Of a stretch of DNA of 64,000 nt, positions 1 through 64,000 are shown piece after piece. This DNA comes from Symmachiella macrocystis (GTDB lineage Bacteria > Planctomycetota > Planctomycetia > Planctomycetales > Planctomycetaceae): positions 806,001 to 870,000 of the forward strand of contig NZ_SJPP01000002.1 in NCBI RefSeq assembly GCF_007860075.1, written 5' to 3'. How positions within the stretch are numbered: the first letter of the stretch is position 1; the number at the start of each line of letters is the position of its first letter. Made by a program: the position numbers and the translations under genes. The notes under the pieces are model-generated. The model was not told where the DNA came from. It was given only the letters and a program-made list of their open reading frames with translations, and ran no database searches.

Positions 1-1
1 A

Positions 2-3000
2 GTTTGGGTGGCCGAAGCGCACACCTATCCCGTGCGTGCTCCGGAAGGGCAGGGCAAAGACAAAATCATCATCCTGGAAGACACAACCGGCGACGGCGTG
101 CTCGACTCGCGAAAGGTGTTCATCGAAGGATTGAATCTCGTCAGCGGCATGGAAGTCGGTTTCGGCGGCGTGTGGGTGGGGGCGGCTCCGTACTTGATGT
201 TTATCCCCGACACAGATGGCGACGACGTGCCGGATGATGAACCGCAAATCCTGCTGGATGGATTCGGCTATCGCGATACGCATGAAACACTCAATGCATT
301 TATTTGGGGGCCGGATGGGTGGCTGTATGGTTGCCACGGCGTTTTTACGTACTCCAATGTGGGCAAGCCAGGAACGGCTGATGAGGATCGCGTTCCCCTC
401 AACGCCGGCGTGTGGCGGTATCATCCCACGCGACATGAATTCGAGGTTTTTGCTTGGGGGACGAGCAATCCGTGGGGCCTTGATTTCAACGATCGCGGGC
501 AAGCGTTCATCACTGCTTGTGTGATCCCACACCTGTGGCACATGATTCAAGGGGGCCGTTACCAACGACAGGGGGGACAGCACTTCAATCCGCACATTTA
601 CTCAAACATTCAGACAATAGCCAAACATCGGCACTATGTCGGCAATATCCGTGACCATGCTTGGTGGGGCAAGGAACCCGATGTACCGCAGGACACGCTG
701 GCCGCCGGAGGTGGGCATGCGCATTGCGGGGCAATGATTTATCTCGGTGACAATTGGCCGGATAAATACCGCAACCAAATCTTCATGCACAACATCCACG
801 GCAATCGCATGAACAACGACGCACTGCAGCGGGCCGGTTCGGGTTATGTGGGGGATCGCGCGCCCGATTTGATGTTGGCCAACGACAAATGGTTTCGCGG
901 AATCAATATGAAATATGGTCCGGACGGGTCGGTGTATGTGATCGACTGGTACGATCGCAACGCCTGCCACCGCACGAATCCCGAAATCTGGGACCGTACG
1001 AATGGGCGGGTGTACAACATTTCTTATGGTAAGCCAGAATGGGATCACCGCGATTTGCGCACATTGAGCGACCTGGATTTGGTCGAGTTACACAATCGCG
1101 AGAACGAATGGTATCCACGCACCGCCCGGCGAATTTTGCAACAGCGCGCATCTGAGAGAAATCTAGACGCGGGCGTCCGCAAGGCGCTATTCGCAATTCT
1201 AGAGTCGACCAACGACGTGGCACTCAAACTCCGGGCGATCTGGACGCTGCACGTCATCGGAGAATTGACCGAGGAAGACTTGCAGAAATTCATGCAAAAT
1301 GACGACGAATACATCCGCGGTTGGGCGATTCAATTGGGACTGGAGAATCGTCAGGTCTCACCGCGCATACTCAGCCAAATGGCCGACATGGCGACATCGG
1401 ACCCGTCTGCGGTTGTGCGGTTGTATCTAGCGTCGGCACTGCAACGTTTGCCGTTGGAACAACGCTGGCCAATCGCTCGTTCGTTGGTGCAGCATGCGGA
1501 GGATAGCGACGATCACAACCTGCCAGTCATGGACTGGTATGGCATCGAGCCGTTGGTCACAGCGGATACGGACCGGGCGATGGAATTGGCGGCGGCGACG
1601 AAAATTCCGACCGTGAAGCATTTCATCATCCGCCGGGCAGCGTCGGAGAATGGGAGTATGGGAGCAGTCACTCAGCTACTGGCAAAAACCGCAGATGCGT
1701 CGACCCAGAAATTGATTCTGGGCGAAATGCTGAAAGCGTTTCAGGGACGGGTAAATATTCCCATGCCTGAATCGTGGAAGCCCGCCTATGACCGGTTGTC
1801 GAAAAGCCCTGATCAAACCGTCCTTGACCGAGCGGACCAGGTGGCAGTCGTGCTAGGGGACCAGCGGATCTTCCCACGGATGCGCCAACAACTAGTTGAT
1901 CCCCAAGCAACTTTAGAAAAACGCCAACAGGCACTGGCCATTCTTGTGCGTGGTCGCGACCAACAGGCGGCGGATGCGTTTCAGGCGGTGCTTGGCGAGC
2001 CGGAATTGCGCGGCGCTGCAATTCGCGCGCTGGTGGCATTCGACAATCCAAAGATCGCAATATCTGTACTCGCTGAGTACGGCAACTTGACCGAACAGGA
2101 ACAACGGGACGCGATCAACACATTGGTCGCGCGGCCCGGTTTTGCGATGGCGCTGTTAGATGCGGTTGAACAACAAAAAGTACCGCGTACCGATTTGCAT
2201 GCGTATAACGTGCGGCAACTTTTACGTTTTGATAACAAAAAACTCAACAGCCGCCTCAAGCAAGTCTGGGGCGAGATTCGCGATACGTCAGCGGATAAAA
2301 AAGCATTGATCGCGCGCCACAAACAGCTGCTCAGCAAAAAGGCGTTGAAAGCGGCCGATGCTAGTAATGGGCGGCGAATCTTTGCCAAGACCTGTGCATC
2401 GTGCCACACGCTGTTTGGCGAAGGGGGAAAAATCGGGCCCGACATCACGGGATCGAACCGCGCGAATCTGGATTACATTCTGGAAAATGTACTCGATCCC
2501 AGTGCGGTGATGGGCAAGGATTACCGCTTGACGGTCCTGGTGACAGTGGACGGGCTAGTGGTTTCAGGCTTAGTGGAAAAAGAGACCGACAGCGCCGTGA
2601 CGATTCGTACGATCAACGACACGGTGGTGATCGCCAAACAGGATATCGAAGAGCGGATGTTGTCCGATCAATCGATGATGCCCGAAGGTTTATTGGATCC
2701 GCTCAAGCCGGAAGAAGTTCGCGACCTGATTGGTTACTTGGCGAGTCCGCATCAAGTATCGCTCCGCGGCCCTCGTGCTCCGATCAACGCGAAGTCGGGA
2801 CGCGTGCCGGATGCGCTGGAAGGGGAGTCGCTAAAGATTATTGGTAAAACTGCCGGGAATGCTCGCAGCCAACCGATGGGCGGTTTTCATGCCGACCGCT
2901 GGAGTGGCAATGATCACTTGTGGTGGACCGGTGCTAGTCCCGGCGCAAAATTGGAGCTAGAAATCCCCGTCGAAACGGCCGGTGCGGCCGAGTTGGAAAT

Positions 3001-3241
3001 CGTCCTGACCCGTGCACGGGATTACGGCATTGTGCAATTATTGTGGGATGGCAAAAAACTGGGCGCGCCGATTGATCTTTATAACGGGCCCGATGTGGTA
3101 ACGACTGGCGTCTTGTCATTTCCAGTCAGCGGCTTAACGCCCGGCAATCACAAACTGACGATCGAGATCCTCGGCGCGCATCCCAAAGCGGCAAAGGCGT
3201 ATATGGTGGGGTTGGATTTCGTGCGGTTGAAAACGCCGTGA
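2..3241 (+). CDS. PVC-type membrane-bound dehydrogenase with HEAT repeats and cytochrome c domain, 5' truncated
   Basis: The reading frame is already open at base 2 (V-W-V-A-E, a typical propeller strand of this family), so the GTG at 8 is not the true start and the gene begins upstream of the window. The first ~330 residues resemble the sorbosone-dehydrogenase-like beta-propeller of planctomycete membrane-bound dehydrogenase proteins. Residues ~370-760 are helical HEAT-type repeats. A heme c motif CASCH lies at ~796-800 (counted from base 8), with a later MMPEGLL that could give the distal Met ligand. The last ~150 residues look like an added beta-sandwich. Such proteins are exported and thought to oxidise sugars or related compounds, but the substrate is unknown. 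Family assignment is firm; function is inferred. Confidence 0.9.
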   Translation, partial: VWVAEAHTYPVRAPEGQGKDKIIILEDTTGDGVLDSRKVFIEGLNLVSGMEVGFGGVWVGAAPYLMFIPDTDGDDVPDDEPQILLDGFGYRDTHETLNAFIWGPDGWLYGCHGVFTYSNVGKPGTADEDRVPLNAGVWRYHPTRHEFEVFAWGTSNPWGLDFNDRGQAFITACVIPHLWHMIQGGRYQRQGGQHFNPHIYSNIQTIAKHRHYVGNIRDHAWWGKEPDVPQDTLAAGGGHAHCGAMIYLGDNWPDKYRNQIFMHNIHGNRMNNDALQRAGSGYVGDRAPDLMLANDKWFRGINMKYGPDGSVYVIDWYDRNACHRTNPEIWDRTNGRVYNISYGKPEWDHRDLRTLSDLDLVELHNRENEWYPRTARRILQQRASERNLDAGVRKALFAILESTNDVALKLRAIWTLHVIGELTEEDLQKFMQNDDEYIRGWAIQLGLENRQVSPRILSQMADMATSDPSAVVRLYLASALQRLPLEQRWPIARSLVQHAEDSDDHNLPVMDWYGIEPLVTADTDRAMELAAATKIPTVKHFIIRRAASENGSMGAVTQLLAKTADASTQKLILGEMLKAFQGRVNIPMPESWKPAYDRLSKSPDQTVLDRADQVAVVLGDQRIFPRMRQQLVDPQATLEKRQQALAILVRGRDQQAADAFQAVLGEPELRGAAIRALVAFDNPKIAISVLAEYGNLTEQEQRDAINTLVARPGFAMALLDAVEQQKVPRTDLHAYNVRQLLRFDNKKLNSRLKQVWGEIRDTSADKKALIARHKQLLSKKALKAADASNGRRIFAKTCASCHTLFGEGGKIGPDITGSNRANLDYILENVLDPSAVMGKDYRLTVLVTVDGLVVSGLVEKETDSAVTIRTINDTVVIAKQDIEERMLSDQSMMPEGLLDPLKPEEVRDLIGYLASPHQVSLRGPRAPINAKSGRVPDALEGESLKIIGKTAGNARSQPMGGFHADRWSGNDHLWWTGASPGAKLELEIPVETAGAAELEIVLTRARDYGIVQLLWDGKKLGAPIDLYNGPDVVTTGVLSFPVSGLTPGNHKLTIEILGAHPKAAKAYMVGLDFVRLKTP

Positions 3242-3333
3242 TGTGTTTTCGGCACGACTTATCAACACTGGCAAAGACAGTGGCCCACAACCTCCAAATA
3301 AAGTCGTGACAAGACGCTGATCAGGACCACCGC

Positions 3334-3843
3334 ATGCCATTTACGCCGTTTCACTTTGGGCCGGGATTGCTGATCAAAACCCTGACCGGCCGCATGTTTT
3401 GGCTGACGCCGTTTGTCACCGCGAACGTGTTGATCGATGTCGAGGTGTTGTATTATTTGTGGATGCGTTCGCGACCGTTTCACCGCTATGCTCACTCGTA
3501 TCTGGGTGGAATCGTCGCGGGATTGTTGGCAGGCGCTGGTACGTTTGCTGTTGCGATGTTTGTTGCACGCGTTTGGCCGGGGCGGTGGTCCTTTCTCCCG
3601 ACGGCGAAATCCTCAAAGCCTCTACTGCTGTTTCAATCAATCACAGCCGGCTTGGTGGGAGGGATCTCTCACATTTTTCTTGACAGCCTCGTGCATGCAG
3701 AAATCGAGCCGTTTTGGCCGTTTGCCACAGGGAACGAACTCGCGGGGTTGGTCTCTGGACGAATCGTCTATCTGAGCTTGGTGCTATTCGGTCTGCTCGG
3801 TGGTTGTATCTGGTTGCAGGAGTATCTGGCAGCCGATCGATGA
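3334..3843 (+). CDS. Small integral membrane protein, putative metal-dependent hydrolase-like (DUF4184-like)
   Basis: The 169-residue product begins MPFTPFHFGPG and has about four hydrophobic segments (near residues 22-42, 55-80, 100-122 and 142-160). Histidines sit at membrane edges: His7, the H-R-Y-A-H-S motif near residues 49-53, and a histidine in the HIFLDSLVH stretch. This pattern recalls the YdjM/DUF4184 group of membrane-bound hydrolase-like proteins, where clustered His and Asp may bind metal. It follows the dehydrogenase gene by 92 bases on the same strand, which could allow readthrough, but no functional link is evident. No enzymatic role is shown by the sequence. Confidence 0.75.
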   Translation: MPFTPFHFGPGLLIKTLTGRMFWLTPFVTANVLIDVEVLYYLWMRSRPFHRYAHSYLGGIVAGLLAGAGTFAVAMFVARVWPGRWSFLPTAKSSKPLLLFQSITAGLVGGISHIFLDSLVHAEIEPFWPFATGNELAGLVSGRIVYLSLVLFGLLGGCIWLQEYLAADR

Positions 3844-4018
3844 GTGGGTTTACGCTGGGATAATCTCGCTGCCCGGATTCCGCCGCATTTTCCCGGCCGT
3901 GTCATGGAAACTCTCGACGCGGGTTGTTATCGTCGTGACCGCTCTCATTCCCATTAATTGTGTACAAAATCTTTCCTATCAGGCGGCTGCCTGACCTGCG
4001 AGAAGTTGTTGACTGCCT

Positions 4019-5119
4019 ATGCCCCGCCGTCGTAAAAACTCGACTACTGAAGTCAAAACTCTTCCCACGCCGGTGCAGGAACAACTGCTGATTGATGCGG
4101 TTTGCCCGCTTCTCGAAGAGCAGACCGCTGAGATACGCGTGTTGTGCACAACACTCAGCCGTGGACAGGCAGCAGCGGCGCTTGCCGCGGTATGTCCTAC
4201 TGCGCTGGTCACTTGTCATTTTTTAGACGCCTACCTCGCCGAGTTGACGCGTGAATTTGCAGGGGCTTCGCTCAACTTCGAGACCGCATGTTCGGCCGAA
4301 TTCCCCGAGACTCCGATCGACCTGGCTGTGATTCCCACGCATTCGGGTGTGGAACCGGAATTAACGCGGGACCGTTTACAATCCACGCATCAAGCGCTGG
4401 TCGAGGGAGGACGATTGGCCGTCTCGACCAACGACCCCAAAGACAGTTGGCTGCACGAGTTGATGCAGTCGATGTTCGATAAAGTCACGCGGATTGCGAC
4501 CAAAAAACGAGGCGTGGTGTATATTGCTCGTAAAACCGCGCCGCTGAAGAAACTGAAATCCTTCGAGGCCCGCTTCACGTTTCCCGATCATGACCGTCTG
4601 ATCACAATTGTCAGCCGTCCGGGAGTCTTTTGCCATCGTCGTTTAGACGACGGTGCGCGAGCGCTGCTCAAAGTTGTTGAGGTTCGCGATAACGATCGGA
4701 TTTTAGACATGGGCTGCGGCGCCGGTGCTGTCGGTCTGGCACTGGCGGCGCGTAACGCCAAGATTTCCGTAACCGGCGTCGATTCCAATGCACGTGCAGT
4801 CTGGTGTGCGGAGCAGGGAGTGGCCGCAAACGAACTGGCCAACTTCAACGCAGTTCATACCGCCGACGGCAGTTGCGAAGAGGAGGGGAGTTACGACCTG
4901 TTCTTAGGAAACCCGCCTTACTTTTCCAACTACCGCATCGCCGAGTTATTCCTACAAACCGCGGTGCGGATGCTGAAACCGGGCGGCGAAATCATGATCG
5001 TGAGCAAAAGTATCTCCTGGTACAAACAACGCATGGCGGAGCTGTTTGACGACGTAGGAACGGCCGAATCGGGGCACTACATCATTGCCGGCGCAGTGAA
5101 TCGACGGCGGCGGAAATAG
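4019..5119 (+). CDS. RsmC/RlmG-like class I SAM-dependent RNA methyltransferase
   Basis: This 366-residue protein has two methyltransferase-like halves, as in RsmC and RlmG. The N-terminal half (~30-180) is degenerate. The C-terminal half carries SAM motif I LDMGCGAGAVG (~223-233), an acidic ribose-binding residue in VTGVDSN, and the catalytic NPPY motif (~294-297), which places the target exocyclic amine of a base. NPPY/NPPF after motif I is typical of N2-guanine rRNA methyltransferases, so 16S rRNA G1207 or 23S G1835 is the likely substrate by family knowledge. No clear Shine-Dalgarno precedes the ATG at 4019. The 175-base upstream gap shows nothing else recognisable. Which rRNA site is modified cannot be told from sequence alone. 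Confidence 0.85.
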   Translation: MPRRRKNSTTEVKTLPTPVQEQLLIDAVCPLLEEQTAEIRVLCTTLSRGQAAAALAAVCPTALVTCHFLDAYLAELTREFAGASLNFETACSAEFPETPIDLAVIPTHSGVEPELTRDRLQSTHQALVEGGRLAVSTNDPKDSWLHELMQSMFDKVTRIATKKRGVVYIARKTAPLKKLKSFEARFTFPDHDRLITIVSRPGVFCHRRLDDGARALLKVVEVRDNDRILDMGCGAGAVGLALAARNAKISVTGVDSNARAVWCAEQGVAANELANFNAVHTADGSCEEEGSYDLFLGNPPYFSNYRIAELFLQTAVRMLKPGGEIMIVSKSISWYKQRMAELFDDVGTAESGHYIIAGAVNRRRRK

Positions 5120-5125
5120 CGAATT

Positions 5126-5155
5126 TTCGCAAAAAACGAAAAAATCTGCTAAGAT
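5126..5155 (+). promoter_or_regulatory. Possible sigma70-type promoter for the YiiX-like gene
   Basis: TTCGCA (5126-5131) and TAAGAT (5150-5155) are separated by 18 bases, giving a reasonable -35/-10 pair about 85 bases before the ATG at 5238. The gene also has a good AGGGAG ribosome-binding site just upstream of its start. Only hexamer matching supports this call. Confidence 0.35.
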
Positions 5156-5237
5156 TCCCAAAGTTGGGCCGAATTACGTGTGGGAGAATCCGTCTCCTCA
5201 AGTCCTACTTCGATCGTAATTTTAGGGAGATAAACGC

Positions 5238-5915
5238 ATGTCTTGGATCCTCGCTGCCGCGCTGCTGACAGCGCAGCCGACCGAGATGCCCGTTGAAGAA
5301 TTGACCGCCACAAAAGCCGTAGAACGGATTGAAGCACTGCCCACCGGCACGTTGATCTTCAGTGCCGGCGATTGCTTAGCGATACGGGTCTATACGCAAA
5401 GTCGCTTCACGCACGTCGCTGCCGTAGTCTCGGATCAAGGCAAAATGACCGTCTATGACAGTGACAACGGGGTGGGCGTGCGACGACAAGACTTGGCGGC
5501 GTATTTGAAATCGCAGTCGCCCGGCGAAATCCACATCGTCCGTCCGCGCTGCCCATTCTCGAAACGGCAATGCCGCCGATTTCGCGCGGAGTTGGAGGAA
5601 CAACTCGGGCGGCCCTACGGTGTGAAACATCATCTCACCGGCAACCGGGCCAAAGGACTGCATTGTGCGGAATACGTGATGGATGCCCTGATGGCGGCCA
5701 ATGTGATGACGGCCAAGAATCCCCCCCGCGTCTCCCCGGCCAGCCTGCATACCGGTGCGCACAAGAAGCAGACCTACGTCCCAGAGATGACGGTAACAGT
5801 CTGCGATCTCGCCCCGGAGAAAGGGGACGGCTGGTGCAGCCAGACTTGGCTCGACACCAAACGCTGTACGAAGCGCTGCTACCTAAAAATGCGCGGCTGG
5901 TTTTGCTGCTATTGA
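5238..5915 (+). CDS. YiiX-like permuted papain-fold (NlpC/P60 superfamily) enzyme, probably exported
   Basis: The 225-residue product starts with a short hydrophobic stretch that could act as a signal peptide. The core matches the permuted NlpC/P60 arrangement, in which the catalytic His precedes the Cys: SAGDCLAIR (~43-50), a His in RFTHVAAVV (His59), and the nucleophile in GLHCAEYVMDAL (Cys143). YiiX/YebB-type proteins are thought to be amidases or lipid-modifying hydrolases of the envelope; the substrate here is unknown. An AGGGAG ribosome-binding site precedes the ATG. The C-terminus is unusually cysteine-rich (CSQTW, CTKRCYLK, WFCCY) and may form disulfides if exported. The gene converges on citrate synthase. 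Confidence 0.8.
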   Translation: MSWILAAALLTAQPTEMPVEELTATKAVERIEALPTGTLIFSAGDCLAIRVYTQSRFTHVAAVVSDQGKMTVYDSDNGVGVRRQDLAAYLKSQSPGEIHIVRPRCPFSKRQCRRFRAELEEQLGRPYGVKHHLTGNRAKGLHCAEYVMDALMAANVMTAKNPPRVSPASLHTGAHKKQTYVPEMTVTVCDLAPEKGDGWCSQTWLDTKRCTKRCYLKMRGWFCCY

Positions 5916-5940
5916 GCGACGCGGCAGCGACTTGTTCCCC

Positions 5941-6010
5941 GTAGGTCGTGCTGTGCATGACGAAGCGCAGTTGACCCTGCCATGAAAATGTCATGCAAAT
6001 CATGACCTAC
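5941..6010. repeat. Long imperfect inverted repeat between convergent genes
   Basis: GTAGGTCGTG (5941-5950) faces CATGACCTAC (6001-6010), and just inside TGCATGAC (5954-5961) faces GTCATGCA (5990-5997). Together they form a two-segment stem of about 18 pairs separated by a symmetric 3/3 internal loop. The element fills the gap between the YiiX-like gene and gltA, which converge. It could work as a two-way terminator, although no T-run follows. A half-copy (GTAGGTCGTG) recurs at 35329-35338, suggesting a dispersed REP-like element. Confidence 0.6.
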
Positions 6011-6021
6011 GAGTGCATCCG

Positions 6022-7161
6022 TTAGCGTTCGCTCACCGGCACGTAGGTGCGTTCTTCGCTTCCGATGTAATTGGCTGAAGGGCGGATGATTTTGTTGTTG
6101 GACAATTGTTCCAGAATGTGTGCACACCATCCAGAAATGCGACTTGCGGCGAAGATACAGGTGAAGATATCACCAGGGATCCCCATGTAGTGTTGCAAGC
6201 TGGCCGAATAGAAATCGACGTTGCAATTCTTATTGATGGCTTCTTTGACTTGGCTCTCGAGCTCGATCGAAATGTCGTACCATTTGGTCTCTCTCTTTTC
6301 GATGCCCAAGCGGCGGGAGAGTTCCTTGAGATGTGCGGCGCGGGGGTCTTCGACCTGATAGACGGCGTGCCCGAAGCCCATGAATTTGCCTTTGGACTCT
6401 CGGACACCTTCCACAAACTTGGCAACATTGGCAACGTCGTCAATTTTATGCAGGGCTTTAAGCACCTCGACATTGGCACCGCCGTGTAATGGACCTTTCA
6501 GAGCGCCAATGGCGCCGGTGACGGCGGAATAGATGTCGGTGAGTGTCGCAATGATCACGCGTGCGGCAAACGTACTGGCGTTGAGCCCGTGTTCGGCATG
6601 CAAAATCAAAATCAGATCCATGGCCTTCGTCTCGTCGGCCGAGGGATCTCGTCCGTTGAGTTGCCACATATAGTTCCCAGCATGGCTGAGTTCCGGTTTG
6701 GGCGCCAGCGGTTCTTGGCCGTGGCGAATGCGGTGAATGGCGGCGATGACTGAAGACAGGCGGGCGATCAGGTCAATTGATTTTTCGAAGTTCGCTTCCG
6801 GGTCGTTATTTTCAGCATCGTGATCGGCCATTCCCAGCGCTGAAATGGCGGTTCGCAGTGCCGTCATCGGGGGAATGTCTTGCGGAAATGATTTGATCAG
6901 TTCCAGTGTTGAAGCCGGGATTTCGCGGCTGTCGGCCAACATCTTGGAAAAGGTGGCCAGTTGTTCGGTATTGGGAAGTTCCCCTTTGAGCAGCAGGTAG
7001 GAAACCTCTTCAAAGCTACTGTGTTCGGCCAGTTCGTGGATGTTATAACCGCGATACATCAACCGGCCTTCCAGGCCGTTGACCTTACAAATGGAACTGT
7101 CGGCTGCAATGATGCCCTTGAGACCTTTAGTCGACACTGATTTCCCTTTCAGAACTTCCAT
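6022..7161 (-). CDS. gltA: Citrate synthase
   Basis: Citrate synthase condenses acetyl-CoA with oxaloacetate at the entry to the TCA cycle. In the longer 384-residue frame, the catalytic residues are visible as His231 in GPLHGGAN, His270 in GFGHAVY and Asp321 in NVDFYS. The LHAEHGLNASTFAAR helix and the C-terminal NNKIIRPSANYIG segment are also family hallmarks. The length fits the short bacterial type rather than the longer NADH-regulated E. coli type. I chose the ATG at 7161 (MEVLKGK) because it matches family N-termini; ATG 7176 is also possible and neither has a clear ribosome-binding site. A promoter about 290 bases upstream implies a long leader. Confidence 0.97.
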   Translation of the reverse strand: MEVLKGKSVSTKGLKGIIAADSSICKVNGLEGRLMYRGYNIHELAEHSSFEEVSYLLLKGELPNTEQLATFSKMLADSREIPASTLELIKSFPQDIPPMTALRTAISALGMADHDAENNDPEANFEKSIDLIARLSSVIAAIHRIRHGQEPLAPKPELSHAGNYMWQLNGRDPSADETKAMDLILILHAEHGLNASTFAARVIIATLTDIYSAVTGAIGALKGPLHGGANVEVLKALHKIDDVANVAKFVEGVRESKGKFMGFGHAVYQVEDPRAAHLKELSRRLGIEKRETKWYDISIELESQVKEAINKNCNVDFYSASLQHYMGIPGDIFTCIFAASRISGWCAHILEQLSNNKIIRPSANYIGSEERTYVPVSER

Positions 7162-7449
7162 AAAACACCCAGTCATTTGATAATCTGCGCGGCTGCCGAC
7201 AACGATCCCCTTGCAACATGTTCCGCAGGTTTTGCCTGGAGCGCATCAATACCGTCGGAATCTTTTTTCGTAGGGGGCCACTCAGCCTATCCCACGCTGG
7301 ACCATTGAACTCGCATCATCCAGCCGGTGGCGGACGGCAGCGGGAGTCAAAGTTGCTGAACTCGCTTGTTTCGCAGGTTCTTTCACCAACCCGCCCGTCT
7401 ACCGTGTCAACACGATGGGCGTATAAAAGCGATCTCAACACGCACTCGC

Positions 7450-7477
7450 ATTATAACAACCTGCACAGGGAGTTCAA
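7450..7477 (-). promoter_or_regulatory. Probable promoter of citrate synthase with long 5' leader
   Basis: On the minus strand, TTGAAC (7477-7472) and a perfect TATAAT (7455-7450) are 16 bases apart. Transcription would start near 7443 and run toward gltA, giving a leader of roughly 280 bases. The interval 7177-7580 contains no other supported gene; the open frame on the plus strand there lacks a ribosome-binding site. Support is hexamer match and position only. Confidence 0.45.
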
Positions 7478-7580
7478 CGATTGCCTAAGGGGTGGAGTCG
7501 CAGTGGGATTGTCCCAGAATCCAGCCAGTCATTTGCCGTAAATACGTGCAACCACTTGTCTAAAACAGATTGTTTTTCAA

Positions 7581-8726
7581 TCATTCTTCGACGAGACGTG
7601 CGGTTGTGATTTCGGGGCGCAAATGGCTGTCCATCCAGGCATAAATCAATGCCCGGGAGGCGTGCTCCACGGAATGCTTTTGGCCATGCACGTAGAATCC
7701 AAAGTTCTCTGGAACACCTTCCAACTCAAAGACCTCCATGATCTTCAGGTTCATCAACACCCGCTGCCGCTGAATTGGCGGGCTGCCGTCGTTGAGTGCC
7801 GAGACATCCAAAAAGGCGCGGGGGGCAACCAGGGCGATGATTTCGTGAAAATCGATCGGCGGCAAGTTCCCTTTCAGCAACTCGGGCCGCAGGTGCTTAA
7901 AGTAGACGTACCAATGGTCACGGGACCAATGTTCGACGCCGGGATTGTGGCGGAAAAAACTCGCGCCGCAATTGCAAGCAGCGACCTTGATGCGCTCGTC
8001 GTAGGCCGCTAGGAAAAACGTGCCATGCCCCCCCAGCGAATGCCCCAACGCCCCGATGCGATCGTCGTCTACTTCGGGAAGCGACTGCAACACGTCAACG
8101 GCGATCGAGTGCTCGTAAGTGAATTTCCCGACAGCTGTCCACTCGGGGTGTTTTTTGTGAAATGCTCCGGTTTCATAAGCCCCTTCCGCGGGAATTCTCG
8201 TGCCGGAGACAAAATGTTCAGGCGCGATGACCACATACCCGCGGCGAGCGAGATGATCGAGGTACGCCTTGTTGGGATTATCTGCGAGTCCAGCTGCTCG
8301 TTTCATCCCCTGTGCAAATGTGCCATGCAAGGCGACAATCGCCGCTGATGGTTCGCTGAGTCGGAGCGGGATTCCCAAATAGGCATGCGCGCGCTCGTCC
8401 GCTTCGACGTTGTAGCTGATCAATTTGCGAATGTACTTCCCATCGACCTCGACCGTCTCATGGACCTGCAAATCGAGCGGCGGTTTGGTTGGTTTTTGAT
8501 CGTCGCGGAGCAGTTCCAGATAGCGTTGCCTCAATTTCTTTTTATACGCCAACCATTGCTCCGGGGTATTGATGCCTTCTAAGAGGTCGTCCCAGGAGGA
8601 GTGAATTGCGGGCGGATCGGAGCGTTTGCGGACCGGCGAGGCGTCCTCAGCTGCATGTAGCGTCCCAATCAGGCAGAGCAGGGGGGCAGCACTGAATAGG
8701 CATCGGCGGATGAGTCGGTCGAACAT
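7581..8726 (-). CDS. Secreted alpha/beta hydrolase (acetyl xylan esterase / dienelactone hydrolase-like)
   Basis: The protein has a signal peptide (MFDRLIRRC, a hydrophobic core, then cleavage near TLHAA), so it should act outside the cytoplasm. An alpha/beta hydrolase core follows: an oxyanion-loop LHGTFAQG (~133-140), nucleophile elbow GHSLGGH with Ser near 230, and a likely catalytic His in VHGQKHSVEH near the end. Planctomycetes carry many such esterases for polysaccharide side groups, but the substrate here cannot be inferred. I start it at ATG 8726, which has GGGAG 12 bases upstream; the longer frame from 8744 would place that site inside the gene. It reads away from the repeat-rich gap at 8.75-9.17 kb. 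Confidence 0.85.
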   Translation of the reverse strand: MFDRLIRRCLFSAAPLLCLIGTLHAAEDASPVRKRSDPPAIHSSWDDLLEGINTPEQWLAYKKKLRQRYLELLRDDQKPTKPPLDLQVHETVEVDGKYIRKLISYNVEADERAHAYLGIPLRLSEPSAAIVALHGTFAQGMKRAAGLADNPNKAYLDHLARRGYVVIAPEHFVSGTRIPAEGAYETGAFHKKHPEWTAVGKFTYEHSIAVDVLQSLPEVDDDRIGALGHSLGGHGTFFLAAYDERIKVAACNCGASFFRHNPGVEHWSRDHWYVYFKHLRPELLKGNLPPIDFHEIIALVAPRAFLDVSALNDGSPPIQRQRVLMNLKIMEVFELEGVPENFGFYVHGQKHSVEHASRALIYAWMDSHLRPEITTARLVEE

Positions 8727-8777
8727 TATGTTGTTTTCTCCCACGGCGAATCATAGAGGGTCGGACTGTTTCTTCTC

Positions 8778-8906
8778 GTTCCCAAACTCCGCTTGGAAAC
8801 GCAACTTCGCGAAGCTCTGCTCCACTTGTATGATAGCGTATGCGTCTCGCAGCGGTAATGAAGCACAGGTCTCGAAGCGAAGCTTCGAGAAATTGGGTTC
8901 CCAAAC
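8778..8906. repeat. Degenerate intergenic repeat element with direct and inverted units
   Basis: GTTCCCAAAC occurs twice in the same orientation, at 8778-8787 and 8897-8906. Between the copies are a perfect palindrome CTTCGCGAAG (8805-8814) and a hairpin in which CTCGAAGC (8871-8878) pairs with GCTTCGAG (8882-8889). The element occupies the non-coding gap between the hydrolase and the small membrane protein gene. Its structure suggests a dispersed planctomycete intergenic repeat, perhaps a MITE remnant. No reading frame here is convincing. Confidence 0.5.
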
Positions 8907-8965
8907 AGGAACCGGGGAATGCAGAAATGGGCGCGCAAAGTTAGCACCAGAAATCCTCTTCCTTT

Positions 8966-8993
8966 CTTTGCGCCTTCGCGTCTCTGCGCGAGA
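8966..8993 (+). repeat. CTTTGCGCC-type dispersed repeat, single arm
   Basis: The stretch starting CTTTGCGCCTTCGCG at 8966 and followed by a T-run near 8996 resembles the right arm of the inverted repeat at 28316-28397 (CTTTGCGACTTTGCG, then GTGAGG). It is probably another degenerate copy of the same dispersed element. Similar sequences occur between genes in many environmental bacteria; their role is unknown. Confidence 0.4.
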
Positions 8994-9171
8994 CCTTTTT
9001 TTGACTTCCAAATGGAGCGAGGATCATCCGAGGAAATCAGCAAATCTCGAAATCGTTGGATGTGTATTTGCGCATGCGCCTTGCCTCCGGAGGTCGGGAT
9101 ATCTAAAACAATTGCGAGGCCTATAAAGCGCCGTTTCTGAAAAAACGAAAAACGATCAGGAGAAAAACACC

Positions 9172-9543
9172 GTGGGAAAACTCACAATTGGATATGGGCT
9201 GATTCTTGTCGTGCTCGGAATCGCCGGGTATTACGGTTCTGGACAGGTGAGCAAGACGGCGTTGATCCCCGTCGCCTTGGGGATTCCAGCGATCATTTGC
9301 GGTGTGCTGGCAGAGGCCAAAGAGAATCTGCGGATGCATGTCATGCATGTCGCCGTGTTGATCGGGATCGTCGGCTTTGGCGGCGGTGTGCCGGGACTTA
9401 TCAAACTGTTTGGCGGCGATACGGGGGCTGGTCCGATGGCTCGTGGAGCATTGGCAGTGATCAGTGCAATATTTGTCGCTCTGTGCGTCAAATCATTCAT
9501 CGATGCCCGGCGACGCCGTAAAGCACGCGAAGCTAGCGAGTGA
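9172..9543 (+). CDS. Small integral membrane protein of unknown function
   Basis: The 123-residue product has four hydrophobic segments (about residues 5-25, 29-47, 57-76 and 90-110) and ends in a basic tail (DARRRRKAREASE), which places the C-terminus in the cytoplasm by the positive-inside rule. Translation starts at a GTG supported by AGGAG at 9158-9162. A central GFGGGVPGLIKLFGG loop is Gly-rich. I recognise no named family. Its last 11 bases overlap the end of the convergent PD40 protein gene, so the two transcripts are antisense at their tails. Confidence 0.7.
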   Translation: MGKLTIGYGLILVVLGIAGYYGSGQVSKTALIPVALGIPAIICGVLAEAKENLRMHVMHVAVLIGIVGFGGGVPGLIKLFGGDTGAGPMARGALAVISAIFVALCVKSFIDARRRRKAREASE

Positions 9544-10741
9544 CCGACGGGCGGGGTTGCCAATGCGGCCACATCGCACCGTGCCCGCTGGGGACGTCGG
9601 TGACCGCATGCACTTTTCCGCTCTCCAAGTCCATGACATACAGTTGGCGTGTCCCGCTACGCGTTGAGCCTAACGCGATCCGTGCGCCGCTGGGGTGGAC
9701 CACGGGATGGTAATTCAGCGTGCCCGGCTTGGAATGCGTGAGCTGTTTGGTTTTTCCATCCAACGTTGTGCGGAACAATTGCGTTCCCGCTTTGCCCGTT
9801 TGTTTTGCAAAAATGACCGACTGGCTGTCAGGGGTCCAGACCGGGAGGTCGCTGCTGCCACCATGGAAATCAAACACGTCGAAGATGGTTACCACGCCGC
9901 GATAGCCGTTGCGGTCACCGATTTTTTTCAGCCCGCTTCCATCCCGCCGCACAATGTGCGGATGACAGTCGTAATGCTCGCCTGAGACAAACACTAGCGA
10001 TTGACCGTCAGGGGACCAAGTGGGGGCGAAGTTGAATGGATGGCCGGTTTCGACGTGAACCGCATTCGAGCCGTCGGCATCGGCCAAATAGACCTGGTAG
10101 TTCTTGTGATAGGCGATCCGCTTGCCATCGGAGGACGCATTGAATCCGTAGGTGAAGCCATCCGCTCCGCTGCTCAAATCGACTTTATTGCGGCCGTCCC
10201 GATCCATGCGGTAGGGATGCGAAACGCCGTCGATTAAGGCTTGAAACCCGAATTGTGTGGAATCATTGGGCCAGTAGAACAGGCCCGAATTGTAGGGACT
10301 GACGCGTTCAACGGCCGTGACGTTGACGATCTTACCGGTGGGCAGATCGAGCGTGTGCATGTCGTACGTCCAACCGCCGGTCGCCATGCGGAAGGTCTTG
10401 TGTTCTTCTTCCCAGGCGGCATTTTCGGGGTCTTGCCAGCCGCTGCCAATGATGGCTGTCTCTCCGTCGGGGGACCACCCGGCGAACTGCGTCCACGTGT
10501 CGGCATTGGGAATTAATTCAGCAGCGACTTCGCGCGGAGCACTGCCGTCGCCGCGTACGACATGCGCCCGCATTGTCGCAGCGTTGGTGTGTCGGCCGCC
10601 GGGAAGATTCACACGAAATTGCGTATAACCAATCAGCGAATCCGTAGCAGCCGCATCCTGGGCAAGCACCGGCGAGGAAATGACGCAGAGCAGAACTGCG
10701 GCGGCAAGTATTGATCGCCCATAGTAATAGAGACGCTCCAC
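9533..10741 (-). CDS. Secreted TolB-like PD40 beta-propeller protein
   Basis: The 402-residue protein has a clear signal peptide (basic start, hydrophobic core LAAAVLLCVISSPVLA, cleavage before QDAA). It then shows repeated WD40-like PD40 blades with the consensus W-S-P-D-G: GWSPDGETAI, a degenerate blade with SSDGKRIAYH, TWSPDGQSLVFVSG, VWTPDSQSVIFAKQ and HPSGARIALGS. TolB-type propellers bind proteins or oligosaccharides in the periplasm. Planctomycete versions often occur alone and without known partners, as here. It is followed by the NagB fusion gene upstream on the same strand (43-base gap), so co-transcription is possible. Confidence 0.85.
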   Translation of the reverse strand: MERLYYYGRSILAAAVLLCVISSPVLAQDAAATDSLIGYTQFRVNLPGGRHTNAATMRAHVVRGDGSAPREVAAELIPNADTWTQFAGWSPDGETAIIGSGWQDPENAAWEEEHKTFRMATGGWTYDMHTLDLPTGKIVNVTAVERVSPYNSGLFYWPNDSTQFGFQALIDGVSHPYRMDRDGRNKVDLSSGADGFTYGFNASSDGKRIAYHKNYQVYLADADGSNAVHVETGHPFNFAPTWSPDGQSLVFVSGEHYDCHPHIVRRDGSGLKKIGDRNGYRGVVTIFDVFDFHGGSSDLPVWTPDSQSVIFAKQTGKAGTQLFRTTLDGKTKQLTHSKPGTLNYHPVVHPSGARIALGSTRSGTRQLYVMDLESGKVHAVTDVPSGHGAMWPHWQPRPSVTR

Positions 10742-10784
10742 AAACCACTCCTACGGCCGTACAGACTACAGCATATGGTCTCAA

Positions 10785-12680
10785 TTATAGTTGCCCACGC
10801 CAGCGGGCAAAACCTTCGAGCCCGTAGAACTCAGGTAGCCCGAGGTTGTTGTAGACATCGGCGGTCTTTTTAGTCCGTTCCTCGGCACGCAACCAAAATT
10901 CGCGTTTGTCCGAACCGGGGAAACGAGCGGCGTCTTTTTGTGACTCGTGTCGGAAGATCGCCAATTTCTTGCGATGCATCAACTCGAAGCTGAGCGGCAC
11001 AACGCGGTCGATTTCGTGCGGATCGTATTCCTGCCAAGCACCCCGGTACAACCAGACTTCCGGCTTGACCGCCTCGTCGACTTCTTCCAGAGCGGCAAGA
11101 ATGGCTTTAGCGCACATCCGGTGTGTGCCGTGCGGATCGGACAGGTCGCCCGCCACATAGATTTGTCCCGGATTCAAATCGGACAACAGATCGGCAACAA
11201 TGTGCACGTCGTCTTCACCGATGGGCCGTTTTGTGACTTTACCAGTTTGGTAAAACGGCAAATCCAGGAACCGTAATTTTTCACGCGGCACACCCGCTTC
11301 GACAGCCGCGGTCGTGGCCTCGGTTTTGCGAATCAAGCCTTTGATGTTCAATAGCTCTTCGGTATCGGGATCGCCGGACTGCTTGGTCGCCAGGCTGTCG
11401 CGACAACGTTTATGAAAGGCGCGTGTCTCTTCGGTGGCGAGTCCGAAAGTTTCTTCGTATTCATCGACATAGTCAATGTGCCGTAGGGCATCGTGATCGA
11501 ATACGGCGATATTCCCGCTGGTCATATAGGCAATGTAGACATCGTGTCCCTGGTCGACCATTGTGATCAGCGTGCCTCCCATAGAAATTACGTCGTCGTC
11601 CGGGTGAGGGCTGAAAACGATGACGGTCTGTTTTTCCTTGTTGGCCGGATGCGTGCAAATGCCTTGCATGAACTCGTCAAAGATTTTCATGCAGATCGCT
11701 TCTGCCTCACCGTTGTGGCGGAGCAAATCGTGTAGGTGGTTTCCCATGAAATCATCGCGGTTCAATTTCAGCAACGGTTTGCCGATCTTCTCCGACAGAC
11801 CGATGACGGCGCGTTTTGTCAATTCCGGCGTCCATGCGACCGGGCCGACAATCCACGGGGTTTCGACCGCAGTCAACTTGCTAGCGGCGGCAACATCCAC
11901 CACGAAGACGGCTTGCGGATGTTTTTGCAGGAAACTGGCAGAGACCTCTTCTGTGATTTCCCCTTCGACCGCCCGCTTCACGACCGGCGCTTTGTGTTCG
12001 CCCAGGGCCATGATGAAGATTTTTCCAGCGGACAAAATCGAGCCGACCCCCATCGTGATGGCTTCCATGGGGACGTTTTCCAGCCCGAAAAATGAATCAG
12101 CTGCGTCTCCCCGCGTGACGGGATCGAGAGTGACCTTGCGGGTCAGACTCTCACGAGAACTTCCCGGTTCATTGAAACCAATGTGCCCCGTCCGGCCGAT
12201 GCCCAACAGTTGAATATCAATGCCGCCGGCGCGTTCGATTTGGCGTTCGTAATCGTCGCAGAACGCTTCCACTTCCTCGCGAGGAATGTCCCCTTTGGGG
12301 ATATGGATGTTCTCTTCGGGAATGTTGACGTGGTCGAAGAAGGTTTCGTTCATCCACCGCCGATAACTGTGAATCGACGTTGAATCCATGGGGTAGTATT
12401 CGTCGAGATTGAACGTTACCACGCGCGAAAAATCGAGGTCTTCCTCGTTATGGAGCCGAATCAACTCACGGTAGACACCGATAGGAGTCGAGCCGGTCGG
12501 CAATCCCAGCACCGTGGGGGTTCCTGCGGAATTGTTTTCACGGATGAGACTCTCGATGACAAGCGAGACATGCTTATCGGCTTCAGCCGACGTCTCAAAC
12601 ATCAACGTGGGAATCTTTGTTTGCCGTAAATACTGGGCGGATTGATTTGAGCGCGGACGTTTGACAACGTTGGTGTCCAT
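10785..12680 (-). CDS. nagB: Glucosamine-6-phosphate deaminase fused to a PIG-L/LmbE deacetylase domain
   Basis: Residues ~25-270 form a NagB domain, which converts glucosamine-6-phosphate to fructose-6-phosphate and ammonia. Visible motifs are the phosphate loop GLPTGSTPIG, the NLDEYYP segment and GIGRTGHIGFNEPGS. In the last motif the Asp of E. coli NagB (Asp141) is replaced by Thr, while His and Glu remain. Residues ~355-600 form a PIG-L/LmbE zinc deacetylase with SPHPDDD at ~357-363. Two-domain proteins of this size are known in Bacteroidetes and planctomycetes. I start at ATG 12680 (MDTNVVKRP), because the 51 residues before it are basic and unlike the family. The fusion suggests coupled deacetylation and deamination of an amino sugar, but which substrate the second domain uses is unproven. 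Confidence 0.9.
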   Translation of the reverse strand: MDTNVVKRPRSNQSAQYLRQTKIPTLMFETSAEADKHVSLVIESLIRENNSAGTPTVLGLPTGSTPIGVYRELIRLHNEEDLDFSRVVTFNLDEYYPMDSTSIHSYRRWMNETFFDHVNIPEENIHIPKGDIPREEVEAFCDDYERQIERAGGIDIQLLGIGRTGHIGFNEPGSSRESLTRKVTLDPVTRGDAADSFFGLENVPMEAITMGVGSILSAGKIFIMALGEHKAPVVKRAVEGEITEEVSASFLQKHPQAVFVVDVAAASKLTAVETPWIVGPVAWTPELTKRAVIGLSEKIGKPLLKLNRDDFMGNHLHDLLRHNGEAEAICMKIFDEFMQGICTHPANKEKQTVIVFSPHPDDDVISMGGTLITMVDQGHDVYIAYMTSGNIAVFDHDALRHIDYVDEYEETFGLATEETRAFHKRCRDSLATKQSGDPDTEELLNIKGLIRKTEATTAAVEAGVPREKLRFLDLPFYQTGKVTKRPIGEDDVHIVADLLSDLNPGQIYVAGDLSDPHGTHRMCAKAILAALEEVDEAVKPEVWLYRGAWQEYDPHEIDRVVPLSFELMHRKKLAIFRHESQKDAARFPGSDKREFWLRAEERTKKTADVYNNLGLPEFYGLEGFARWRGQL

Positions 12681-13086
12681 GTGATCAAGACTTCTTAAAT
12701 ATAACGGTGGTGGGGGGGCAGTTTTGCCGCGAAGTGACAACGCGCATGTGAATAACATACGAAAACCGAGCCCGAAATCGATGTCGCGACAGATCGTTCC
12801 GCTCAGTAATAACAAATCGTGTTGGCAGCGCACAATTGATGGAACCGGGGTTCCGAATTGACTTGAAAGTCGATTTTACCAAAAACAGCGGTGTTTTGCT
12901 CAAAACCGGCAAGGATTTTCTTGAGAGTTTATTCAAAATTCACGAAACAACCTGAAATAAACTTAGCTTTGCCTAGTCCGCACAAATGCCACAAACGTTA
13001 AACCCGTACCGGACGAATCGGAAACGATACGCTACAATGGCCGCGTAGACCCGTTTTACTTCAATCAACCTGGAATCCGTTTACAG
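12681..13086. promoter_or_regulatory. Divergent intergenic region between nagB fusion and PIG-L deacetylase
   Basis: This 406-base gap separates two divergent genes that both encode PIG-L-type domains and should contain both promoters. A plausible -10 TACAAT lies at 13033-13038 for the rightward gene, without a good -35. The middle (12880-12970) is AT-richer than its surroundings. No repeat or operator palindrome stood out. Confidence 0.3.
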
Positions 13087-13851
13087 ATGTCAGACGAACA
13101 CTTACCGCCCCGCATCTTGGCCATTCATGCCCACCCTGATGATGTCGAAATTCAATGTGCGGGAACCTTGGCGTTGCTCAAAGAGCAGGGCTGCCAGATC
13201 ACGATTGCTACGATGACCGCCGGCGATTGCGGGAGCGCTGAGATGGGACCGGAGGAAATCGCCCGCGTCCGTCGCGGCGAAGCTCAGGCTGCAGCGGATT
13301 TGTTGGGCGCGGATTATATGTGTCTGGAATTCCGCGACTTTTGCATCATCATCGACCATGAAGGGCGGCGGAAAACAACCGAAGCCGTCCGTCGCGCGCG
13401 GCCCGATATTGTGCTGACGGCGCCGCCGGTGGATTACATGAGCGACCACGAAATGACCAGCCGCTTGGTCCGAGATGCCTGTTTCATGGCACCGGCACCG
13501 AATTATTCGACTGAACAGTGGGATCCCGCCCCCCCGATCGACGCTATTCCTCATCTGTATTACACCGATTCGGTGGAGGGAATTGACTGGTTCGGCAACG
13601 ACATTCCGCCGGATTTCATCGTCGACATCAGCCGCTCAATCGATTTGAAGCAAGAAATGCTAGCTTGTCATGCGAGTCAACGGAATTGGCTGCTCCGCCA
13701 GCATGGAATCGATGAATACTTGGAAAGTAGCCGTCGCTGGAGCGCTGCCCGCGGTCAGCAGAAGGGAGTCGCTTACGGCGAAGGGTTTCGCCAGCACAGT
13801 GGTCATCCCTATCCTGGAGACAACCGGTTATGGGAGCTGCTGAACTCCTAG
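13087..13851 (+). CDS. PIG-L/LmbE family zinc-dependent deacetylase (BshB1-like)
   Basis: The 254-residue protein has the metal-binding motif HAHPDD (residues 14-19) at the end of the first strand and a second metal ligand in YMSDHEMTS (~117-125). These are the three zinc-binding positions of PIG-L enzymes, which remove acetyl groups from GlcNAc-containing substrates such as GlcNAc-malate in bacillithiol synthesis or GlcNAc-inositol in mycothiol synthesis. The length and the MTAGDCGS segment resemble the BshB1 type. It is divergent from the NagB-PIG-L fusion, suggesting a shared amino-sugar theme, although no thiol-synthesis partners are nearby. The substrate is not determined. Confidence 0.85.
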
Positions 13852-14067
13852 TCTTGCAGCAATATTTCGTGACAGCACTCTGAAAACTGCCCAATAATTG
13901 CTGCAGTTCTTGTCTGAGGACGACCAATCCTGCCTAAAATCGATTGAGTCATAGAGGCAAAAGAATTAAACTGCGTGCTTCGAGGATTCGATATTACGAA
14001 ATGGTTCCGCAACCGCGACCATCTCTCAGTGGATTTTGAAGGTTCAGAAGTCAGGAGTTTTTTCGTC

Positions 14068-14295
14068 ATGTCAGATGAGGCGACCACTGTAGAGCAGAGC
14101 GTTTCGACGGAAACCGAGGAGGCCTCGACATTCCCCGGCAGCGAATTCGACCGCCAAGAACTTGCGCATTTTTCCTCCGACGACACTGAAGTCACAGCGA
14201 ATATCGGGAAGATGTTGACGATTTTCTTCTTCTATTCGTTAGTGGCCATGATGTGCGTCACCCTTTGGGCCTGGTGGATTTCTTCCAGCAATTAG
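14068..14295 (+). CDS. Small single-pass membrane protein of unknown function
   Basis: I start this 75-residue protein at ATG 14068 because AGGAG lies at 14053-14057, a correct distance upstream; the longer frame from 13975 lacks such a site. The N-terminal two thirds are acidic and hydrophilic. One transmembrane helix (about residues 50-70, FFFYSLVAMMCVTLWAWW) is followed by a very short tail, so the protein is probably tail-anchored. No family is recognised. It stands alone between the PIG-L gene and the flippase-like gene. Confidence 0.6.
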   Translation: MSDEATTVEQSVSTETEEASTFPGSEFDRQELAHFSSDDTEVTANIGKMLTIFFFYSLVAMMCVTLWAWWISSSN

Positions 14296-14466
14296 GCCGT
14301 ATCTCCATCGATCAACGCTCGTTTCCGACGCTTGTTACGCCATAAGCCATCTTGACTTAGGCGAGCGATCGTGCAAGAAACGATTGGGCAGATCCAACCG
14401 CAGCATCGAAAGTGCGCATGTTGGGGATTGTTGACGACATTCCACGATGCTGAGGAGACTCGACCG

Positions 14467-15588
14467 TTGGATAAGCTTTTTGCGATCGCCGGGAAACTCA
14501 AATGGCCTTTTGCCATTGGCATGTTGGGCTATTTGCTGTTTCAACATTGGGATAATTTCAAAAGCCTGCTGCACGGCCAAAAAAACTGGGGCTTTTTTGC
14601 TTTGGGATTCACACTGGTCGCCGGCTGCGCTGCTTTAACGTTCGTCCGTTGGTACCTGTTGGTCTGGGCGCAGGAATTTGACTTCACGCTTAAAGACGCT
14701 TTTCGGTTGGGCGGATTTGGACTGCTCTGCAACTACGGCGGACCGGGCATTGTCGGTGGGGATTTACTGAAAGCGGCCATGGTCGCTCGGAATCAACAGT
14801 CACGCCGTGCCGTCGCTGCCGCCACTGTCGTTTTGGATCGCATCTTAGGACTGCTCGCGCTGTTTATGGTCGGCGCTTTGGCGACGCTCTTCGTAGACTT
14901 CGACACCGCCGCATTAAATGAAGCGGCTGCGACAGCTGCTGCGGCCGATAAAACCCAAGACCAAGGCTTTTTAGCTTCGGTGCCCATGATGTCGGTGGTT
15001 GGCTGGAGTCTGTGGGTCGGTTCGATTGTGGGTGTTGCGGGCCTGATGATCATGCTCACTCCCGGTTCAACCCGCTGGCCGATCTTGCAAAAGCTGGTTG
15101 GACTCAAATACGTAGGAAAAACGTTGGCGGATCTGCTGAACGGGATTGCCCTCTATCAAACCAAACGGCGTGTCGTCTCTCTAGCTGTCGTGATCAGCCT
15201 CATCGGACATGCAGGACTGGTGGCGGGCTTTTATTGCTGTGCCCGATCGCTGAATGCGTGGGTTCCGAATCTGTGGGCACACTATTATTTCATGCCTGCT
15301 GCGGAGTTATTCGCATCGGTCATTCCGGTTCCCGGTGGCGTGGGACCATTGGAAGGAGCGATCTCGTTCTTCTATGGGCTGACGGCTGTAGGACACGTCA
15401 CCAAGGATACCGCTGAAGCCACCGGTGTGGCGGCGGCGTTGGTGTTTCGGGTCACAAGCGTCGTGACGGCGGTGATGGGAGCAGGCTATTACATGCTCAC
15501 CAAACCCAAGTCGGAGCCAGACCTGCTGTCCAGCGATCCCTTGGAGCCGTCGCAAGAGCCGACTTCGGCCACGAAATTGCCTGCCTAG
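14467..15588 (+). CDS. Lysylphosphatidylglycerol synthase TM region / UPF0104 flippase-like membrane protein
   Basis: The protein has about eight transmembrane segments in the arrangement of the UPF0104/AglD2 domain (the membrane half of MprF). It includes the conserved NYGGPGIVGGDLLKAAMV turn and a late PVPGGVGPLEGA motif, both hallmarks of the family. Such proteins are implicated in lipid flipping or lipid modification. I prefer a TTG start at 14467, since GAGGAG lies 9 bases upstream and the 32 residues before it (from GTG 14371) are hydrophilic and unlike the family. The C-terminal ~25 residues are a Ser/Pro-rich tail. No soluble synthase domain is attached, so its cargo is unknown. Confidence 0.85.
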   Translation: MDKLFAIAGKLKWPFAIGMLGYLLFQHWDNFKSLLHGQKNWGFFALGFTLVAGCAALTFVRWYLLVWAQEFDFTLKDAFRLGGFGLLCNYGGPGIVGGDLLKAAMVARNQQSRRAVAAATVVLDRILGLLALFMVGALATLFVDFDTAALNEAAATAAAADKTQDQGFLASVPMMSVVGWSLWVGSIVGVAGLMIMLTPGSTRWPILQKLVGLKYVGKTLADLLNGIALYQTKRRVVSLAVVISLIGHAGLVAGFYCCARSLNAWVPNLWAHYYFMPAAELFASVIPVPGGVGPLEGAISFFYGLTAVGHVTKDTAEATGVAAALVFRVTSVVTAVMGAGYYMLTKPKSEPDLLSSDPLEPSQEPTSATKLPA

Positions 15589-15636
15589 TACCGCGTCCAT
15601 TGCTGGAATAGATGGCGGCAGGGCAGGGGGGGAGGG

Positions 15637-16584
15637 TCAGTTTTGCTCGACAGAATAAGGGAGAGGTTTCCCCTGTAACCCAGCGTGAAGATTCTCCACC
15701 GTCATGCGCAGCATCCGTTCACGGGTGCGGTTTGAGGCACTGCCCAGGTGCGGCGTGATGATCAGATTCTCCAGCGCCAACAGTTCATGCCCGCGCGGCA
15801 ACGGTTCCGGATCGGTGACATCGATCCCCGCCGCGGCAATTTGCCCGGTCGAGAGCGCGGTATAGAGTGCGGCCGGATCGACCACCGGGCCGCGGGCCAT
15901 GTTGATCAAGATGGCCGATGATTTCATCATCGCAAACTGTGGCCCGGAGATCAGTCCAGTTGTTTCCGGCGTCAGCGGGCAGTTAAGCGCTACGAAATCA
16001 CTCTCGGCTAGCAAATCGTCTAAGCTGCGATACTCCGCTTTGTAGTCGCTTTCCGCTGAGGAGTCGCGATGGCGGTTGTGATAAATGATCTGCATATCGA
16101 AACCGGCGGCGCGCTTGGCCACCTGTTTGCCGATACGGCCCATGCCAACGATTCCCAGCTTGCTGCCGGTCACTTCCTGTCCAATGAGAATGGCCGGATC
16201 ATAGTGGAGAAACTCCGGGCTATGCGCATACTGGTCACCAACCACCACATTCCGGGCCGTCGCCAACATCAATGCCATTGTCATATCGGCGGTCGCAGCA
16301 TCGAGGCAACCGGGCGTATTGCCAACCGGAATACCGCGCTGCAGGGCAGCGGCCACGTCAATGTGATCGACGCCAACGCCATGATTGCTGATCACCTTCA
16401 GCTGGGGCGCCCGGTCCAGCATGGGGCCATCGACTTGGGGATGTCCGTACGCAATGATCGCTTCGGCACGGGCCAGGGCAGGGGAGTCAGGAGCGTCGTC
16501 CCAGGCGAGCACTTCAAATTCCGCGCCAAGCATCTCCAACAACGGTTGCGGCAATCCGTCTCCCATAATGGGGATTTGAGTCAT
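15637..16584 (-). CDS. D-2-hydroxyacid dehydrogenase (NAD-binding)
   Basis: This 315-residue enzyme has the two-lobed D-isomer-specific 2-hydroxyacid dehydrogenase fold. The NAD-binding loop GIVGMGRIGKQVA is at ~149-161, with catalytic Arg in NMARGPVVD (~230-238), Glu in TDPEPLP (~260) and His in ITPHLGSA (~280). It likely interconverts a 2-keto acid and a D-2-hydroxy acid, such as glyoxylate/glycolate or hydroxypyruvate/glycerate. ATG 16584 is favoured over ATG 16590 because AGGGA sits 6 bases upstream of the former and directly abuts the latter. It may be co-transcribed with the DUF5009 gene end-to-start on the minus strand. Confidence 0.92.
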   Translation of the reverse strand: MTQIPIMGDGLPQPLLEMLGAEFEVLAWDDAPDSPALARAEAIIAYGHPQVDGPMLDRAPQLKVISNHGVGVDHIDVAAALQRGIPVGNTPGCLDAATADMTMALMLATARNVVVGDQYAHSPEFLHYDPAILIGQEVTGSKLGIVGMGRIGKQVAKRAAGFDMQIIYHNRHRDSSAESDYKAEYRSLDDLLAESDFVALNCPLTPETTGLISGPQFAMMKSSAILINMARGPVVDPAALYTALSTGQIAAAGIDVTDPEPLPRGHELLALENLIITPHLGSASNRTRERMLRMTVENLHAGLQGKPLPYSVEQN

Positions 16585-16645
16585 GATCATTCCCTGTTCT
16601 ATGATTCAATCTCAGCTAAAGGCCATTGGCATTTTCGTAGGTGGT

Positions 16646-17845
16646 TTAGATGCGGAGGAAGATTTTACGGCGGTACATCCACAGACAAATCAACCACATA
16701 ACCAACAGGATCGCGGTATGCTCGACCAGCGATGCGTATTGTTCGCCGAAGATGTTGAATATCTCTTGGCCGAGGTGTGTTTGGTAGGTCTCACGAATCC
16801 AACCTTTGAACAACCAAGTCATAATATAAATGGCGATGGAATTCATGCCGACAACCACCGCCGGCCACGCCCAAAACTGGATGCCTGCCAGGTCGATGAT
16901 GCCGTAGAACGCCGCCAGGATCAATAAGCAAATCCCGCTGCTATAGATCGTCCAACTCGGCGTCCAAATCCGCTTCACGATGGGGCAGATGTCGAAGTCA
17001 TCCAACGCATAACCGGCGGCCATGGCCACAGCCCCGGTGCCGATGAGGATCAAGAACTTGCGTCCGCCCCCGCGCGGTCCGCGGAGCAGTTCTCCCGCCA
17101 TCAATCCAAAGATCATCGTGGCTAAAGAGGGAATAAAACTGAGCGTGTGATACCCACCACCATTGTTTTGAAACGCGGTACTGCGTGGAAAGAGATTCAA
17201 AAACCAAACGTCAAACGCATGTGCCGCGTTCGTGTTTTTATTCCAATGTGCGGCGAACCCTGAGAGGTTGTACTGCCAATCGGGATCCACACCGGCGGAT
17301 GCGTAGTCAAAATCCGTACCGGGTAACGGCCAGACGGCAAACAGTGTCCAATAACCAATGAGCACCAACATGGCAGCGGTGAACTGAACTTTGGCGGAGC
17401 GGCCCCAGAGCAGAAACAAAAACACGTACCCCAGCCCGATCTGTGAAACGACATCTTCGAACGTCCAATAGGTTTCGGGCTTATGGTTCGAGCGGAGAAA
17501 CACGCCCAGCAGCGTTAAAGTGATGCCGCGAAACAACGCATGGCGAAACATCTGGCCGTGAGAATCGCCACGGCGTTGCCGACTGGCGTACGAATAAGCC
17601 ATCGAGACGCCGACCATGAACATGAACGAGGGTTGAATCAAATCCCAAGCGACGCAGCCCACCCAGGGAAGGTGCTCCATCTGCCGAGCAATTTCCTGCC
17701 ACATTGAACTGTCGGGATGATGTGTGGCAACCTCGGCCAATCCCAATCCGCCCGAAGCCATCGCCAACATCGTGAAACCGCGATAGGCATCTAAAGAGAC
17801 CAAACGCGGCGCGGGTGTCAGCGAGGCGGCTGGCGTCGTGGTCAT
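16646..17845 (-). CDS. DUF5009 / HGSNAT-like (NagX) membrane acyltransferase
   Basis: The product is a polytopic membrane protein with about ten hydrophobic segments. It starts with the signature LVSLDAYRGFTMLAM, the first helix of the heparan-alpha-glucosaminide N-acetyltransferase/NagX family, followed by an Asp in CVAWDLIQPSFMFMVG. Relatives transfer acetyl groups across a membrane to terminal glucosamine residues of polysaccharides. That fits an organism with many polysaccharide-active genes, but the substrate here is not shown. I start at ATG 17845 (MTTTPAAS) because the 37 preceding residues are not family-like. It lies 61 bases before the hydroxyacid dehydrogenase on the same strand. 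Confidence 0.85.
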   Translation of the reverse strand: MTTTPAASLTPAPRLVSLDAYRGFTMLAMASGGLGLAEVATHHPDSSMWQEIARQMEHLPWVGCVAWDLIQPSFMFMVGVSMAYSYASRQRRGDSHGQMFRHALFRGITLTLLGVFLRSNHKPETYWTFEDVVSQIGLGYVFLFLLWGRSAKVQFTAAMLVLIGYWTLFAVWPLPGTDFDYASAGVDPDWQYNLSGFAAHWNKNTNAAHAFDVWFLNLFPRSTAFQNNGGGYHTLSFIPSLATMIFGLMAGELLRGPRGGGRKFLILIGTGAVAMAAGYALDDFDICPIVKRIWTPSWTIYSSGICLLILAAFYGIIDLAGIQFWAWPAVVVGMNSIAIYIMTWLFKGWIRETYQTHLGQEIFNIFGEQYASLVEHTAILLVMWLICLWMYRRKIFLRI

Positions 17846-18014
17846 GTGAAGATCGGTCGTCCTTGTTGAAGGGAAATCAGGCACATCCGCCGCTCGGGCT
17901 CGTGCATCGTCACATAGAAGTATTAGGATGCCATTGGCAAAGTCAGTGTCACCCAAATCCCAAAAACAAACCGTGACAAACCGCTAAGATTTCACCGGCT
18001 GGTTAGAGGGAGGA

Positions 18015-19379
18015 TCAGTCTTTCTTCGCCTCGCGTTTGGCGCGGACTGCCTTGCCAACCGCTTTATCAAGCGGACGCAGGCCTTCGTCGGGATTGATGT
18101 CGTAAAACCCAATACTGTAGTGCGCCACTTTGCCATCAGCTCCGATGACAACCCACAGTGGAAGTTTCGCGCCCACGCGTCGTGGATCACCGAATTTTGC
18201 AACCAGTTCCCCGGCGTCGATCGCCAATGGATAACTGAGATTCATGAAGGACTTGAATTTTCGCGTACTCTGCAATGCGGCACCGCGGGTGTTGGCATCA
18301 GAAAACAGGCTATTCACAGCCACGCCGTAGACTTGAACGCCGAGTTTTTTATACCGGGCGAATGAATAGTCGAGGTAGGGGGCTTGGCCGTACGGTTCGA
18401 CGAGCGGATTGTATTTGTAGTCCCAAAAATGCAGGACGACAACATTGCCTCTCATCGCTGCGGCATCAATCGCTTCGCCGCGCAGTGGTTGCAGAGAAAA
18501 TCCAGGAGCTGGTTTGCCCACATAATTTGCCGAGAGTTTCTCGACATCATCATATCGTCGCATCTGACGTTTGAGATCGCGACGAATGGAGGCGGCCAAC
18601 CGGGCATAGGGGGTGTCCTCTGCTTCTTGCTGCAATTGCTCGGCGATCAATTCGGTGACCTTGAGTTGATCGGAGGTCAATTCGGCATTCATTTCGTTTT
18701 CCGGACGTTTGAGGTCCGCTTGCAACTTAGCCAGCGTGCTGATCGGCTTTTGCAATTTGTCATGATCCGCTTTTTCAATCGGCTTGTGTGATTGCAGCTC
18801 AAAAGAAAGAGAGAAGGGGACCCCTTTTCCACGAGTCAAATCGCGACGGGCACTGATGATCAGCCCGGTTTGTTTTTCCACGGCAAGCTCTTCTCGAAGG
18901 CCAAAGTTCGTGACTGATTCCACGCGCCAGCAGTCCCAATCTTGGACCTTGGCTGAGCCGACGACCGAATACTTGGAATTGCCAACGGTCCAGTTGGCGT
19001 CTTCGGCGAGTTTGGCGTGATGTTCAAACAGTGGACGCCGAACGCGAATCGAAGTCGGTTCGCCTTCATGCGTATAGAGCAAACGAATTTGAGCCGGATT
19101 GGTGGGCCGCAGCGCGGCATCGAGATCAATTTGTCCGTATTGTTCGGGCCAAGCCCAGGAACCGCCACCGCTTTCATCAACAAGAAACGCTAAACGCTGC
19201 CCATCTCCTGCGGCCTTGCTCACGAGGCAGTAGAGATTGAACCGTTTGACGGTGTCGCCGTTGGATTCTCGTCCCGTTTCGATCAAAGCTCCGCGATAGC
19301 GTAGTTCGACGGCATTAGAATCGGCCAAGGGGGACGAAAGGACAGACAGGACGACGAGGTGGGACAACAAAGCGGTCAT
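18015..19379 (-). CDS. Exported thioredoxin-fold (AhpC/TSA-type) protein lacking the CxxC motif
   Basis: A signal peptide (MTALLSHLVVLSVLSS, cleavage after DSNA) precedes a ~250-residue N-terminal beta-rich domain. The C-terminal ~170 residues form a TlpA/AhpC-type thioredoxin fold (YVGKPAPGFSLQPL, then VVVLHFW). Where TlpA has W-C-x-x-C this protein has WDYKYNP, so no redox-active cysteine pair is present; the rest of the fold, including the PLWVVIGADGKV cis-Pro strand, is intact. It may serve as a scaffold or binding domain. The start at ATG 19379 is set by AGGGAGG at 19388-19394; the longer frame from 19409 would include that site. Confidence 0.8.
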   Translation of the reverse strand: MTALLSHLVVLSVLSSPLADSNAVELRYRGALIETGRESNGDTVKRFNLYCLVSKAAGDGQRLAFLVDESGGGSWAWPEQYGQIDLDAALRPTNPAQIRLLYTHEGEPTSIRVRRPLFEHHAKLAEDANWTVGNSKYSVVGSAKVQDWDCWRVESVTNFGLREELAVEKQTGLIISARRDLTRGKGVPFSLSFELQSHKPIEKADHDKLQKPISTLAKLQADLKRPENEMNAELTSDQLKVTELIAEQLQQEAEDTPYARLAASIRRDLKRQMRRYDDVEKLSANYVGKPAPGFSLQPLRGEAIDAAAMRGNVVVLHFWDYKYNPLVEPYGQAPYLDYSFARYKKLGVQVYGVAVNSLFSDANTRGAALQSTRKFKSFMNLSYPLAIDAGELVAKFGDPRRVGAKLPLWVVIGADGKVAHYSIGFYDINPDEGLRPLDKAVGKAVRAKREAKKD

Positions 19380-19732
19380 TTCGCGCGCCTCCCTAGGCGA
19401 ATTCATCAATTACAGAGGTCATTCGTGGGACAACTCCAGCTGATGCGGGTTTGTCCGAATTGCACGAAACCCATTCAGGATAGCACAATAGGAGTAGATT
19501 TCGCCATCCTGCAATAGGGGCCAGCGGCAAGAATTTTTGACGCCACGCGCGACCGGCAAAGTGCGGTGGGGCCCCCTGCCCAGAAGCACCAGCCACCTTG
19601 ACAAATGTTGACACACCCTCACTGGCGCCCGTATCCTATGAATAGACGGCTTAAGGAGTTAATCAGCCGGGCTCCGCGTCATGCGTGGAGTGACTGAAAG
19701 CGCATGCGCAGTAAACCAGGAGTCAAATAATC

Positions 19733-20875
19733 GTGAATTCGAGAAGCATGGCGTTCAAAATCATCACGATATCGGCCACGATTTCCTGTTTGGGACTTGT
19801 TGCTAGTGTTGCACAAGACCGGAATTCGAATCGACGGGCTGCGAATGAGGCGGACGCCGAGGAAGCCCCGGCGGCGTTGGTGATCAAACGCCGGGCTGTG
19901 GTGCTCGAAGATCCACGCACCTATCAAATTCCGATGCGTCTGGAACCGGTACGTTCCATCGCTGTCATCGCGCCGGTGGATGGCATCGTACAAAGTGTCC
20001 ACGTCAAACCGGGAGATCTGCTCCCGTCGCAGGGTGACGTGGTTCGCATGGATGATACGCGTACGGAACTATTAACACGCAAAGCCAAAGCAGAGGTGAC
20101 AGCGCGGCAAATTGAAAGAAAAATTGCCGGGGCAAAAAGCGGTGCGGCCGATGAAGTCGCCTTGGCCGACGCGAATTTGGAGGCAGCCAAGGCGGCGTAT
20201 GAATTGGCGGAACTCGACCAGAACCAAATGATTGTTCGCGGCGCATTTGCGGGAACGATTCTTCAAGTGCACGTTGTCCCGGGCCAATTCGTGAGAGCAG
20301 GGGAGGCTGTGGCGGAATTGGCCGATTTAAGGAGTCTGGTAGCGGAGATTCCAGCGGGTCGAGCACAATATAAAGCGGGCGACAAAATTTCGGTCACGGT
20401 GGAAAACGAAGCGGTATCGGCTGTCGTGGAATCAATCTCCGCACCGCCACCGCGATTCGAGTCATTACGCCCACTGATCGATTCGCTCTCGATGGCGAAG
20501 ATTCAAATTCAAAACAGCGAAGGAAATTATCACCCCGGCCAAGCGGTCTATGTCGATCTGATTCCGACCGAACCGGTGGCCGTGGTACCAGCCCTGGCGA
20601 TATCCAATTCTGACGACGGGCAACGCAAGGTACAGGTTGTTCGAGAGTATGTCGTTCGCGACATCAAGATATCTCCGTTAGCCCAAATCAATTCGGAGCG
20701 GATCTATGTATCGGGAGAATTTTCGCCAAACGACGAAGTGATCGTCAATGCGTCGATGGAATTGACCGATGGAACAAAATTGCGTCCGTGGGTTCAGGAA
20801 TTCGACGCACCTGAAGAAACCGAGAAGAGTAAAAAGCAGTCGCTGCCGCGCAAGACAAAATCTAGAGGTTTGTAG
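19733..20875 (+). CDS. HlyD/RND-type periplasmic adaptor (membrane fusion) protein
   Basis: A GTG start is supported by AGGAG at 19718-19722. A signal peptide (ISATISCLGLVASVA) comes first, then a biotinyl-lipoyl-like domain begins at APVDGIVQSVHVKPGDLL (~80-97). A helical hairpin follows (TARQIERKIAGAKSG...EAAKAAYELAELDQ), then the second lipoyl half (VRGAFAGTILQVHVVPGQFV) and beta-barrel segments. Adaptors of this kind bridge inner-membrane exporters and outer-membrane channels. No pump gene is adjacent, so its partner is unknown. The tail is strongly basic (KSKKQSLPRKTKSRGL), unusual for the family. Confidence 0.85.
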   Translation: MNSRSMAFKIITISATISCLGLVASVAQDRNSNRRAANEADAEEAPAALVIKRRAVVLEDPRTYQIPMRLEPVRSIAVIAPVDGIVQSVHVKPGDLLPSQGDVVRMDDTRTELLTRKAKAEVTARQIERKIAGAKSGAADEVALADANLEAAKAAYELAELDQNQMIVRGAFAGTILQVHVVPGQFVRAGEAVAELADLRSLVAEIPAGRAQYKAGDKISVTVENEAVSAVVESISAPPPRFESLRPLIDSLSMAKIQIQNSEGNYHPGQAVYVDLIPTEPVAVVPALAISNSDDGQRKVQVVREYVVRDIKISPLAQINSERIYVSGEFSPNDEVIVNASMELTDGTKLRPWVQEFDAPEETEKSKKQSLPRKTKSRGL

Positions 20876-20975
20876 TGGCGTCACCACGCGTGCTGGTCAT
20901 GTGGCCCACTGCGATGTCCGTACAAAACGCTGCGGGATAAGCGCTCAAGCAACTTGACTCGACATCACAGTTCAA

Positions 20976-21000
20976 AATTGCCCAAGCAGTTGGGGCAATT
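20976..21000. other. Stem-loop between adaptor and kinase genes
   Basis: AATTGCCCAA (20976-20985) can pair with TTGGGGCAATT (20990-21000), giving a ten-pair stem with one bulged G and a short loop. It lies about 100 bases after the adaptor stop codon and 110 before the kinase start. It could end transcription or protect an mRNA end, but no T-run follows. Confidence 0.3.
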
Positions 21001-21108
21001 GCGGACTCCAGGTTGTATTCCGCACAACGACGCAGGCCGTAGGGCAGGTCGGAATGCGTCGCTCAGTTTATACGCCTGAAGTAGGCACTAAGGAAGGAAG
21101 AGTATCCC

Positions 21109-22632
21109 GTGTCAGAAAATGAATCATCTATCGACAACTACAAATTGTCCAACTGTCTGTCGCAAGGAAGGCACAGCCAAGTCTGGGAGGCAAACGATTC
21201 CGGGAGTGGGCGGACCGTTGCACTGAAAGTGTTGCTCCCCGAGGCATTCGCAGACAAGGAACAAAAGCAGATATTGAAGTTGGAAGCAAAGGTGGGCAAG
21301 TCACTTGAGCATCCCAATATTATTCGGGTCTACGAATGCATCGTGAGCCGCAACCACGCTTATATCGCCATGGAGTTATTCCGCGCCCCTAATGCCAAGG
21401 TCCAATTGGTCAGCGACAAAGCATCCATACAGCGGCGAGCGCACAAACTGATCGAACAGACAGCGATGGCGCTGGCCCATATGCACGAACGAGGTTGGAT
21501 CCATAAGGACGTCAAACCAGAGAATATTCTCATTAACAAATCCTCCGAAGTGCGGCTGATTGATTTTTCGCTGTCAGGCAAGCCGGCCGGTTCGTTGGGC
21601 AAAATGGTCAACCGCAAAAAGAAGGGGTTCGTGCAAGGTACGCGAACTTACATGGCTCCTGAACAAATTCGCAATCAGCCGTTAACACATCTCGTCGATA
21701 TGTACGGCTTCGGAATTACGGTTTATGAAATCCTGGCAGGGCGGCCCCCGTTTCGTTCGCCGCACCCTGACAATCTATTGATGGACCATCTCAAGACCAC
21801 TCCCGCCCCTCCTTCAGAATTCAACGACAACATCACGGCAGAAATGGACCAGATCGTGTTGAAGATGCTCGCCAAATCGCCTAAGAATCGTCAAAGCGGC
21901 ATCGATGAATTTTTGTCCGAATTCCGGAACGTCCGAATCTTCAAAGAAGCACTCCCCGAGCAGGCGCAGCGGACGGAACAAGAGATCAACGAGGATAAGC
22001 TCAAAGATCAAGATGCGGGAATAGAGTCACGCATCGACAGTCGGTTGGACGCGATGCGAACCGAGGCACTCAAAAATAATCCTGGTGGTGTCAAAGCACC
22101 AGAGAAGACCAAATCGAAAACCGTACTCAAAACCGAGCCAATTGAAAAGCCGAAAGCTCCTGAGCCTCCAGCACAGCAGCAACCGCAACAACCTCCCCAA
22201 CAGCCATCAGTTCAGCCGCCGCAACCTTTTCCGCAACCAGGCATGCCGCTGCAGGCGATGACCCCCGAACAAATGGCCATGCATCAGCAAATGCTCCAAC
22301 AGCAACAGGCGTATTACCAGCAGATGATGCACCAGCAATCCATGCAGAATCAAATGTATCCGCAACCAGGGATGCAGCCGCCCCCAGGGATGCAGCAACC
22401 GCAAATGCCGGCGCCACCGCTGCAGCAGCAACCTCCGCAACCAGCTGCGTCCCAACCACCTCAGCAACCCTCGGCGCCGGCTCCAGTTCAAGAGCAACCG
22501 CCCCAACAGAAACCAGCCCAAAAGAAACCGGCCCCTTCCAAAGAGCAAAAACCTCCGAAAAAAGAAACTGAGGGAACGATCATGAGCATCGACGATATGG
22601 AAGATATTTTCAAAACGCTTCCCGATGTCTAA
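21109..22632 (+). CDS. Serine/threonine protein kinase with P/Q/M-rich C-terminal tail
   Basis: Residues ~11-270 are a eukaryotic-like kinase domain. Lys40 in VALKVL, the catalytic loop HKDVKPEN (Asp134), and the APE-equivalent MAPEQ are present. The glycine-rich loop is degenerate (LSQGRHSQVW instead of GxGxxG), and DFG reads DFS (Asp152 kept). Residues ~330-480 are low complexity, rich in Pro, Gln and Met, and prion-like in composition. A compact tail (IMSIDDMEDIFKTLPDV) closes the protein and looks conserved enough to be a docking peptide. No transmembrane helix is seen, so it is likely cytoplasmic. The GTG start is supported by an AAGGAAGG site. Substrates are unknown. Confidence 0.92.
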   Translation: MSENESSIDNYKLSNCLSQGRHSQVWEANDSGSGRTVALKVLLPEAFADKEQKQILKLEAKVGKSLEHPNIIRVYECIVSRNHAYIAMELFRAPNAKVQLVSDKASIQRRAHKLIEQTAMALAHMHERGWIHKDVKPENILINKSSEVRLIDFSLSGKPAGSLGKMVNRKKKGFVQGTRTYMAPEQIRNQPLTHLVDMYGFGITVYEILAGRPPFRSPHPDNLLMDHLKTTPAPPSEFNDNITAEMDQIVLKMLAKSPKNRQSGIDEFLSEFRNVRIFKEALPEQAQRTEQEINEDKLKDQDAGIESRIDSRLDAMRTEALKNNPGGVKAPEKTKSKTVLKTEPIEKPKAPEPPAQQQPQQPPQQPSVQPPQPFPQPGMPLQAMTPEQMAMHQQMLQQQQAYYQQMMHQQSMQNQMYPQPGMQPPPGMQQPQMPAPPLQQQPPQPAASQPPQQPSAPAPVQEQPPQQKPAQKKPAPSKEQKPPKKETEGTIMSIDDMEDIFKTLPDV

Positions 22633-22806
22633 GCGGCCAGCGTCATCGGAGGACTGGGGGCGTTTGTTGCCCGCACCCAGCGAATCGAAAGTCGTGCGAA
22701 CTGAAAATTGCGGCTTGCTTGACCTGGGGCGATGAAGTCGCGACCATCTGAGGCGTACCGCCCTATTCGGCATGTCACAATTTCCCCCCGCGAACAAGAA
22801 TCAGTG

Positions 22807-23841
22807 ATGGCGACATATCAACCGCTCCCTTTCGAGCAGCCGATTCAAGAACTCGAAAAGCAACTGGCCGATCTCAATGCGCAAGAGAATTCGACGCCCG
22901 AACACGCCGAACAGATCCGCCAATTGAAGTTGGAAATCACGCGATTGACGCGCGAAATTTTCGACAATCTTAGTGCCTGGGAAACGGTGAAGGTGGCCCG
23001 GCAAACCGGTCGGCCGCAAACGCCCGATTACATCGAACTGGTGTTCGACGAGTTTGTCGAGTTGCACGGCGATCGAGCTTTTGGGGACGACCGCGCCATT
23101 CTCACCGGACTGGCCAAACTCAACGGCCGCAAGATCATGCTGATCGGTCAGCAAAAAGGCCGGACGGTCCAGGAGCGAAGCGAATGCCTCTATGGCTGCG
23201 CTCATCCCGAAGGATATCGCAAGGCGCTGTCACGGATGCAAATGGCGGCCAAGTATGGTCTACCGATCGTCTGCTTCATCGACACACCCGGCGCCTACCC
23301 TGGGATCGGCGCCGAAGAACGTGGCCAGGCCTACACGATCGCTTACAACCTCCGCGAGATGTCCCGGATTTCGACACCCATCACGGCGGTCGTGCTGGGG
23401 GAAGGGGGGTCCGGAGGAGCTTTGGGGATCGGCATCGCCGACCACGTGGCTGTCTTGCAGCACGCCTACTATTCGGTGATCAGCCCCGAAGGCTGCGCGG
23501 GCATATTGTGGAAACATGTGGAACATGCCAGCAAGGCGGCCGAGGCGCTCAAGTTTACCTCAGCTGACCTTTTGAGAATGGGGATTGTCGACGAAGTGAT
23601 TCCCGAGCCGCTGGGAGGCGCGCACCGCAATCACCGGCGGATGGCGATGGCTCTTAAAGCCAGTCTGACGGAAAGTCTCAAAGCGCTGGATGGACTCTCG
23701 AGCGAGGAACTGCTTGATCGGCGTTACGAGAAATTCCGCCGCATCGGAGTGTTTGAAGAAACCACTGTCACGGAAACGATCGCGGCCACCGACAACGTCC
23801 CCGACGCTGATGCTGAGATTGCTCCCGATGCCAACAGCTAA
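22807..23841 (+). CDS. accA: Acetyl-CoA carboxylase carboxyltransferase subunit alpha
   Basis: AccA forms the carboxyltransferase with AccD and transfers CO2 from biotin to acetyl-CoA, giving malonyl-CoA for fatty acid synthesis. The family start FEQPIQELEKQL is present, followed by the crotonase-fold core: DYIELVFDEFVELHGDR, GRTVQERSECLYG and FIDTPGAYPGIGAEERGQ, and the oxyanion-forming GEGGSGGALGIG. I use ATG 22807 (MATYQPLPF), because the 25 residues upstream in the longer frame are not family-like. The last ~30 residues are an acidic tail beyond the usual length. The gene ends 124 bases before the candidate dif site; accD is not in this window. Confidence 0.96.
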   Translation: MATYQPLPFEQPIQELEKQLADLNAQENSTPEHAEQIRQLKLEITRLTREIFDNLSAWETVKVARQTGRPQTPDYIELVFDEFVELHGDRAFGDDRAILTGLAKLNGRKIMLIGQQKGRTVQERSECLYGCAHPEGYRKALSRMQMAAKYGLPIVCFIDTPGAYPGIGAEERGQAYTIAYNLREMSRISTPITAVVLGEGGSGGALGIGIADHVAVLQHAYYSVISPEGCAGILWKHVEHASKAAEALKFTSADLLRMGIVDEVIPEPLGGAHRNHRRMAMALKASLTESLKALDGLSSEELLDRRYEKFRRIGVFEETTVTETIAATDNVPDADAEIAPDANS

Positions 23842-23964
23842 TCGGCCGCTCAGAGTGGCAAGCGACCATCTCGATGGCCCGGTGCGCGAACAGTCGCCAG
23901 CGAACGTCGCATCCCGACAGGTGAGTACGCATTCACGAAACACCGGTATTTCAGCATATCCGCA

Positions 23965-23992
23965 ACGTCCGATAATGTCCGTTATGTTTCAT
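23965..23992. other. dif: Candidate chromosome dimer resolution site (dif)
   Basis: The 28-base site has the XerCD layout of two 11-base arms around a 6-base centre: left arm ACGTCCGATAA, centre TGTCCG, right arm TTATGTTTCAT. The right arm matches the E. coli XerD arm (TTATGTTAAAT) at 9 of 11 positions. The inner ATAA/TTAT inverted core and the TGT that opens the centre are also conserved. It is intergenic, between accA and dtd. Octamers matching the FtsK-orienting sequence change orientation around it. Whether Xer recombinases act here is inferred. Confidence 0.6.
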
Positions 23993-24030
23993 TAACAATA
24001 CCTCGAAAACCCTGTATAATAAGGGTTTCG
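23992..24030 (+). promoter_or_regulatory. Consensus-like promoter and hairpin beside the dif candidate
   Basis: TTAACA (23992-23997) and a perfect TATAAT (24015-24020) are 17 bases apart, the best sigma70 pair seen in the window. They read rightward, yet no plus-strand gene follows for over 3.5 kb. The -10 sits in the 8-base loop of a hairpin in which CGAAAACCCT (24004-24013) pairs with AGGGTTTCG (24022-24030) with one bulged A. This could start a small RNA antisense to dtd, or the similarity may arise because the XerD arm is itself AT-rich. Confidence 0.35.
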
Positions 24031-24125
24031 CGAGAATCATCGTGCATTCGCCGACCCAATGCGGACGTTGGTTTTGGGGGCGAACTCCCCTGCCCAAAGT
24101 GGTGGCCACATTCCGAATTCACACA

Positions 24126-24575
24126 TCAGAATTCCTTGCGGCTGTCGACCAGGATCGTCACCGGCCCCTCGTTGACCAACTCGACTGACATCTGTTCTTG
24201 AAACCGACCGGTCGCCACTTCGATTCCGTGACCGCGAACCTCAGCGACAAAACTTTCGTACAGCGGATTCGCAATTTCGGGACAGGCTGCTGCAACGAAA
24301 CTGGGGCGACGACCTTTTCGGCAATCACCCAAAAGTGTGAATTGACTGACGACCAACATCCCTCCGCCGACATCGGCAAGCGAGAGATTCATTTTGCCGG
24401 CCTCATCTTCAAATATCCGCAGCCCGGCAATCTTGGCTGCCAGATAAATGACGTCATCCTGACTGTCATCGGCGGTGACGCCCAGCAGCACCAAATAGCC
24501 ACTGTCGATCTCTCCCGTAATTTCACCCGCCACGGAAACCTGGGCACGGGAGACTCTTTGCACAACTGCTCTCAA
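24126..24575 (-). CDS. dtd: D-aminoacyl-tRNA deacylase
   Basis: Dtd hydrolyses D-amino acids (and glycine) mischarged onto tRNAs, using RNA-assisted chemistry across a dimer interface. The full 149-residue length is typical. The start [15 protein letters not shown] and the active-site motifs SQFTLLGD (~78-85) and NEGPVT (~133-138, the NxGPxT consensus) are intact. It is the last gene of a minus-strand run with the metallophosphoesterase-like gene, only 20 bases downstream of it, so it is probably co-transcribed with the three-gene cassette. A functional link with that cassette is not obvious. Confidence 0.96.
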
Positions 24576-24595
24576 TTGATCGGTCCTTTGCTATT

Positions 24596-25387
24596 TTAAA
24601 ACGGCCCACGGCGACGTTCTTTGCTGGGCAACACTTCCAAACATGTCGTCCACCAACCGGTTTGGATCGTCGCCACAAATTCCTCCGGCAAACGTTCATC
24701 ACGCATCTCTTGCGCCAGACGCAGGTGGACATATTCCAGCGGCACGAATTGTATGTCAATCCCCCCTGCAACGGCATCACCGCCGGTACGAATTTGCGCA
24801 TACCAAACAACGGTTTGGCCATCGTTTTCGGGCCGGCCCAGGACGCCCACATTGACGAACCTTCGCCCGCCGGTCAATTCGCGTTGCCAATGAATTCCGG
24901 TATGCGTTGCCAGAATCAGATCGGCCTGATAATCATCGGCGAGCTTATCCAGAAATTGCGTACTGGTTGTCGACTCCCAGAGAAACTCGTTCGTCTTGCG
25001 CGGACTGCCGTGGCACATCAGAATTCTTAGGCCATCCACTTCGATACGATGCTCGCTCGGCAAGTCGCGCAACCAACGACGGTTCTTAGCTGCGGTATGG
25101 GCGTACGTGTAATCGTAACTCAACTTGGCAAAATAATTGTCGCGGGGATCGGTGTAGCCGCATTGGCAATCCTGCAGGTCGTTGCCGATGCTGTTGTCGT
25201 AATTGCCTTGAATGCAAATCACCCTATTGTCGCGCAGCGGCGCGAACACCCGATCGGGGTACGGCCCAAACGCCCCCATGTCGCCCAAGCAATACAGCGA
25301 TTCAGCGCCGGCGCGATGTGCATCCTCTATCGCCGCTTGCAGCGCGAGATAGTTATTGTAGATGCCACCAAAGACCGCAAGATGCAC
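24596..25387 (-). CDS. Calcineurin-like phosphoesterase-fold protein with altered metal motif I
   Basis: The product follows the YfcE-type metallophosphoesterase order: LAVFGGIYNNYLALQAAI, CLGDMGAFGPYPD, IQGNYDNSIG, LMCHGSP and LATHTGIHWQ. The GD, GN-x-D and late His motifs are kept. The first motif, normally SDIHGN with metal-binding Asp and His, reads FGGIYNN, so both ligands are missing. It may bind one metal or have a new activity. I prefer GTG 25387, since GGGGAG lies 7 bases upstream and translation then starts 26 bases after the radical SAM stop; the longest frame (25516) would overlap that gene by 104 bases. An unusual DCQCGY segment sits in the middle. The cassette context suggests a joint pathway with the two genes upstream. 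Confidence 0.78.
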   Translation of the reverse strand: MHLAVFGGIYNNYLALQAAIEDAHRAGAESLYCLGDMGAFGPYPDRVFAPLRDNRVICIQGNYDNSIGNDLQDCQCGYTDPRDNYFAKLSYDYTYAHTAAKNRRWLRDLPSEHRIEVDGLRILMCHGSPRKTNEFLWESTTSTQFLDKLADDYQADLILATHTGIHWQRELTGGRRFVNVGVLGRPENDGQTVVWYAQIRTGGDAVAGGIDIQFVPLEYVHLRLAQEMRDERLPEEFVATIQTGWWTTCLEVLPSKERRRGPF

Positions 25388-25412
25388 CGCGCGACTCCCC
25401 GACTCATTCGTT

Positions 25413-26330
25413 TCAGTTTTTGCTATCCGCGGCGCGCTGTTGTTCGACAACCTGCGACGAAGGATTTGTGCAGATCGCGCCGTACTGATAACAGGTGTAG
25501 CATGCGCCGTGGGCAAGTGGGAAGGGCGATGTCGATTCCGCTAACGTCTCCCCCAATTGCGCGGCTGGAGAGTCGAGCAGGATCGGACAAACGCAGACCC
25601 CCCTATCGGTGATCACACGACTGTGTGCGCAGATCAATTGGCCCACATCGTAATCGCTCAGCATCTCGTGCGTGACGACATCCTCTGCATCATAACCGTG
25701 AGTCCGTTGCACCTCTGCCCCGATTTGTAATCGCGGCAAGATCTTTAACCGTGGCCGCGTATAACCTAGCTCATGCAGCGCTGCGCGAAAGGCGCTGATG
25801 ATCCCAGGATCGTCCGCTTCGTCCCAGGTGCGCGTCATCGTGATGATGGGTAGAAAGCCATGCTCAACGAGAAGTCGAACACCCTGCATCGCGCGTTTGA
25901 ATGTCCCTTCGCCGCGAATCGGATCGTTGATCGCAGCGGTGGGGCCGTCGATGGAGACACGGATTTCTAAACTGTAGACCGCCCCCTCTTCGGCGCGGCG
26001 AAGTTCACGCAACCACTCTGGTTTGAGAACCGTCGCATTCGTTAGCACGGTGGCGGGACCGTAAGCTAACGTCGCCTTGAGCATGGGGATCAATTCTTTA
26101 TTGAGAAATGGTTCCCCCCCGGTGAAGTAATACTCTTTGACACCAAAGGCGACCGATTCCTCAAGACGCCGCTGCACTTCGTCAAGCGATAGATAGCCGA
26201 AGCTGTCATTGTGCGGACTACAACTGATGAAGCAGTGTGTGCACTGCAGATTGCACAATGTGCCGGAGACTTGAAACCAAAGTTCATCCAACGCTTGAAG
26301 TTCGACGGACGGAATGTTTGCGATGCTCAT
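25413..26330 (-). CDS. Radical SAM protein with C-terminal cysteine cluster
   Basis: The canonical radical SAM [4Fe-4S] motif CNLQCTHC occupies residues 26-33 (Cys26, Cys30, Cys33), followed by the SAM-contacting FTGGEPF (~63-69) and IRVSIDGP. The C-terminal region holds six more cysteines (CVCPILL, GACYTC, GAIC) that probably ligate an auxiliary cluster, as in SPASM or twitch enzymes. Those relatives often modify peptides or small metabolites, including RiPP precursors; no precursor peptide is evident here. The ATG overlaps the stop of the flavoprotein gene by four bases (26327-26330), so translation is coupled. The substrate is unknown. Confidence 0.88.
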   Translation of the reverse strand: MSIANIPSVELQALDELWFQVSGTLCNLQCTHCFISCSPHNDSFGYLSLDEVQRRLEESVAFGVKEYYFTGGEPFLNKELIPMLKATLAYGPATVLTNATVLKPEWLRELRRAEEGAVYSLEIRVSIDGPTAAINDPIRGEGTFKRAMQGVRLLVEHGFLPIITMTRTWDEADDPGIISAFRAALHELGYTRPRLKILPRLQIGAEVQRTHGYDAEDVVTHEMLSDYDVGQLICAHSRVITDRGVCVCPILLDSPAAQLGETLAESTSPFPLAHGACYTCYQYGAICTNPSSQVVEQQRAADSKN

Positions 26331-27610
26331 TGTTGTAGCTGCGCCCCCTGCTCACCCTTTCGCGACATGGGTGTTTCCGATTCCGCGGCCAAGAAATCAT
26401 ACACATCGACAATCTGTTCCAAACCCACACGAATCAAAAACCGCGAATCGCGTCCATAACTTTTTGCCCCCAAGATAAAAAATCCCGGCTCGGGATTGCG
26501 CAATGTTTCAACTCCATTGCTGGACTGATTCAGACAATCGGTTGACGTCTCCCCCATCAACGCGGCCGCTAACTTGATCGGACCTGAGGTGGCATAACAT
26601 TCGTGCATTTGTAGTTCGCTGTACAACGACCGGTCGGGCTGATATCCGACATTGGCAACGATGCGGTCGGCAGAGAGCATTTCATGCTCCTCGCGATGAC
26701 GAACAATCACGCGAAAGCCCCCCTGCCCATCTATCAATTGAATTCCCTGAATGATGCGTTGCGGCATCAATGTGATGGGCGAGTCCGCTGACATTGCCAA
26801 CCGATTGGCCTTCGCCGTCAATGTACCTCGCTCGGGTAAGGGATCCTCATCAATAACCGCCAGCGGCGGTGTGCGCTCGGAGCGGGTGATCCAAATCGCC
26901 CGTGTTTTTTTATCCGATTCGGCAAGTCGTGCCAATCCTGTAATCGCTGTCGCTGCCGAATATCCACTCCCGATGACCAATGTTGTTTGCCCCGCGTAAA
27001 ATTCGCGGCGGCTGCCCAATATGTCCGGGACGCCGTATTCGATCGCGCCGACCGCTGACGTCTCCCCCACTGCCGGCAGCCCCCCTGCTCCGAGCCAGTT
27101 GTGATGCGGATAGACGCCCGAACAATCGAGCACATAATCAGCGGACACATCACGTTCTATTCCGCTTCGATCCCGCAAAAGAAGTCGGAACAGATCATTG
27201 CCGCGCGCAGGGTTTTCGATCAGGTCCGCTTTCCAAGAGTTCATGCGACTGATGCCGACGACCGTCGTCTGTTCGTGCAAACTTTCAGACAGTATGGGGA
27301 GTCGACTCAACGGGAGCAGGTAACGGTCGGCATATTCGCGGCCGGTAAGAAATTGATCGTCACCGGGCAGTCGCACGCCTGGTTGTTGCTCGTCGATCGC
27401 GCGTTGCGCCCAATTGGAGGCGTTCATGCGAAACGGGCTGAACAGGCGCACATGTCCCCAGTCCCGCATATTCGCGGCCAGCGGACCTTTTTCGTAGAGA
27501 TCAACATCAAAGCCCGCCAAGCGTCCGTAAAGAGCGGCCTCCAACCCAATTGGCCCGCCCCCAACGATGGCAATGCGTTTTGTCGCTCTGGATGTATGTG
27601 TGTGATTCAA
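26327..27610 (-). CDS. FAD/NAD(P)-binding oxidoreductase
   Basis: A Rossmann FAD-binding motif (IAIVGGGPIGLEAALYG, ~13-29) opens the protein, and a second nucleotide-binding motif (LVIGSGYSAATAI, ~205-217) points to NAD(P)H binding. The layout is that of flavin monooxygenase/thioredoxin-reductase-like enzymes, also related to ornithine N-monooxygenases. The early segment MRDWGHVRLFSPFRMN resembles a substrate-side loop seen in such monooxygenase-like proteins. It is the first gene of the cassette that continues with the radical SAM gene (4-base overlap), the phosphoesterase-like gene and dtd. The reaction cannot be told from sequence. Confidence 0.85.
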   Translation of the reverse strand: MNHTHTSRATKRIAIVGGGPIGLEAALYGRLAGFDVDLYEKGPLAANMRDWGHVRLFSPFRMNASNWAQRAIDEQQPGVRLPGDDQFLTGREYADRYLLPLSRLPILSESLHEQTTVVGISRMNSWKADLIENPARGNDLFRLLLRDRSGIERDVSADYVLDCSGVYPHHNWLGAGGLPAVGETSAVGAIEYGVPDILGSRREFYAGQTTLVIGSGYSAATAITGLARLAESDKKTRAIWITRSERTPPLAVIDEDPLPERGTLTAKANRLAMSADSPITLMPQRIIQGIQLIDGQGGFRVIVRHREEHEMLSADRIVANVGYQPDRSLYSELQMHECYATSGPIKLAAALMGETSTDCLNQSSNGVETLRNPEPGFFILGAKSYGRDSRFLIRVGLEQIVDVYDFLAAESETPMSRKGEQGAQLQQ

Positions 27611-27781
27611 GTAATCGCTCAGTCTGAGGAAGTATTAGGTTGATCGTAGTCTAGCGGCCCACCCGCTGGGAACTGTGAATCGCCATACAACCTAGAAGTA
27701 GTATTGTGGAATGACGATTCGCGGTACCGCGTTATAATGCCCCCCTGCCCTCCAACTGCTCAACCGATACGGAGCAATTTC

Positions 27782-28273
27782 ATGCCTGTGATTCGACCGG
27801 CACAACACAGCGATCTAAATGCGATCAACGACATCTATAACGCCGCGATTCGCGACTCGACGGCGACGTTCGACACCGCCGAGAAAACACTCGAGGAACG
27901 ACAACAGTGGTTCAACGACCATAGTCCGCGCTATTCCATTCTCGTTGCCGAAGTCGACAACCAAGTCGTGGGTTGGGCATCCCTGTCCCGCTGGAATCAA
28001 AAACCGGCGTACGACATCAGTGCGGAGACGACATTCTATGTGGCCGTCGAACATCGCGGACAAGGGATTGGTCGCGCGCTGAAAGTAGCAATCATCGAAG
28101 AAGCCCGCCACCACGACTTCCATTCGCTAATCGCCCTCGTGACAGCCGAAAGCGAAGCGAGCCTACATTTGAACAAAATGTTCGGATTTGTCGAAGTCGG
28201 CGTGCTGAAGGAGATCGGCCGTAAGTTTGATCGATTGTTGGATGTGGTGATACTGCAGAAGGTGTTGAACTGA
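27782..28273 (+). CDS. GNAT family N-acetyltransferase (phosphinothricin acetyltransferase-like)
   Basis: The 163-residue protein has the PAT/MnaT order: VIRPAQHSDLNAINDIYNAA, a central VVGWASLSRW strand, the acetyl-CoA loop HRGQGIGRAL (R-G-x-G-I/L-G), and a LNKMFGFVEVGVLKEIGRKF end. Relatives acetylate amino groups of methionine derivatives or of the herbicide phosphinothricin. ATG 27782 is chosen because GGAG lies ~8 bases upstream; the longer frame from 27704 contains a likely -10 box (TATAAT, 27733-27738) and is not family-like. It is divergent from the flavoprotein operon. Confidence 0.9.
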   Translation: MPVIRPAQHSDLNAINDIYNAAIRDSTATFDTAEKTLEERQQWFNDHSPRYSILVAEVDNQVVGWASLSRWNQKPAYDISAETTFYVAVEHRGQGIGRALKVAIIEEARHHDFHSLIALVTAESEASLHLNKMFGFVEVGVLKEIGRKFDRLLDVVILQKVLN

Positions 28274-28315
28274 TCTTCTAAAAAAGTGTCACTGAATTTT
28301 TCACTCCGAAAAACA

Positions 28316-28397
28316 CCTCACGCAAAGGCGCAAAGATCGCAAAGCAAAGTAACTCACCATGCCCGGCTCTTAGCGGCCTTTGCGACTTTGCGTGAGG
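28316..28397. repeat. 20-base inverted repeat of the CTTTGCG dispersed family
   Basis: The left arm starting CCTCACGCAAAGGCGC (28316-28335) and the right arm ending TTTGCGTGAGG (28378-28397) are inverted copies of each other over 20 bases with one mismatch, around a spacer of about 42 bases. The element lies in the 200-base gap between convergent genes (GNAT and pcrA). It could fold into a strong hairpin and stop transcription from both sides. A related single arm occurs at 8966-8993, so this is likely a mobile or amplified intergenic repeat. Confidence 0.6.
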
Positions 28398-28476
28398 TTT
28401 CCTGCATGGAATGCACGTCTCTTGTTTGATCTGTGCTTTACTCGTGTTTCATCTGTGGCTAAAAAAACACTTCCAC

Positions 28477-30840
28477 TTAACGCTGCCCCACCGGTTGCAG
28501 CGGGCTTTTGGCGATGTCGAAGTTACGGCACTCCCCTGCTGCGAATTCGACAGTGACGGTTTTGCGGCGGCCGAAGCCGTCGATGTTGCGGACGGTGCCT
28601 ACGCCGTACTGCGGATGGCGGACGTCCATGCCGATGCTGAAACCGCGCGGGATTTCTGTCGGGGTGTTGGTGCCATTGAGCAAGTCGGCGGCGGTCATCA
28701 TTTGCGGTCGGGGCGCATCTTCTTCAGGGCGCTGCTTGATGATCGGTTCGAAGTCGTCCAGTGAATGGTCGTGGGCATAGTCATCATCCCACGCGATATA
28801 TTCACTGTCGGTTTCCACGACGGTGGCGGCGAGGTCCATCTCGAACAAAAACGGGCTGGGGATCGTCGACAGGCGCTGGCCGCGAATATCCCGCACTGCT
28901 GTTTGCGTGAGCATCAACTGCTCTTCCGCCCGCGTCATGCCCACAAATAACAACCGCCGCTCCTCTTCCAGTTCATGCGGGTCGTCACTGTTGATCGCCC
29001 TTTCGTGCGGCAATAGGTTTTGTTCGACACCGACGACGAAGACCACCGGATATTCCAATCCCTTGGCGGCGTGCAAGGTCATCAACGTCACGCTTCCCGC
29101 ATGTTCATCGAGACTGTCGACATCGTTGATCAGCGAGCTTTCTTCCAGGAATCCTTCCAACGTGGCGTCGTCGCCGTGAGCTGCATCGTATTGCCGGGCT
29201 GCGGAGATCAACTCATCCACGTTGGCGGCGCGCTCCATGTTTTGTTCCGTGGGGTCATCCAACCAGGAATGATCATAGCCAGTTTGTGTGACGACCTGCG
29301 TAATCAACTCGGCGACTCCTTGCGCCGTGCGTTGCGACAGTTGGGAGATCAATTCGTAAAACCCATGCAGTGCTTTAATGGCGCGCTTCGTTAGCTTGGG
29401 GACCTCCTCTGCTCGCGCCGCTGCTTCCAACAAACCGCCCCCCTGCCCCGTCGCCCAAGCGGTTAAACGCGTGAGTGATGTTTTGCCGATACCCCGCGCG
29501 GGGACGTTGACGACTCGTTCAAACGCGGTGCGGTCGGCCGGGTTAGCGATCAGCCGTAGGTAGGCGACGATGTCTTTGACTTCCGCCCGGTCATAAAACC
29601 CGACCCCGGCGGCGACTTGATACGGAATGTGAAAGCGGGCCAACGCTCGTTCGATGCTCCGCGAAAGCGCATTGACGCGATAAAAGATTGCGAAGTCCGA
29701 CCATGCTCTGCCTGCTTGATCAACGAGGTCTTGAATCCGCAGCGCGATCCCTTCCGCCTCGGCGGCGCCGTCGGTGAACGTCAATAACTCGACCGGCGGC
29801 CCTTCATCATTCTCCGTCAGCAGCGCTTTAGCTTTGCGGTTGAAATTGTGACCGATCAACAAATCCGCTTGCCGCAAGATGGCCTTGGTACTGCGGAAAT
29901 TATGTTCCAAGCGGACGACTTTTGCGTCGGGATAATCTTGCTCGAAACGCAAGATGTTGCCGATCTCCGCTCCCCGCCAAGCATAGATCGATTGATCGGG
30001 GTCGCCGGTGGCGCACAGATTCGGAAAATCCTGTGACAACGCGCGGACGATGCGGTATTGCGGCAGGTTGGTGTCCTGATATTCGTCGACGAGAACGTAT
30101 TGAAACCGCTCGTCCAGCTGGCTCCTTAAAGCGGGGTTTTCTTCCAGCAAGCGTGCCACGTGCAGCAACAGGTCGTCGAAGTCGACCGCATTGCTATCTT
30201 GCAAAGCGCGTTGATAGGCGGGGTACGCCTCTGTCACAACCCGCAACATTGTATCGCCGATGCCTCCCCCGGGGTTGAGAGCGAATTCCTCGGGGCCGAC
30301 GAGGCGATTTTTGCTGGAGCTGATCCGTGCCGCTACTTTGGCCGGCGGAAAATGTTTGACGTCGTGCCCCAACTCGGTGAGCACCGATTTAAGCAACCTC
30401 CGTTGGTCGGAGGTATCAAGAATCGTGTAGTTGGGTTGCAGACCGACGCCGCGTGCGTGCTTTCGCAGCAATTGTGCGCAGAACCGGTGAAACGTGCTGA
30501 CCCAGATTTTGGCATCCGGCAACAGAGCGTCAACACGCTCGCCCATCTCACGGGCCGCTTTGTTCGTGAAGGTGATCGCCAGAATGTTGTAGGGGTGCAC
30601 GCCGCTTTGCACCAACTGGGCAATGCGGTGCGTGATCACCCGCGTCTTGCCCGAGCCGGGTCCGGCAAGCACGAGTAACGGTCCCTCCTTGTGGTCGACC
30701 GCCTGTTGTTGGCTGGTTGTGAGATTGTTCAAAGTCGCTGCTTGTAAAAATCGGAACTCGAGGCAAGGGCCGCGCTCCGTCCACGGCCCGTGCGAGCAAT
30801 CATAAAGAATCCGCTCGCGTTTTGACCAGCCAATTGTCAT
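28477..30840 (-). CDS. pcrA: UvrD/PcrA-type superfamily 1A DNA helicase
   Basis: SF1A helicase motifs appear in order: Q-motif NNLTTSQQQAV, Walker A AGPGSGKT, motif Ia ITFTNKAAREM, motif II VDEYQDTN, motif III GDPDQSIYAWRGA, motif IV LEHNFRST, motif V TLMTLHAAKGLE and motif VI RLLFVGMTRAEE. The C-terminal VRHPQYGVGTV segment matches the Tudor-like tail of PcrA/UvrD that contacts RNA polymerase. It unwinds DNA 3' to 5' in excision repair, replication restart and transcription-coupled repair. The start is uncertain: ATG 30876 and 30840 both add ~35-47 residues before the usual N-terminus, and a TTG near the Q-motif is also possible. Confidence 0.95.
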   Translation of the reverse strand: MTIGWSKRERILYDCSHGPWTERGPCLEFRFLQAATLNNLTTSQQQAVDHKEGPLLVLAGPGSGKTRVITHRIAQLVQSGVHPYNILAITFTNKAAREMGERVDALLPDAKIWVSTFHRFCAQLLRKHARGVGLQPNYTILDTSDQRRLLKSVLTELGHDVKHFPPAKVAARISSSKNRLVGPEEFALNPGGGIGDTMLRVVTEAYPAYQRALQDSNAVDFDDLLLHVARLLEENPALRSQLDERFQYVLVDEYQDTNLPQYRIVRALSQDFPNLCATGDPDQSIYAWRGAEIGNILRFEQDYPDAKVVRLEHNFRSTKAILRQADLLIGHNFNRKAKALLTENDEGPPVELLTFTDGAAEAEGIALRIQDLVDQAGRAWSDFAIFYRVNALSRSIERALARFHIPYQVAAGVGFYDRAEVKDIVAYLRLIANPADRTAFERVVNVPARGIGKTSLTRLTAWATGQGGGLLEAAARAEEVPKLTKRAIKALHGFYELISQLSQRTAQGVAELITQVVTQTGYDHSWLDDPTEQNMERAANVDELISAARQYDAAHGDDATLEGFLEESSLINDVDSLDEHAGSVTLMTLHAAKGLEYPVVFVVGVEQNLLPHERAINSDDPHELEEERRLLFVGMTRAEEQLMLTQTAVRDIRGQRLSTIPSPFLFEMDLAATVVETDSEYIAWDDDYAHDHSLDDFEPIIKQRPEEDAPRPQMMTAADLLNGTNTPTEIPRGFSIGMDVRHPQYGVGTVRNIDGFGRRKTVTVEFAAGECRNFDIAKSPLQPVGQR

Positions 30841-31013
30841 TCCGACGCGTAAGGAACACTCCCCTGCCCCGTTCACCGGCGTCGAAAACTATTTCAGAGG
30901 GACAATCGGCCAGAATCGAAAGTTTTGCCATTTTTTGCGCCTTTGATGGAAATTTGCCTGTAACAAACGCCGCTGATTTACGCTTCGGTTATTATGTGAC
31001 CGTTACCAAAACA

Positions 31014-31032
31014 CCATAGCTGCGCGCTATGG
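31014..31032. other. Hairpin in the leader of the NSS transporter gene
   Basis: CCATAGC (31014-31020) and GCTATGG (31026-31032) form a perfect seven-pair stem with a five-base loop, 34 bases before the transporter ATG and just upstream of its strong GGAGGGGGGAG ribosome-binding region. It could affect mRNA stability or mark the end of a leader. No riboswitch class is recognised. Confidence 0.35.
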
Positions 31033-31065
31033 GCTAGGATAATCATTCGGAGGGGGGGAGCGACA

Positions 31066-32460
31066 ATGAGTGGCCAACCGAATCAAAACGGCGCAGAACT
31101 CGCCAATGCAAGCGTTCAAGGTAACCCGGATCGTGGCGGGTTTGCGACGAACTTTGGCTTTATTATGGCAGCTGTCGGGAGCGCCGTGGGGTTGGGGAAC
31201 ATATGGAAATTCCCTTACATCACCGGCGAATACGGTGGCGGTGCGTTTGTGTTGGTCTATTTGATCTGCATCGCCCTGGTCGGCTTGCCGTTGATGTATG
31301 CGGAGTTGATCATCGGGCGTCGCGGCGGCAGTGATATTCTGGGAGCGATGCGAAATCTCGCCGCTGAGGGGAGCGTGCTGGGGCGGATACTCGCCTATCT
31401 GACCGGCGGCATGGCGGTAGCCTCTGGGTTTTTGATTTTATCGTTCTATTCTGTCGTCGCTGGATGGGCGCTGCATTTTCTGGCAGTCTCTTTGGGTGCC
31501 ATGCCCGATGCCCAATTGGGCGCCGAGGGAACGTTTGCTGAGGTGGCGGGTAGTGCAAACCTTTCTTCGCTTTGGCATACGATCTTCATGGCATTGACGA
31601 TCACCGTAGTGGTGGGTGGGATTCATGGCGGGATTGAGAAACTGTGCAAAATCCTGATGCCGATCCTATTTTTAATGCTCGTTGCCCTGCTGTTCTACGT
31701 CGGATACACCGGTGGCTTGGAACAATCGTTGACCTTCTTGTTCAAACCCGACTTTCACAAATTGAGCGCTGCGGCCGTATTAGAGGCATTGGGGCATGCG
31801 TTCTTTACGTTGTCATTGGGCATGGGGGCGATCGTGACGTACGGGTCGTACCTCAAGAGTGAGCGGCACGTGATTCGTGACGGCATGGCCATTGCGTTTC
31901 TGGATACGCTCATCGCTTTGATGGCCGGAGCGGTGATTTTTGCTGTCGTGTTTCACGCTGGCCTGGAAGCTGAGGGAGGTCCGGGGTTGCTGTTCAAGAC
32001 GCTACCGGCCCTGTTCATCAAAATGCCATACGGCGCCGCCCTTTCCAGCTTCTTTTTCCTGCTGGTGGTGTTCGCTGCCTGGTCCTCCGCCGTTTCATTG
32101 TTAGAAGTCGTGGTTGCGTACTTCGTCGACGAATGGAAGATGAAACGATCCATTGCCACTTGCCTGTTCGGGGGGTTGGTCTGGGGATTGGGCATTGCTT
32201 CGGCCTGTGATGGGAACGTCTTGGATTTCCTCGACAACTTAACAACTCGCTACATGCTGCCGCTGGGCGGATTAGCCATCGCAATTTTCGCCGGCTGGTT
32301 TGTCAGCTACGAAGATCGCAACAGTGGCTTCGCCCCGTTTGGCGAATTGGGAAAGAAGTTGCAAGCGGTCTGGTTGTTCACGATTCGTTTCGTGTCACCG
32401 GTGTTGATCGTGATTGTGATTCTCTCCAAGACAGGTGCGTTGGATTCGTTCATCAAGTAA
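31066..32460 (+). CDS. Sodium-dependent transporter of the NSS/SNF family
   Basis: About twelve hydrophobic segments are present. The first carries the hallmark GFIMAAVGSAVGLGNIWKFP, whose unwound glycine stretch binds Na+ and the substrate amine in LeuT. GEYGGGAFVLVYLI and the AELIIGRRGG loop follow as in other members. The family cotransports Na+ with amino acids or related amines into the cytoplasm. The C-terminus is near the family norm. A strong purine-rich ribosome-binding site (31051-31061) precedes the ATG, suggesting good expression. No adjacent catabolic gene hints at the substrate. Confidence 0.93.
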   Translation: MSGQPNQNGAELANASVQGNPDRGGFATNFGFIMAAVGSAVGLGNIWKFPYITGEYGGGAFVLVYLICIALVGLPLMYAELIIGRRGGSDILGAMRNLAAEGSVLGRILAYLTGGMAVASGFLILSFYSVVAGWALHFLAVSLGAMPDAQLGAEGTFAEVAGSANLSSLWHTIFMALTITVVVGGIHGGIEKLCKILMPILFLMLVALLFYVGYTGGLEQSLTFLFKPDFHKLSAAAVLEALGHAFFTLSLGMGAIVTYGSYLKSERHVIRDGMAIAFLDTLIALMAGAVIFAVVFHAGLEAEGGPGLLFKTLPALFIKMPYGAALSSFFFLLVVFAAWSSAVSLLEVVVAYFVDEWKMKRSIATCLFGGLVWGLGIASACDGNVLDFLDNLTTRYMLPLGGLAIAIFAGWFVSYEDRNSGFAPFGELGKKLQAVWLFTIRFVSPVLIVIVILSKTGALDSFIK

Positions 32461-32625
32461 CCGGCGGGTATTCACCAGCGGCGCGTTCGCGTCTGTGGAT
32501 CGGCAAGTGTTTGCACACCCGGGCCCCATTGGGGCGCGCGGTGTGCACTTCTTTGCACGTTTCACACGTGGCCAACGGACGAACCAATTTCGCACGCGAT
32601 ACTGGAAGAGCTTTTCGTCCTCCGT

Positions 32626-32655
32626 TTGCCTGTTTGCCGACGATGTCCCTATAAT
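32626..32655 (+). promoter_or_regulatory. Promoter of the Gfo/Idh/MocA gene
   Basis: TTGCCT (32626-32631) and a perfect TATAAT (32650-32655) are 18 bases apart and end 56 bases before the ATG at 32712. The gene also has an AGGAGGAG ribosome-binding site. Position and hexamers support the call. Confidence 0.5.
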
Positions 32656-32711
32656 GGCCCTCTGCCCAGACGGCTCCAAGTGCATCCATGGCTTACCAGG
32701 AGGAGACGAAT

Positions 32712-34061
32712 ATGTCGGCGACCAATCGGCGTGGTTTTCTGAAGAGTTCGGCAGCCGTGGCCACCAATACCGCTGCCGCAGCGGTCTTGATGAGCGAAGC
32801 GCAAGCGGCAAAAGCTCCCGCCAATGAACGTCTGCGTGTGGGATGTATCGGCACCGGTGGGCGGGCGCAGTTTTTGATCACTGCATTTGCCGGCCTGGCG
32901 GAATGTGATGTTGTCACGGTTTGTGATCTCGACCCTGAGCGACTTTCACGTGGCGTCGAGGTGGTCAAAATCGCCCAAGGCCATCCGCCAAAAGCCGAGA
33001 CCGATTTTCTGAAGTTGATCGACGATCCGACACTGGACGTGATTGTCGTGGGCACTCCCGATCATTGGCACGCAATTCCCACCATCATGGCCTGCCAAGC
33101 GGGCAAGGATGTCTACGTCGAAAAACCGGACGGCCATAACATGGTCGAAGGGCAACGCATGGTGCAGGCGATGCGCAAACATGGCCGCATCGTCCAAATG
33201 GGGACGCAAGCCCGCACAGGCGAGCATTTCCAAGCAGCGATAGATTACATCGCCACCGGCGCGCTGGGCAAAGTGCTCGTGGCCAAAGCCTGGGAAAGTA
33301 CACGACAAAGTTCATTGGGGCACCCACAAGACAGCAGCCCGCCGGCCGGAATTGATTACGACCGTTGGCTCGGCCCTGCCCCGAAACGGCCCTTTAATAA
33401 AATGCGGTTTCATGCCAATTGGCGATGGTTCTTTGAACTGGGCGCCGGGGACCTCGGCAACGACGGCGTGCATCGCTTGGACTATGCGCGTTGGGCACTC
33501 AGCACAGCTGTCGAAGCCCAAGGAGGAAAGCCACTGCACATGCCCACAAAAATCTCCGCACTGGGGGGCAAGTGGTACTTCGATGACATCCAAGAGTGGC
33601 CCGACACCTTGCAAGTGAATTACGAGTACCCCGGTGAGGAGGACGGACCGGGAAAAATCCTCACATACGAAATGCGAGTCTGGACACCCTACAATCATGA
33701 AGGGGAAGGCGAGGGAGCGGTGATCTATGGCGATCAGGGTTACATCGTAATCGGCAACCGCCGCTGGCGAGCTTACGGACCGAAACACAAATTGTTGGCC
33801 GAACATTCAGGCAACAACGACGGCCTTTCGCACATTCAGAATTTCGTGGACTGCATAAAGAGCCGAAAAAAACCGAACGCCGATTTAGAAACAGTCGGCC
33901 ACCCTTCGTCAATCCTCTGCCACGCCGGCAACATCGCCTGGCGCGTCGGCCGACAAGTGCAATTGGACCCGGAAACGGAAACGTTCATCGACGATGACGA
34001 AGCGAATGCGCTACGGACGCGCCCGGAGTATCGTAAACCGTGGGAACTGCCGGTGGTGTGA
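32712..34061 (+). CDS. Tat-exported Gfo/Idh/MocA family oxidoreductase
   Basis: A twin-arginine signal (NRRGFLKSSAAVATNTAAAAV) is followed by a Rossmann domain with GCIGTGGRAQ (~49-58) and the family motif VEKPDGHN (normally EKP), where Lys contacts NAD(P) and substrate. A second alpha/beta domain completes the protein. Members interconvert hydroxyl and keto groups on sugars or cyclitols with a bound nicotinamide. Export with bound cofactor through Tat is common in planctomycetes. ATG 32712 is set by AGGAGGAG just upstream; the earlier ATG 32688 would place that site inside the gene. Confidence 0.92.
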   Translation: MSATNRRGFLKSSAAVATNTAAAAVLMSEAQAAKAPANERLRVGCIGTGGRAQFLITAFAGLAECDVVTVCDLDPERLSRGVEVVKIAQGHPPKAETDFLKLIDDPTLDVIVVGTPDHWHAIPTIMACQAGKDVYVEKPDGHNMVEGQRMVQAMRKHGRIVQMGTQARTGEHFQAAIDYIATGALGKVLVAKAWESTRQSSLGHPQDSSPPAGIDYDRWLGPAPKRPFNKMRFHANWRWFFELGAGDLGNDGVHRLDYARWALSTAVEAQGGKPLHMPTKISALGGKWYFDDIQEWPDTLQVNYEYPGEEDGPGKILTYEMRVWTPYNHEGEGEGAVIYGDQGYIVIGNRRWRAYGPKHKLLAEHSGNNDGLSHIQNFVDCIKSRKKPNADLETVGHPSSILCHAGNIAWRVGRQVQLDPETETFIDDDEANALRTRPEYRKPWELPVV

Positions 34062-34171
34062 TTGGGCGTGCGCCCCCGCTCCTGGCTTTACGGGATGATG
34101 ATTTCACGACGGCGAAACTCAAGTGATTTATAGTTCAAATTATTCAGTAGCCCCTAGACGGAAAGCAATTC

Positions 34172-35188
34172 ATGGCACTGCGGTTGATGCAGATTTTTTT
34201 ACCCGACGATGCTGACCAAGAGTTCGACGAATTGCTAGAGGGGCGGGAGGTGATTGGGCGGTGGCGCGATGAGGATGCGCAACAGATTGTGCTGCATCTA
34301 CTCGTCCCGGCTGAGGAAACTGAGCCGATCATGGACCGGTTCGAGGAACGCTACGCCGACCTCGAAGGCTTTCACGTGATCCTCTCCCCCGTCGAAGCCG
34401 TCCTGCCCCGCCCCGAAGCGGTGAATGGCGATGAGGACGAGGAGGAGGAGTCCCTCAACGGTGAATCCGAAGCCACGCTGGGTGAGAAACAGCGAATCAG
34501 TCGCGAGGAACTGTATACGAATGTGGTCGAGGACCTCGGCGTCACTTCTGTTTTTCTGGCCATGACATTTCTCTCAGCCATCGTGGCCGCCGTGGGACTG
34601 ATTCGCGACGACGTGGCGGTGATCATTGGGGCGATGGTGATTGCACCGTTGCTGACGCCAAATGTTGCTCTGTCACTGGCGACAACATTGGGAGATTGGA
34701 AGTTGATGCGGCGGGCATTCGTCGCGAATGTGAGTGGCGTCGTCGTGGCGTTTGTGGTGGCTGTGATCATCGGACTCATTTTCGGAGTCGATCCAGACAA
34801 TAAAGCCATCGCCGCACGGACGAATGTGAATCTGGGAGACATCCTCTTAGCATTGGCCGCCGGGGCTGCTGGGACATTGGCATTTACCCGTGGACTTTCA
34901 GGTGCGGTCATCGGCGTGATGGTTGCGGTGGCACTGATGCCGCCGCTTGTTGCGTGCGGCATGCTGATTGGTTCCGGCCAGTATCGTCTCGCAAGCGGTG
35001 CGATGTTATTAACCGTAGCAAACGTGATCTCGGTAAATTTGGCCGGCGTCGGCACATTTTTGATCCAAGGGGTCCGACCGCGGAGTTGGTGGGAAGCCAA
35101 GCGTGCCAAAACAGCGACACGGCGGGCGATTGCCGTCTGGATTGTGCTGCTAATTGCCCTGGCGTTGTTGTTTTGGTTCAGACGGTAA
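34172..35188 (+). CDS. DUF389 / TIGR00341 family membrane protein
   Basis: The N-terminal ~85 residues form a small alpha/beta domain (MALRLMQIFLPDDADQEFDELL). A very acidic linker (DEDEEEESLNGESE, ~91-104) leads into about six transmembrane segments. The membrane part carries the DUF389 hallmarks: RDDVAVIIGAMVIAPLLTPNVALSLA, GDWKLMRRA and AVIGVMVAVALMPPLVACGML. The family is widespread and of unknown function. No partner gene is adjacent; it sits between the Gfo/Idh gene and the zinc-ribbon hydrolase, all on the same strand but with separate upstream gaps. Confidence 0.92.
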   Translation: MALRLMQIFLPDDADQEFDELLEGREVIGRWRDEDAQQIVLHLLVPAEETEPIMDRFEERYADLEGFHVILSPVEAVLPRPEAVNGDEDEEEESLNGESEATLGEKQRISREELYTNVVEDLGVTSVFLAMTFLSAIVAAVGLIRDDVAVIIGAMVIAPLLTPNVALSLATTLGDWKLMRRAFVANVSGVVVAFVVAVIIGLIFGVDPDNKAIAARTNVNLGDILLALAAGAAGTLAFTRGLSGAVIGVMVAVALMPPLVACGMLIGSGQYRLASGAMLLTVANVISVNLAGVGTFLIQGVRPRSWWEAKRAKTATRRAIAVWIVLLIALALLFWFRR

Positions 35189-35376
35189 GCCCGGCGGGAA
35201 TTGTTGTAGTGTTGCGTGACAGGAAAACGTAGATTATAGATCATTCAACGCGGGAACTGGGCGACGAATTGGACGATCGTTACTGCTAGCGGTCATCAAA
35301 ATGGCATTGAGCCATCGCTACGACATAGGTAGGTCGTGATTCCCAGATAAGACTCACCGATTCATAGGCGTTCACC

Positions 35377-36567
35377 ATGGCGATCGATATTACTTGCCCC
35401 GATTGTTTTCAAACGTATCGCGTCAAGGACGAACTTGAAGGGCGGCGGGTGCGTTGTCAAGAATGCGGAGCGGGGATTGATGTGGAAGTTGAAGAGGACT
35501 TAGAAGAGTTGGCCCCCTTGACGACGAAAAAAGTGCGCCCGCGGAAAAAGGCTGCTCAGTCGCGATCGCCCAAACCGGCGGCCGCACCGATGTCACAATC
35601 GACCAAAATCCTGCTCGGATCGGGAGCCACTGCGTTTCTTATCATGGCTGTGATTGGTGGATTGGTTTTCCTGGCTTGGAAGAGTGATGAATTCGGGGGA
35701 AATGAGGATCCCTACAATCTAGCTGCCGTGACGATCCCCGATTTTCCGGACCCGGAATTGAAAACAGTTGGTGAAGATTCATTCCAAATCGCCAAACTCC
35801 AACTCAAAAGCAATTGGGGCGGCCCGGGAACGGCGATGCAGTTGTGGCTGTACTTGCCGGTGGGAGAGCATGCGGACAAATCGCTGCCGTGCGTGTTAAT
35901 AGCGCCTGCGGGAACTAATTTACTCAGGGGAAGCAATGTGGGCGAAGGTTCGGCGCCGGAACACATCCCCTATGTTGAGGCGGGATTTGCGGTCGTCGCC
36001 TACTCCTTGGATGGAAATATCGACGACCCTGAAAATGCGGACGGCTCCGACTTGGGCGATGCTTACGACGAATTTGTGTTGGCACGGGCCGGGCTCGTGA
36101 ATGCGCGGAATGCCTTGGAGTTTGCACTCACCAAGGTCCCCGCGGTCGATCCTCGGCGAATTTTCACCGCTGGGCACAGTTCGGCCGGCACGTTGGCATT
36201 ATTGTTTGCAGAACATGAACCGCGTTTGTGCGGTTGTGTTGCCTATGCTCCCGGATCAGACTTTACGGAAATGGAGGTCGAACTCGAAAAGAATCCGCTT
36301 TTGCGTCTGGTGTTCCCCCACGTCCAAAGGTTTTTAACCCGCAGTTGCCCGCAGACGCATGTGGCGGAATTTCACTGCCCTTTGTTTTTATTTCATGCCG
36401 AAGGAGATCAAGTTGTCCGCATCTCCGAGTCGCGGCAGTTTGTCAGTCTCTTGGACGCGCAAGGAAAAAATGTCACGTTTGAGACGATCCCCGGAGGCGA
36501 TCATTATTTCCCGATGCTGGATCAAGGAATCCCTCAAGCAATTGAGTGGATGGAGAATTTTGAGTGA
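35377..36567 (+). CDS. Zinc-ribbon, membrane-anchored alpha/beta hydrolase (prolyl oligopeptidase-like)
   Basis: The N-terminus is a zinc ribbon with two CxxC pairs (CPDC, residues 5-8; CQEC, ~28-31), a planctomycete cytosolic add-on. One transmembrane helix follows (ILLGSGATAFLIMAVIGGLVFLA split over ~78-100). The external ~290 residues form an alpha/beta hydrolase with nucleophile elbow FTAGHSSAGTL, acidic residue near FHAEGDQVV and His in GGDHYFPM. So the hydrolase faces the periplasm and the zinc ribbon the cytoplasm. This design recurs in planctomycetes; no substrate is known. Confidence 0.85.
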   Translation: MAIDITCPDCFQTYRVKDELEGRRVRCQECGAGIDVEVEEDLEELAPLTTKKVRPRKKAAQSRSPKPAAAPMSQSTKILLGSGATAFLIMAVIGGLVFLAWKSDEFGGNEDPYNLAAVTIPDFPDPELKTVGEDSFQIAKLQLKSNWGGPGTAMQLWLYLPVGEHADKSLPCVLIAPAGTNLLRGSNVGEGSAPEHIPYVEAGFAVVAYSLDGNIDDPENADGSDLGDAYDEFVLARAGLVNARNALEFALTKVPAVDPRRIFTAGHSSAGTLALLFAEHEPRLCGCVAYAPGSDFTEMEVELEKNPLLRLVFPHVQRFLTRSCPQTHVAEFHCPLFLFHAEGDQVVRISESRQFVSLLDAQGKNVTFETIPGGDHYFPMLDQGIPQAIEWMENFE

Positions 36568-36661
36568 ACCGGCAATAATTCATGTCACCTTATTGAACAC
36601 GCTCACGTATCCATCGGCATAAAACATTACGCACTATTTTCGAAAAATGGATCCGCACATC

Positions 36662-37207
36662 ATGACCTCCCCCACCTTCAAACAACTCACCGACTATTTC
36701 ATCGCCGCTGGAGCGAATGATGTGGCGCATACGAAGAAGTCGTACATCGCCCATGCCATCGGCGTGCACAATGACCTCCGGGCGTGGGGCTGTAGCGATG
36801 AATTGTGCCGAGCAGCGATGTTCCATTCGATCTACGGAACCGAGCTTTTTCAAGACTTCACACTTCCCGTGGAAAAACGGGACGAAGTGGCAGAGTTGAT
36901 CGGCGAGCGGGCGGAACGGTTGGCGTTTTGGAATTGTTTTATGGATCGCTCGACGTTGGATGCTTGCGCCAAACGCGGCACGCCACCGTTCATCATCCGG
37001 AATCGCGTCACCGGGGAAGAGGCGGAATTGTCGACCGAGGATTTCGACGATCTGTGCCGGATCCATTTGTGCGATTGGCTGGAGCAGGTCGCCCGGGCCG
37101 ATCATTGGGATTACCGCCGCGAAGCCTATCGAGATTTCGCCGAGCGGTTGGGCGGTGTGGCGCTAGAGTCGTATGACCGCGTATTTGCTAGCGAACCGAA
37201 GGTATAA
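36662..37207 (+). CDS. DUF6817 (HD-like) domain protein
   Basis: This ~180-residue protein shows the pattern H-x3-H-x-G-V-H-x-D-L-x-x-W-G, then RAAMFHSIYGTELF, with His residues spaced as in HD-type metal-dependent phosphohydrolases. That combination is typical of DUF6817. The reaction is unknown; relatives occur near secondary metabolism and polyketide genes. ATG 36662 and ATG 36647 are both possible starts, neither with a good ribosome-binding site; I use the inner one, which starts five residues later. It stands alone between longer genes. Confidence 0.75.
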   Translation: MTSPTFKQLTDYFIAAGANDVAHTKKSYIAHAIGVHNDLRAWGCSDELCRAAMFHSIYGTELFQDFTLPVEKRDEVAELIGERAERLAFWNCFMDRSTLDACAKRGTPPFIIRNRVTGEEAELSTEDFDDLCRIHLCDWLEQVARADHWDYRREAYRDFAERLGGVALESYDRVFASEPKV

Positions 37208-37356
37208 TGGTTCATTATTTACCAGTCCTGGAAGAAGCGGCCGTTTCAGGGGTTGGCGAAATCCGGCGGTTTGCTTAATCTAAACCTTTGTTCCCTCGGT
37301 TCTCAGCCCCGGAACAATCTGAACACAAATTGCAATTTTCGCCGCGGAGCCGTCCT

Positions 37357-37557
37357 ATGAGTGTCGAACACGAATTCATCGTCTGTCTGGGCACGATTCG
37401 CAGAGGTTTTCAATTTTTCGGGCCGTTCGTCTCAGAGCAGGCCGCCAAGGATTGGGCCGATGTGGCGGTGGAAGCTTCGTATACGATTTCTCCGTTGCTC
37501 AAGGATGAACGTGTCGCGGAATGCAACTGTGCCATGTCGCAGGGTGACGGGATTTAA
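37357..37557 (+). CDS. Small conserved-looking hypothetical protein
   Basis: A 66-residue protein starts at ATG 37357 with GGAG seven bases upstream, which favours it over the longer frame from 37288. The sequence (MSVEHEFIVCLGTIRRGFQF) is compact and mixed in character, without a membrane helix, and ends with a CNCAM motif that might bind metal. No family is recognised. It precedes the MurJ-like cluster by about 80 bases but need not belong to it. Confidence 0.5.
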   Translation: MSVEHEFIVCLGTIRRGFQFFGPFVSEQAAKDWADVAVEASYTISPLLKDERVAECNCAMSQGDGI

Positions 37558-37638
37558 TTTCGCCCTGGCAGCCGCCCCCCCTGCCCTGCTTTGAATCGTG
37601 GACGATCTGGCAACCAAACCCCAAAAAAGTGACCGCGG

Positions 37639-39174
37639 ATGGCCGGACGGCAGAGTTCTTTGAAATCCGTGTTTCTGCTGAGCGCCGGTTCGTTTGGGCA
37701 TTTGGTGTTGCAGTTTGTGCTGCTCAAAATCCTAGCGGATCTGTACGGCACGGGGGAACAGAAGGCAGCCTATTCGGCGGCCCGCGCGGTGCCGTTGGTG
37801 ATCAGCACGATCTTGATTGGCACCCTGAGCTTTGCCTTCGTGCCGATTTTCGTCGAACGCCGCGAACGACTCGGACGCCGCGCCGCCTGGGAAACCGCCG
37901 GATCCGTCGTGGGATTGATGCTGCTGGTGACGACCAGTTTTGCCATTCTTGCCAGCCTGGCTGCCCAACCGCTCATAGCGCGGCTCAATCCAAATTTCTC
38001 CGGAGAACAGTTGAAGCTGACCGTCGGTCTGTTTCGGATTGTGGTCTGGCTAACGGTCACCAACGGAATGATCGGTGTGCTGCAGGCGCTGCATCAATGT
38101 CACCACCGTTTTCTATTGCCGGCACTGAGCCCGATTCTGGGAAGCGGCATCGCCGTGCTATCGACGTGGCTGCTTCACGAAAAATTGGGGATCGCCGCCA
38201 CCGCCTACGGCGTGCTGATCGGCGCCATCCTTGGGGCCGCAATCCAGTTACCGTTATTCCTACGGCATGCCCGTATACGAATCGGAGGCGATGCGGGGTT
38301 ATCACGAATCCTCCACATGATGGCGCCCCTGGTCGCAGGAGCGGCTTACTACAAACTCGATCCGTTGGTCGACCGCTATTTGCTGCAGCCGACCAGCATT
38401 CCGCTGTTGGACTATTCTTGGGCCATCACCAGCGCGATGCTGATTCTCACATCCAGCGGCCTATCGGTGGTGGTCTTTCCTGTGATTGCCCAACATTCGT
38501 CGTCCGGAAATCGAGCAGGCCTCAAGGATGAGTTGGCGTATGCAATGCGGTTTTTGGCGTTTGTGCTCACACCGGTCGTGGTCGGTCTGTTGTTTTTCAG
38601 CACACCGGTCATCAAGGATTTATTCCAAGGAGGTGAGTTTACGCCAGCCGATACCGAAATGGTTTCGCAGCTAGTAAAAATCTACACATTGGTCATGATC
38701 GCGGGGAGTTTCGGCGAGATGCTATCTCGCGTGTTTTATGTGCTCAACGACACATGGACACCGGTACGGATTTCGGTCGTCGGCTTCACGCTGGGCGCAA
38801 TCGCTAAATACTTAGTCGCTCCGCAGTGGGGAGTCATCGGCGTGGTTTCGGCAACATCGACCTATTATCTATTCAACGCAGCCAGCATGTTGTGGCTATT
38901 GCGCAAGCGGATTCAAGGCGTTGGGTTTGGCGGAGTGTTGCGCATGGTCCGCGATTCCCTGTTCGGCGCTGCTGTCGCCGCAGCAGTGGCGTACTGTGTT
39001 ATCCAACTGGGATTTCGATTATCTTCCATCGTAGCCGCTCTCCTGGCAGCCGTTGCCTATGGAGGAGTGATGTACGTTATCCGCAACGAATTTGCAGTCA
39101 TGTTTGTGTCCTATCTGGCAGGCTTCAGAGATCGCATTCGGCAAAATGGAGACCACAGTGATGCCGACCAGTGA
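37639..39174 (+). CDS. murJ: MurJ/MviN-like lipid II or oligosaccharide-lipid flippase
   Basis: A 511-residue polytopic protein (about 12-14 helices) with the MOP-exporter pattern: an N-terminal SAGSFGHLVLQFVLLKILAD, TLSFAFVPIFVERRE, and later PVVVGLLFFSTPVIKDLFQGGEF, which matches the MurJ PAA/ILF-G-x-F segment. It flips lipid-linked precursors across the inner membrane. Its neighbours, a zinc-ribbon methyltransferase and a GT4 glycosyltransferase, suggest this copy may serve an exopolysaccharide rather than peptidoglycan. It overlaps the next gene by 14 bases, indicating co-transcription. Exact substrate is inferred. Confidence 0.82.
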   Translation: MAGRQSSLKSVFLLSAGSFGHLVLQFVLLKILADLYGTGEQKAAYSAARAVPLVISTILIGTLSFAFVPIFVERRERLGRRAAWETAGSVVGLMLLVTTSFAILASLAAQPLIARLNPNFSGEQLKLTVGLFRIVVWLTVTNGMIGVLQALHQCHHRFLLPALSPILGSGIAVLSTWLLHEKLGIAATAYGVLIGAILGAAIQLPLFLRHARIRIGGDAGLSRILHMMAPLVAGAAYYKLDPLVDRYLLQPTSIPLLDYSWAITSAMLILTSSGLSVVVFPVIAQHSSSGNRAGLKDELAYAMRFLAFVLTPVVVGLLFFSTPVIKDLFQGGEFTPADTEMVSQLVKIYTLVMIAGSFGEMLSRVFYVLNDTWTPVRISVVGFTLGAIAKYLVAPQWGVIGVVSATSTYYLFNAASMLWLLRKRIQGVGFGGVLRMVRDSLFGAAVAAAVAYCVIQLGFRLSSIVAALLAAVAYGGVMYVIRNEFAVMFVSYLAGFRDRIRQNGDHSDADQ

Positions 39175-40195
39175 ATCAACCAAGTCGAAAGGCGTGGAGT
39201 TAGACGTCGACTGGGAACAAACCTGCTGCCCGTTGTGCGGCGCGGACCAACCCCACTTGATGCTGACCGGACCGGATCGCTTGTTGGGCCTGCCAGGTAC
39301 GTTTCACTTGGTGCAGTGTGGCGTTTGTGGACACGCTTACTTAAATCCACGACCAACGCAAGAAACGATCGGCGCGTATTACCCTCCCGAATATGCGCCT
39401 TACCACGCCCCGGATGATGATTCTGCGAAACCGCAAACCACGGCAACCCAACGTGTCGGGCCGCTACGCCGCTGTCTGCGGTGGTTCTTGGATCCACGGG
39501 GAGAATACATTCCGCCCCTCACCCAATCCCAGCGTCGGGCGTTGGAAATCGGGTGCGCGGACGGAGGTTTTTTAGAGCGACTAAAAACACAGGGGTGGGA
39601 GGTCAGCGGCGTCGAATTTTCACCCGATGCGGTCGCCACCGCGCAGCAACGCGGTTTGAACGTACAACTCGGCACGCTGGAGTCGGCCAATCTTCCCGCA
39701 AACCATTTCGACGCTGTCTTTCTGTGGATGGTTTTAGAGCATCTCCACGATCCGCAGGCGACGTTGCGAGAGATTCGCCGCATCCTGAAGCCGGATGGTT
39801 GGCTGATGTTCAGTGTTCCCAATTTCGGTGCCTGGGACCGACGTTTTTTTGGTCGGTTTTGGTATGCACTTGATTTGCCGCGCCATCTGCAACATTTCAC
39901 ACCCCGTACCGTAAATCGGTTGCTGAGTGAAACAGGTTTTGAAACCGATCGGATTATTTACCAGCGGACGGCCAACAATCTTGTGGGCAGTCTTGGCTAT
40001 TGGTGGCGCGACCGTTTTCCCAACTCGCGCTTAGCGGCGACTTTGATTCAACATTGCGCTGCACCGCGAACCGGATTGGTACTGCTCTTAGCGATACCCG
40101 CTAAGGTTTGGGCGTGGTTGCGGCAAGGGGGCGGATTGACCGTTGTAGCACGGCCGAAGGCCAATTTCCCCACCTCCAGCGATTCGGCGGAATAG
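39161..40195 (+). CDS. Class I SAM methyltransferase with N-terminal zinc ribbon (polysaccharide-type)
   Basis: Two CxxC pairs near the N-terminus (CCPLCG, ~23-28; CGVCGHAYLNPRP, ~56) form a zinc ribbon, followed by a methyltransferase core with LEIGCADGGFLERL (~128-141), an acidic ribose contact in VSGVEFS and the VFLWMVLEHLHDP segment typical of Methyltransf_23/11. The C-terminal part ends in a membrane-associated amphipathic region. The zinc-ribbon plus methyltransferase layout is common in sugar and capsule gene clusters. I use ATG 39161 with GGAG 9 bases upstream. It overlaps the MurJ-like gene and is followed closely by the glycosyltransferase. Confidence 0.88.
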   Translation: MPTSESTKSKGVELDVDWEQTCCPLCGADQPHLMLTGPDRLLGLPGTFHLVQCGVCGHAYLNPRPTQETIGAYYPPEYAPYHAPDDDSAKPQTTATQRVGPLRRCLRWFLDPRGEYIPPLTQSQRRALEIGCADGGFLERLKTQGWEVSGVEFSPDAVATAQQRGLNVQLGTLESANLPANHFDAVFLWMVLEHLHDPQATLREIRRILKPDGWLMFSVPNFGAWDRRFFGRFWYALDLPRHLQHFTPRTVNRLLSETGFETDRIIYQRTANNLVGSLGYWWRDRFPNSRLAATLIQHCAAPRTGLVLLLAIPAKVWAWLRQGGGLTVVARPKANFPTSSDSAE

Positions 40196-40202
40196 GAACA
40201 CG

Positions 40203-41243
40203 ATGCGGATATTGTTTCTTACATCCGGCCGCGAAGTCCCCAGCAGTCGCTTCCGCGTTCTGCAATACGTGCCGTATCTTGAGCAGCGGGGGCATCATTG
40301 TGTCGTCGCACCGAGCAAGCCTCCCAAATACCGTGGTTGGCCTTGGCTGGGGAATCGACTGAGTGAGTTGCCCCGCGCGGGTGCGCGCACGCTCGACTTA
40401 TTGCGGGCCGCATGGTCACGGTTTGATGTGGTTGTGGTTGAACGGGAATTGTTTAGCAGCGGAATCACGTTCTTTGAAAAGCAATTCCGCCGCATCGCTC
40501 CGACGCTCGTATTGGATGTCGACGACGGCGTTTTCCTGAGTGCTCCGCAGAAGTTCCAAGAATTAGCAACACTTTCCAATACCGTCGTCGCCGGCAATCG
40601 TTTGATTGCAGCCTATAGCGAAAAACAGAATCCGCGTACTGTCGTAATTCCCACCTCGTTGGACCTGTCGCGTTATGAATACCAACCGCCGACGCATCGC
40701 GTAGATCGCCCCATTGTGCTCGGCTGGACGGGCACGGCGGGGAATTATCCGCAACTTGGTTTGATCACAGATGCGCTGCGGCAATTGCCGGCAGACCGGG
40801 ACTATGAATTGCGAATCATCGCCGAGCGAGAACCGCCGGCGGAATTGACGTCGCTCGACAATATTAAAGTCCGATTTCAGCCATGGAATGCGGAGCGTGA
40901 AATCGAGGACTTGCGAGCATTCGACATCGGCCTGATGCCGCTGCCCGACGATGAATGGGCACGATACAAATGCGGCCTCAAGGTCCTGCAATATTTGGCG
41001 CTGGGAATTCCGGCGATTGCTTCTCCGGTGGGAGTGAACAGCGAAATTCTCACGCACGACCAAAACGGTTTGCTGGCGGATTCGACCGCCGCGTGGATCG
41101 ATGCGATTGAGCGGTTGGCTGACGATATCGATTTACGTCGGAAACTCGCAACCGCGGGACGCACAACCGTAGAAGCAACCTACAGCGTGGAAAAGAACGT
41201 GACGCTGTGGGAAGAGGTGCTCAATTCCGCCGCAGCGACATGA
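40203..41243 (+). CDS. GT4-type glycosyltransferase
   Basis: The 346-residue protein has a GT-B layout: an N-terminal MRILFLTSGREVPSSRFR nucleotide-fold start, then a C-terminal donor-binding half with the WTGTAGNYPQLG strand, and the family segment LKVLQYLALGIPAIASPVGVN, whose acidic/loop region binds the sugar nucleotide. It likely transfers a sugar onto a lipid- or polymer-linked acceptor in the cytoplasm. It starts 7 bases after the methyltransferase stop, so the three genes (flippase, methyltransferase, glycosyltransferase) form one operon. Its stop codon overlaps the terminator hairpin. Confidence 0.9.
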   Translation: MRILFLTSGREVPSSRFRVLQYVPYLEQRGHHCVVAPSKPPKYRGWPWLGNRLSELPRAGARTLDLLRAAWSRFDVVVVERELFSSGITFFEKQFRRIAPTLVLDVDDGVFLSAPQKFQELATLSNTVVAGNRLIAAYSEKQNPRTVVIPTSLDLSRYEYQPPTHRVDRPIVLGWTGTAGNYPQLGLITDALRQLPADRDYELRIIAEREPPAELTSLDNIKVRFQPWNAEREIEDLRAFDIGLMPLPDDEWARYKCGLKVLQYLALGIPAIASPVGVNSEILTHDQNGLLADSTAAWIDAIERLADDIDLRRKLATAGRTTVEATYSVEKNVTLWEEVLNSAAAT

Positions 41244-41275
41244 GCGGATTCTCCCGCTTTGGAGAGAATCCGCTC
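41242..41275. terminator. Strong hairpin between convergent genes, bidirectional terminator
   Basis: GAGCGGATTCTC (41242-41253) and GAGAATCCGCTC (41264-41275) form a perfect 12-pair stem with a 10-base loop. It begins at the stop codon of the glycosyltransferase and ends 10 bases before the stop of the convergent Gfo/Idh gene. No T-run follows, so termination would rely on the stem alone or on Rho. Confidence 0.65.
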
Positions 41276-41285
41276 GCTGCGTGAA

Positions 41286-42566
41286 TTACGCTTGTTCTTC
41301 GGGCATATGCGATTGGTCCAACTCGTTGGCGGGGACCATTTTTTCGTTCTTGCGATCCCAACCCATCATTTGGTTGGTTCGCCACGATTCGTTGGCCATG
41401 TTCACAGCCACAACGCCGGCAAGTCCCAACTCGGTCGGGCACTTCAATTCCTCACCATTGCGGAGGTGGTTGTGCAGGTTGTTGTGGTGCAGCACGATAT
41501 CTTCGCCGCCGGATTTCTTGTGTTGAGCCAAGATCTTTCCATCCTTGTCCTTGGCGACCCAACCGCTGCCGGTGAAGTACAATGTCCCCCGATAGCCGCG
41601 GACCAAATGGTCGATGCCAACACGGTTGCTCATGGTTCCTAACACGTACACCGTCATGCCGCGGGGATATTCGCAGATCATTTCGAAGTTGTCCGGCAGA
41701 TCCCGTCCATCGGGCCATTGCCAAATGCCTCCCATGCCGACAACACGGCGGGGATACAGCAAGTTGCAGGCTTTCATGATCCGCGTGATGCGGTGGATGA
41801 ACAAGTCGGTGCAAATGCCGCCCGAATACTGCGAATAGTTCCGCCATTCAAAGTAGTGATGCGGATTCCAGTCCAGCTTGGGAGCATGCCCCAGCCAGGC
41901 ATCCCAATCCAAATCGGCCGGTTGCGGTTTCCCTTCGACCGAAGGACGTTTCCGCCAAGGACCTTGCGTATCGTAGCGGCGGACGTATTCGATTTGCGCC
42001 TGCACGACCTGTCCGATGACACCCTCTTCGATTGCCTTCGCCGCCGAGCTGTAACTATCGTCCGACATGCCTTGCACGCCGACCTGGATAGCTTTGCCGG
42101 TCTCTTTTTGCTTTTTGATGACTTCCTGTGCTTGTGGAATCGAGTGCGTCATCGGCTTTTCGCAATAGACGTCTTTGCCGGCGTCCATAGCATCGACGGT
42201 CATTGTCGAGTGCCAATGTTCGGGGGTGGCAATCGTGACGTAGTCGATTTCCTTGATGTCCAGCACTTTGCGGTAGTCGCTGTAGCTATCGGTATCCAAT
42301 TGCTTGGCGGCTGCATCGGCGCGGGTCTTCCAGCAGTCGGCAACTCCAAGAAACTCCAAATTGTCCGATTCTTTTAATTTCAAACAGGCCTTCACATGCC
42401 CACCGCCCATGCCGCCCACGCCGATAAAACCGACCCGGATGCGGTCGTTGGCGCCCAGGACTTTGCCGTAGCTTTTAGCAGTCATGGCCACTGTTGTGGC
42501 GGCAACGCCGCTGGTGGCCAGGAATCGGCGTCGTGAAACGTGTTTGTCGTGTTGATCGGCAGCCAT
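41286..42566 (-). CDS. Tat-exported Gfo/Idh/MocA family oxidoreductase
   Basis: The N-terminus has a twin-arginine motif (SRRRFLATSGVAATTVAM). The Rossmann start VGFIGVGGMGGGHVKAC (~45-61) and the EKPMTH segment (~136, the family Lys motif) follow, then a C-terminal beta-sheet domain. It is a paralogue of the oxidoreductase at 32.7 kb but diverged, sharing only the core motifs by eye. It probably acts on sugar or cyclitol derivatives in the periplasm with bound NAD(P). A GAGGAG ribosome-binding site precedes ATG 42566, and a well-spaced promoter lies at 42644-42672. Confidence 0.92.
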   Translation of the reverse strand: MAADQHDKHVSRRRFLATSGVAATTVAMTAKSYGKVLGANDRIRVGFIGVGGMGGGHVKACLKLKESDNLEFLGVADCWKTRADAAAKQLDTDSYSDYRKVLDIKEIDYVTIATPEHWHSTMTVDAMDAGKDVYCEKPMTHSIPQAQEVIKKQKETGKAIQVGVQGMSDDSYSSAAKAIEEGVIGQVVQAQIEYVRRYDTQGPWRKRPSVEGKPQPADLDWDAWLGHAPKLDWNPHHYFEWRNYSQYSGGICTDLFIHRITRIMKACNLLYPRRVVGMGGIWQWPDGRDLPDNFEMICEYPRGMTVYVLGTMSNRVGIDHLVRGYRGTLYFTGSGWVAKDKDGKILAQHKKSGGEDIVLHHNNLHNHLRNGEELKCPTELGLAGVVAVNMANESWRTNQMMGWDRKNEKMVPANELDQSHMPEEQA

Positions 42567-42643
42567 CGAATGGGACTCCTCGCGATTTTATCGCGTGTAT
42601 TTAGGGCAAAGTTGCATGTTCATACATATTTAACGCGGCTTAT

Positions 42644-42672
42644 ATCATAGCAAGCGGCAAAATCGGCGGCAA
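42644..42672 (-). promoter_or_regulatory. Promoter of the second Gfo/Idh/MocA gene
   Basis: On the minus strand, TTGCCG (42672-42667) and TATGAT (42649-42644) are exactly 17 bases apart, about 75 bases before the ATG at 42566. The rest of the gap 42567-42841 shows no gene. Confidence 0.5.
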
Positions 42673-42841
42673 TTGACTTGGGACTTGCCTACGGCCGCCG
42701 CAGAAGTCACCATGATCAACGTGCGCGGACGCCTTCGCTGCTATGGTTTTACGTTGAATGAAGGTGATACGTTGAATATTTCCGCGCGCGTCGGGTGCCA
42801 ACCTGACTGTCGTAGCAAATCACCATTAATACGGTAAATCC

Positions 42842-43147
42842 ATGCAAAAGGCCTCCCCAGATTCGCCACGATTCATGGTGTCAATTTCGGAGTGGCTTTC
42901 TGTGGTTGCGTTCCTTTCGACTTTGTTCGCAATCGTTCTTCCAGCTGTCGACGCCGCACGTGACGTTGACCAACTACCACCAGTGCTGCCGCTACTCCAC
43001 CCATTGTACGAAGACACTCCACCGTGGCCATTCCTGATCGGTACTCCGATCATCGTCACCGCGTCTGTCGCAATGCTTTGTGGTGTCGTTAGGATTTTCC
43101 TCCCTAAGACAATTCGCAGGTATTTCGTGTGGAGGAAACCCCCGTAG
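42842..43147 (+). CDS. Small two-helix membrane protein, hypothetical
   Basis: The 101-residue frame encodes two hydrophobic segments (residues ~18-40 and ~68-88) joined by a Pro-rich loop (LPPVLPLLHPLYEDTPPWPF), and ends with a basic tail (KTIRRYFVWRKPP). This is a plausible membrane topology rather than a random frame. However there is no clear ribosome-binding site, and the 850 bases around it (42.57-43.42 kb) are otherwise empty. It may be an isolated acquired gene. No family is recognised. Confidence 0.45.
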   Translation: MQKASPDSPRFMVSISEWLSVVAFLSTLFAIVLPAVDAARDVDQLPPVLPLLHPLYEDTPPWPFLIGTPIIVTASVAMLCGVVRIFLPKTIRRYFVWRKPP

Positions 43148-43417
43148 ATTCGGGCAATATCCACGCAAAACTGACCTGCCGACGCGGTTCAAAACGATGC
43201 CCGACGTGATTAGTCCGCGTTGGCTGCCACCGCTGGCTCGTTAGGCAGTGTTCAGTGGCACCCAGAGTTTTTGTTTCTTAGGATAGATGAAATAGACGCG
43301 TTGAGTTCTTCTTTGAACGCGAGTCCCGCAGTCGTACTGTACTGCATTTCAATCAGGCGGACCTGTCGTTGAAAGCCGACTACGCCGCTGAGGAAAAACA
43401 CGGCAGGGAGGGTTGTT

Positions 43418-44200
43418 TTGGGGAACAGTAGAAACATCTTGCTCACCAACGACGATGGAATCTTCGCGCCGGGATTGGCGGCGCTGCGTCAGGCGCTGGA
43501 AAATCTCGGAAACGTGCAGGTGGTGGCACCGGCGAGCGAACAGAGCGGCGTCAGCCATTCTATCACCTATCTTGAGCCGTTGATTATCGACGAAGTCTAT
43601 CACGACGACCAGCTTTTCGGCCGCGCCGTCGGTGGTAGCCCGGCGGATTGTGTGAAGGCGGCGATGTTGGAATTGTGTGATCCCCCGCCCGATTTAGTCG
43701 TCAGCGGCATCAATTCCGGATCGAATGCGGGAATCAATGTGCTGTATTCCGGCACGGTCGCGGCTGCGATTGAAGGAGCCTTTTTCGGCGTGACATCGAT
43801 TGCAGTCTCGCTGTCGACGCATACCCGCCCCGACTACGAAGCGACCGCTGCGTTGGCGACCGATCTCATTGGACAGTTACTCGCCGGTAACCCTTCGCCC
43901 GGTTCGCTATGGAATATCAACTTTCCCAAATGCCAAGCAGACTGGCCGTTGGGGGTGAAAGTCGTCCCCATGGGGTTGGAACGCTATCGCGAGATGCTCG
44001 AAAAACGGACCGATCCTCGTGGACGGACCTACTATTGGAGCGGTTTGCATCCTGAACAAACCCCGCCTACCGAACTAAACTCCGACGTCGCCGCACTGAC
44101 GGAAGGCTTCGTGACGATTACTCCATTGAATTTCAATCTCACCTGCACCGACGAAATGCAACGCGTCAGCGACATCGAATGGCAACTGCCGCCCCATTAA
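43418..44200 (+). CDS. surE: 5'/3'-nucleotidase SurE
   Basis: SurE removes phosphate from nucleoside monophosphates and short polyphosphates and is linked to stationary-phase survival. The metal-binding NDDG (residues 11-14), a Ser in PASEQSGVSHSIT, and Asn in VSGINSGSNAG (~93-103) are the conserved active-site elements. The gene starts at a TTG with AGGGAGG just upstream (43405-43413 region), and the N-terminal ILLTNDDGI is at the expected distance. Length of 260 is typical. It is followed by two lipoprotein genes after a 180-base gap. Confidence 0.95.
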   Translation: MGNSRNILLTNDDGIFAPGLAALRQALENLGNVQVVAPASEQSGVSHSITYLEPLIIDEVYHDDQLFGRAVGGSPADCVKAAMLELCDPPPDLVVSGINSGSNAGINVLYSGTVAAAIEGAFFGVTSIAVSLSTHTRPDYEATAALATDLIGQLLAGNPSPGSLWNINFPKCQADWPLGVKVVPMGLERYREMLEKRTDPRGRTYYWSGLHPEQTPPTELNSDVAALTEGFVTITPLNFNLTCTDEMQRVSDIEWQLPPH

Positions 44201-44380
44201 TTATTGAAAGTTGGCGACGGGTTGGGCTCCCTATTTTAGGGTCCGACGCGCTCGATCTGTCGATTGGGCTTGAATCTTGGGCCTAGGCCGGAGATAAGAA
44301 ACGTTTGAGGGACGCATCAAATCACCTCCGCCCATTCGATTCGCGCAACGTTATAATCGATTTCTAAGGACCAGTCCGCC

Positions 44381-44848
44381 ATGCGATTTCTGCTCGCCTG
44401 TTTGTCGTTATTGGTTTGTCTGGGCTGCGAAGACTCCAAGAAGCCCAAGCGCGAGAGTAATATTAAAAAGCTGACGCAGGAGGTCTTCGACGCACAGGTC
44501 GAATTGCAGAACAAAGACATCGTGGAAGTGGAAAATAAAGTCGGGGGCAGCGACCCGATTTCGCAGTCGATGTCAGCCTACACCGCCGTAACCAGCCAAG
44601 TGAGTACGATGCAAGCACAACAACGCGTGATTATGTACGAGGTCGAGAATAATCGCTATCCGACCTACGAAGAATTCATGAAACTCGTAAAGGTGGAAGG
44701 CATGAAATTCGCCATGCTCCCCCCCTATCAAAAATACGGCTACGATGCGGAAACGGGCCGCGTGATGGTTCTGGAAGACAAAAAAGACAAAGCAGAACGC
44801 TACAAAAAAGCGGGCGTCAACGAAGATGGGGAATGGGCAAAGGATTGA
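44381..44848 (+). CDS. Lipoprotein of unknown function (first of a tandem pair)
   Basis: A type II signal peptide ends in LVCLGC, so Cys16 should be lipidated and the protein anchored in a membrane. The mature 140 residues are charged and mostly helical. The region YPTYEEFMKLVKVEGMKFAMLPPYQKYGYDAETG (split over ~92-125) aligns with the same region of the next gene, YEMYAYDEETG near its end. The two products are clearly paralogous. No domain is recognised. It begins 180 bases after surE, and the next gene starts 46 bases later. Confidence 0.75.
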   Translation: MRFLLACLSLLVCLGCEDSKKPKRESNIKKLTQEVFDAQVELQNKDIVEVENKVGGSDPISQSMSAYTAVTSQVSTMQAQQRVIMYEVENNRYPTYEEFMKLVKVEGMKFAMLPPYQKYGYDAETGRVMVLEDKKDKAERYKKAGVNEDGEWAKD

Positions 44849-44894
44849 CGGGACGATGACAATTCGAACACAACTCGACAACAAAGGGCCAAGT

Positions 44895-45497
44895 ATGCGA
44901 TACGCAATGATAGCGGCGATATTAACCGTCTGTGTGGGCTGTGACGAAATGAAAAAAATGGGCGAAGAAAAACGCCAACCGGCCGCCCCACCCGGCGTTG
45001 CTCCCCCGGCTGGCGGTGGGGGGATCATGGGTATGGAGGCTCCCCGAAAAAATGCCGTAGAACGCCGAAAGCCCAATGCGATCGGCGGTTCCGGCCCGGC
45101 CCGTAAATCCGATTCAATAATCGGCAAGAAGACCGCCGAAGTCGTCGACATGACGACCATCCGCGACGATCCCAACATCCAACCCGTCTTGGAGCAAAAG
45201 CTGAACATCACCGATCCAGTTTCCGGCGTCGCGACGCTTTATTTTCGCATGGCGGGCCAAGCCAGTACGTTTGGAATGCAAGGTGCGATTCGACTTTATC
45301 AAGCGCAGCACGAAAAATTCCCCAGCCTGGAGGAATTCAAGAAAATCATGAAGGATCACCGTGTCGAATTCGCCAAACTGCGGCCGTACGAAATGTATGC
45401 CTACGATGAAGAAACAGGCGACCTCGCCGTCATGCAGGATCTCAAATTGAAGGCGGAAATCTATGCCAAGCATGGTCTAGACCCGGCCGATGACTAA
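44895..45497 (+). CDS. Lipoprotein paralogue of unknown function (second of a tandem pair)
   Basis: I start at ATG 44895 (MRYAMIAAILTVCVGC), where a lipobox LTVCVGC ends the signal peptide; the longer frame from 44826 adds 23 residues that would disrupt it. A Pro/Gly-rich linker (residues ~30-60) separates the anchor from a helical domain. Its C-terminal half (FPSLEEFKKIM, AKLRPYEMYAYD, ETGDLAVMQD) parallels the preceding lipoprotein (YPTYEEFMKLV, AMLPPYQKYGYD, ETGRVMVLED), indicating gene duplication. The linker is unique to this copy. A terminator-like hairpin follows at 45514. Confidence 0.75.
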   Translation: MRYAMIAAILTVCVGCDEMKKMGEEKRQPAAPPGVAPPAGGGGIMGMEAPRKNAVERRKPNAIGGSGPARKSDSIIGKKTAEVVDMTTIRDDPNIQPVLEQKLNITDPVSGVATLYFRMAGQASTFGMQGAIRLYQAQHEKFPSLEEFKKIMKDHRVEFAKLRPYEMYAYDEETGDLAVMQDLKLKAEIYAKHGLDPADD

Positions 45498-45513
45498 GCT
45501 TGCCGAAATCGCG

Positions 45514-45531
45514 AGGGAACTGGCGTTCCCT
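45514..45531 (+). terminator. Terminator-like hairpin after the lipoprotein pair
   Basis: AGGGAAC (45514-45520) and GTTCCCT (45525-45531) form a perfect seven-pair stem with a four-base TGGC loop, 17 bases after the lipoprotein stop codon. No clear T-run follows, so its strength is uncertain. Confidence 0.45.
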
Positions 45532-45674
45532 ATCAAGTTCGCTCTAGGACCGCTAAACTCTTGGCGAATCAACTGATCACCCGCCCGTTGCAAGTCACTT
45601 CGACTTTTGGGGTCGCCACGCGCCCAAAACGCGTATGAACCGACGTTGCAATTGGTGGGAGTCGCCAACAGCGA

Positions 45675-47111
45675 ATGTCGAGTTTGTCCATGAAATCTTT
45701 GCCGATTGTTGACCAGCCAGCCCCCCCCCTGCCCCAGGTCGCCGACCCCGAAGGGGAAACGCGCTATTCCAAGGGGACGTACGCGTTTGTCAGCTTAGGC
45801 TGTCCTAAAAACCTGATCGACAGCGAACGCATGCTCGGTGCGTTGTCATTGGACGGTTATTCCCTCGTCTCGGAACCGGACGGAGCCGATTTTGTGATCG
45901 TGAACACTTGTGGTTTCATCGAAAGCGCGAGAGATGAATCCAAAGGCGTGATCCATGAGATGTTGGATCTCAAACGCCGTGGCGGCACCAAGGGATTGAT
46001 TGTAGCCGGTTGCCTACCGGAACGTATGGGGGGCAGCCTTCTGGAAGAAATGCCCGAAATTGATCACGTGGTCGGGGTCTTCGGTCGTGAAGAAATCACC
46101 CGGGTCGCCGATCGTTTGATTGGCGGAGCACGCGAACAACGTGAGGTCTTCCGCCCCGCCCCGATCCGTGCACTGGACGACCGCTCGCGGCTCCGCATCA
46201 CACCGTCGCATTTCGCATATCTAAAGATCTCCGAAGGTTGCGACCGGACTTGCACATTTTGCGCAATCCCTAAAATGCGCGGTAAGCATGCCACCAAACC
46301 CATGGACTTGGTGATCGCTGAGGCCCAGGAATTGGCCGCCGACGGGGTACGCGAATTGAATATCGTCGCTCAAGATACTACGTACTACGGATTGGATTTG
46401 TACGGCGAAGTCCGCCTCACCCAGTTGCTCAAAGAATTGGAGCAAGTCGACGGCATTGACTGGATCCGGCTGATGTATTTGTATCCCATCAACTTCACGG
46501 ATCAACTGATCGACACCATCGCCGCATCAAACAAGATCATCCCCTACCTCGACATGCCGTTGCAGCACATCAATGATACGATGCTCAAACGCATGCAACG
46601 GCGCGTGAACAAGGCAGACAGCGTGGCGCTGGTGAAAAAACTGCGAGAACGGATTCCGAATGTTGTCATGCGGACAACATTCGTCGTTGGCTTCCCGGGC
46701 GAAACGGATGCGCAATTCCGCGAACTCAAGGATTTCGTGAGCGACATCAAATTCGAACGCATGGGTGTCTTCACGTATTCGTTAGAGCCGGACACCCCCG
46801 CAGTGAAGTTGCCCGACCATCTGCCCGAAAAGGTCAAACAGCAAAGGATGGGTGAATTGATGTCGACGCAACAACAAATTGCCTTTGATTTCAGTGACTC
46901 CTTGGTCGGTTATGAATTGGACGTGCTCATCGACGCGCATGTCGAGGACGACACCTGGCTCGGACGCACGTATGCCGATGCTCCGGAAATCGACGGCAAT
47001 ATCTACGTGACGGGAACCGACATCAACGTTGGAGACATGGTACCGGTCGAAATCACCGCGCGGCATGACTATGATTTAGTGGGAATTGCATCGGAACTGG
47101 AAACGGCATAG
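45675..47111 (+). CDS. rimO: Ribosomal protein S12 methylthiotransferase RimO
   Basis: RimO adds a methylthio group to an Asp of ribosomal protein S12 using two [4Fe-4S] clusters. The N-terminal UPF0004 domain has Cys in SLGCPKN (~38-44), NTCGFIE (~77) and AGCLPE (~113). The radical SAM motif CDRTCTFC follows at ~193-200, and a TRAM-like domain closes the protein (DVLIDAHVEDDTWLGR). The pattern SLGCPKNLIDSE marks RimO rather than MiaB. A nine-C run (45721-45729) near the start encodes Pro residues and is a slippage hotspot. ATG 45675 is used; ATG 45690 is also possible. Confidence 0.96.
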   Translation: MSSLSMKSLPIVDQPAPPLPQVADPEGETRYSKGTYAFVSLGCPKNLIDSERMLGALSLDGYSLVSEPDGADFVIVNTCGFIESARDESKGVIHEMLDLKRRGGTKGLIVAGCLPERMGGSLLEEMPEIDHVVGVFGREEITRVADRLIGGAREQREVFRPAPIRALDDRSRLRITPSHFAYLKISEGCDRTCTFCAIPKMRGKHATKPMDLVIAEAQELAADGVRELNIVAQDTTYYGLDLYGEVRLTQLLKELEQVDGIDWIRLMYLYPINFTDQLIDTIAASNKIIPYLDMPLQHINDTMLKRMQRRVNKADSVALVKKLRERIPNVVMRTTFVVGFPGETDAQFRELKDFVSDIKFERMGVFTYSLEPDTPAVKLPDHLPEKVKQQRMGELMSTQQQIAFDFSDSLVGYELDVLIDAHVEDDTWLGRTYADAPEIDGNIYVTGTDINVGDMVPVEITARHDYDLVGIASELETA

Positions 47112-47126
47112 GCAATCGGCGAATTT

Positions 47127-47747
47127 ATGGCTACCACAAAACCGGAAAAGACGTCCTCTGCACCTGATAATCATCTCGGCCGAAATTCGTTGAATTGGCC
47201 GAATGCGATCACCATGAGCCGGTTGATCTTGGCGATCGTACTTTTTGCGCTGATTGACTATCGTGGGTATTGGAAGACGAGCGTCGTTGTCTTCGTGATC
47301 GCGGCTGCGACCGACGCTCTCGATGGATTCATTGCTCGCCGATACGGTATGGTGACCGTGCTGGGGCGGATCCTGGATCCCTTCGTCGACAAATTCATCA
47401 TCTGCGGAGCGTTCATCTTCCTGTTGGCCAAATCCGGATCGGGGATCAATGCCTGGATGGTGATGATCGTGATTGGCCGCGAAATGTTTGTCACCGGTCT
47501 GCGAGGGTTTTTGGAACAACAAGGTAAAGACTTCTCCGCAGCCTGGAGCGGTAAAATCAAAATGGCCCTGCAGTGCGTCGCTGTTGCCGCCAGCTTAATG
47601 TCGCTGGCGCCCGAGATTACCGAATCGGCCTCTGCCGACCAGTTTTTCCTCCTCCGCGATATCCTATTGTGGGGTGCGATCATTTCCACGGTTTGGAGCG
47701 GGCTGATTTATATCGTCCGCGGAGCCAAACTGCTGCGTCAGGGGTGA
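47127..47747 (+). CDS. pgsA: CDP-diacylglycerol-glycerol-3-phosphate 3-phosphatidyltransferase
   Basis: PgsA makes phosphatidylglycerophosphate, the precursor of phosphatidylglycerol, at the inner membrane. The CDP-alcohol phosphotransferase motif D-G-x2-A-R-x8-G-x3-D-x3-D is complete: DALDGFIARRYG, then GRILDPFVDKF. The start NWPNAITMSRL is typical, with about five further helices. An N-terminal ~20-residue hydrophilic extension precedes it. The gene begins 15 bases after rimO, so the two form an operon. A five-pair hairpin overlaps its stop codon. Confidence 0.94.
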   Translation: MATTKPEKTSSAPDNHLGRNSLNWPNAITMSRLILAIVLFALIDYRGYWKTSVVVFVIAAATDALDGFIARRYGMVTVLGRILDPFVDKFIICGAFIFLLAKSGSGINAWMVMIVIGREMFVTGLRGFLEQQGKDFSAAWSGKIKMALQCVAVAASLMSLAPEITESASADQFFLLRDILLWGAIISTVWSGLIYIVRGAKLLRQG

Positions 47748-48157
47748 CTTTCACCCGATTCCCGGATTCCAAACACTCAGCGGCCGCACGCGCTACCAGT
47801 GTTTCGCAAGCATCGCGCAGATCTAATTTTGCACTAGCACTGCCGATTGCACCCCACCCCAAGTGTCATTTGTGATAATGCATGCGTGCTGTTGTTCGGC
47901 ACATAGCTTGGCCATTAATGCGTTCTCGGTTCACCTGTTGACGAATTCTCTAGCCTTTACACTAGGCTCATTGCTTAAAAAACGCGCTTGTAACGTCTAC
48001 AACATAACAGTGAATCTGGGGATAGACTGAAAGCTCGGGATTGCTTCGATTTTGTTTCAAACCCCAGCGAGGTAGGTCCTTCATACATCCTTCATAACAG
48101 GTACAAACTCTAAAAAGAGGAATAGCTCATTGAGCAATTTCGAGTAGTGATCGTACG

Positions 48158-48187
48158 CCCGTTGCATACCAGGGAACTTGCAACGGG
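48158..48187. other. Nine-pair hairpin in the long leader region of the sulfatase gene
   Basis: The 561-base gap 47748-48308 contains no supported gene. Within it CCCGTTGCA (48158-48166) and TGCAACGGG (48179-48187) form a perfect nine-pair stem with a 12-base loop, about 120 bases before the sulfatase ATG. A smaller GCTC/GAGC hairpin lies near 48125. Without a T-run this looks more like a leader structure or operator than a terminator. No riboswitch class is recognised. Confidence 0.4.
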
Positions 48188-48308
48188 ACGGCATTCACGT
48201 TAGAAATATGACACTGTCCTCTATCCGCAGATTGGGCCAAAGGCGTATCACATCTAAGCACCTCTGGCAGTTGCAACAAAACTCATTTCTTTTTGGAGAC
48301 TAGACGTC

Positions 48309-49865
48309 ATGAGGTCCCTTATTCGTACCTTGTCGCTTTCCATGTTGGTCCTGACCGTGTTTGCGATCAGCGTATCTGACGCGCGCGCACAGGAGAAGAA
48401 GCCCAATATTCTCGTCATCTTTGGTGACGATATCGGGCAGACAAATGTCTCCGCGTATACGATGGGACTTGTCGGTTATCGCACACCGAACATTGACCGC
48501 ATTGCCAGAGAAGGCACCATTTTCACTGACTACTACGCCGAGCAAAGTTGCACGGCTGGCAGGTCGACGTTTCTGACCGGACAATGCACCTACCGCACCG
48601 GACTTTCCAAAGTAGGCCTTCCCGGCGCCGAACTCGGCCTACAAGCCGAAGATCCTACAATTGCGGAGCTTCTCAAACCGCACGGTTATGCGACGGGTCA
48701 ATTTGGTAAAAACCACCTGGGAGACCGCGACGAGTTCTTGCCTACAAATCATGGCTTCGACGAATTCTTGGGGAACCTTTACCACCTCAACGCCGAAGAG
48801 GAACCGGAAAACCGCAACTACCCCGTTGATCCTGCTTTCAGAAAAAAATTCGGTCCCCGCGGCGTGATCAAATCGAGTGCTGACGGCAAGATCGAAGACA
48901 CAGGTCCGCTCACCAAAAAGCGGATGGAGACCATCGACGACGAGACGTCCAATGCAGCCGTCGACTTCATTGAACGGCAAACGAAGGCGGATAAGCCTTT
49001 CTTTTGTTGGTGGAATGCAACGCGGATGCACTTTCGCACGCACGTCAGGGATGAACTCCGCGACAAACCCGGTTTGACGTCCCGCACGGAATATGCGGAC
49101 GGGATGCTTGAGCATGACGCCGATGTGGGCAAACTGCTCGACAAGCTCGATGAACTGAAGATCGCCGACAATACGATCGTGCTCTACACGACCGACAACG
49201 GTCCCCACAAGAACACCTGGCCGGACGCCGGACTGAGCCCGTTTCGTAATGAGAAGAACTCAAACTGGGAAGGCGCCTTCCGCGTCCCCTGTGCGATTCG
49301 CTGGCCTGGAAAGATTAAACCAGCCACCGTTTCCAATGAGATTGTCAGCGGGCTGGATTGGTTGCCGACATTTCTCGCCGCCGTGGGTGAAGACGATGTC
49401 AAAGAGAAACTCCTCAAGGGACATCAAGTCGATGGCAAGTCGTTTAAGGTGCACCTCGACGGGTACAACCTGCTTCCCTACCTCACAGGAAAAGAAAAGG
49501 AGTCTCCGCGGGAGTCATTCTTTTACTTTAACGATGATGGCCAAATCGTGGGGATGCGGTTTGAGAACTGGAAACTCGTATTCCTTGAACAGCGTGCCCG
49601 GGGAACACTCAAGGTATGGGCCGAACCGTTTACTACATTGCGACTCCCCAAAATGTATGACTTGCGCGCCGACCCGTATGAGCAAGCGGACATCACCTCC
49701 AACACCTATTATGACTGGCTGTTGGACCACGCTTTTCTGCTTGTCCCGGCGCAACAGTACGCTGGCAATTTCTTAGCGACTTTCAAAGATTACCCGCCGC
49801 GGCAGAAGCCGTCGAGCTTTAATCTGGACGAGGTCATGGAAAAGCTTTCAGGTGCAACGCACTAG
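48309..49865 (+). CDS. Secreted type I sulfatase (arylsulfatase family)
   Basis: A signal peptide (SLSMLVLTVFAISVSDARA) is followed by the sulfatase fold: metal-binding FGDDIGQ (~39-44), the formylglycine motif CTAGR with Cys81 (C-x-A-x-R, acceptable for formylglycine-generating enzyme), and TTDNGPHKNTWP, which supplies further metal ligands. Such enzymes cleave sulfate esters from algal polysaccharides or other sulfated compounds, a planctomycete speciality. Activity requires Cys81 conversion to formylglycine. GGAG ten bases before the ATG supports the start. The specific subfamily and substrate are not determined. Confidence 0.93.
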   Translation: MRSLIRTLSLSMLVLTVFAISVSDARAQEKKPNILVIFGDDIGQTNVSAYTMGLVGYRTPNIDRIAREGTIFTDYYAEQSCTAGRSTFLTGQCTYRTGLSKVGLPGAELGLQAEDPTIAELLKPHGYATGQFGKNHLGDRDEFLPTNHGFDEFLGNLYHLNAEEEPENRNYPVDPAFRKKFGPRGVIKSSADGKIEDTGPLTKKRMETIDDETSNAAVDFIERQTKADKPFFCWWNATRMHFRTHVRDELRDKPGLTSRTEYADGMLEHDADVGKLLDKLDELKIADNTIVLYTTDNGPHKNTWPDAGLSPFRNEKNSNWEGAFRVPCAIRWPGKIKPATVSNEIVSGLDWLPTFLAAVGEDDVKEKLLKGHQVDGKSFKVHLDGYNLLPYLTGKEKESPRESFFYFNDDGQIVGMRFENWKLVFLEQRARGTLKVWAEPFTTLRLPKMYDLRADPYEQADITSNTYYDWLLDHAFLLVPAQQYAGNFLATFKDYPPRQKPSSFNLDEVMEKLSGATH

Positions 49866-49880
49866 CCCCTTTGTAGGTTG

Positions 49881-49911
49881 GAACCGGGCGTCTGATCAGG
49901 GCGCCCGGTTC
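49881..49911 (+). terminator. Transcription terminator of the sulfatase gene
   Basis: GAACCGGGCG (49881-49890) and CGCCCGGTTC (49902-49911) form a perfect ten-pair, very GC-rich stem with an 11-base loop, starting 16 bases after the sulfatase stop. It is followed by TTGCTAC, a weak T-tract. The remaining ~190 bases before the MoxR gene show no gene. Confidence 0.6.
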
Positions 49912-50102
49912 TTGCTACATTGTGCCAGCACTGTGATCACTAATCCCGCAATCGGCGAAAAACAAGGTGGTGATTTTGCTGTCTTACGGATGTGCTGGTT
50001 GCAAGACCATGCAACCTCTCTTCGAGAGACTATCGTTTAATTATTATCGCCTACGACTTTGTAAATTAGGCGAAGCTCATCGATTTGTAGACGGAGTGTG
50101 GA

Positions 50103-51062
50103 ATGGAGCCCCGTGAGGCGGTATTGAAAATCGCGGATGCCATGAACGCTTCGGTGATTGGCCAACGGGATGTTGTCGAGCGGATTCTCATCGCCCTACT
50201 GGCGGACGGGCATGTCTTGATGGAGGGTTTGCCCGGTACCGCAAAAACCCGCAGTGTGAAGACCCTTTCCAGTCTCGTCGAAAGCGAGTTCGGCCGCATT
50301 CAGTTCACCCCCGACTTGCTCCCCTCGGACGTGACCGGTTCGGAGATTTATCGAGAGCATACCGCTACGTTCGAATTTCAACCAGGACCGATTTTCGGCA
50401 ACTTGATTTTGGCAGATGAAATCAACCGGGCGCCCGCCAAAGTTCAGTCGTCCCTTCTCGAGGCCATGGAAGAACGGCAAGTCACCGTGGCAGGTGAGAC
50501 ACACAAGCTGCCGGATTTATTTCTGGTGTTGGCTACACAGAATCCCATCGAACAAGAAGGCACCTATCCATTGCCCGAAGCGCAAATGGATCGCTTTTTG
50601 CTTTATGTTCGTGTCGACTATCCCGCCAGTGAAAACGAAGCGGCCATTTTGCGGCTGGTCCGTGGCGAGAAATCGGGAACAGCTGCGGCACCGATTTCGC
50701 CGATTCCACAAGACGTCGTTTTCGAAGCGCGACGGCAAGTGCATGCGGTTCATGTGGCCGAAGCGGCCGAGCGGTACCTCGTCGATTTGGTGCTTGCGAC
50801 GCGCAATCCCGATCAGTATGAAGGGGAATTGTCCAATTGGATTCGCCTGGGCGCCAGTCCTCGGGGGACATTGGCCCTTGATGCGGCTGCTCGCGCACAT
50901 GCTTGGCTGCAGGGACAAGATTTCGTTTCTCCCGACAATATCCGGGCGGTCGCTCCCGCCTGCTTGGCTCACCGCATTCACCTCACATACGAGGCCGAAG
51001 CGGCCGGAGTCACCCGCACCGAAGTCATTGAGTCCCTACTGAAAAACGTGGTGCCGGTTTGA
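50103..51062 (+). CDS. MoxR family AAA+ ATPase
   Basis: The AAA+ Walker A is GLPGTAKT (~41-48) and Walker B is LILADEINRAP (~104-114); sensor 1 ATQNPIEQEGTYPLPEAQMDRF is split over ~143-165 as usual in MoxR proteins. MoxR ATPases act as chaperones that mature metal- or cofactor-containing complexes together with VWA proteins. It heads a seven-gene cluster (MoxR, DUF58, DUF4381, BatA-D) with genes overlapping by 4 bases or separated by 10-21, so co-transcription is very likely. The cluster's client is unknown. Confidence 0.94.
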   Translation: MEPREAVLKIADAMNASVIGQRDVVERILIALLADGHVLMEGLPGTAKTRSVKTLSSLVESEFGRIQFTPDLLPSDVTGSEIYREHTATFEFQPGPIFGNLILADEINRAPAKVQSSLLEAMEERQVTVAGETHKLPDLFLVLATQNPIEQEGTYPLPEAQMDRFLLYVRVDYPASENEAAILRLVRGEKSGTAAAPISPIPQDVVFEARRQVHAVHVAEAAERYLVDLVLATRNPDQYEGELSNWIRLGASPRGTLALDAAARAHAWLQGQDFVSPDNIRAVAPACLAHRIHLTYEAEAAGVTRTEVIESLLKNVVPV

Positions 51063-51072
51063 GGCAAACCCT

Positions 51073-51993
51073 ATGCAAGCACGCGTCACTGTCACATTAG
51101 AAGAATTAATGCTGCTCAAGGCGGATGCGCGCGGGTTTTCATTGCTGCCACGCCAACCGGCCGGCTCATTGTTATCCGGGCGACACGCTTCCCGCCTGCG
51201 CGGACGGGGACTTGCCTTTGCGGAGCTACGCCATTACCACCAAGGTGATGATGTTCGCACGATCGATTGGAAAGCGACGGCGCGGCTCCGCAAGCCGCAC
51301 GTTCGTGTCTACAATGAAGAACGAGAACGTCCGGTCCTGCTCGTTGTCGATCAACGATCCAGCATGTTTTTTGGAAGCCGGCTGTCCATGAAATCGGTTG
51401 CCGCAGCGGAATTGGCCGCTTTAGGGGCTTGGCGAGCGCTCGATGGAGGCGACCGCGTCGGCGGTATTGTCTTCAATGACGAGGAACTCATCGAAGTCCG
51501 TCCGCATCGCAGTCAAACCCGTGTACTGCAGTTGTTGCATGTCATCGAACAATCCAACAATCAACTCACCGAAACGGAATTCACCGGCGGAGAAGCCACG
51601 CTCAATCGAGCCCTCAAACGTGCATTGCATGTTGCCAAACATGATCACCTTGTGGTACTGATTAGCGACCTCGACGGCGCAGATGACGAAACGCAACGAT
51701 TGGCGGCATTGCTTTCCGCTCATAACGATGTCCTGGTAGTTGCCGTCTACGATCCGATGGGCATCTCCCTCTCCGGTTCGCCCGGAATGCTCGCGAGCGA
51801 CTCGACAACTATTCACGAGGTCCCTGCGGGTGCGGAATTTTCGCGGCGTTTTCAAGACGCGTTTCAACAACGGTTGGATCAGTGGAAGGAGACCTTCCGC
51901 GTGCTGCGCGTTCCCGTGATGCCGATCTCAACCGCACATTCCGTCCCGGCACAAGTCCGAGCAATTTTGGGAAACCATCCCCACTTTTCATGA
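51073..51993 (+). CDS. DUF58 domain protein (Bat cluster)
   Basis: The conserved DUF58 segments RHASRLRGRGLAFAELRHY and GDDVRTIDWKATARL appear at ~36-80. A degenerate VWA-like fold follows, with VLLVVDQRSSMFFG carrying a D-x-R-S-S variant of the MIDAS motif. DUF58 proteins always travel with MoxR ATPases. The gene starts 10 bases after moxR. Its stop overlaps the ATG of the next gene by four bases, which suggests translational coupling. It is probably cytoplasmic or membrane-associated; no helix is seen. Confidence 0.93.
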   Translation: MQARVTVTLEELMLLKADARGFSLLPRQPAGSLLSGRHASRLRGRGLAFAELRHYHQGDDVRTIDWKATARLRKPHVRVYNEERERPVLLVVDQRSSMFFGSRLSMKSVAAAELAALGAWRALDGGDRVGGIVFNDEELIEVRPHRSQTRVLQLLHVIEQSNNQLTETEFTGGEATLNRALKRALHVAKHDHLVVLISDLDGADDETQRLAALLSAHNDVLVVAVYDPMGISLSGSPGMLASDSTTIHEVPAGAEFSRRFQDAFQQRLDQWKETFRVLRVPVMPISTAHSVPAQVRAILGNHPHFS

Positions 51994-52454
51994 ATGGCTC
52001 CGCCACCAGCCTTGATCGCTTGCACGATATCGTCGTGCCCCCACCGGTTCCCTGGTGGCCGCCGGCGCCCGGATGGTATGTGCTGTTCGCCCTATTCGTG
52101 GCAATACTGGGATTTTTCATGATTCGGGCATGGCAAAAGTGGCGGGCCAATGCGTATCGCCGCGCGGCGCTTCGAGAGCTGGATTCTGCGCATACGGCGG
52201 CGGCCATTTCGGAAATCTTAAGACGCACCGCGCTGGTCACGATACCACGAGCCACATTGGCCGGTTTGTCAGGCCCACAATGGACGGAATGGTTGGCCAC
52301 GCATTCTCCAACTCCCCTGCCCCAGCAGGTCGGAGAACAGTTGGCCAACGAAATTTACCGTGATGCAGACGAGACGCACGACGTGGAAGCTCTGCGACAC
52401 TATGCAACCAACTGGATCCGCCACCACCGCCGACCAGTACCAACCGACACGTAG
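51990..52454 (+). CDS. DUF4381 membrane protein (Bat cluster)
   Basis: ATG 51990 overlaps the DUF58 stop (ATGA), which favours it over the longer frame from 51882. The 154-residue protein has the DUF4381 pattern: a short DIVVPPPVPWWPPAPGWY lead, a single transmembrane helix (VLFALFVAILGFFMI), then a helical cytoplasmic domain with WTEWLATH. The family occurs only in MoxR/VWA clusters and is thought to help assemble them at the membrane. The next gene, BatA-like, starts 21 bases later. Confidence 0.88.
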   Translation: MNGSATSLDRLHDIVVPPPVPWWPPAPGWYVLFALFVAILGFFMIRAWQKWRANAYRRAALRELDSAHTAAAISEILRRTALVTIPRATLAGLSGPQWTEWLATHSPTPLPQQVGEQLANEIYRDADETHDVEALRHYATNWIRHHRRPVPTDT

Positions 52455-52475
52455 TCCGGGACGACGTCTCTCAAA

Positions 52476-53513
52476 ATGTTTGCATTCGACTACCCATGGA
52501 TTTTTCTCCTCTTGCCGCTACCGTGGCTAATCCGCGCCTTCGTGCCGGCTCAGAAGGCCCATCAACGGGCAGTACGCGTCCCCTTTGGTGAGCGTATTGC
52601 TCAAGCCTCAGGCCGCAATGCCAACTCCGACGCATCGTCCGGAGCAACGCAAAGTTTGATCATCCCCTGCTTGTTGTGGTTGCTTGTCTTGAGTGCTCTG
52701 GCGCATCCCCAATGGATCGAGCCCCCGATCACTAAGGAATTTCCCACGCGCGATCTGCTGCTCCTTGTTGATCTCTCGGCATCAATGAAACAAAAGGATT
52801 TCACTAACGAGGCGGGGCAAAAAGTGGATCGCCTTGCCGCTGTCAAAGAAGTCCTGGGGGAATTCCTAGAGCGGCGCGACGGCGACCGCGTCGGTCTAGT
52901 GGTCTTTGGTGATGCCCCGTATCTCCAGGCGCCTTTCTCCACCGACTTGGATTTGTCGCGACGTCTACTCCACGAATGCCAAGTCGGCATGGCGGGACCA
53001 CGGACCGCGTTTGGCGATGCCATCGGCCTAGGTGTGAGTCTATTCGAAGAGAGTCAAGCGCCAGCCAAAACGATGATTGCTCTCACCGACGGCAACGACA
53101 CGAAAAGCCAAGTTCCCCCGATTGAGGCGGCACGTATCGCCGCACAACGGGGCATCCGCATCTACACCGTCGCCATCGGCGACGCGACCACGGTGGGTGA
53201 AGACAAATTGGACGAACAGGCACTGCGCGACGTCGCCTCCGCAACAGGCGGATCCTATTTTTTTGCAGCGGACCGTAAGCATTTGCAGGAGATCTACGCG
53301 GAGCTCGACCGGATCGAGACCAGCAAAGTCAAAACCTTCAGCCATCGTCCCCGTCGCCAACTGTATTATCTCCCACTTGCCGCCGGGTTGCTGTTGTCGT
53401 TGGTTCATACAGCCTATCTCCTGTTTTCATATCGCAGTTCCATTGCGCCGGTACAGAAAAACCTGGTGATTCGGGTCAATCCAGACACGGGCAAACTGGA
53501 GTTACAGAGATGA
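52476..53513 (+). CDS. batA: VWA domain protein BatA
   Basis: Two N-terminal hydrophobic segments (residues ~3-22 and ~60-80) and one C-terminal helix (~305-325) frame a periplasmic or membrane-exposed VWA domain. Its MIDAS is intact: LLLVDLSASMK (D-x-S-x-S), a Thr in PRTAFGDAI and an Asp in ALTDGNDT. BatA is thought to bind a partner through the metal ion. It overlaps the next gene by four bases (ATGA). Bat clusters were named for Bacteroides aerotolerance, but their general role is still unclear. Confidence 0.92.
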   Translation: MFAFDYPWIFLLLPLPWLIRAFVPAQKAHQRAVRVPFGERIAQASGRNANSDASSGATQSLIIPCLLWLLVLSALAHPQWIEPPITKEFPTRDLLLLVDLSASMKQKDFTNEAGQKVDRLAAVKEVLGEFLERRDGDRVGLVVFGDAPYLQAPFSTDLDLSRRLLHECQVGMAGPRTAFGDAIGLGVSLFEESQAPAKTMIALTDGNDTKSQVPPIEAARIAAQRGIRIYTVAIGDATTVGEDKLDEQALRDVASATGGSYFFAADRKHLQEIYAELDRIETSKVKTFSHRPRRQLYYLPLAAGLLLSLVHTAYLLFSYRSSIAPVQKNLVIRVNPDTGKLELQR

Positions 53514-54451
53514 CCCAAATATGGGCGAATTTTCACTTGCTGCGGCCCGAATGGCTGATACTGGCGCCACTATCAATTGGTTTGTGGTGGCTTTGGCAGC
53601 GGAGCCGGGACCCTTTGCGCGGATGGCGTGCGCAAATGCATCCGGATTTATTGAACGCACTGATTGTGGGTGAACACTCGAAGCGAGACCTGGCGCGGTA
53701 TGTCTTACCCGTTGCATGGCTGCTCGGCATCATTGCGATCGCCGGCCCGACATGGAAGTTGGAACCGAATCCATTTGTTGAAGACGCTCAACCGCTCATG
53801 ATTCTTTTGAACTCGGATAAGAGCATGCTGCAGACCGATTCCACTTCGACAACGCACATGGAACGTGCGCAGCTGAAAATTGCCGACCTCGCAAAAACGC
53901 GGAAAGGCCAACCGCTGGGGCTGATAGCCTACGCCGGATCCGCCCATTTGGTCCTTCCGCCGACAGCTGACACCGCAGTCGTCGCCGAAATGGCCGCGGA
54001 GATTAGCCCCGACATCATGCCCGTCCCGGGGGATCGTTTGGACTTGGCCATCCAGAAGGCCGCTGCATTGTTACGCGAAGAATCTCATGGGGGATCGTTG
54101 TTAGTCATCGCCAACACGGTCGCTGCAGATCCACAGACAATCGCTTCTGCAAATCAAACGGCCAGCCCCGTTCCGATTCAGTTTTTGGCGCTCGCTGATG
54201 CGGACTTGCCGGAAACTAAAACATTGCAAGATGCAGCAGAGCGACTAGATGCGAATGTTCAAGAACTCACAATCGACGACCAAGATGTTTCCGCCATCAC
54301 CGAGTCTGCCGAAAGAAATGCATCCGCCGGCATCGCAGGCGAGAGTAGTCGTTGGCAGGAAGCGGGCTACTGGCTGACCCCACTCTTGGCGCTGGTTGTG
54401 GCATTATCATTTCGTCGTCGTGAATTGGCTGAAGCGGAGAAACCATCATGA
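53510..54451 (+). CDS. batB: VWA-like protein BatB with altered MIDAS
   Basis: The layout is as in BatA: an N-terminal WPEWLILAPLS-like membrane segment (written LLRPEWLILAPLS here), a second helix (VAWLLGIIAIAG), a VWA-type domain and a final helix. The MIDAS line reads ILLNSDKSMLQTD where typical BatB has LDxSxSM, so the first metal ligand Asp is Asn and the middle Ser is Asp. Metal binding may be lost or changed. Otherwise GLIAYAGSAHLVLPPTAD fits the family. The gene overlaps both neighbours by four bases. Confidence 0.85.
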   Translation: MTQIWANFHLLRPEWLILAPLSIGLWWLWQRSRDPLRGWRAQMHPDLLNALIVGEHSKRDLARYVLPVAWLLGIIAIAGPTWKLEPNPFVEDAQPLMILLNSDKSMLQTDSTSTTHMERAQLKIADLAKTRKGQPLGLIAYAGSAHLVLPPTADTAVVAEMAAEISPDIMPVPGDRLDLAIQKAAALLREESHGGSLLVIANTVAADPQTIASANQTASPVPIQFLALADADLPETKTLQDAAERLDANVQELTIDDQDVSAITESAERNASAGIAGESSRWQEAGYWLTPLLALVVALSFRRRELAEAEKPS

Positions 54452-55032
54452 GAGGATTCTGCATGGTCTTGGCAGTCTCATGGCTGGGATTGTGGTTCAC
54501 GCCCGACCAACAGGGACAACGGCTGATGAGTCGTGGTGAGTTTGCCGAAGCGGCCAAACGGTTTGAAGATCCGCTGCGGCAAGGAGTCGCTTGGTATCGT
54601 GCTGGCGAATTTGAAAAGGCGACACAAGCCTTTTCGCGCGTCTCCTCACCAGAATCAAAATTCAATCTGGGGAATGCTTGGCTGATGCTTGGTAAATACG
54701 ACCAGGCAATTGCCAGCTATGACGAGGTGCTCGAAAAGCGCCCCGATTGGAAAGCAGCTCAGGAAAACCGCGATCTCGCCGCAGCACGGGCGAAATTGAT
54801 TCATGGCATAGGCGGCGATCTCGGAGACCAACGCGAGGGGGCCGACAAAGTCGTCTTCGATCAGGATAAGCCCCCCGGCGGACAAGAGACCGAGGTCACC
54901 GGGGCACAGGCGATGTCCGATGCGGCGATCCAGTCGATTTGGCTCCGCCAGGTTCAAACCAACCCGGCTGACTTTTTGAAGGCCAAATTTGCCTATCAAC
55001 AAGCCGACGGCAAAGCTGGGGACGAGAAATGA
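54448..55032 (+). CDS. batC: TPR-repeat protein BatC
   Basis: A signal-like hydrophobic start (MVLAVSWLGLWFTP) is followed by about three tetratricopeptide repeats: MSRGEFAEAAKRFED, WYRAGEFEKATQAFSRV and LGNAWLMLGKYDQAIASYDEVLEKRP. The C-terminal third is acidic and likely disordered. BatC binds the VWA partners through its repeats in this cluster type. It overlaps BatB and BatD by four bases at each end, so translation is coupled. The 194-residue length is short but normal for Bat clusters. Confidence 0.88.
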   Translation: MRGFCMVLAVSWLGLWFTPDQQGQRLMSRGEFAEAAKRFEDPLRQGVAWYRAGEFEKATQAFSRVSSPESKFNLGNAWLMLGKYDQAIASYDEVLEKRPDWKAAQENRDLAAARAKLIHGIGGDLGDQREGADKVVFDQDKPPGGQETEVTGAQAMSDAAIQSIWLRQVQTNPADFLKAKFAYQQADGKAGDEK

Positions 55033-56300
55033 GTGGGCGACGCCTCAGACAAACCATGTGTGGTCTCGCTGGCCTGTGTAGCGTGTTTGTATTCCTCCAG
55101 TCGGCGAAAGCAGATGTGAAACTCGTATACATTTCTGCCCCCGCGAAAAAAACATGGGTCGGCCAGCGAACGACGTTTTATGTCGAATTAAGAAGCCCCG
55201 GTCCATTTGTGGGCGCGGCTGGATTTTCCCTGCCGCAAATTCCACGATGCGTGATCGTCAAAGTCAGCAATCCGGTGGTCTCCTCCAAAGTCATCGAGGG
55301 CGAGACGTGGTTCATTCAAACGCACGAATTTGCCCTGTTCTCTCAAGCTGCGGGAGACATCGAACTTCCCAGCTTCGAAGTTCGCTTTACCAGCCGCAAC
55401 GACTTCGACGGTCCGGGTATCGAGCATGTCGAAAAAGTGCCCGCAATGCGATTCACAATCCAGCGACCTCCCGACAGTGCCGACATCGGTTTCTTGGTGA
55501 CCACCGATGAGATGACCGTCACCGAGACATGGCAGCCACAACCTGGGCCGTCCAACCGGGGAGCGATTTTCCACCGATCCATCACGCAAACTGCTGACCA
55601 GATGACAGGCATGGCATTGTCGCCGCCACCGACAGATGTGCCGAGTGGGATTCGGGTCTACATCGGAAAACCTGAAGTCACCGATAAAACCGAACGAGGC
55701 GCGTTCAGCGGAATGCGCCGGGACACGATCACATATGTACTTCAGCAACCCGGAACCTGGACTCTTCCCACCATAAAATACATTTGGTGGAATCCGAAAT
55801 CCGAGCAGTACGGATCAAAAGTCTTGCCCGCAGTCACCTTCCAGGTCGCTGCCGCGCCGCATGAAGAGACCGTCAAGCAAGCCCCAGACCAAAATGGCCG
55901 ATGGGGGCTGGGAGTACTGTTCGTAGCGGCGCTCGGTGGAATTCTCTTTTGGCAGCGAGCACAACTCGGAAAGTGGGCGCGCGCATTCTGGAATCGATTG
56001 AACCCGCCGGAACAAATGGCAGCCAGGAATCTAAAACACGCCTGCCGACAACACGACCCGCATGCCGCGGAGGCGGCGTGGCTGGAGTGGAGACTCAAAC
56101 AGCCGACCGACTTTCAACCAGCCCCTCCACTTCGTGATGCCGCAATGGACTTACAACGCCACCTATATGGGCCCCTACCCTCTACCCCCTGGCAAGGGGA
56201 CGCAATGGGGACCGCCTTCCGCAGACAACTAGCCACCAGTCCTGAGCAAACTGCATCACAACGAGTTGACTTGCCTGCGCTCAACAATGTTGCCGATTGA
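55029..56300 (+). CDS. batD: BatD-like exported beta-domain protein
   Basis: A signal peptide (GLAGLCSVFVFLQSAKA) precedes about 260 residues of beta-strand-rich sequence with Ig-like character: VGQRTTFYVELRSPGPF, FIQTHEFALFSQAAGDIELPSFEVRF and TITYVLQQPGTWTLPTIKYIWW. One transmembrane helix (LGVLFVAALGGILFW, ~292-306) follows, then a cytoplasmic helical tail. That matches BatD, the last member of Bat clusters, which tends to have the outermost periplasmic domain. It ends the seven-gene cluster; no terminator was seen on the plus strand within 170 bases. Confidence 0.88.
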   Translation: MSGRRLRQTMCGLAGLCSVFVFLQSAKADVKLVYISAPAKKTWVGQRTTFYVELRSPGPFVGAAGFSLPQIPRCVIVKVSNPVVSSKVIEGETWFIQTHEFALFSQAAGDIELPSFEVRFTSRNDFDGPGIEHVEKVPAMRFTIQRPPDSADIGFLVTTDEMTVTETWQPQPGPSNRGAIFHRSITQTADQMTGMALSPPPTDVPSGIRVYIGKPEVTDKTERGAFSGMRRDTITYVLQQPGTWTLPTIKYIWWNPKSEQYGSKVLPAVTFQVAAAPHEETVKQAPDQNGRWGLGVLFVAALGGILFWQRAQLGKWARAFWNRLNPPEQMAARNLKHACRQHDPHAAEAAWLEWRLKQPTDFQPAPPLRDAAMDLQRHLYGPLPSTPWQGDAMGTAFRRQLATSPEQTASQRVDLPALNNVAD

Positions 56301-56470
56301 AACCAATTCCATAGACGATATCGGCTTCGGTCCTAGGAATTGCCGTTGAGCTTCTTGTTATTCCAAGATTCGAAACAGGAGCAATCTTCTCGGCGTGGGT
56401 ACCAACACCTTCACTATAGCAATTGTAAAACCCGTGACCGCGTGATCTTGCTATGCAGTATCCGCAAAGA

Positions 56471-56502
56471 CGCCCGGTCCGGGAACAGACACCGGCCGGG
56501 CG
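56471..56502 (-). terminator. Transcription terminator of the minus-strand ABC operon
   Basis: CGCCCGG (56471-56477) pairs with CCGGGCG (56496-56502), and an inner CCGG (56479-56482) pairs with CCGG (56492-56495), giving eleven pairs with one bulge and a nine-base loop. On the minus strand the stem is followed by TCTTTGC, a short T-rich stretch, 23 bases after the ABC ATPase stop at 56525. Confidence 0.55.
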
Positions 56503-56524
56503 AATCCTTGCAGCACTGAGGTCC

Positions 56525-57217
56525 TTAAGCGGACTTCAAAACGGGTTTGCAGGGCATTTCGACGAGAACTCCCTCGGAGAGTTGCATCAACCGCTGTGCG
56601 GTACGTGCAGCGGCAATGTCGTGTGTGACCATCACGATGGTTTTCCCGTCTTGATTGAACTTCTCAAAATAAGACAGAACCATCTGCCGCGATGCGGGGT
56701 CGAGGTTTCCGGTCGGTTCGTCCGCCAGGATCAAATCGGGGTCGTTGGCCAATGTGCGGGCCAAGGCGACTCGCTGTTGCTGGCCGGTGCTCAATTCGCA
56801 CGGTTTGTGATCCATCCGGTCCGCCAAGCCAACGCTTTCCAATAATTCCGTCGCTCGTTCTTGCTGCGCGGCAGGCTTTGTGCCTGCCAAAAACAACGGG
56901 ACTTGCACGTTTTCGCGCGCTGTCATATACGGCACGAGGTTAAACGTTTGAAACACAAACCCGATCTTCTTCTGCCGCAAACGGGCGCGATCGACAATCG
57001 GCAAATCATAGACCGATTCGTCGTCGATCCACATCTTGCCGGTTGTGGGGGCCAACATGCCTCCCAGCAATGACAACAACGTCGTTTTTCCGCTGCCACT
57101 GGGGCCGATGATGGCCACGTAGTCTCCATCGGGAATTTCCAAATCGGTCTCTTGCAGCGCGGCGATTTCTTCTTGCCGTTTGCGATACAGTTTGCTGACC
57201 TGTTCGAGTCGTAACAT
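56525..57217 (-). CDS. ABC transporter ATP-binding protein (LolD/MacB type)
   Basis: The ATPase has Walker A GPSGSGKT (~41-48), Q-loop [12 protein letters not shown], signature LSTGQQQR (a Thr variant of LSGGQ), Walker [13 protein letters not shown] and the His switch VTHD. The combination with a FtsX-like permease one gene upstream (gap four bases) marks the LolCD/MacB type, which uses ATP to act on lipids, lipoproteins or small molecules at the outer face of the inner membrane. ATG 57217 is supported by GGAGG nine bases upstream. It is the last gene of the minus-strand cluster. Confidence 0.95.
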
Positions 57218-57221
57218 GCGA

Positions 57222-58439
57222 TCAAACCTCCTGGAAGCAAAGACAAGGATCAAGGCCTGCCGCACGGCGAGCCGGAAAGTAACTAGCGGCGAAGGAGACC
57301 AACATCGCGGTCCCCGCGGCAATCAGTGCCAACGACGGAATCGGCTGAACGGCGACTCCCGCAAAGTTGGGACCAAGGACAAGCGCCAAAACGCTACCCA
57401 CCAGGTACCCGCCGATACCACCCACCAAGCCCAACAAACCAGCTTTGAACAGGAACAGGCGGGTGACGAAATGCGGCGTCGCTCCCAGTGCCATCAAGGT
57501 CCCGATTTCGCGACGGCGTTCCATCACATTTGCATACATCGCACTGGCCATGCTCGCACCGCCGACGGCGATCAAAATTGCCAGAAACAAATACGACAAT
57601 CGCGTCATCATGCGATTGATGGAGACCTGTGTCTCGACGACATTGGCGATCGTCACGATTTTCGTATTGGGCAACATCGTGCTCAATTCGGTCACCAGTC
57701 CATTAGCGACATCCTCGCAACACCCCATCACCTCGATGACGTTGACGACTTCCCCCGCATTGGATAACCGTTGTACGGAGTGCAGATGGGCGAAGACACG
57801 CGTATCGTCGATGGTCCCGGTCGGTTCCAGGGCGGCGATCACGGTGAACGATTCGCCCAACAGCTCAATGGAATCACCCGTTTTTAGCCCGGTGTGGGCG
57901 GCTAGGTCCGCGCCGAGAATGGCATCGTTTTCCTGCAGATCCTGAATCGTGCGTCGACGTGCTAAGGCTTCCGGGGCATCGTCTGCCGCATTGGCCACGT
58001 TGATCTTGGCTTTGCAACCTATATGTTTTTTGAACAACTGGCCACCTTGCCAGGCAGCCATGGTTTGCAGATCGGCCTGAGGCATAATTCCCGTCAGCGT
58101 GGCAGATTTCTCCTGCAATGTAATCGGCACGCACAGTTTCGGCGACAAGCCCTCGACACCGGTCAGTCCGGCCATCGCCAATTCGGCCACATGCTCTTCG
58201 GGAATCGTTTCTTTGTGCATGTCGGCTGCGTAGTAATCTTGGAGCGTGACCCCTTTGGGCAAAACCAACACGTTGGCGCCCAAGGTATCCAGCTTGCCGG
58301 CGACTTCCTGTTCAGAGAAGACAGTAACATTGCGAATGGCCACGAGTGCGGTCACGCCCAGCAAAATCGCCAGCACGCTGGTGAACATGGCTGTCGGCCG
58401 TTCTCGCAACTCTTTCCAGATGATGGATGTGAGTGTCAT
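57222..58439 (-). CDS. FtsX-like ABC permease (MacB/LolC type)
   Basis: One N-terminal helix (FTSVLAILLGVTALVAIR, ~17-34) precedes a long extracytoplasmic MacB-type periplasmic core (~40-270). Three helices follow, with the FtsX-domain motif MERRREIGTLMALGATPHFV (~307-326). The topology matches four-helix FtsX permeases. I start at ATG 58439 (MTLTSIIWKELRERP), since the longer frame from 58505 adds 22 hydrophilic residues. It works with the ATPase four bases downstream. The extracytoplasmic domain has only two or three Cys, so redox partnering with the thioredoxin-like neighbour is uncertain. Confidence 0.9.
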   Translation of the reverse strand: MTLTSIIWKELRERPTAMFTSVLAILLGVTALVAIRNVTVFSEQEVAGKLDTLGANVLVLPKGVTLQDYYAADMHKETIPEEHVAELAMAGLTGVEGLSPKLCVPITLQEKSATLTGIMPQADLQTMAAWQGGQLFKKHIGCKAKINVANAADDAPEALARRRTIQDLQENDAILGADLAAHTGLKTGDSIELLGESFTVIAALEPTGTIDDTRVFAHLHSVQRLSNAGEVVNVIEVMGCCEDVANGLVTELSTMLPNTKIVTIANVVETQVSINRMMTRLSYLFLAILIAVGGASMASAMYANVMERRREIGTLMALGATPHFVTRLFLFKAGLLGLVGGIGGYLVGSVLALVLGPNFAGVAVQPIPSLALIAAGTAMLVSFAASYFPARRAAGLDPCLCFQEV

Positions 58440-58470
58440 ATTGGAATCCTTTCCAGAGTTGGTTTCAGAG

Positions 58471-59247
58471 TTACGGCCGGCAATGTTTGCAGTTTTTGTC
58501 TCCACAGCCCTTTCCAGCGGCCCGTAGTTTGGAAATCAAGTGCGCCTTGGTCACGTTGGCCGGATACTTACCGAGCAGCACACCCGGTGGTGCCATGAAA
58601 ACCGTCGTTGTGGTTTGCGACGTCCGCGGGATTTCCAATTCCTTGAGGAATTTCGTTTCCGCAGGATCGCTGACATGCATGTGCACGATTTCCGATGTGT
58701 TTTGATAACACGGGATCGATTTAAACTCGGTCACACCCGCCGGCGGGGCTGTTTGATCGTCGCCATGGACGCAAAGCAAAACGACCTTGCGGTTCTGCAT
58801 CGCTAACATACAGCGGGTCATCGTCGGTGTGACAAACGCGTTGTCGATTTTGGTCGTGTCCAACACTTTGGCAAACGATGCAGTCACGGCTCCATTGGGA
58901 GCGACGGCAAGCATCAATGGCATCGGAGCACGGCTAACGCCGAAGCGCTTAACGATTGCCGCTTCTTCGGGAGCATTGACGCGCACTGCTACGGGATTGG
59001 CTTGTTGCGACCGATCCGCCAGACCGGCTTGTAAGTTCTTCCACATTGTGTTCGTCGCTTCATCCTGTTTTTTCCAGAACATGATGAACGAATATTTTTC
59101 CTGCTGCGAGCTGGCAGCAATGGAGGTTTCGGTCTTGCTGCGAGTTGCAATTTTCACGGGATCGGCCGCTTCGCATTGGGCCAATGCGCCGAGAATGCTT
59201 CCGCACGTCAAAATGATCCGCAGTGGTCCAAAGGGTTTGGAATTCAT
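58471..59247 (-). CDS. Exported thioredoxin-like protein with C-terminal Cys cluster
   Basis: A signal peptide (PLRIILTCGSILGALAQCEA) is followed by a beta-alpha repeat region with thioredoxin-like strands (YSFIMFWKKQDEAT, where the CxxC position has KKQD) and a second similar half (KVVLLCVHGDD). The far C-terminus has CGDKNCKHC, three Cys in nine residues, which resembles a metal-binding tail. ATG 59247 is set by GGAAAG eight bases upstream. It precedes the FtsX-like permease by about 30 bases and is probably part of the same operon. Confidence 0.72.
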   Translation of the reverse strand: MNSKPFGPLRIILTCGSILGALAQCEAADPVKIATRSKTETSIAASSQQEKYSFIMFWKKQDEATNTMWKNLQAGLADRSQQANPVAVRVNAPEEAAIVKRFGVSRAPMPLMLAVAPNGAVTASFAKVLDTTKIDNAFVTPTMTRCMLAMQNRKVVLLCVHGDDQTAPPAGVTEFKSIPCYQNTSEIVHMHVSDPAETKFLKELEIPRTSQTTTTVFMAPPGVLLGKYPANVTKAHLISKLRAAGKGCGDKNCKHCRP

Positions 59248-59482
59248 GGTGGTGACTTTCCACATTAATGGGAGTAAGGGGGGCTCTATTTTTTTCAGCG
59301 ATTCTCGATTGAGCGGCGACTATCCGGAGAAATCTCCGCCCCCCAACATCAGTTGTGTGCGATTTAGAAGACGCGGGCTGAAGGGGATGACACTAACAAG
59401 GCATGTCCCACTGGAGGTCATCAAATCCCAGCGTCAGCAGCAGAGGGATCGCTGAATCGGCGCGCGATCGACCTCAAGTTCG

Positions 59483-59884
59483 CTAGAGAAGCAAAGGCAA
59501 CGATATTTCATCACGGTTGGGGAGCGCTACGCGTGTCGTTTCAATGATTGTTCGAAAAGTCAACTGCGTGCTATCGACTTCCTGAAAACCCAACAAGGTC
59601 CCTTCTTCCGCGCCATTGCGCGGCAGACTGAACGTTGAAGTGACCCGTGCGGCCCAAATATTAGTGAAGCAGCAAGGACACGAATGTTGAGCGGGCGATT
59701 GCTGCGGCGCATGATGATGCCCACGACGATGAGGGCGCGGGCATTTGCAAACATCTTGGATTGTATGGGGAGATAACGTTCCAACCGCCTGCGGCGTTAC
59801 AATCTCTGCGACAACCTCATTAGCCAGACACGCCGGACAGGGTCGCAGTATCAGCAGCAACATCAATAGGTGGAAAAACTTCAT
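59483..59884 (-). CDS. Small exported Cys/His-rich protein
   Basis: I use ATG 59884 (MKFFHLLMLLLILRPCPACLA), which gives a good signal peptide; the longer frame from 60001 is basic and unlike an exported protein. The mature ~110 residues contain a dense Cys/His segment (CKCPRPHRRGHHHAP, then HSCPCC) that could bind copper, zinc or iron. The C-terminal half is beta-like without Cys. It heads the minus-strand run that continues with the thioredoxin-like protein and the ABC transporter, about 235 bases apart. No family is recognised; a metal-related role is an inference from composition only. Confidence 0.6.
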   Translation of the reverse strand: MKFFHLLMLLLILRPCPACLANEVVAEIVTPQAVGTLSPHTIQDVCKCPRPHRRGHHHAPQQSPAQHSCPCCFTNIWAARVTSTFSLPRNGAEEGTLLGFQEVDSTQLTFRTIIETTRVALPNRDEISLPLLL

Positions 59885-60101
59885 AGCTTGTTCGAGTCCA
59901 CCGATCCGGTGGACCTCTTTCTTAAAGCCATATAACCAACAACGCGCGAAGGCTCTTCGAACCGCCCAATTCCGAGAAAATCGTGTGGACAATTTTCGCA
60001 TCGATTCGAAGGCATTCGTTTGTTTTATCGACCTCTAATCCGCGTTTACTGAAGGGATTCCAACGATTCTACGGAACATGCGGATTGGCAATCAGTTACA
60101 A

Positions 60102-60139
60102 AAAAACAGCCACCCTGAGAAATCGGGGTGGCTGTTTTT
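60102..60139 (-). terminator. Rho-independent terminator with A- and T-flanks
   Basis: AAAAACAGCCACCC (60102-60115) pairs with GGGTGGCTGTTTTT (60126-60139) around a ten-base loop, giving a perfect stem with A-run and T-run on either side. It therefore ends transcription on both strands. On the minus strand it lies 44 bases after the acidic protein gene, its evident user. This is the clearest intrinsic terminator in the window. Confidence 0.9.
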
Positions 60140-60182
60140 GTTTGGGGATGCGAGTCTTGACTCGCAAGAGACGATTCAACGC

Positions 60183-60461
60183 TTAGGCAGCTTCAGAGAA
60201 CGTATCGTCCAATTCGTCGTCGATTTGGGCATCGTCTTCGATTTCCGCATCGTCCATTTCTTCATCCTCGTCATGGATGAGGTAATAGATGCTGTTCAGA
60301 GCATCGTCGAGGTAAGCCTTGACGTTTTCACTGTCAACCGAGGCGATCAGTTTTTCCAGGGACTCCACGACGCGATCGACTTCTTCGCCGGAGATCTCTT
60401 CGTACTCTTCTTCGCCGTCGATTTCTTCGAAATCCATTTCGAGGTTTTGGTCTTCGGGCAC
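60183..60461 (-). CDS. Small highly acidic protein of unknown function
   Basis: The 92-residue protein starts at a GTG with AAGGAG seven bases upstream. Acidic runs flank a central helix (VDRVVESLEKLIASVDSEN, then VKAYLDDALNSIYYLIHDE), giving a strongly negative protein that is probably cytoplasmic and may be a nucleic-acid mimic or partner-binding factor. No family is recognised. It has its own terminator, so it is likely expressed on its own. Codon use looks normal for the window. Confidence 0.75.
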   Translation of the reverse strand: MPEDQNLEMDFEEIDGEEEYEEISGEEVDRVVESLEKLIASVDSENVKAYLDDALNSIYYLIHDEDEEMDDAEIEDDAQIDDELDDTFSEAA

Positions 60462-60704
60462 TGACTGCTCCTTGTGTCGATTTCAGCTGAAACGGGGTGT
60501 TGGGGAATTTGCGAATAACACTATCGGCAATTTGACCGAGCGGGATGAAATCCTTTTCTCCGCACGCAAAATCACCGACAGAACAATTCGGAGCGGAATT
60601 CTCTCGAAAGTTGGGAATTAGTCAAGACGAACCTGCCGAATGACCAAACTTCGGGGCGCCAGCGTTTCGAGATAACATCGAATTTCCAGTTGTTGCCGCA
60701 AGAA

Positions 60705-60966
60705 TCACTTCTTCAGAAACGGCAATAAGCCTGCGTGGTGGCCAATCATCTTCCAGGTCCCGGATTCCTTGCAACATACGCTGGTTGCCCGAATAGAGAC
60801 CGTTTGAGGCACATCGACGTCAGAGGTGCGATTAACGCCCGCATAGCCCCCTGCCGTTCACAGTGAACTGTGTGCCATTGGAATGAACCGCAGTGAATAC
60901 CCCTTGAGCAACCGTCGGGCGAGATCGATCGTAATGGCGACCTTCATTTCGGGTTTGGCCGCTTTA
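60705..60966 (-). pseudogene. Decayed gene fragment with frameshift in a G-run
   Basis: The 734-base gap 60462-61195 has no intact gene but holds a coding-like remnant. On the minus strand one frame ends at the stop 60705-60707 with WKMIGHHAGLLPFLKK and reads up through GVNRTSDVDVPQTVSIRATS to a five-G run (60847-60851). There it hits a stop, but a one-base shift continues the protein upstream as AVHSNGTQFTVNG to a TAA near 60965. The sequence character (short beta strands ending in GHHAG) resembles an NTF2/SnoaL-like C-terminus. A second competing frame in the upstream part confuses the picture. Likely a recent frameshift or relic. Confidence 0.5.
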
Positions 60967-61195
60967 GCCTTGCTCCCGGAGGCGGCGTAGAGTGAGCCAG
61001 CTCATGCGCCGATCACTGTGACACACATCGTGATATGCGCAGAGAGAGCCTCGATAGTCCTCATCATGAGGCATCGTTAATCAGAAGGTGAGGCTAACAG
61101 CTGACTACCGGAATCTTATCGCGCTATCACGGCAACTGCCAATGAGCAGGGGCTGAGGAATCAATACAACGACGGCACACGACGAATACCGTCGA

Positions 61196-63544
61196 TCACT
61201 CCGCCATCGCGTATTCGTCTTCCTCGACCCCTTCGACGATCGCTCGCCATTGTTCCGGAGTGTAGAGCACCTCGCGGGCTTGGCTGCCGTTGTAATCGCC
61301 GACGATGCCGTCTTCGGCCATGTAGTCGATCAGCCGCGCACCCCGCCCGTAGCCGATGCCCAGAGCCCGCTGTAACAACGAGACGCTACCGCGGCCTTCG
61401 CGGATGACGACGTCGATTGCCGATTCGTACAGATCGTCACGCTTCCGCATCGCTTCAATGCCACCAGTGGCGCCGCCGCCCGAGGTACTGATCTGCGCCA
61501 ATTCCTGGCTGTATTGCGGTTCTTGGTCACTGAAGAATTCAATGACTTTATTCACTTCATCGTCGGATACAAATGTCCCCTGTGCGCGGGTAACCTTACT
61601 CGTCCCCGGTGCGAGATACAGCATATCGCCATTACCCAACAACCGTTCGGCCCCCATTTCATCCAACACGACGCGGCTGTCGGTCTTGCTGGCTACCTGG
61701 AACGAAATCCGGGCGGGCAAGTTTGATTTAATCAAGCCGGTGATGACGTCCACAGTCGGCTTTTGCGTCGCCAAAACGAGGTGGATACCGACCGCCCGCG
61801 ATTTTTGCGCCAGGCGAATAATGTGTCCTTCCACGTCTTTGCCGGAAGTCATCATCATGTCGGCCATTTCGTCGGCGATGATCACGATGTACGGCATTTT
61901 ATCGGGAATGTTGTGCGCTTCTTCCGATTCGGGGTCTTCACCGATCCGGTTGAGCACCTCTTCCTTGCCAAGTTTATTGTAGCTATCCAAGTGACGCACG
62001 CCGCAACGAGCCAACAAGTCGTAACGTTCTTCCATCTTGTCGACCGCCCAAGCCAGAATTGCTTCGGCCTTTTTCATGTCGGTGATCACCGGATGCATTA
62101 GGTGCGGCACCCGTTTGTACGGGCTGAGTTCGACCATCTTGGGGTCGATCATCAACATCTTGACCTCCGCCGGGCTGCGGGTCATCAGCATCGACAGGAT
62201 CAATGTATTCAGGCAGACGCTCTTACCGGTTCCGGTCCGTCCAGCGATCAACAAGTGCGGCATTTTTGTTAAATCGACTGCCAGCGGGCGTCCGCTGACA
62301 TCCTTGCCCAAGAAAATCGGAATACGATGTTTTTCCGTTTGCTCAGGCGAGGACTCAATCAGTTCTCGCAACCGCACCATGACTTGCTTGTCGTTGGGGA
62401 CCTCGACACCGACGGTGTTTTTGCCCGGGATCGGCGCAACGACACGAACCGCCGGGACGCGCAGCGCCACCGCCAGATCATCGGCCAATGAGGTAATCTT
62501 GTTCAGCCGCAGTCCTTTTTCCAGTTCCAATTCAAACTGCGTAATCACCGGTCCGGTGTCGATTTCTGAAACACGAACATTCAGGCCAAATTCCTGAAAC
62601 GTCCGCTCCAGCACAGCCGCCGCTTTGCGGGCCTTCTCCGAAAGATATTCAAACGGAAAATCGTCCGCGTTTTCCAACAGGCTCGTCTCGGGCAACGCGA
62701 CCTCTTCGACCGAGTCCGCATTGGCATCGAGCTTGACCATCAGCCGATCGCGATCGCCGACCGCTGAAACGGGCGGGTTGATGCGAATTGGTTTACGCGG
62801 TTTTTCAGTGTCTTCATCGGCTTCGTCTGTAAAGGGATCTTCGACGCTTGCTTCTTCTTCCACGGCATTGGCCGCCGCATGAGTTTCCAACTGCTCTTCC
62901 CAATCCTCGTCCGTCTCCATTCCACGACGCCGAAACGGTTCGGCAATTCGATTTGCGAATTTCTTGCTGCTGGAGAAACGGGACACGAGATTCAATCGCC
63001 CCCAAATCTTGCCCGGTCCGGATTTCAGTAGCGTCATCAGTCGCAGGATCAACCCGTCACAGACCAAAATCAATCCAGCCGCCATCCCGGTGGCCACGAA
63101 AATCATCGTCCCCCCCGTGGAAAAACGACGGTCCAACAACGTATAGCCCCATGCCCCTAGATAACCGCCGCTACCGACGGCAGGAACATTCCCCAAGCCA
63201 ATGCTGATCGTACGAAAAGCGACCGACAAGGAGAGCAGGATCAAACCGAAACCGGTCGCACGGACGTAGGGATCCGAAAAGGGACGTCGCGCAAGCAAAC
63301 GCACATCCAACACCACCAGCCCGACCACCAGCGCATAGGCGGACAGTCCCATGACGCTAAAGAGCATATGGGCCAAATGGGCTCCCGCGATGCCACAGAT
63401 ATTGCTGGCATGTTCGTGGGGCGGATAGACGTTCTGCCCCGGGGCATCAGCCGGGTCATAGCTGACAAGGCTGAGTGCCGCAAAGACAGTGGCCGCCAGC
63501 ATCGCCAGGGCCGTCAGGTCGGTTCTCAATCGTGAAAAATTCAT
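61196..63544 (-). CDS. ftsK: DNA translocase FtsK
   Basis: FtsK pumps DNA at the division septum, clears the terminus region and activates XerCD at dif. Four N-terminal transmembrane helices (residues ~10-170) are followed by a short acidic linker and the motor: Walker A AGRTGTGKS, Walker B VIIADEMADMMM, and SRAVGIHLVLATQKPTVDVITG. The C-terminal gamma domain (GRGSVSLLQRALGIGYGRGARLIDYM) is the KOPS-reading winged helix. Against E. coli positions N1296/R1300/E1303, as I recall them, it shows Gly/Arg/Asp. I start at ATG 63544 (MNFSRL) rather than 63595. The linker is far shorter than E. coli's. Confidence 0.96.
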   Translation of the reverse strand: MNFSRLRTDLTALAMLAATVFAALSLVSYDPADAPGQNVYPPHEHASNICGIAGAHLAHMLFSVMGLSAYALVVGLVVLDVRLLARRPFSDPYVRATGFGLILLSLSVAFRTISIGLGNVPAVGSGGYLGAWGYTLLDRRFSTGGTMIFVATGMAAGLILVCDGLILRLMTLLKSGPGKIWGRLNLVSRFSSSKKFANRIAEPFRRRGMETDEDWEEQLETHAAANAVEEEASVEDPFTDEADEDTEKPRKPIRINPPVSAVGDRDRLMVKLDANADSVEEVALPETSLLENADDFPFEYLSEKARKAAAVLERTFQEFGLNVRVSEIDTGPVITQFELELEKGLRLNKITSLADDLAVALRVPAVRVVAPIPGKNTVGVEVPNDKQVMVRLRELIESSPEQTEKHRIPIFLGKDVSGRPLAVDLTKMPHLLIAGRTGTGKSVCLNTLILSMLMTRSPAEVKMLMIDPKMVELSPYKRVPHLMHPVITDMKKAEAILAWAVDKMEERYDLLARCGVRHLDSYNKLGKEEVLNRIGEDPESEEAHNIPDKMPYIVIIADEMADMMMTSGKDVEGHIIRLAQKSRAVGIHLVLATQKPTVDVITGLIKSNLPARISFQVASKTDSRVVLDEMGAERLLGNGDMLYLAPGTSKVTRAQGTFVSDDEVNKVIEFFSDQEPQYSQELAQISTSGGGATGGIEAMRKRDDLYESAIDVVIREGRGSVSLLQRALGIGYGRGARLIDYMAEDGIVGDYNGSQAREVLYTPEQWRAIVEGVEEDEYAMAE

Positions 63545-63801
63545 CGGACGCTTCGTTTGTTCTGTAGGATCGAAAGTAAACGCCGCCTGCGGCAATTCCG
63601 TAGGGACATTGTGAATTCGCCAACATCACGAGCCATAGACAATTCGCGTCCTCCTAAAAATGGAGGCGCATGTCCACGCATGGAAAGCCTATCACACCAA
63701 CTGTCGCATGTTGCCAAAACGCAACATATGGTGTGGTATTCGAGCAACGTCCTGACCGACAGCAGCGATTGGGTAAGAGGCTCCGGCACTGAGCCGTCTG
63801 C

Positions 63802-64000
63802 TCAGTCAGCAAGAGTACCGACAATCCACGCGATCAGCCGGTGGGCAATGTCGATTTTACTGCCCGTCCATTTTGCGACGGTTGTATCGGTAGAATCGAT
63901 CAATTCGATGGAATTGTCGTTCGCTCCGATGGCTGTCGTGCGATTGAGTACGATCGCGTCGCAGTTTTTCTTGTGCAGTTTCTCGACAGCCCGCCGGTGA
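63802..64000 (-). CDS. coaBC: CoaBC (phosphopantothenoylcysteine synthase/decarboxylase) C-terminal end, truncated
   Basis: On the minus strand an open frame enters at the right window edge and ends at stop 63802-63804. The 65 visible codons read LHKKNCDAIVLNRT, AIGANDNSIELIDST and AKWTGSKIDIAHRLIAWI. These match the C-terminal part of the phosphopantothenate-cysteine ligase half of CoaBC (K-x-x-D-x-I-V-x-N, G-x-N-x-x, K-x-x-x-A) in coenzyme A synthesis. The opposite plus-strand frame (63557-64000) is its shadow. ftsK starts 257 bases downstream; the gap shows no other gene. Confidence 0.75.
   Translation of the reverse strand, partial: HRRAVEKLHKKNCDAIVLNRTTAIGANDNSIELIDSTDTTVAKWTGSKIDIAHRLIAWIVGTLAD

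Follow-up and report, generated by a model that had tools for sequence, protein, structure and literature searches.

A 28-bp sequence in the gap between accA and dtd is almost certainly the chromosomal dif site of this planctomycete, a reading reached without binding or recombination data. The window in which it lies is a stretch of 64,000 nucleotides (C2:806001-870000) from an assembly of 7,574,949 bases in 6 contigs that is 96.58% complete. A preliminary description had proposed a dif-like XerCD site here; its 28-mer is present exactly at 23965-23992 and is intergenic as described, with the identities of both neighbouring genes backed by Pfam. The elements of the site and its neighbours are as follows.

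23965-23992, + strand: putative dif, 28 bp arranged as 11-6-11, sequence ACGTCCGATAATGTCCGTTATGTTTCAT
23965..23975, + strand: XerC-binding arm ACGTCCGATAA, assigned by inference from likeness to E. coli dif, without binding data
23976..23981, + strand: central region TGTCCG, 6 bp, presumed place of strand exchange
23982..23992, + strand: XerD-binding arm TTATGTTTCAT, inner TTATGTT conserved and outer bases variable, without binding data; the presumed XerD target is written as TTATGTTNNAT, also without binding data
22732..23841, + strand: accA open reading frame, upstream neighbour, Pfam-confirmed
24126..24575, - strand: dtd, downstream neighbour, convergent with accA, Pfam-confirmed

In the portion available, the survey of Kono et al. 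2011 predicted dif in 641 organisms from 16 phyla and reported that prediction failed in Cyanobacteria and Planctomycetes (PMC3025954), which bears out the earlier remark that planctomycete dif sites are little described. No description of a planctomycete dif was found in the open PubMed Central literature, as far as its texts were available. The window site is very probably a genuine dif in a phylum where that survey reported failure. It is the same kind of site as those predicted in 2011, here found as a family of planctomycete sites and tested against KOPS, and it fills the gap that the survey left.

Like E. coli dif, the site consists of 28 bp in an 11-6-11 arrangement with an intact inner ATAA/TTAT pair, and its XerD arm is identical to the E. 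coli arm at 9 of 11 positions. This agreement had been claimed beforehand, as had the 3-base spacing of ATAATGT and TTATGTT and a centre (TGTCCG) that starts with TGT. Unlike E. coli dif, the XerC arm matches at only 5 of 11 positions and the centre at 3 of 6, and centres in the family are mostly TGTCCG or TGTCTG.

The 28-mer was found once in the assembly, and its 21-base core has a single occurrence there with up to 3 mismatches. The whole-genome search that had been called for returned no equal or better dif match in the 96.58%-complete sequence. The earlier argument that such a match would hardly arise by chance in 64 kb held only in part: the site is the sole perfect match to ATAAN6TTATGTTNNAT in the window, but at 3 mismatches this pattern occurs 7 times where 6.7 are expected, which is the chance level. 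Across the whole assembly with up to 1 mismatch, the pattern finds the site and two 1-mismatch matches, whereas the reversed control finds 5. Sequence likeness was rejected as proof on its own, since matches were fewer than in the control (3 vs 5), and within a single genome the likeness to dif is evidence of modest weight. The case is therefore carried by conservation in relatives and by KOPS polarity.

Directly after the 28-mer there is an imperfect inverted repeat. It was considered as a terminator and rejected, because no site resembling an intrinsic terminator was found at 23820-24200. A promoter-like match (TTAACA-17-TATAAT, 11 of 12 positions, + strand, 23992-24020) lies directly against the XerD arm and is directed into dtd in antisense, with its -10 box inside the repeat.

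Conservation of the 28-mer among planctomycetes

Relatives were searched with the 20-letter pattern ACGTCCGATAATGNNNNTTATGTT at up to 2 mismatches, with the reversed pattern as control. The core is present in 147 of 170 family genomes (control, 3 of 170), including 124 of the 130 good genomes and 55 of 58 genera. At this threshold no match was found in 23 of the 170, 6 of them among the 130 good genomes. There is one copy in 144 of the 147 matching genomes and two in G026, G076, and G079; with the single site in the genome studied here (G000), the test for one site per chromosome is met. In a draw from the whole phylum, 225 of 393 genomes contain the core and 5 match the control. By hand count, these are 46/46 genomes of the family, 48/53 from other families of the class, and 131/294 from other classes. 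The core was not found at 2 mismatches in the other 168 of the 393, and in family and phylum genomes without a match the sites have either diverged or do not exist. Among named contigs, at least 119 stretches match the pattern, at least 114 of them with planctomycete titles (counted by hand). Conservation, one of the checks named at the outset, thus holds across the family and beyond it. Genomes G260 and G288, from outside the class, have ACGTCCGATAATGTATATTATGTT, within which ATAATGTATATTATGTT is the E. coli dif core.

Column information was computed for 33 non-redundant family rows, after 10 of 43 rows with near-identical flanks had been removed. The rows were retrieved by the motif itself, with the XerC arm included in the search pattern, a procedure that forces high values in 20 of the 28 columns. 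In these motif-retrieved rows the 28 columns average 1.67 bits, against 0.12 and 0.10 in the flanks. The fair part of this comparison is the drop into the flanks, the four centre columns that the search pattern leaves open (1.1-1.9 bits), and the single bases just outside the 28-mer, an A before and a T after (1.9 bits on each side). Within the XerD arm, TTATGTT, which belongs to the search pattern, reaches 1.6-1.9 bits and the last four bases 0.4-1.2. The XerC arm, likewise part of the pattern, is nearly invariant in the 33 rows and is retained in other families and classes when up to 2 mismatches are tolerated. The structural test for dif is met, with the inner ATAA/TTAT intact and the edges of the conserved block within one base of the 28-mer.

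KOPS polarity, GC skew, and the replication terminus

FtsK is guided by the KOPS octamer GGGNAGGG, which switches strand at dif in E. coli and elsewhere, according to the available parts of two sources (PMC13342612, PMC2680272); the first of these, dealing with chromosomes and large replicons, describes the switch at dif as a "structural hallmark." KOPS provides a test that is independent of the dif motif, and it was applied to 464 contiguous kb around the site. On the left, 33 octamers are on the + strand and 3 on the - strand, and on the right 7 are on the + strand and 37 on the - strand, so that the octamers point at the site from both sides. The best change point consists of three tied intervals, one of which spans -566 to +123 bp relative to the site, and 0 of 10,000 permutations of the octamer order gave a change as strong as that observed. 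Octamers inside the window are located at the following positions.

47, 15621, 15629, 16476, 23399, + strand: GGGNAGGG left of the site pointing toward dif, n=5, within 47..23406
19574, - strand: GGGNAGGG left of the site pointing away, n=1
24088, 26721, 27743, 29441, 30862, - strand: KOPS right of the site pointing toward dif, first 5 of 10 within 24088..56180
33374, 37579, 45727, 52315, 56173, - strand: the last 5 of these 10
25519, + strand: KOPS right of the site pointing away, n=1

The same switch is present in G003 (35 toward and 4 away on the left, 3/26 on the right by strand) and in G384, a member of another family (14/5 left, 2/11 right). In G001, which was sampled sparsely, the right-side signal is clear and the left-side excess is weak (13 vs 9). 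When all octamers were ranked in G000 and G003 together, with no motif picked in advance, GGGNAGGG came first of 50,464 classes, with 131 copies toward the site and 17 away; by single genome it ranks 2nd in G000 and 1st in G003. A further tally used 104 single-site loci among the matches listed, 99 of them with planctomycete titles. Set aside from it were 15 of the 119 listed contig loci, namely 6 loci with pairs of sites and 9 with multiple copies. At the 104 listed loci 344 octamers point toward the site and 43 away, and of the 96 listed loci with any KOPS, 91 are mostly toward and 2 mostly away. Of the 42,638 one-N octamer classes that point toward the site in excess, GGGNAGGG again ranks first. 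Rearrangements of the same letters are less polarised in both tests (42 arrangements in G000/G003, five controls in the multi-locus tally). The loci set apart have 8 toward and 2 away at pairs and 0 toward and 1 away at multi-copy loci.

The KOPS polarity inversion test for dif is met, and this polarity could hardly arise unless the 28-mer is the destination of FtsK. In the available text of PMC13342612 the octamer and its inversion at dif are the same as here, and the string 'planctomyc' occurs 0 times. Octamers close to the site were also considered as a mark of the XerD side and were rejected in this role, as there is no simple enrichment: at 0.5-2 kb from single sites, 31 point toward and 23 away on the XerD side, compared with 41 and 5 on the XerC side, so that polarity near the site is weak on the XerD side and away-pointing octamers are more frequent there than on the XerC side.

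The preliminary description had further expected the site to locate the replication terminus. This part is only loosely supported: the KOPS switch puts FtsK convergence at the site, but the GC skew turns only loosely near it. Cumulative skew over the 464 kb peaks 23.6 kb to the right of the site, and inside the window it peaks at 47,529. In G003 the turn is at -129 kb (400 kb fetched), in G001 it lies between samples 3.6% and 8.6% of the genome from the site, and in G006 between samples about 14% and about 19% away. Skew alone is too weak and noisy to locate the site. The contig start and dnaA were likewise rejected as origin markers, as the full dnaA lies between about 5% and 50% of the genome away from the site (partly computed by hand). 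Each of 25 genomes, mostly single-contig, has at least 2 DnaA matches, and many of the assemblies begin at the short one; usually one match covers most of the model and one lacks roughly its first 110-120 positions. Because of the double DnaA and the variable distance, neither marker was used.

The site of dif and the end point of replication differ in some bacteria, as indicated in the accessible parts of PMC6199493 and PMC13342612, and in Pseudomonas aeruginosa it is segregation, not replication, that is reported to end at dif (PMC6199493, in the part available). The 28-mer marks FtsK convergence; termination of replication there has not been shown. It is an exact landmark of this convergence in planctomycete genomes, and skew is weak in those sampled.

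Recombination machinery and competing explanations

As in the E. coli system, where KOPS GGGNAGGG also inverts at the site, the genome encodes XerC, XerD, and an FtsK with a gamma domain, so the machinery test is met. XerD scores 341.2 bits against a cut-off of 329.6 and XerC 343.9 against 335.15 (NCBI curated cut-offs). The one FtsK with a gamma domain in the genome is encoded within the window.

61196..63595, - strand: ftsK, 799 aa, with 4TM, alpha, FtsK/SpoIIIE motor, and gamma (residues 718-778) regions

This FtsK carries FtsK_gamma (PF09397) and PF17854, named FtsK_alpha in the Pfam copy used, and its gamma domain can be aligned with the FtsK gamma structures 2ve8, 2j5o, and 2j5p. A gamma domain is present in 5 of 5 genomes searched. 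Unlike the E. coli and Pseudomonas structures, which have IGYNRAAR, the gamma domain here (window 61199-61498) reads IGYGRGAR, in a region that contacts KOPS. Despite this change, the polarised octamer of the genome is still GGGNAGGG. The distance from ftsK to dif is about 37 kb here, 38 kb in G001, and 45 kb in G020; the two are far apart in G003 and G006.

A second difference from E. coli is that ftsZ was found in 0 of 5 genomes (this one and four relatives), while 13 of 14 control genomes were positive. With ftsZ undetected, the FtsK-XerCD-dif pathway seems to persist where division proceeds without a Z-ring. For the planctomycete Planctopirus limnophila, ftsK is reported to be the only essential gene of the division cluster, and a modified function of FtsK in FtsZ-less relatives is discussed (PMC12283558, in the portion available). 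The KOPS signal, being independent, indicates that the steering of FtsK to dif persists in bacteria without detected ftsZ, and a known site makes FtsK-XerCD dimer resolution without a Z-ring directly addressable by experiment.

The sequence of the site, its single occurrence, its conservation, the octamer switch, and the genes for XerC, XerD, and full-length FtsK are direct observations; protein binding, the order of cleavage, and dimer resolution are inferred by analogy with the E. coli pathway. On that analogy, a crossover between sister chromosomes would produce a dimer in which the site is present twice. FtsK, held in place where the cell divides, would load on GGGNAGGG octamers and be steered along both arms to the point of the strand switch, the 28-mer, where XerC would occupy ACGTCCGATAA and XerD TTATGTTTCAT. 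The gamma domain of FtsK would then activate XerD, and strand exchange in TGTCCG would convert the dimer into two monomers.

The frequent presence of accA beside the site raises the question of whether the 28-mer could be a regulatory or 3'-end element of that gene (a terminator, an RNA element, or an operator) that merely resembles dif. Among 42 distinct family genomes read as loci of about 3 kb, 37 have an accA match no more than 1.5 kb from the site (hand count), and the inverted repeat and promoter-like match that follow the site immediately could be taken in the same sense. However, accA has no match in the locus in the other 5 of the 42, nor in many loci of other families; dtd varies as a neighbour and comes within 1.5 kb in 10 of these 42 genomes (hand count). 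The flanks of the 28-mer are unconserved, the absence of an intrinsic-terminator-like site at 23820-24200 counts against a terminator, and an accA element offers no reason for a KOPS strand switch extending over hundreds of kilobases, which leaves this explanation barely credible. It is just as hard to credit that the 28-mer is the attachment site of a mobile element that uses Xer recombination (an IMEX, a pdif module, or a filamentous-phage attP) and not the dif of the host. Such elements do carry dif-like sites, as stated in the available parts of PMC5357621 and PMC4246890, and G076 and G079 have extra copies 8.7 and 14 kb from the main site. Against this stand the single copy, found both in this genome and in 144 of the 147 family genomes that match, and its position at the KOPS switch. 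The test for membership in a mobile element is not met, as there is no second copy in the assembly and the adjoining genes are accA and dtd; this concerns immediate neighbours only, the wider window not having been screened.

It is also conceivable, if very improbable, that the site is a genuine dif that marks FtsK convergence but now serves mainly segregation or decatenation and resolves dimers little or not at all. The undetected ftsZ and the discussion of a modified FtsK in FtsZ-less relatives (PMC12283558, as far as that source was available) could be cited for such a shift. XerC and XerD both exceed their curated cut-offs, however, and the conservation of the open centre columns is hard to explain without recombination.

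Gemmataceae-type pairs and other dif-like sites

Outside the window, two sites lie within 100 bp of each other in 6 of 171 fetched loci, and all 6 pairs are head to head (up to 4 mismatches). Of the 95 genomes in one family, f3, 45 match a first pair pattern, and the tail-to-tail order at similar spacing was found in 0 of the 95. A looser pattern applied to 397 genomes of the class gave 61 with pairs, 60 of the 95 in f3 and 1 of 302 elsewhere (G621; hand count); it found no such pair in 35 of the 95. This family is called Gemmataceae-type because the Gemmataceae-titled loci L135 and L152 share contig positions with matches in G550 and G527. Readable pair loci are L068, L087, L115, L135, L145, L152, and L391.

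In each pair the XerC arms face inward and the XerD arms outward. At the centre base next to the XerD arm the two partners differ in all 61 of 61 pairs, whereas 10.4 pairs with identical bases would be expected if partners were combined at random, taking one genome from each of 29 genera. The other centre positions are identical in 17 to 56 of the 61, and two pairs differ solely at this base. Centre-to-centre distances, in a searched range of 56-86 bp, fall at 56-57, 62-66, 73-77, and 84-86 bp, with a best period of 10.1 bp; at 10.5 bp, 0 of 20,000 uniform draws were as strong. The periodicity holds with one value per genus, uncorrected for relatedness between genera. Centres and lengths of the pairs were read by hand.

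KOPS are scarce near the seven readable loci, four of which have any: 14 point toward the pair and 3 away (p 0.013), too few to rely on. From these few converging octamers and the features of the pairs, the pair appears to be the dif locus of Gemmataceae-type bacteria, and apparently an undescribed variant of dif. No description of a paired dif or of a Gemmata dif was found in the open PubMed Central literature, within the texts available.

The helical-turn spacing suggests contact between the bound complexes or a partner common to both, the function being inferred. One possibility, which we advance only tentatively, is that the Gemmataceae locus is a two-faced device, with both sites on the same face of the helix, centres incompatible on the XerD side, and one site used per event. 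Whichever chromosome arm FtsK came along, it would encounter an XerD arm first, and partners with an incompatible base at the XerD cut could not recombine together, so that each would meet its own sister copy. As two exchanges would cancel, a given event would involve just one site of the pair. The lone dif in the window would then represent such a locus in its simple form. The pair would offer a natural test of how the side of FtsK approach and the identity of the centre control Xer recombination.

The nearest known arrangement is the attP1/attP2 pair of CTX-phi, two inverted Xer sites with 90 bp between them that are unfit for Xer integration because of a long centre or incompatible centre bases (PMC4246890, in the part available). 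Both are close inverted Xer sites with non-matching centres. In contrast to CTX-phi, the Gemmataceae-type pair comes from whole-genome assemblies, with 60 of 95 genomes having it once each, both of its sites have 6-bp centres, the distances follow helical steps, and the few KOPS converge on it.

Several dif-like copies occur in each of nine loci: L071, L074, L092, L097, L138, and L163 (one MAG, JAITIZ), and L110, L128, and L133. Each copy adjoins a shared stretch of about 60 bases, maybe from related genes, and the nine loci together contain only one KOPS octamer; they are possibly cassettes with Xer sites. Second dif-like sites with 2 mismatches on the same strand lie at G076:C1:2840806 (8.7 kb from the main site) and G079:C1:3575899 (14 kb), and an element integrated by Xer recombination is possible in both. 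G275, G292, and G046 have three dif-like copies each, on different contigs or far apart, with differing centres.
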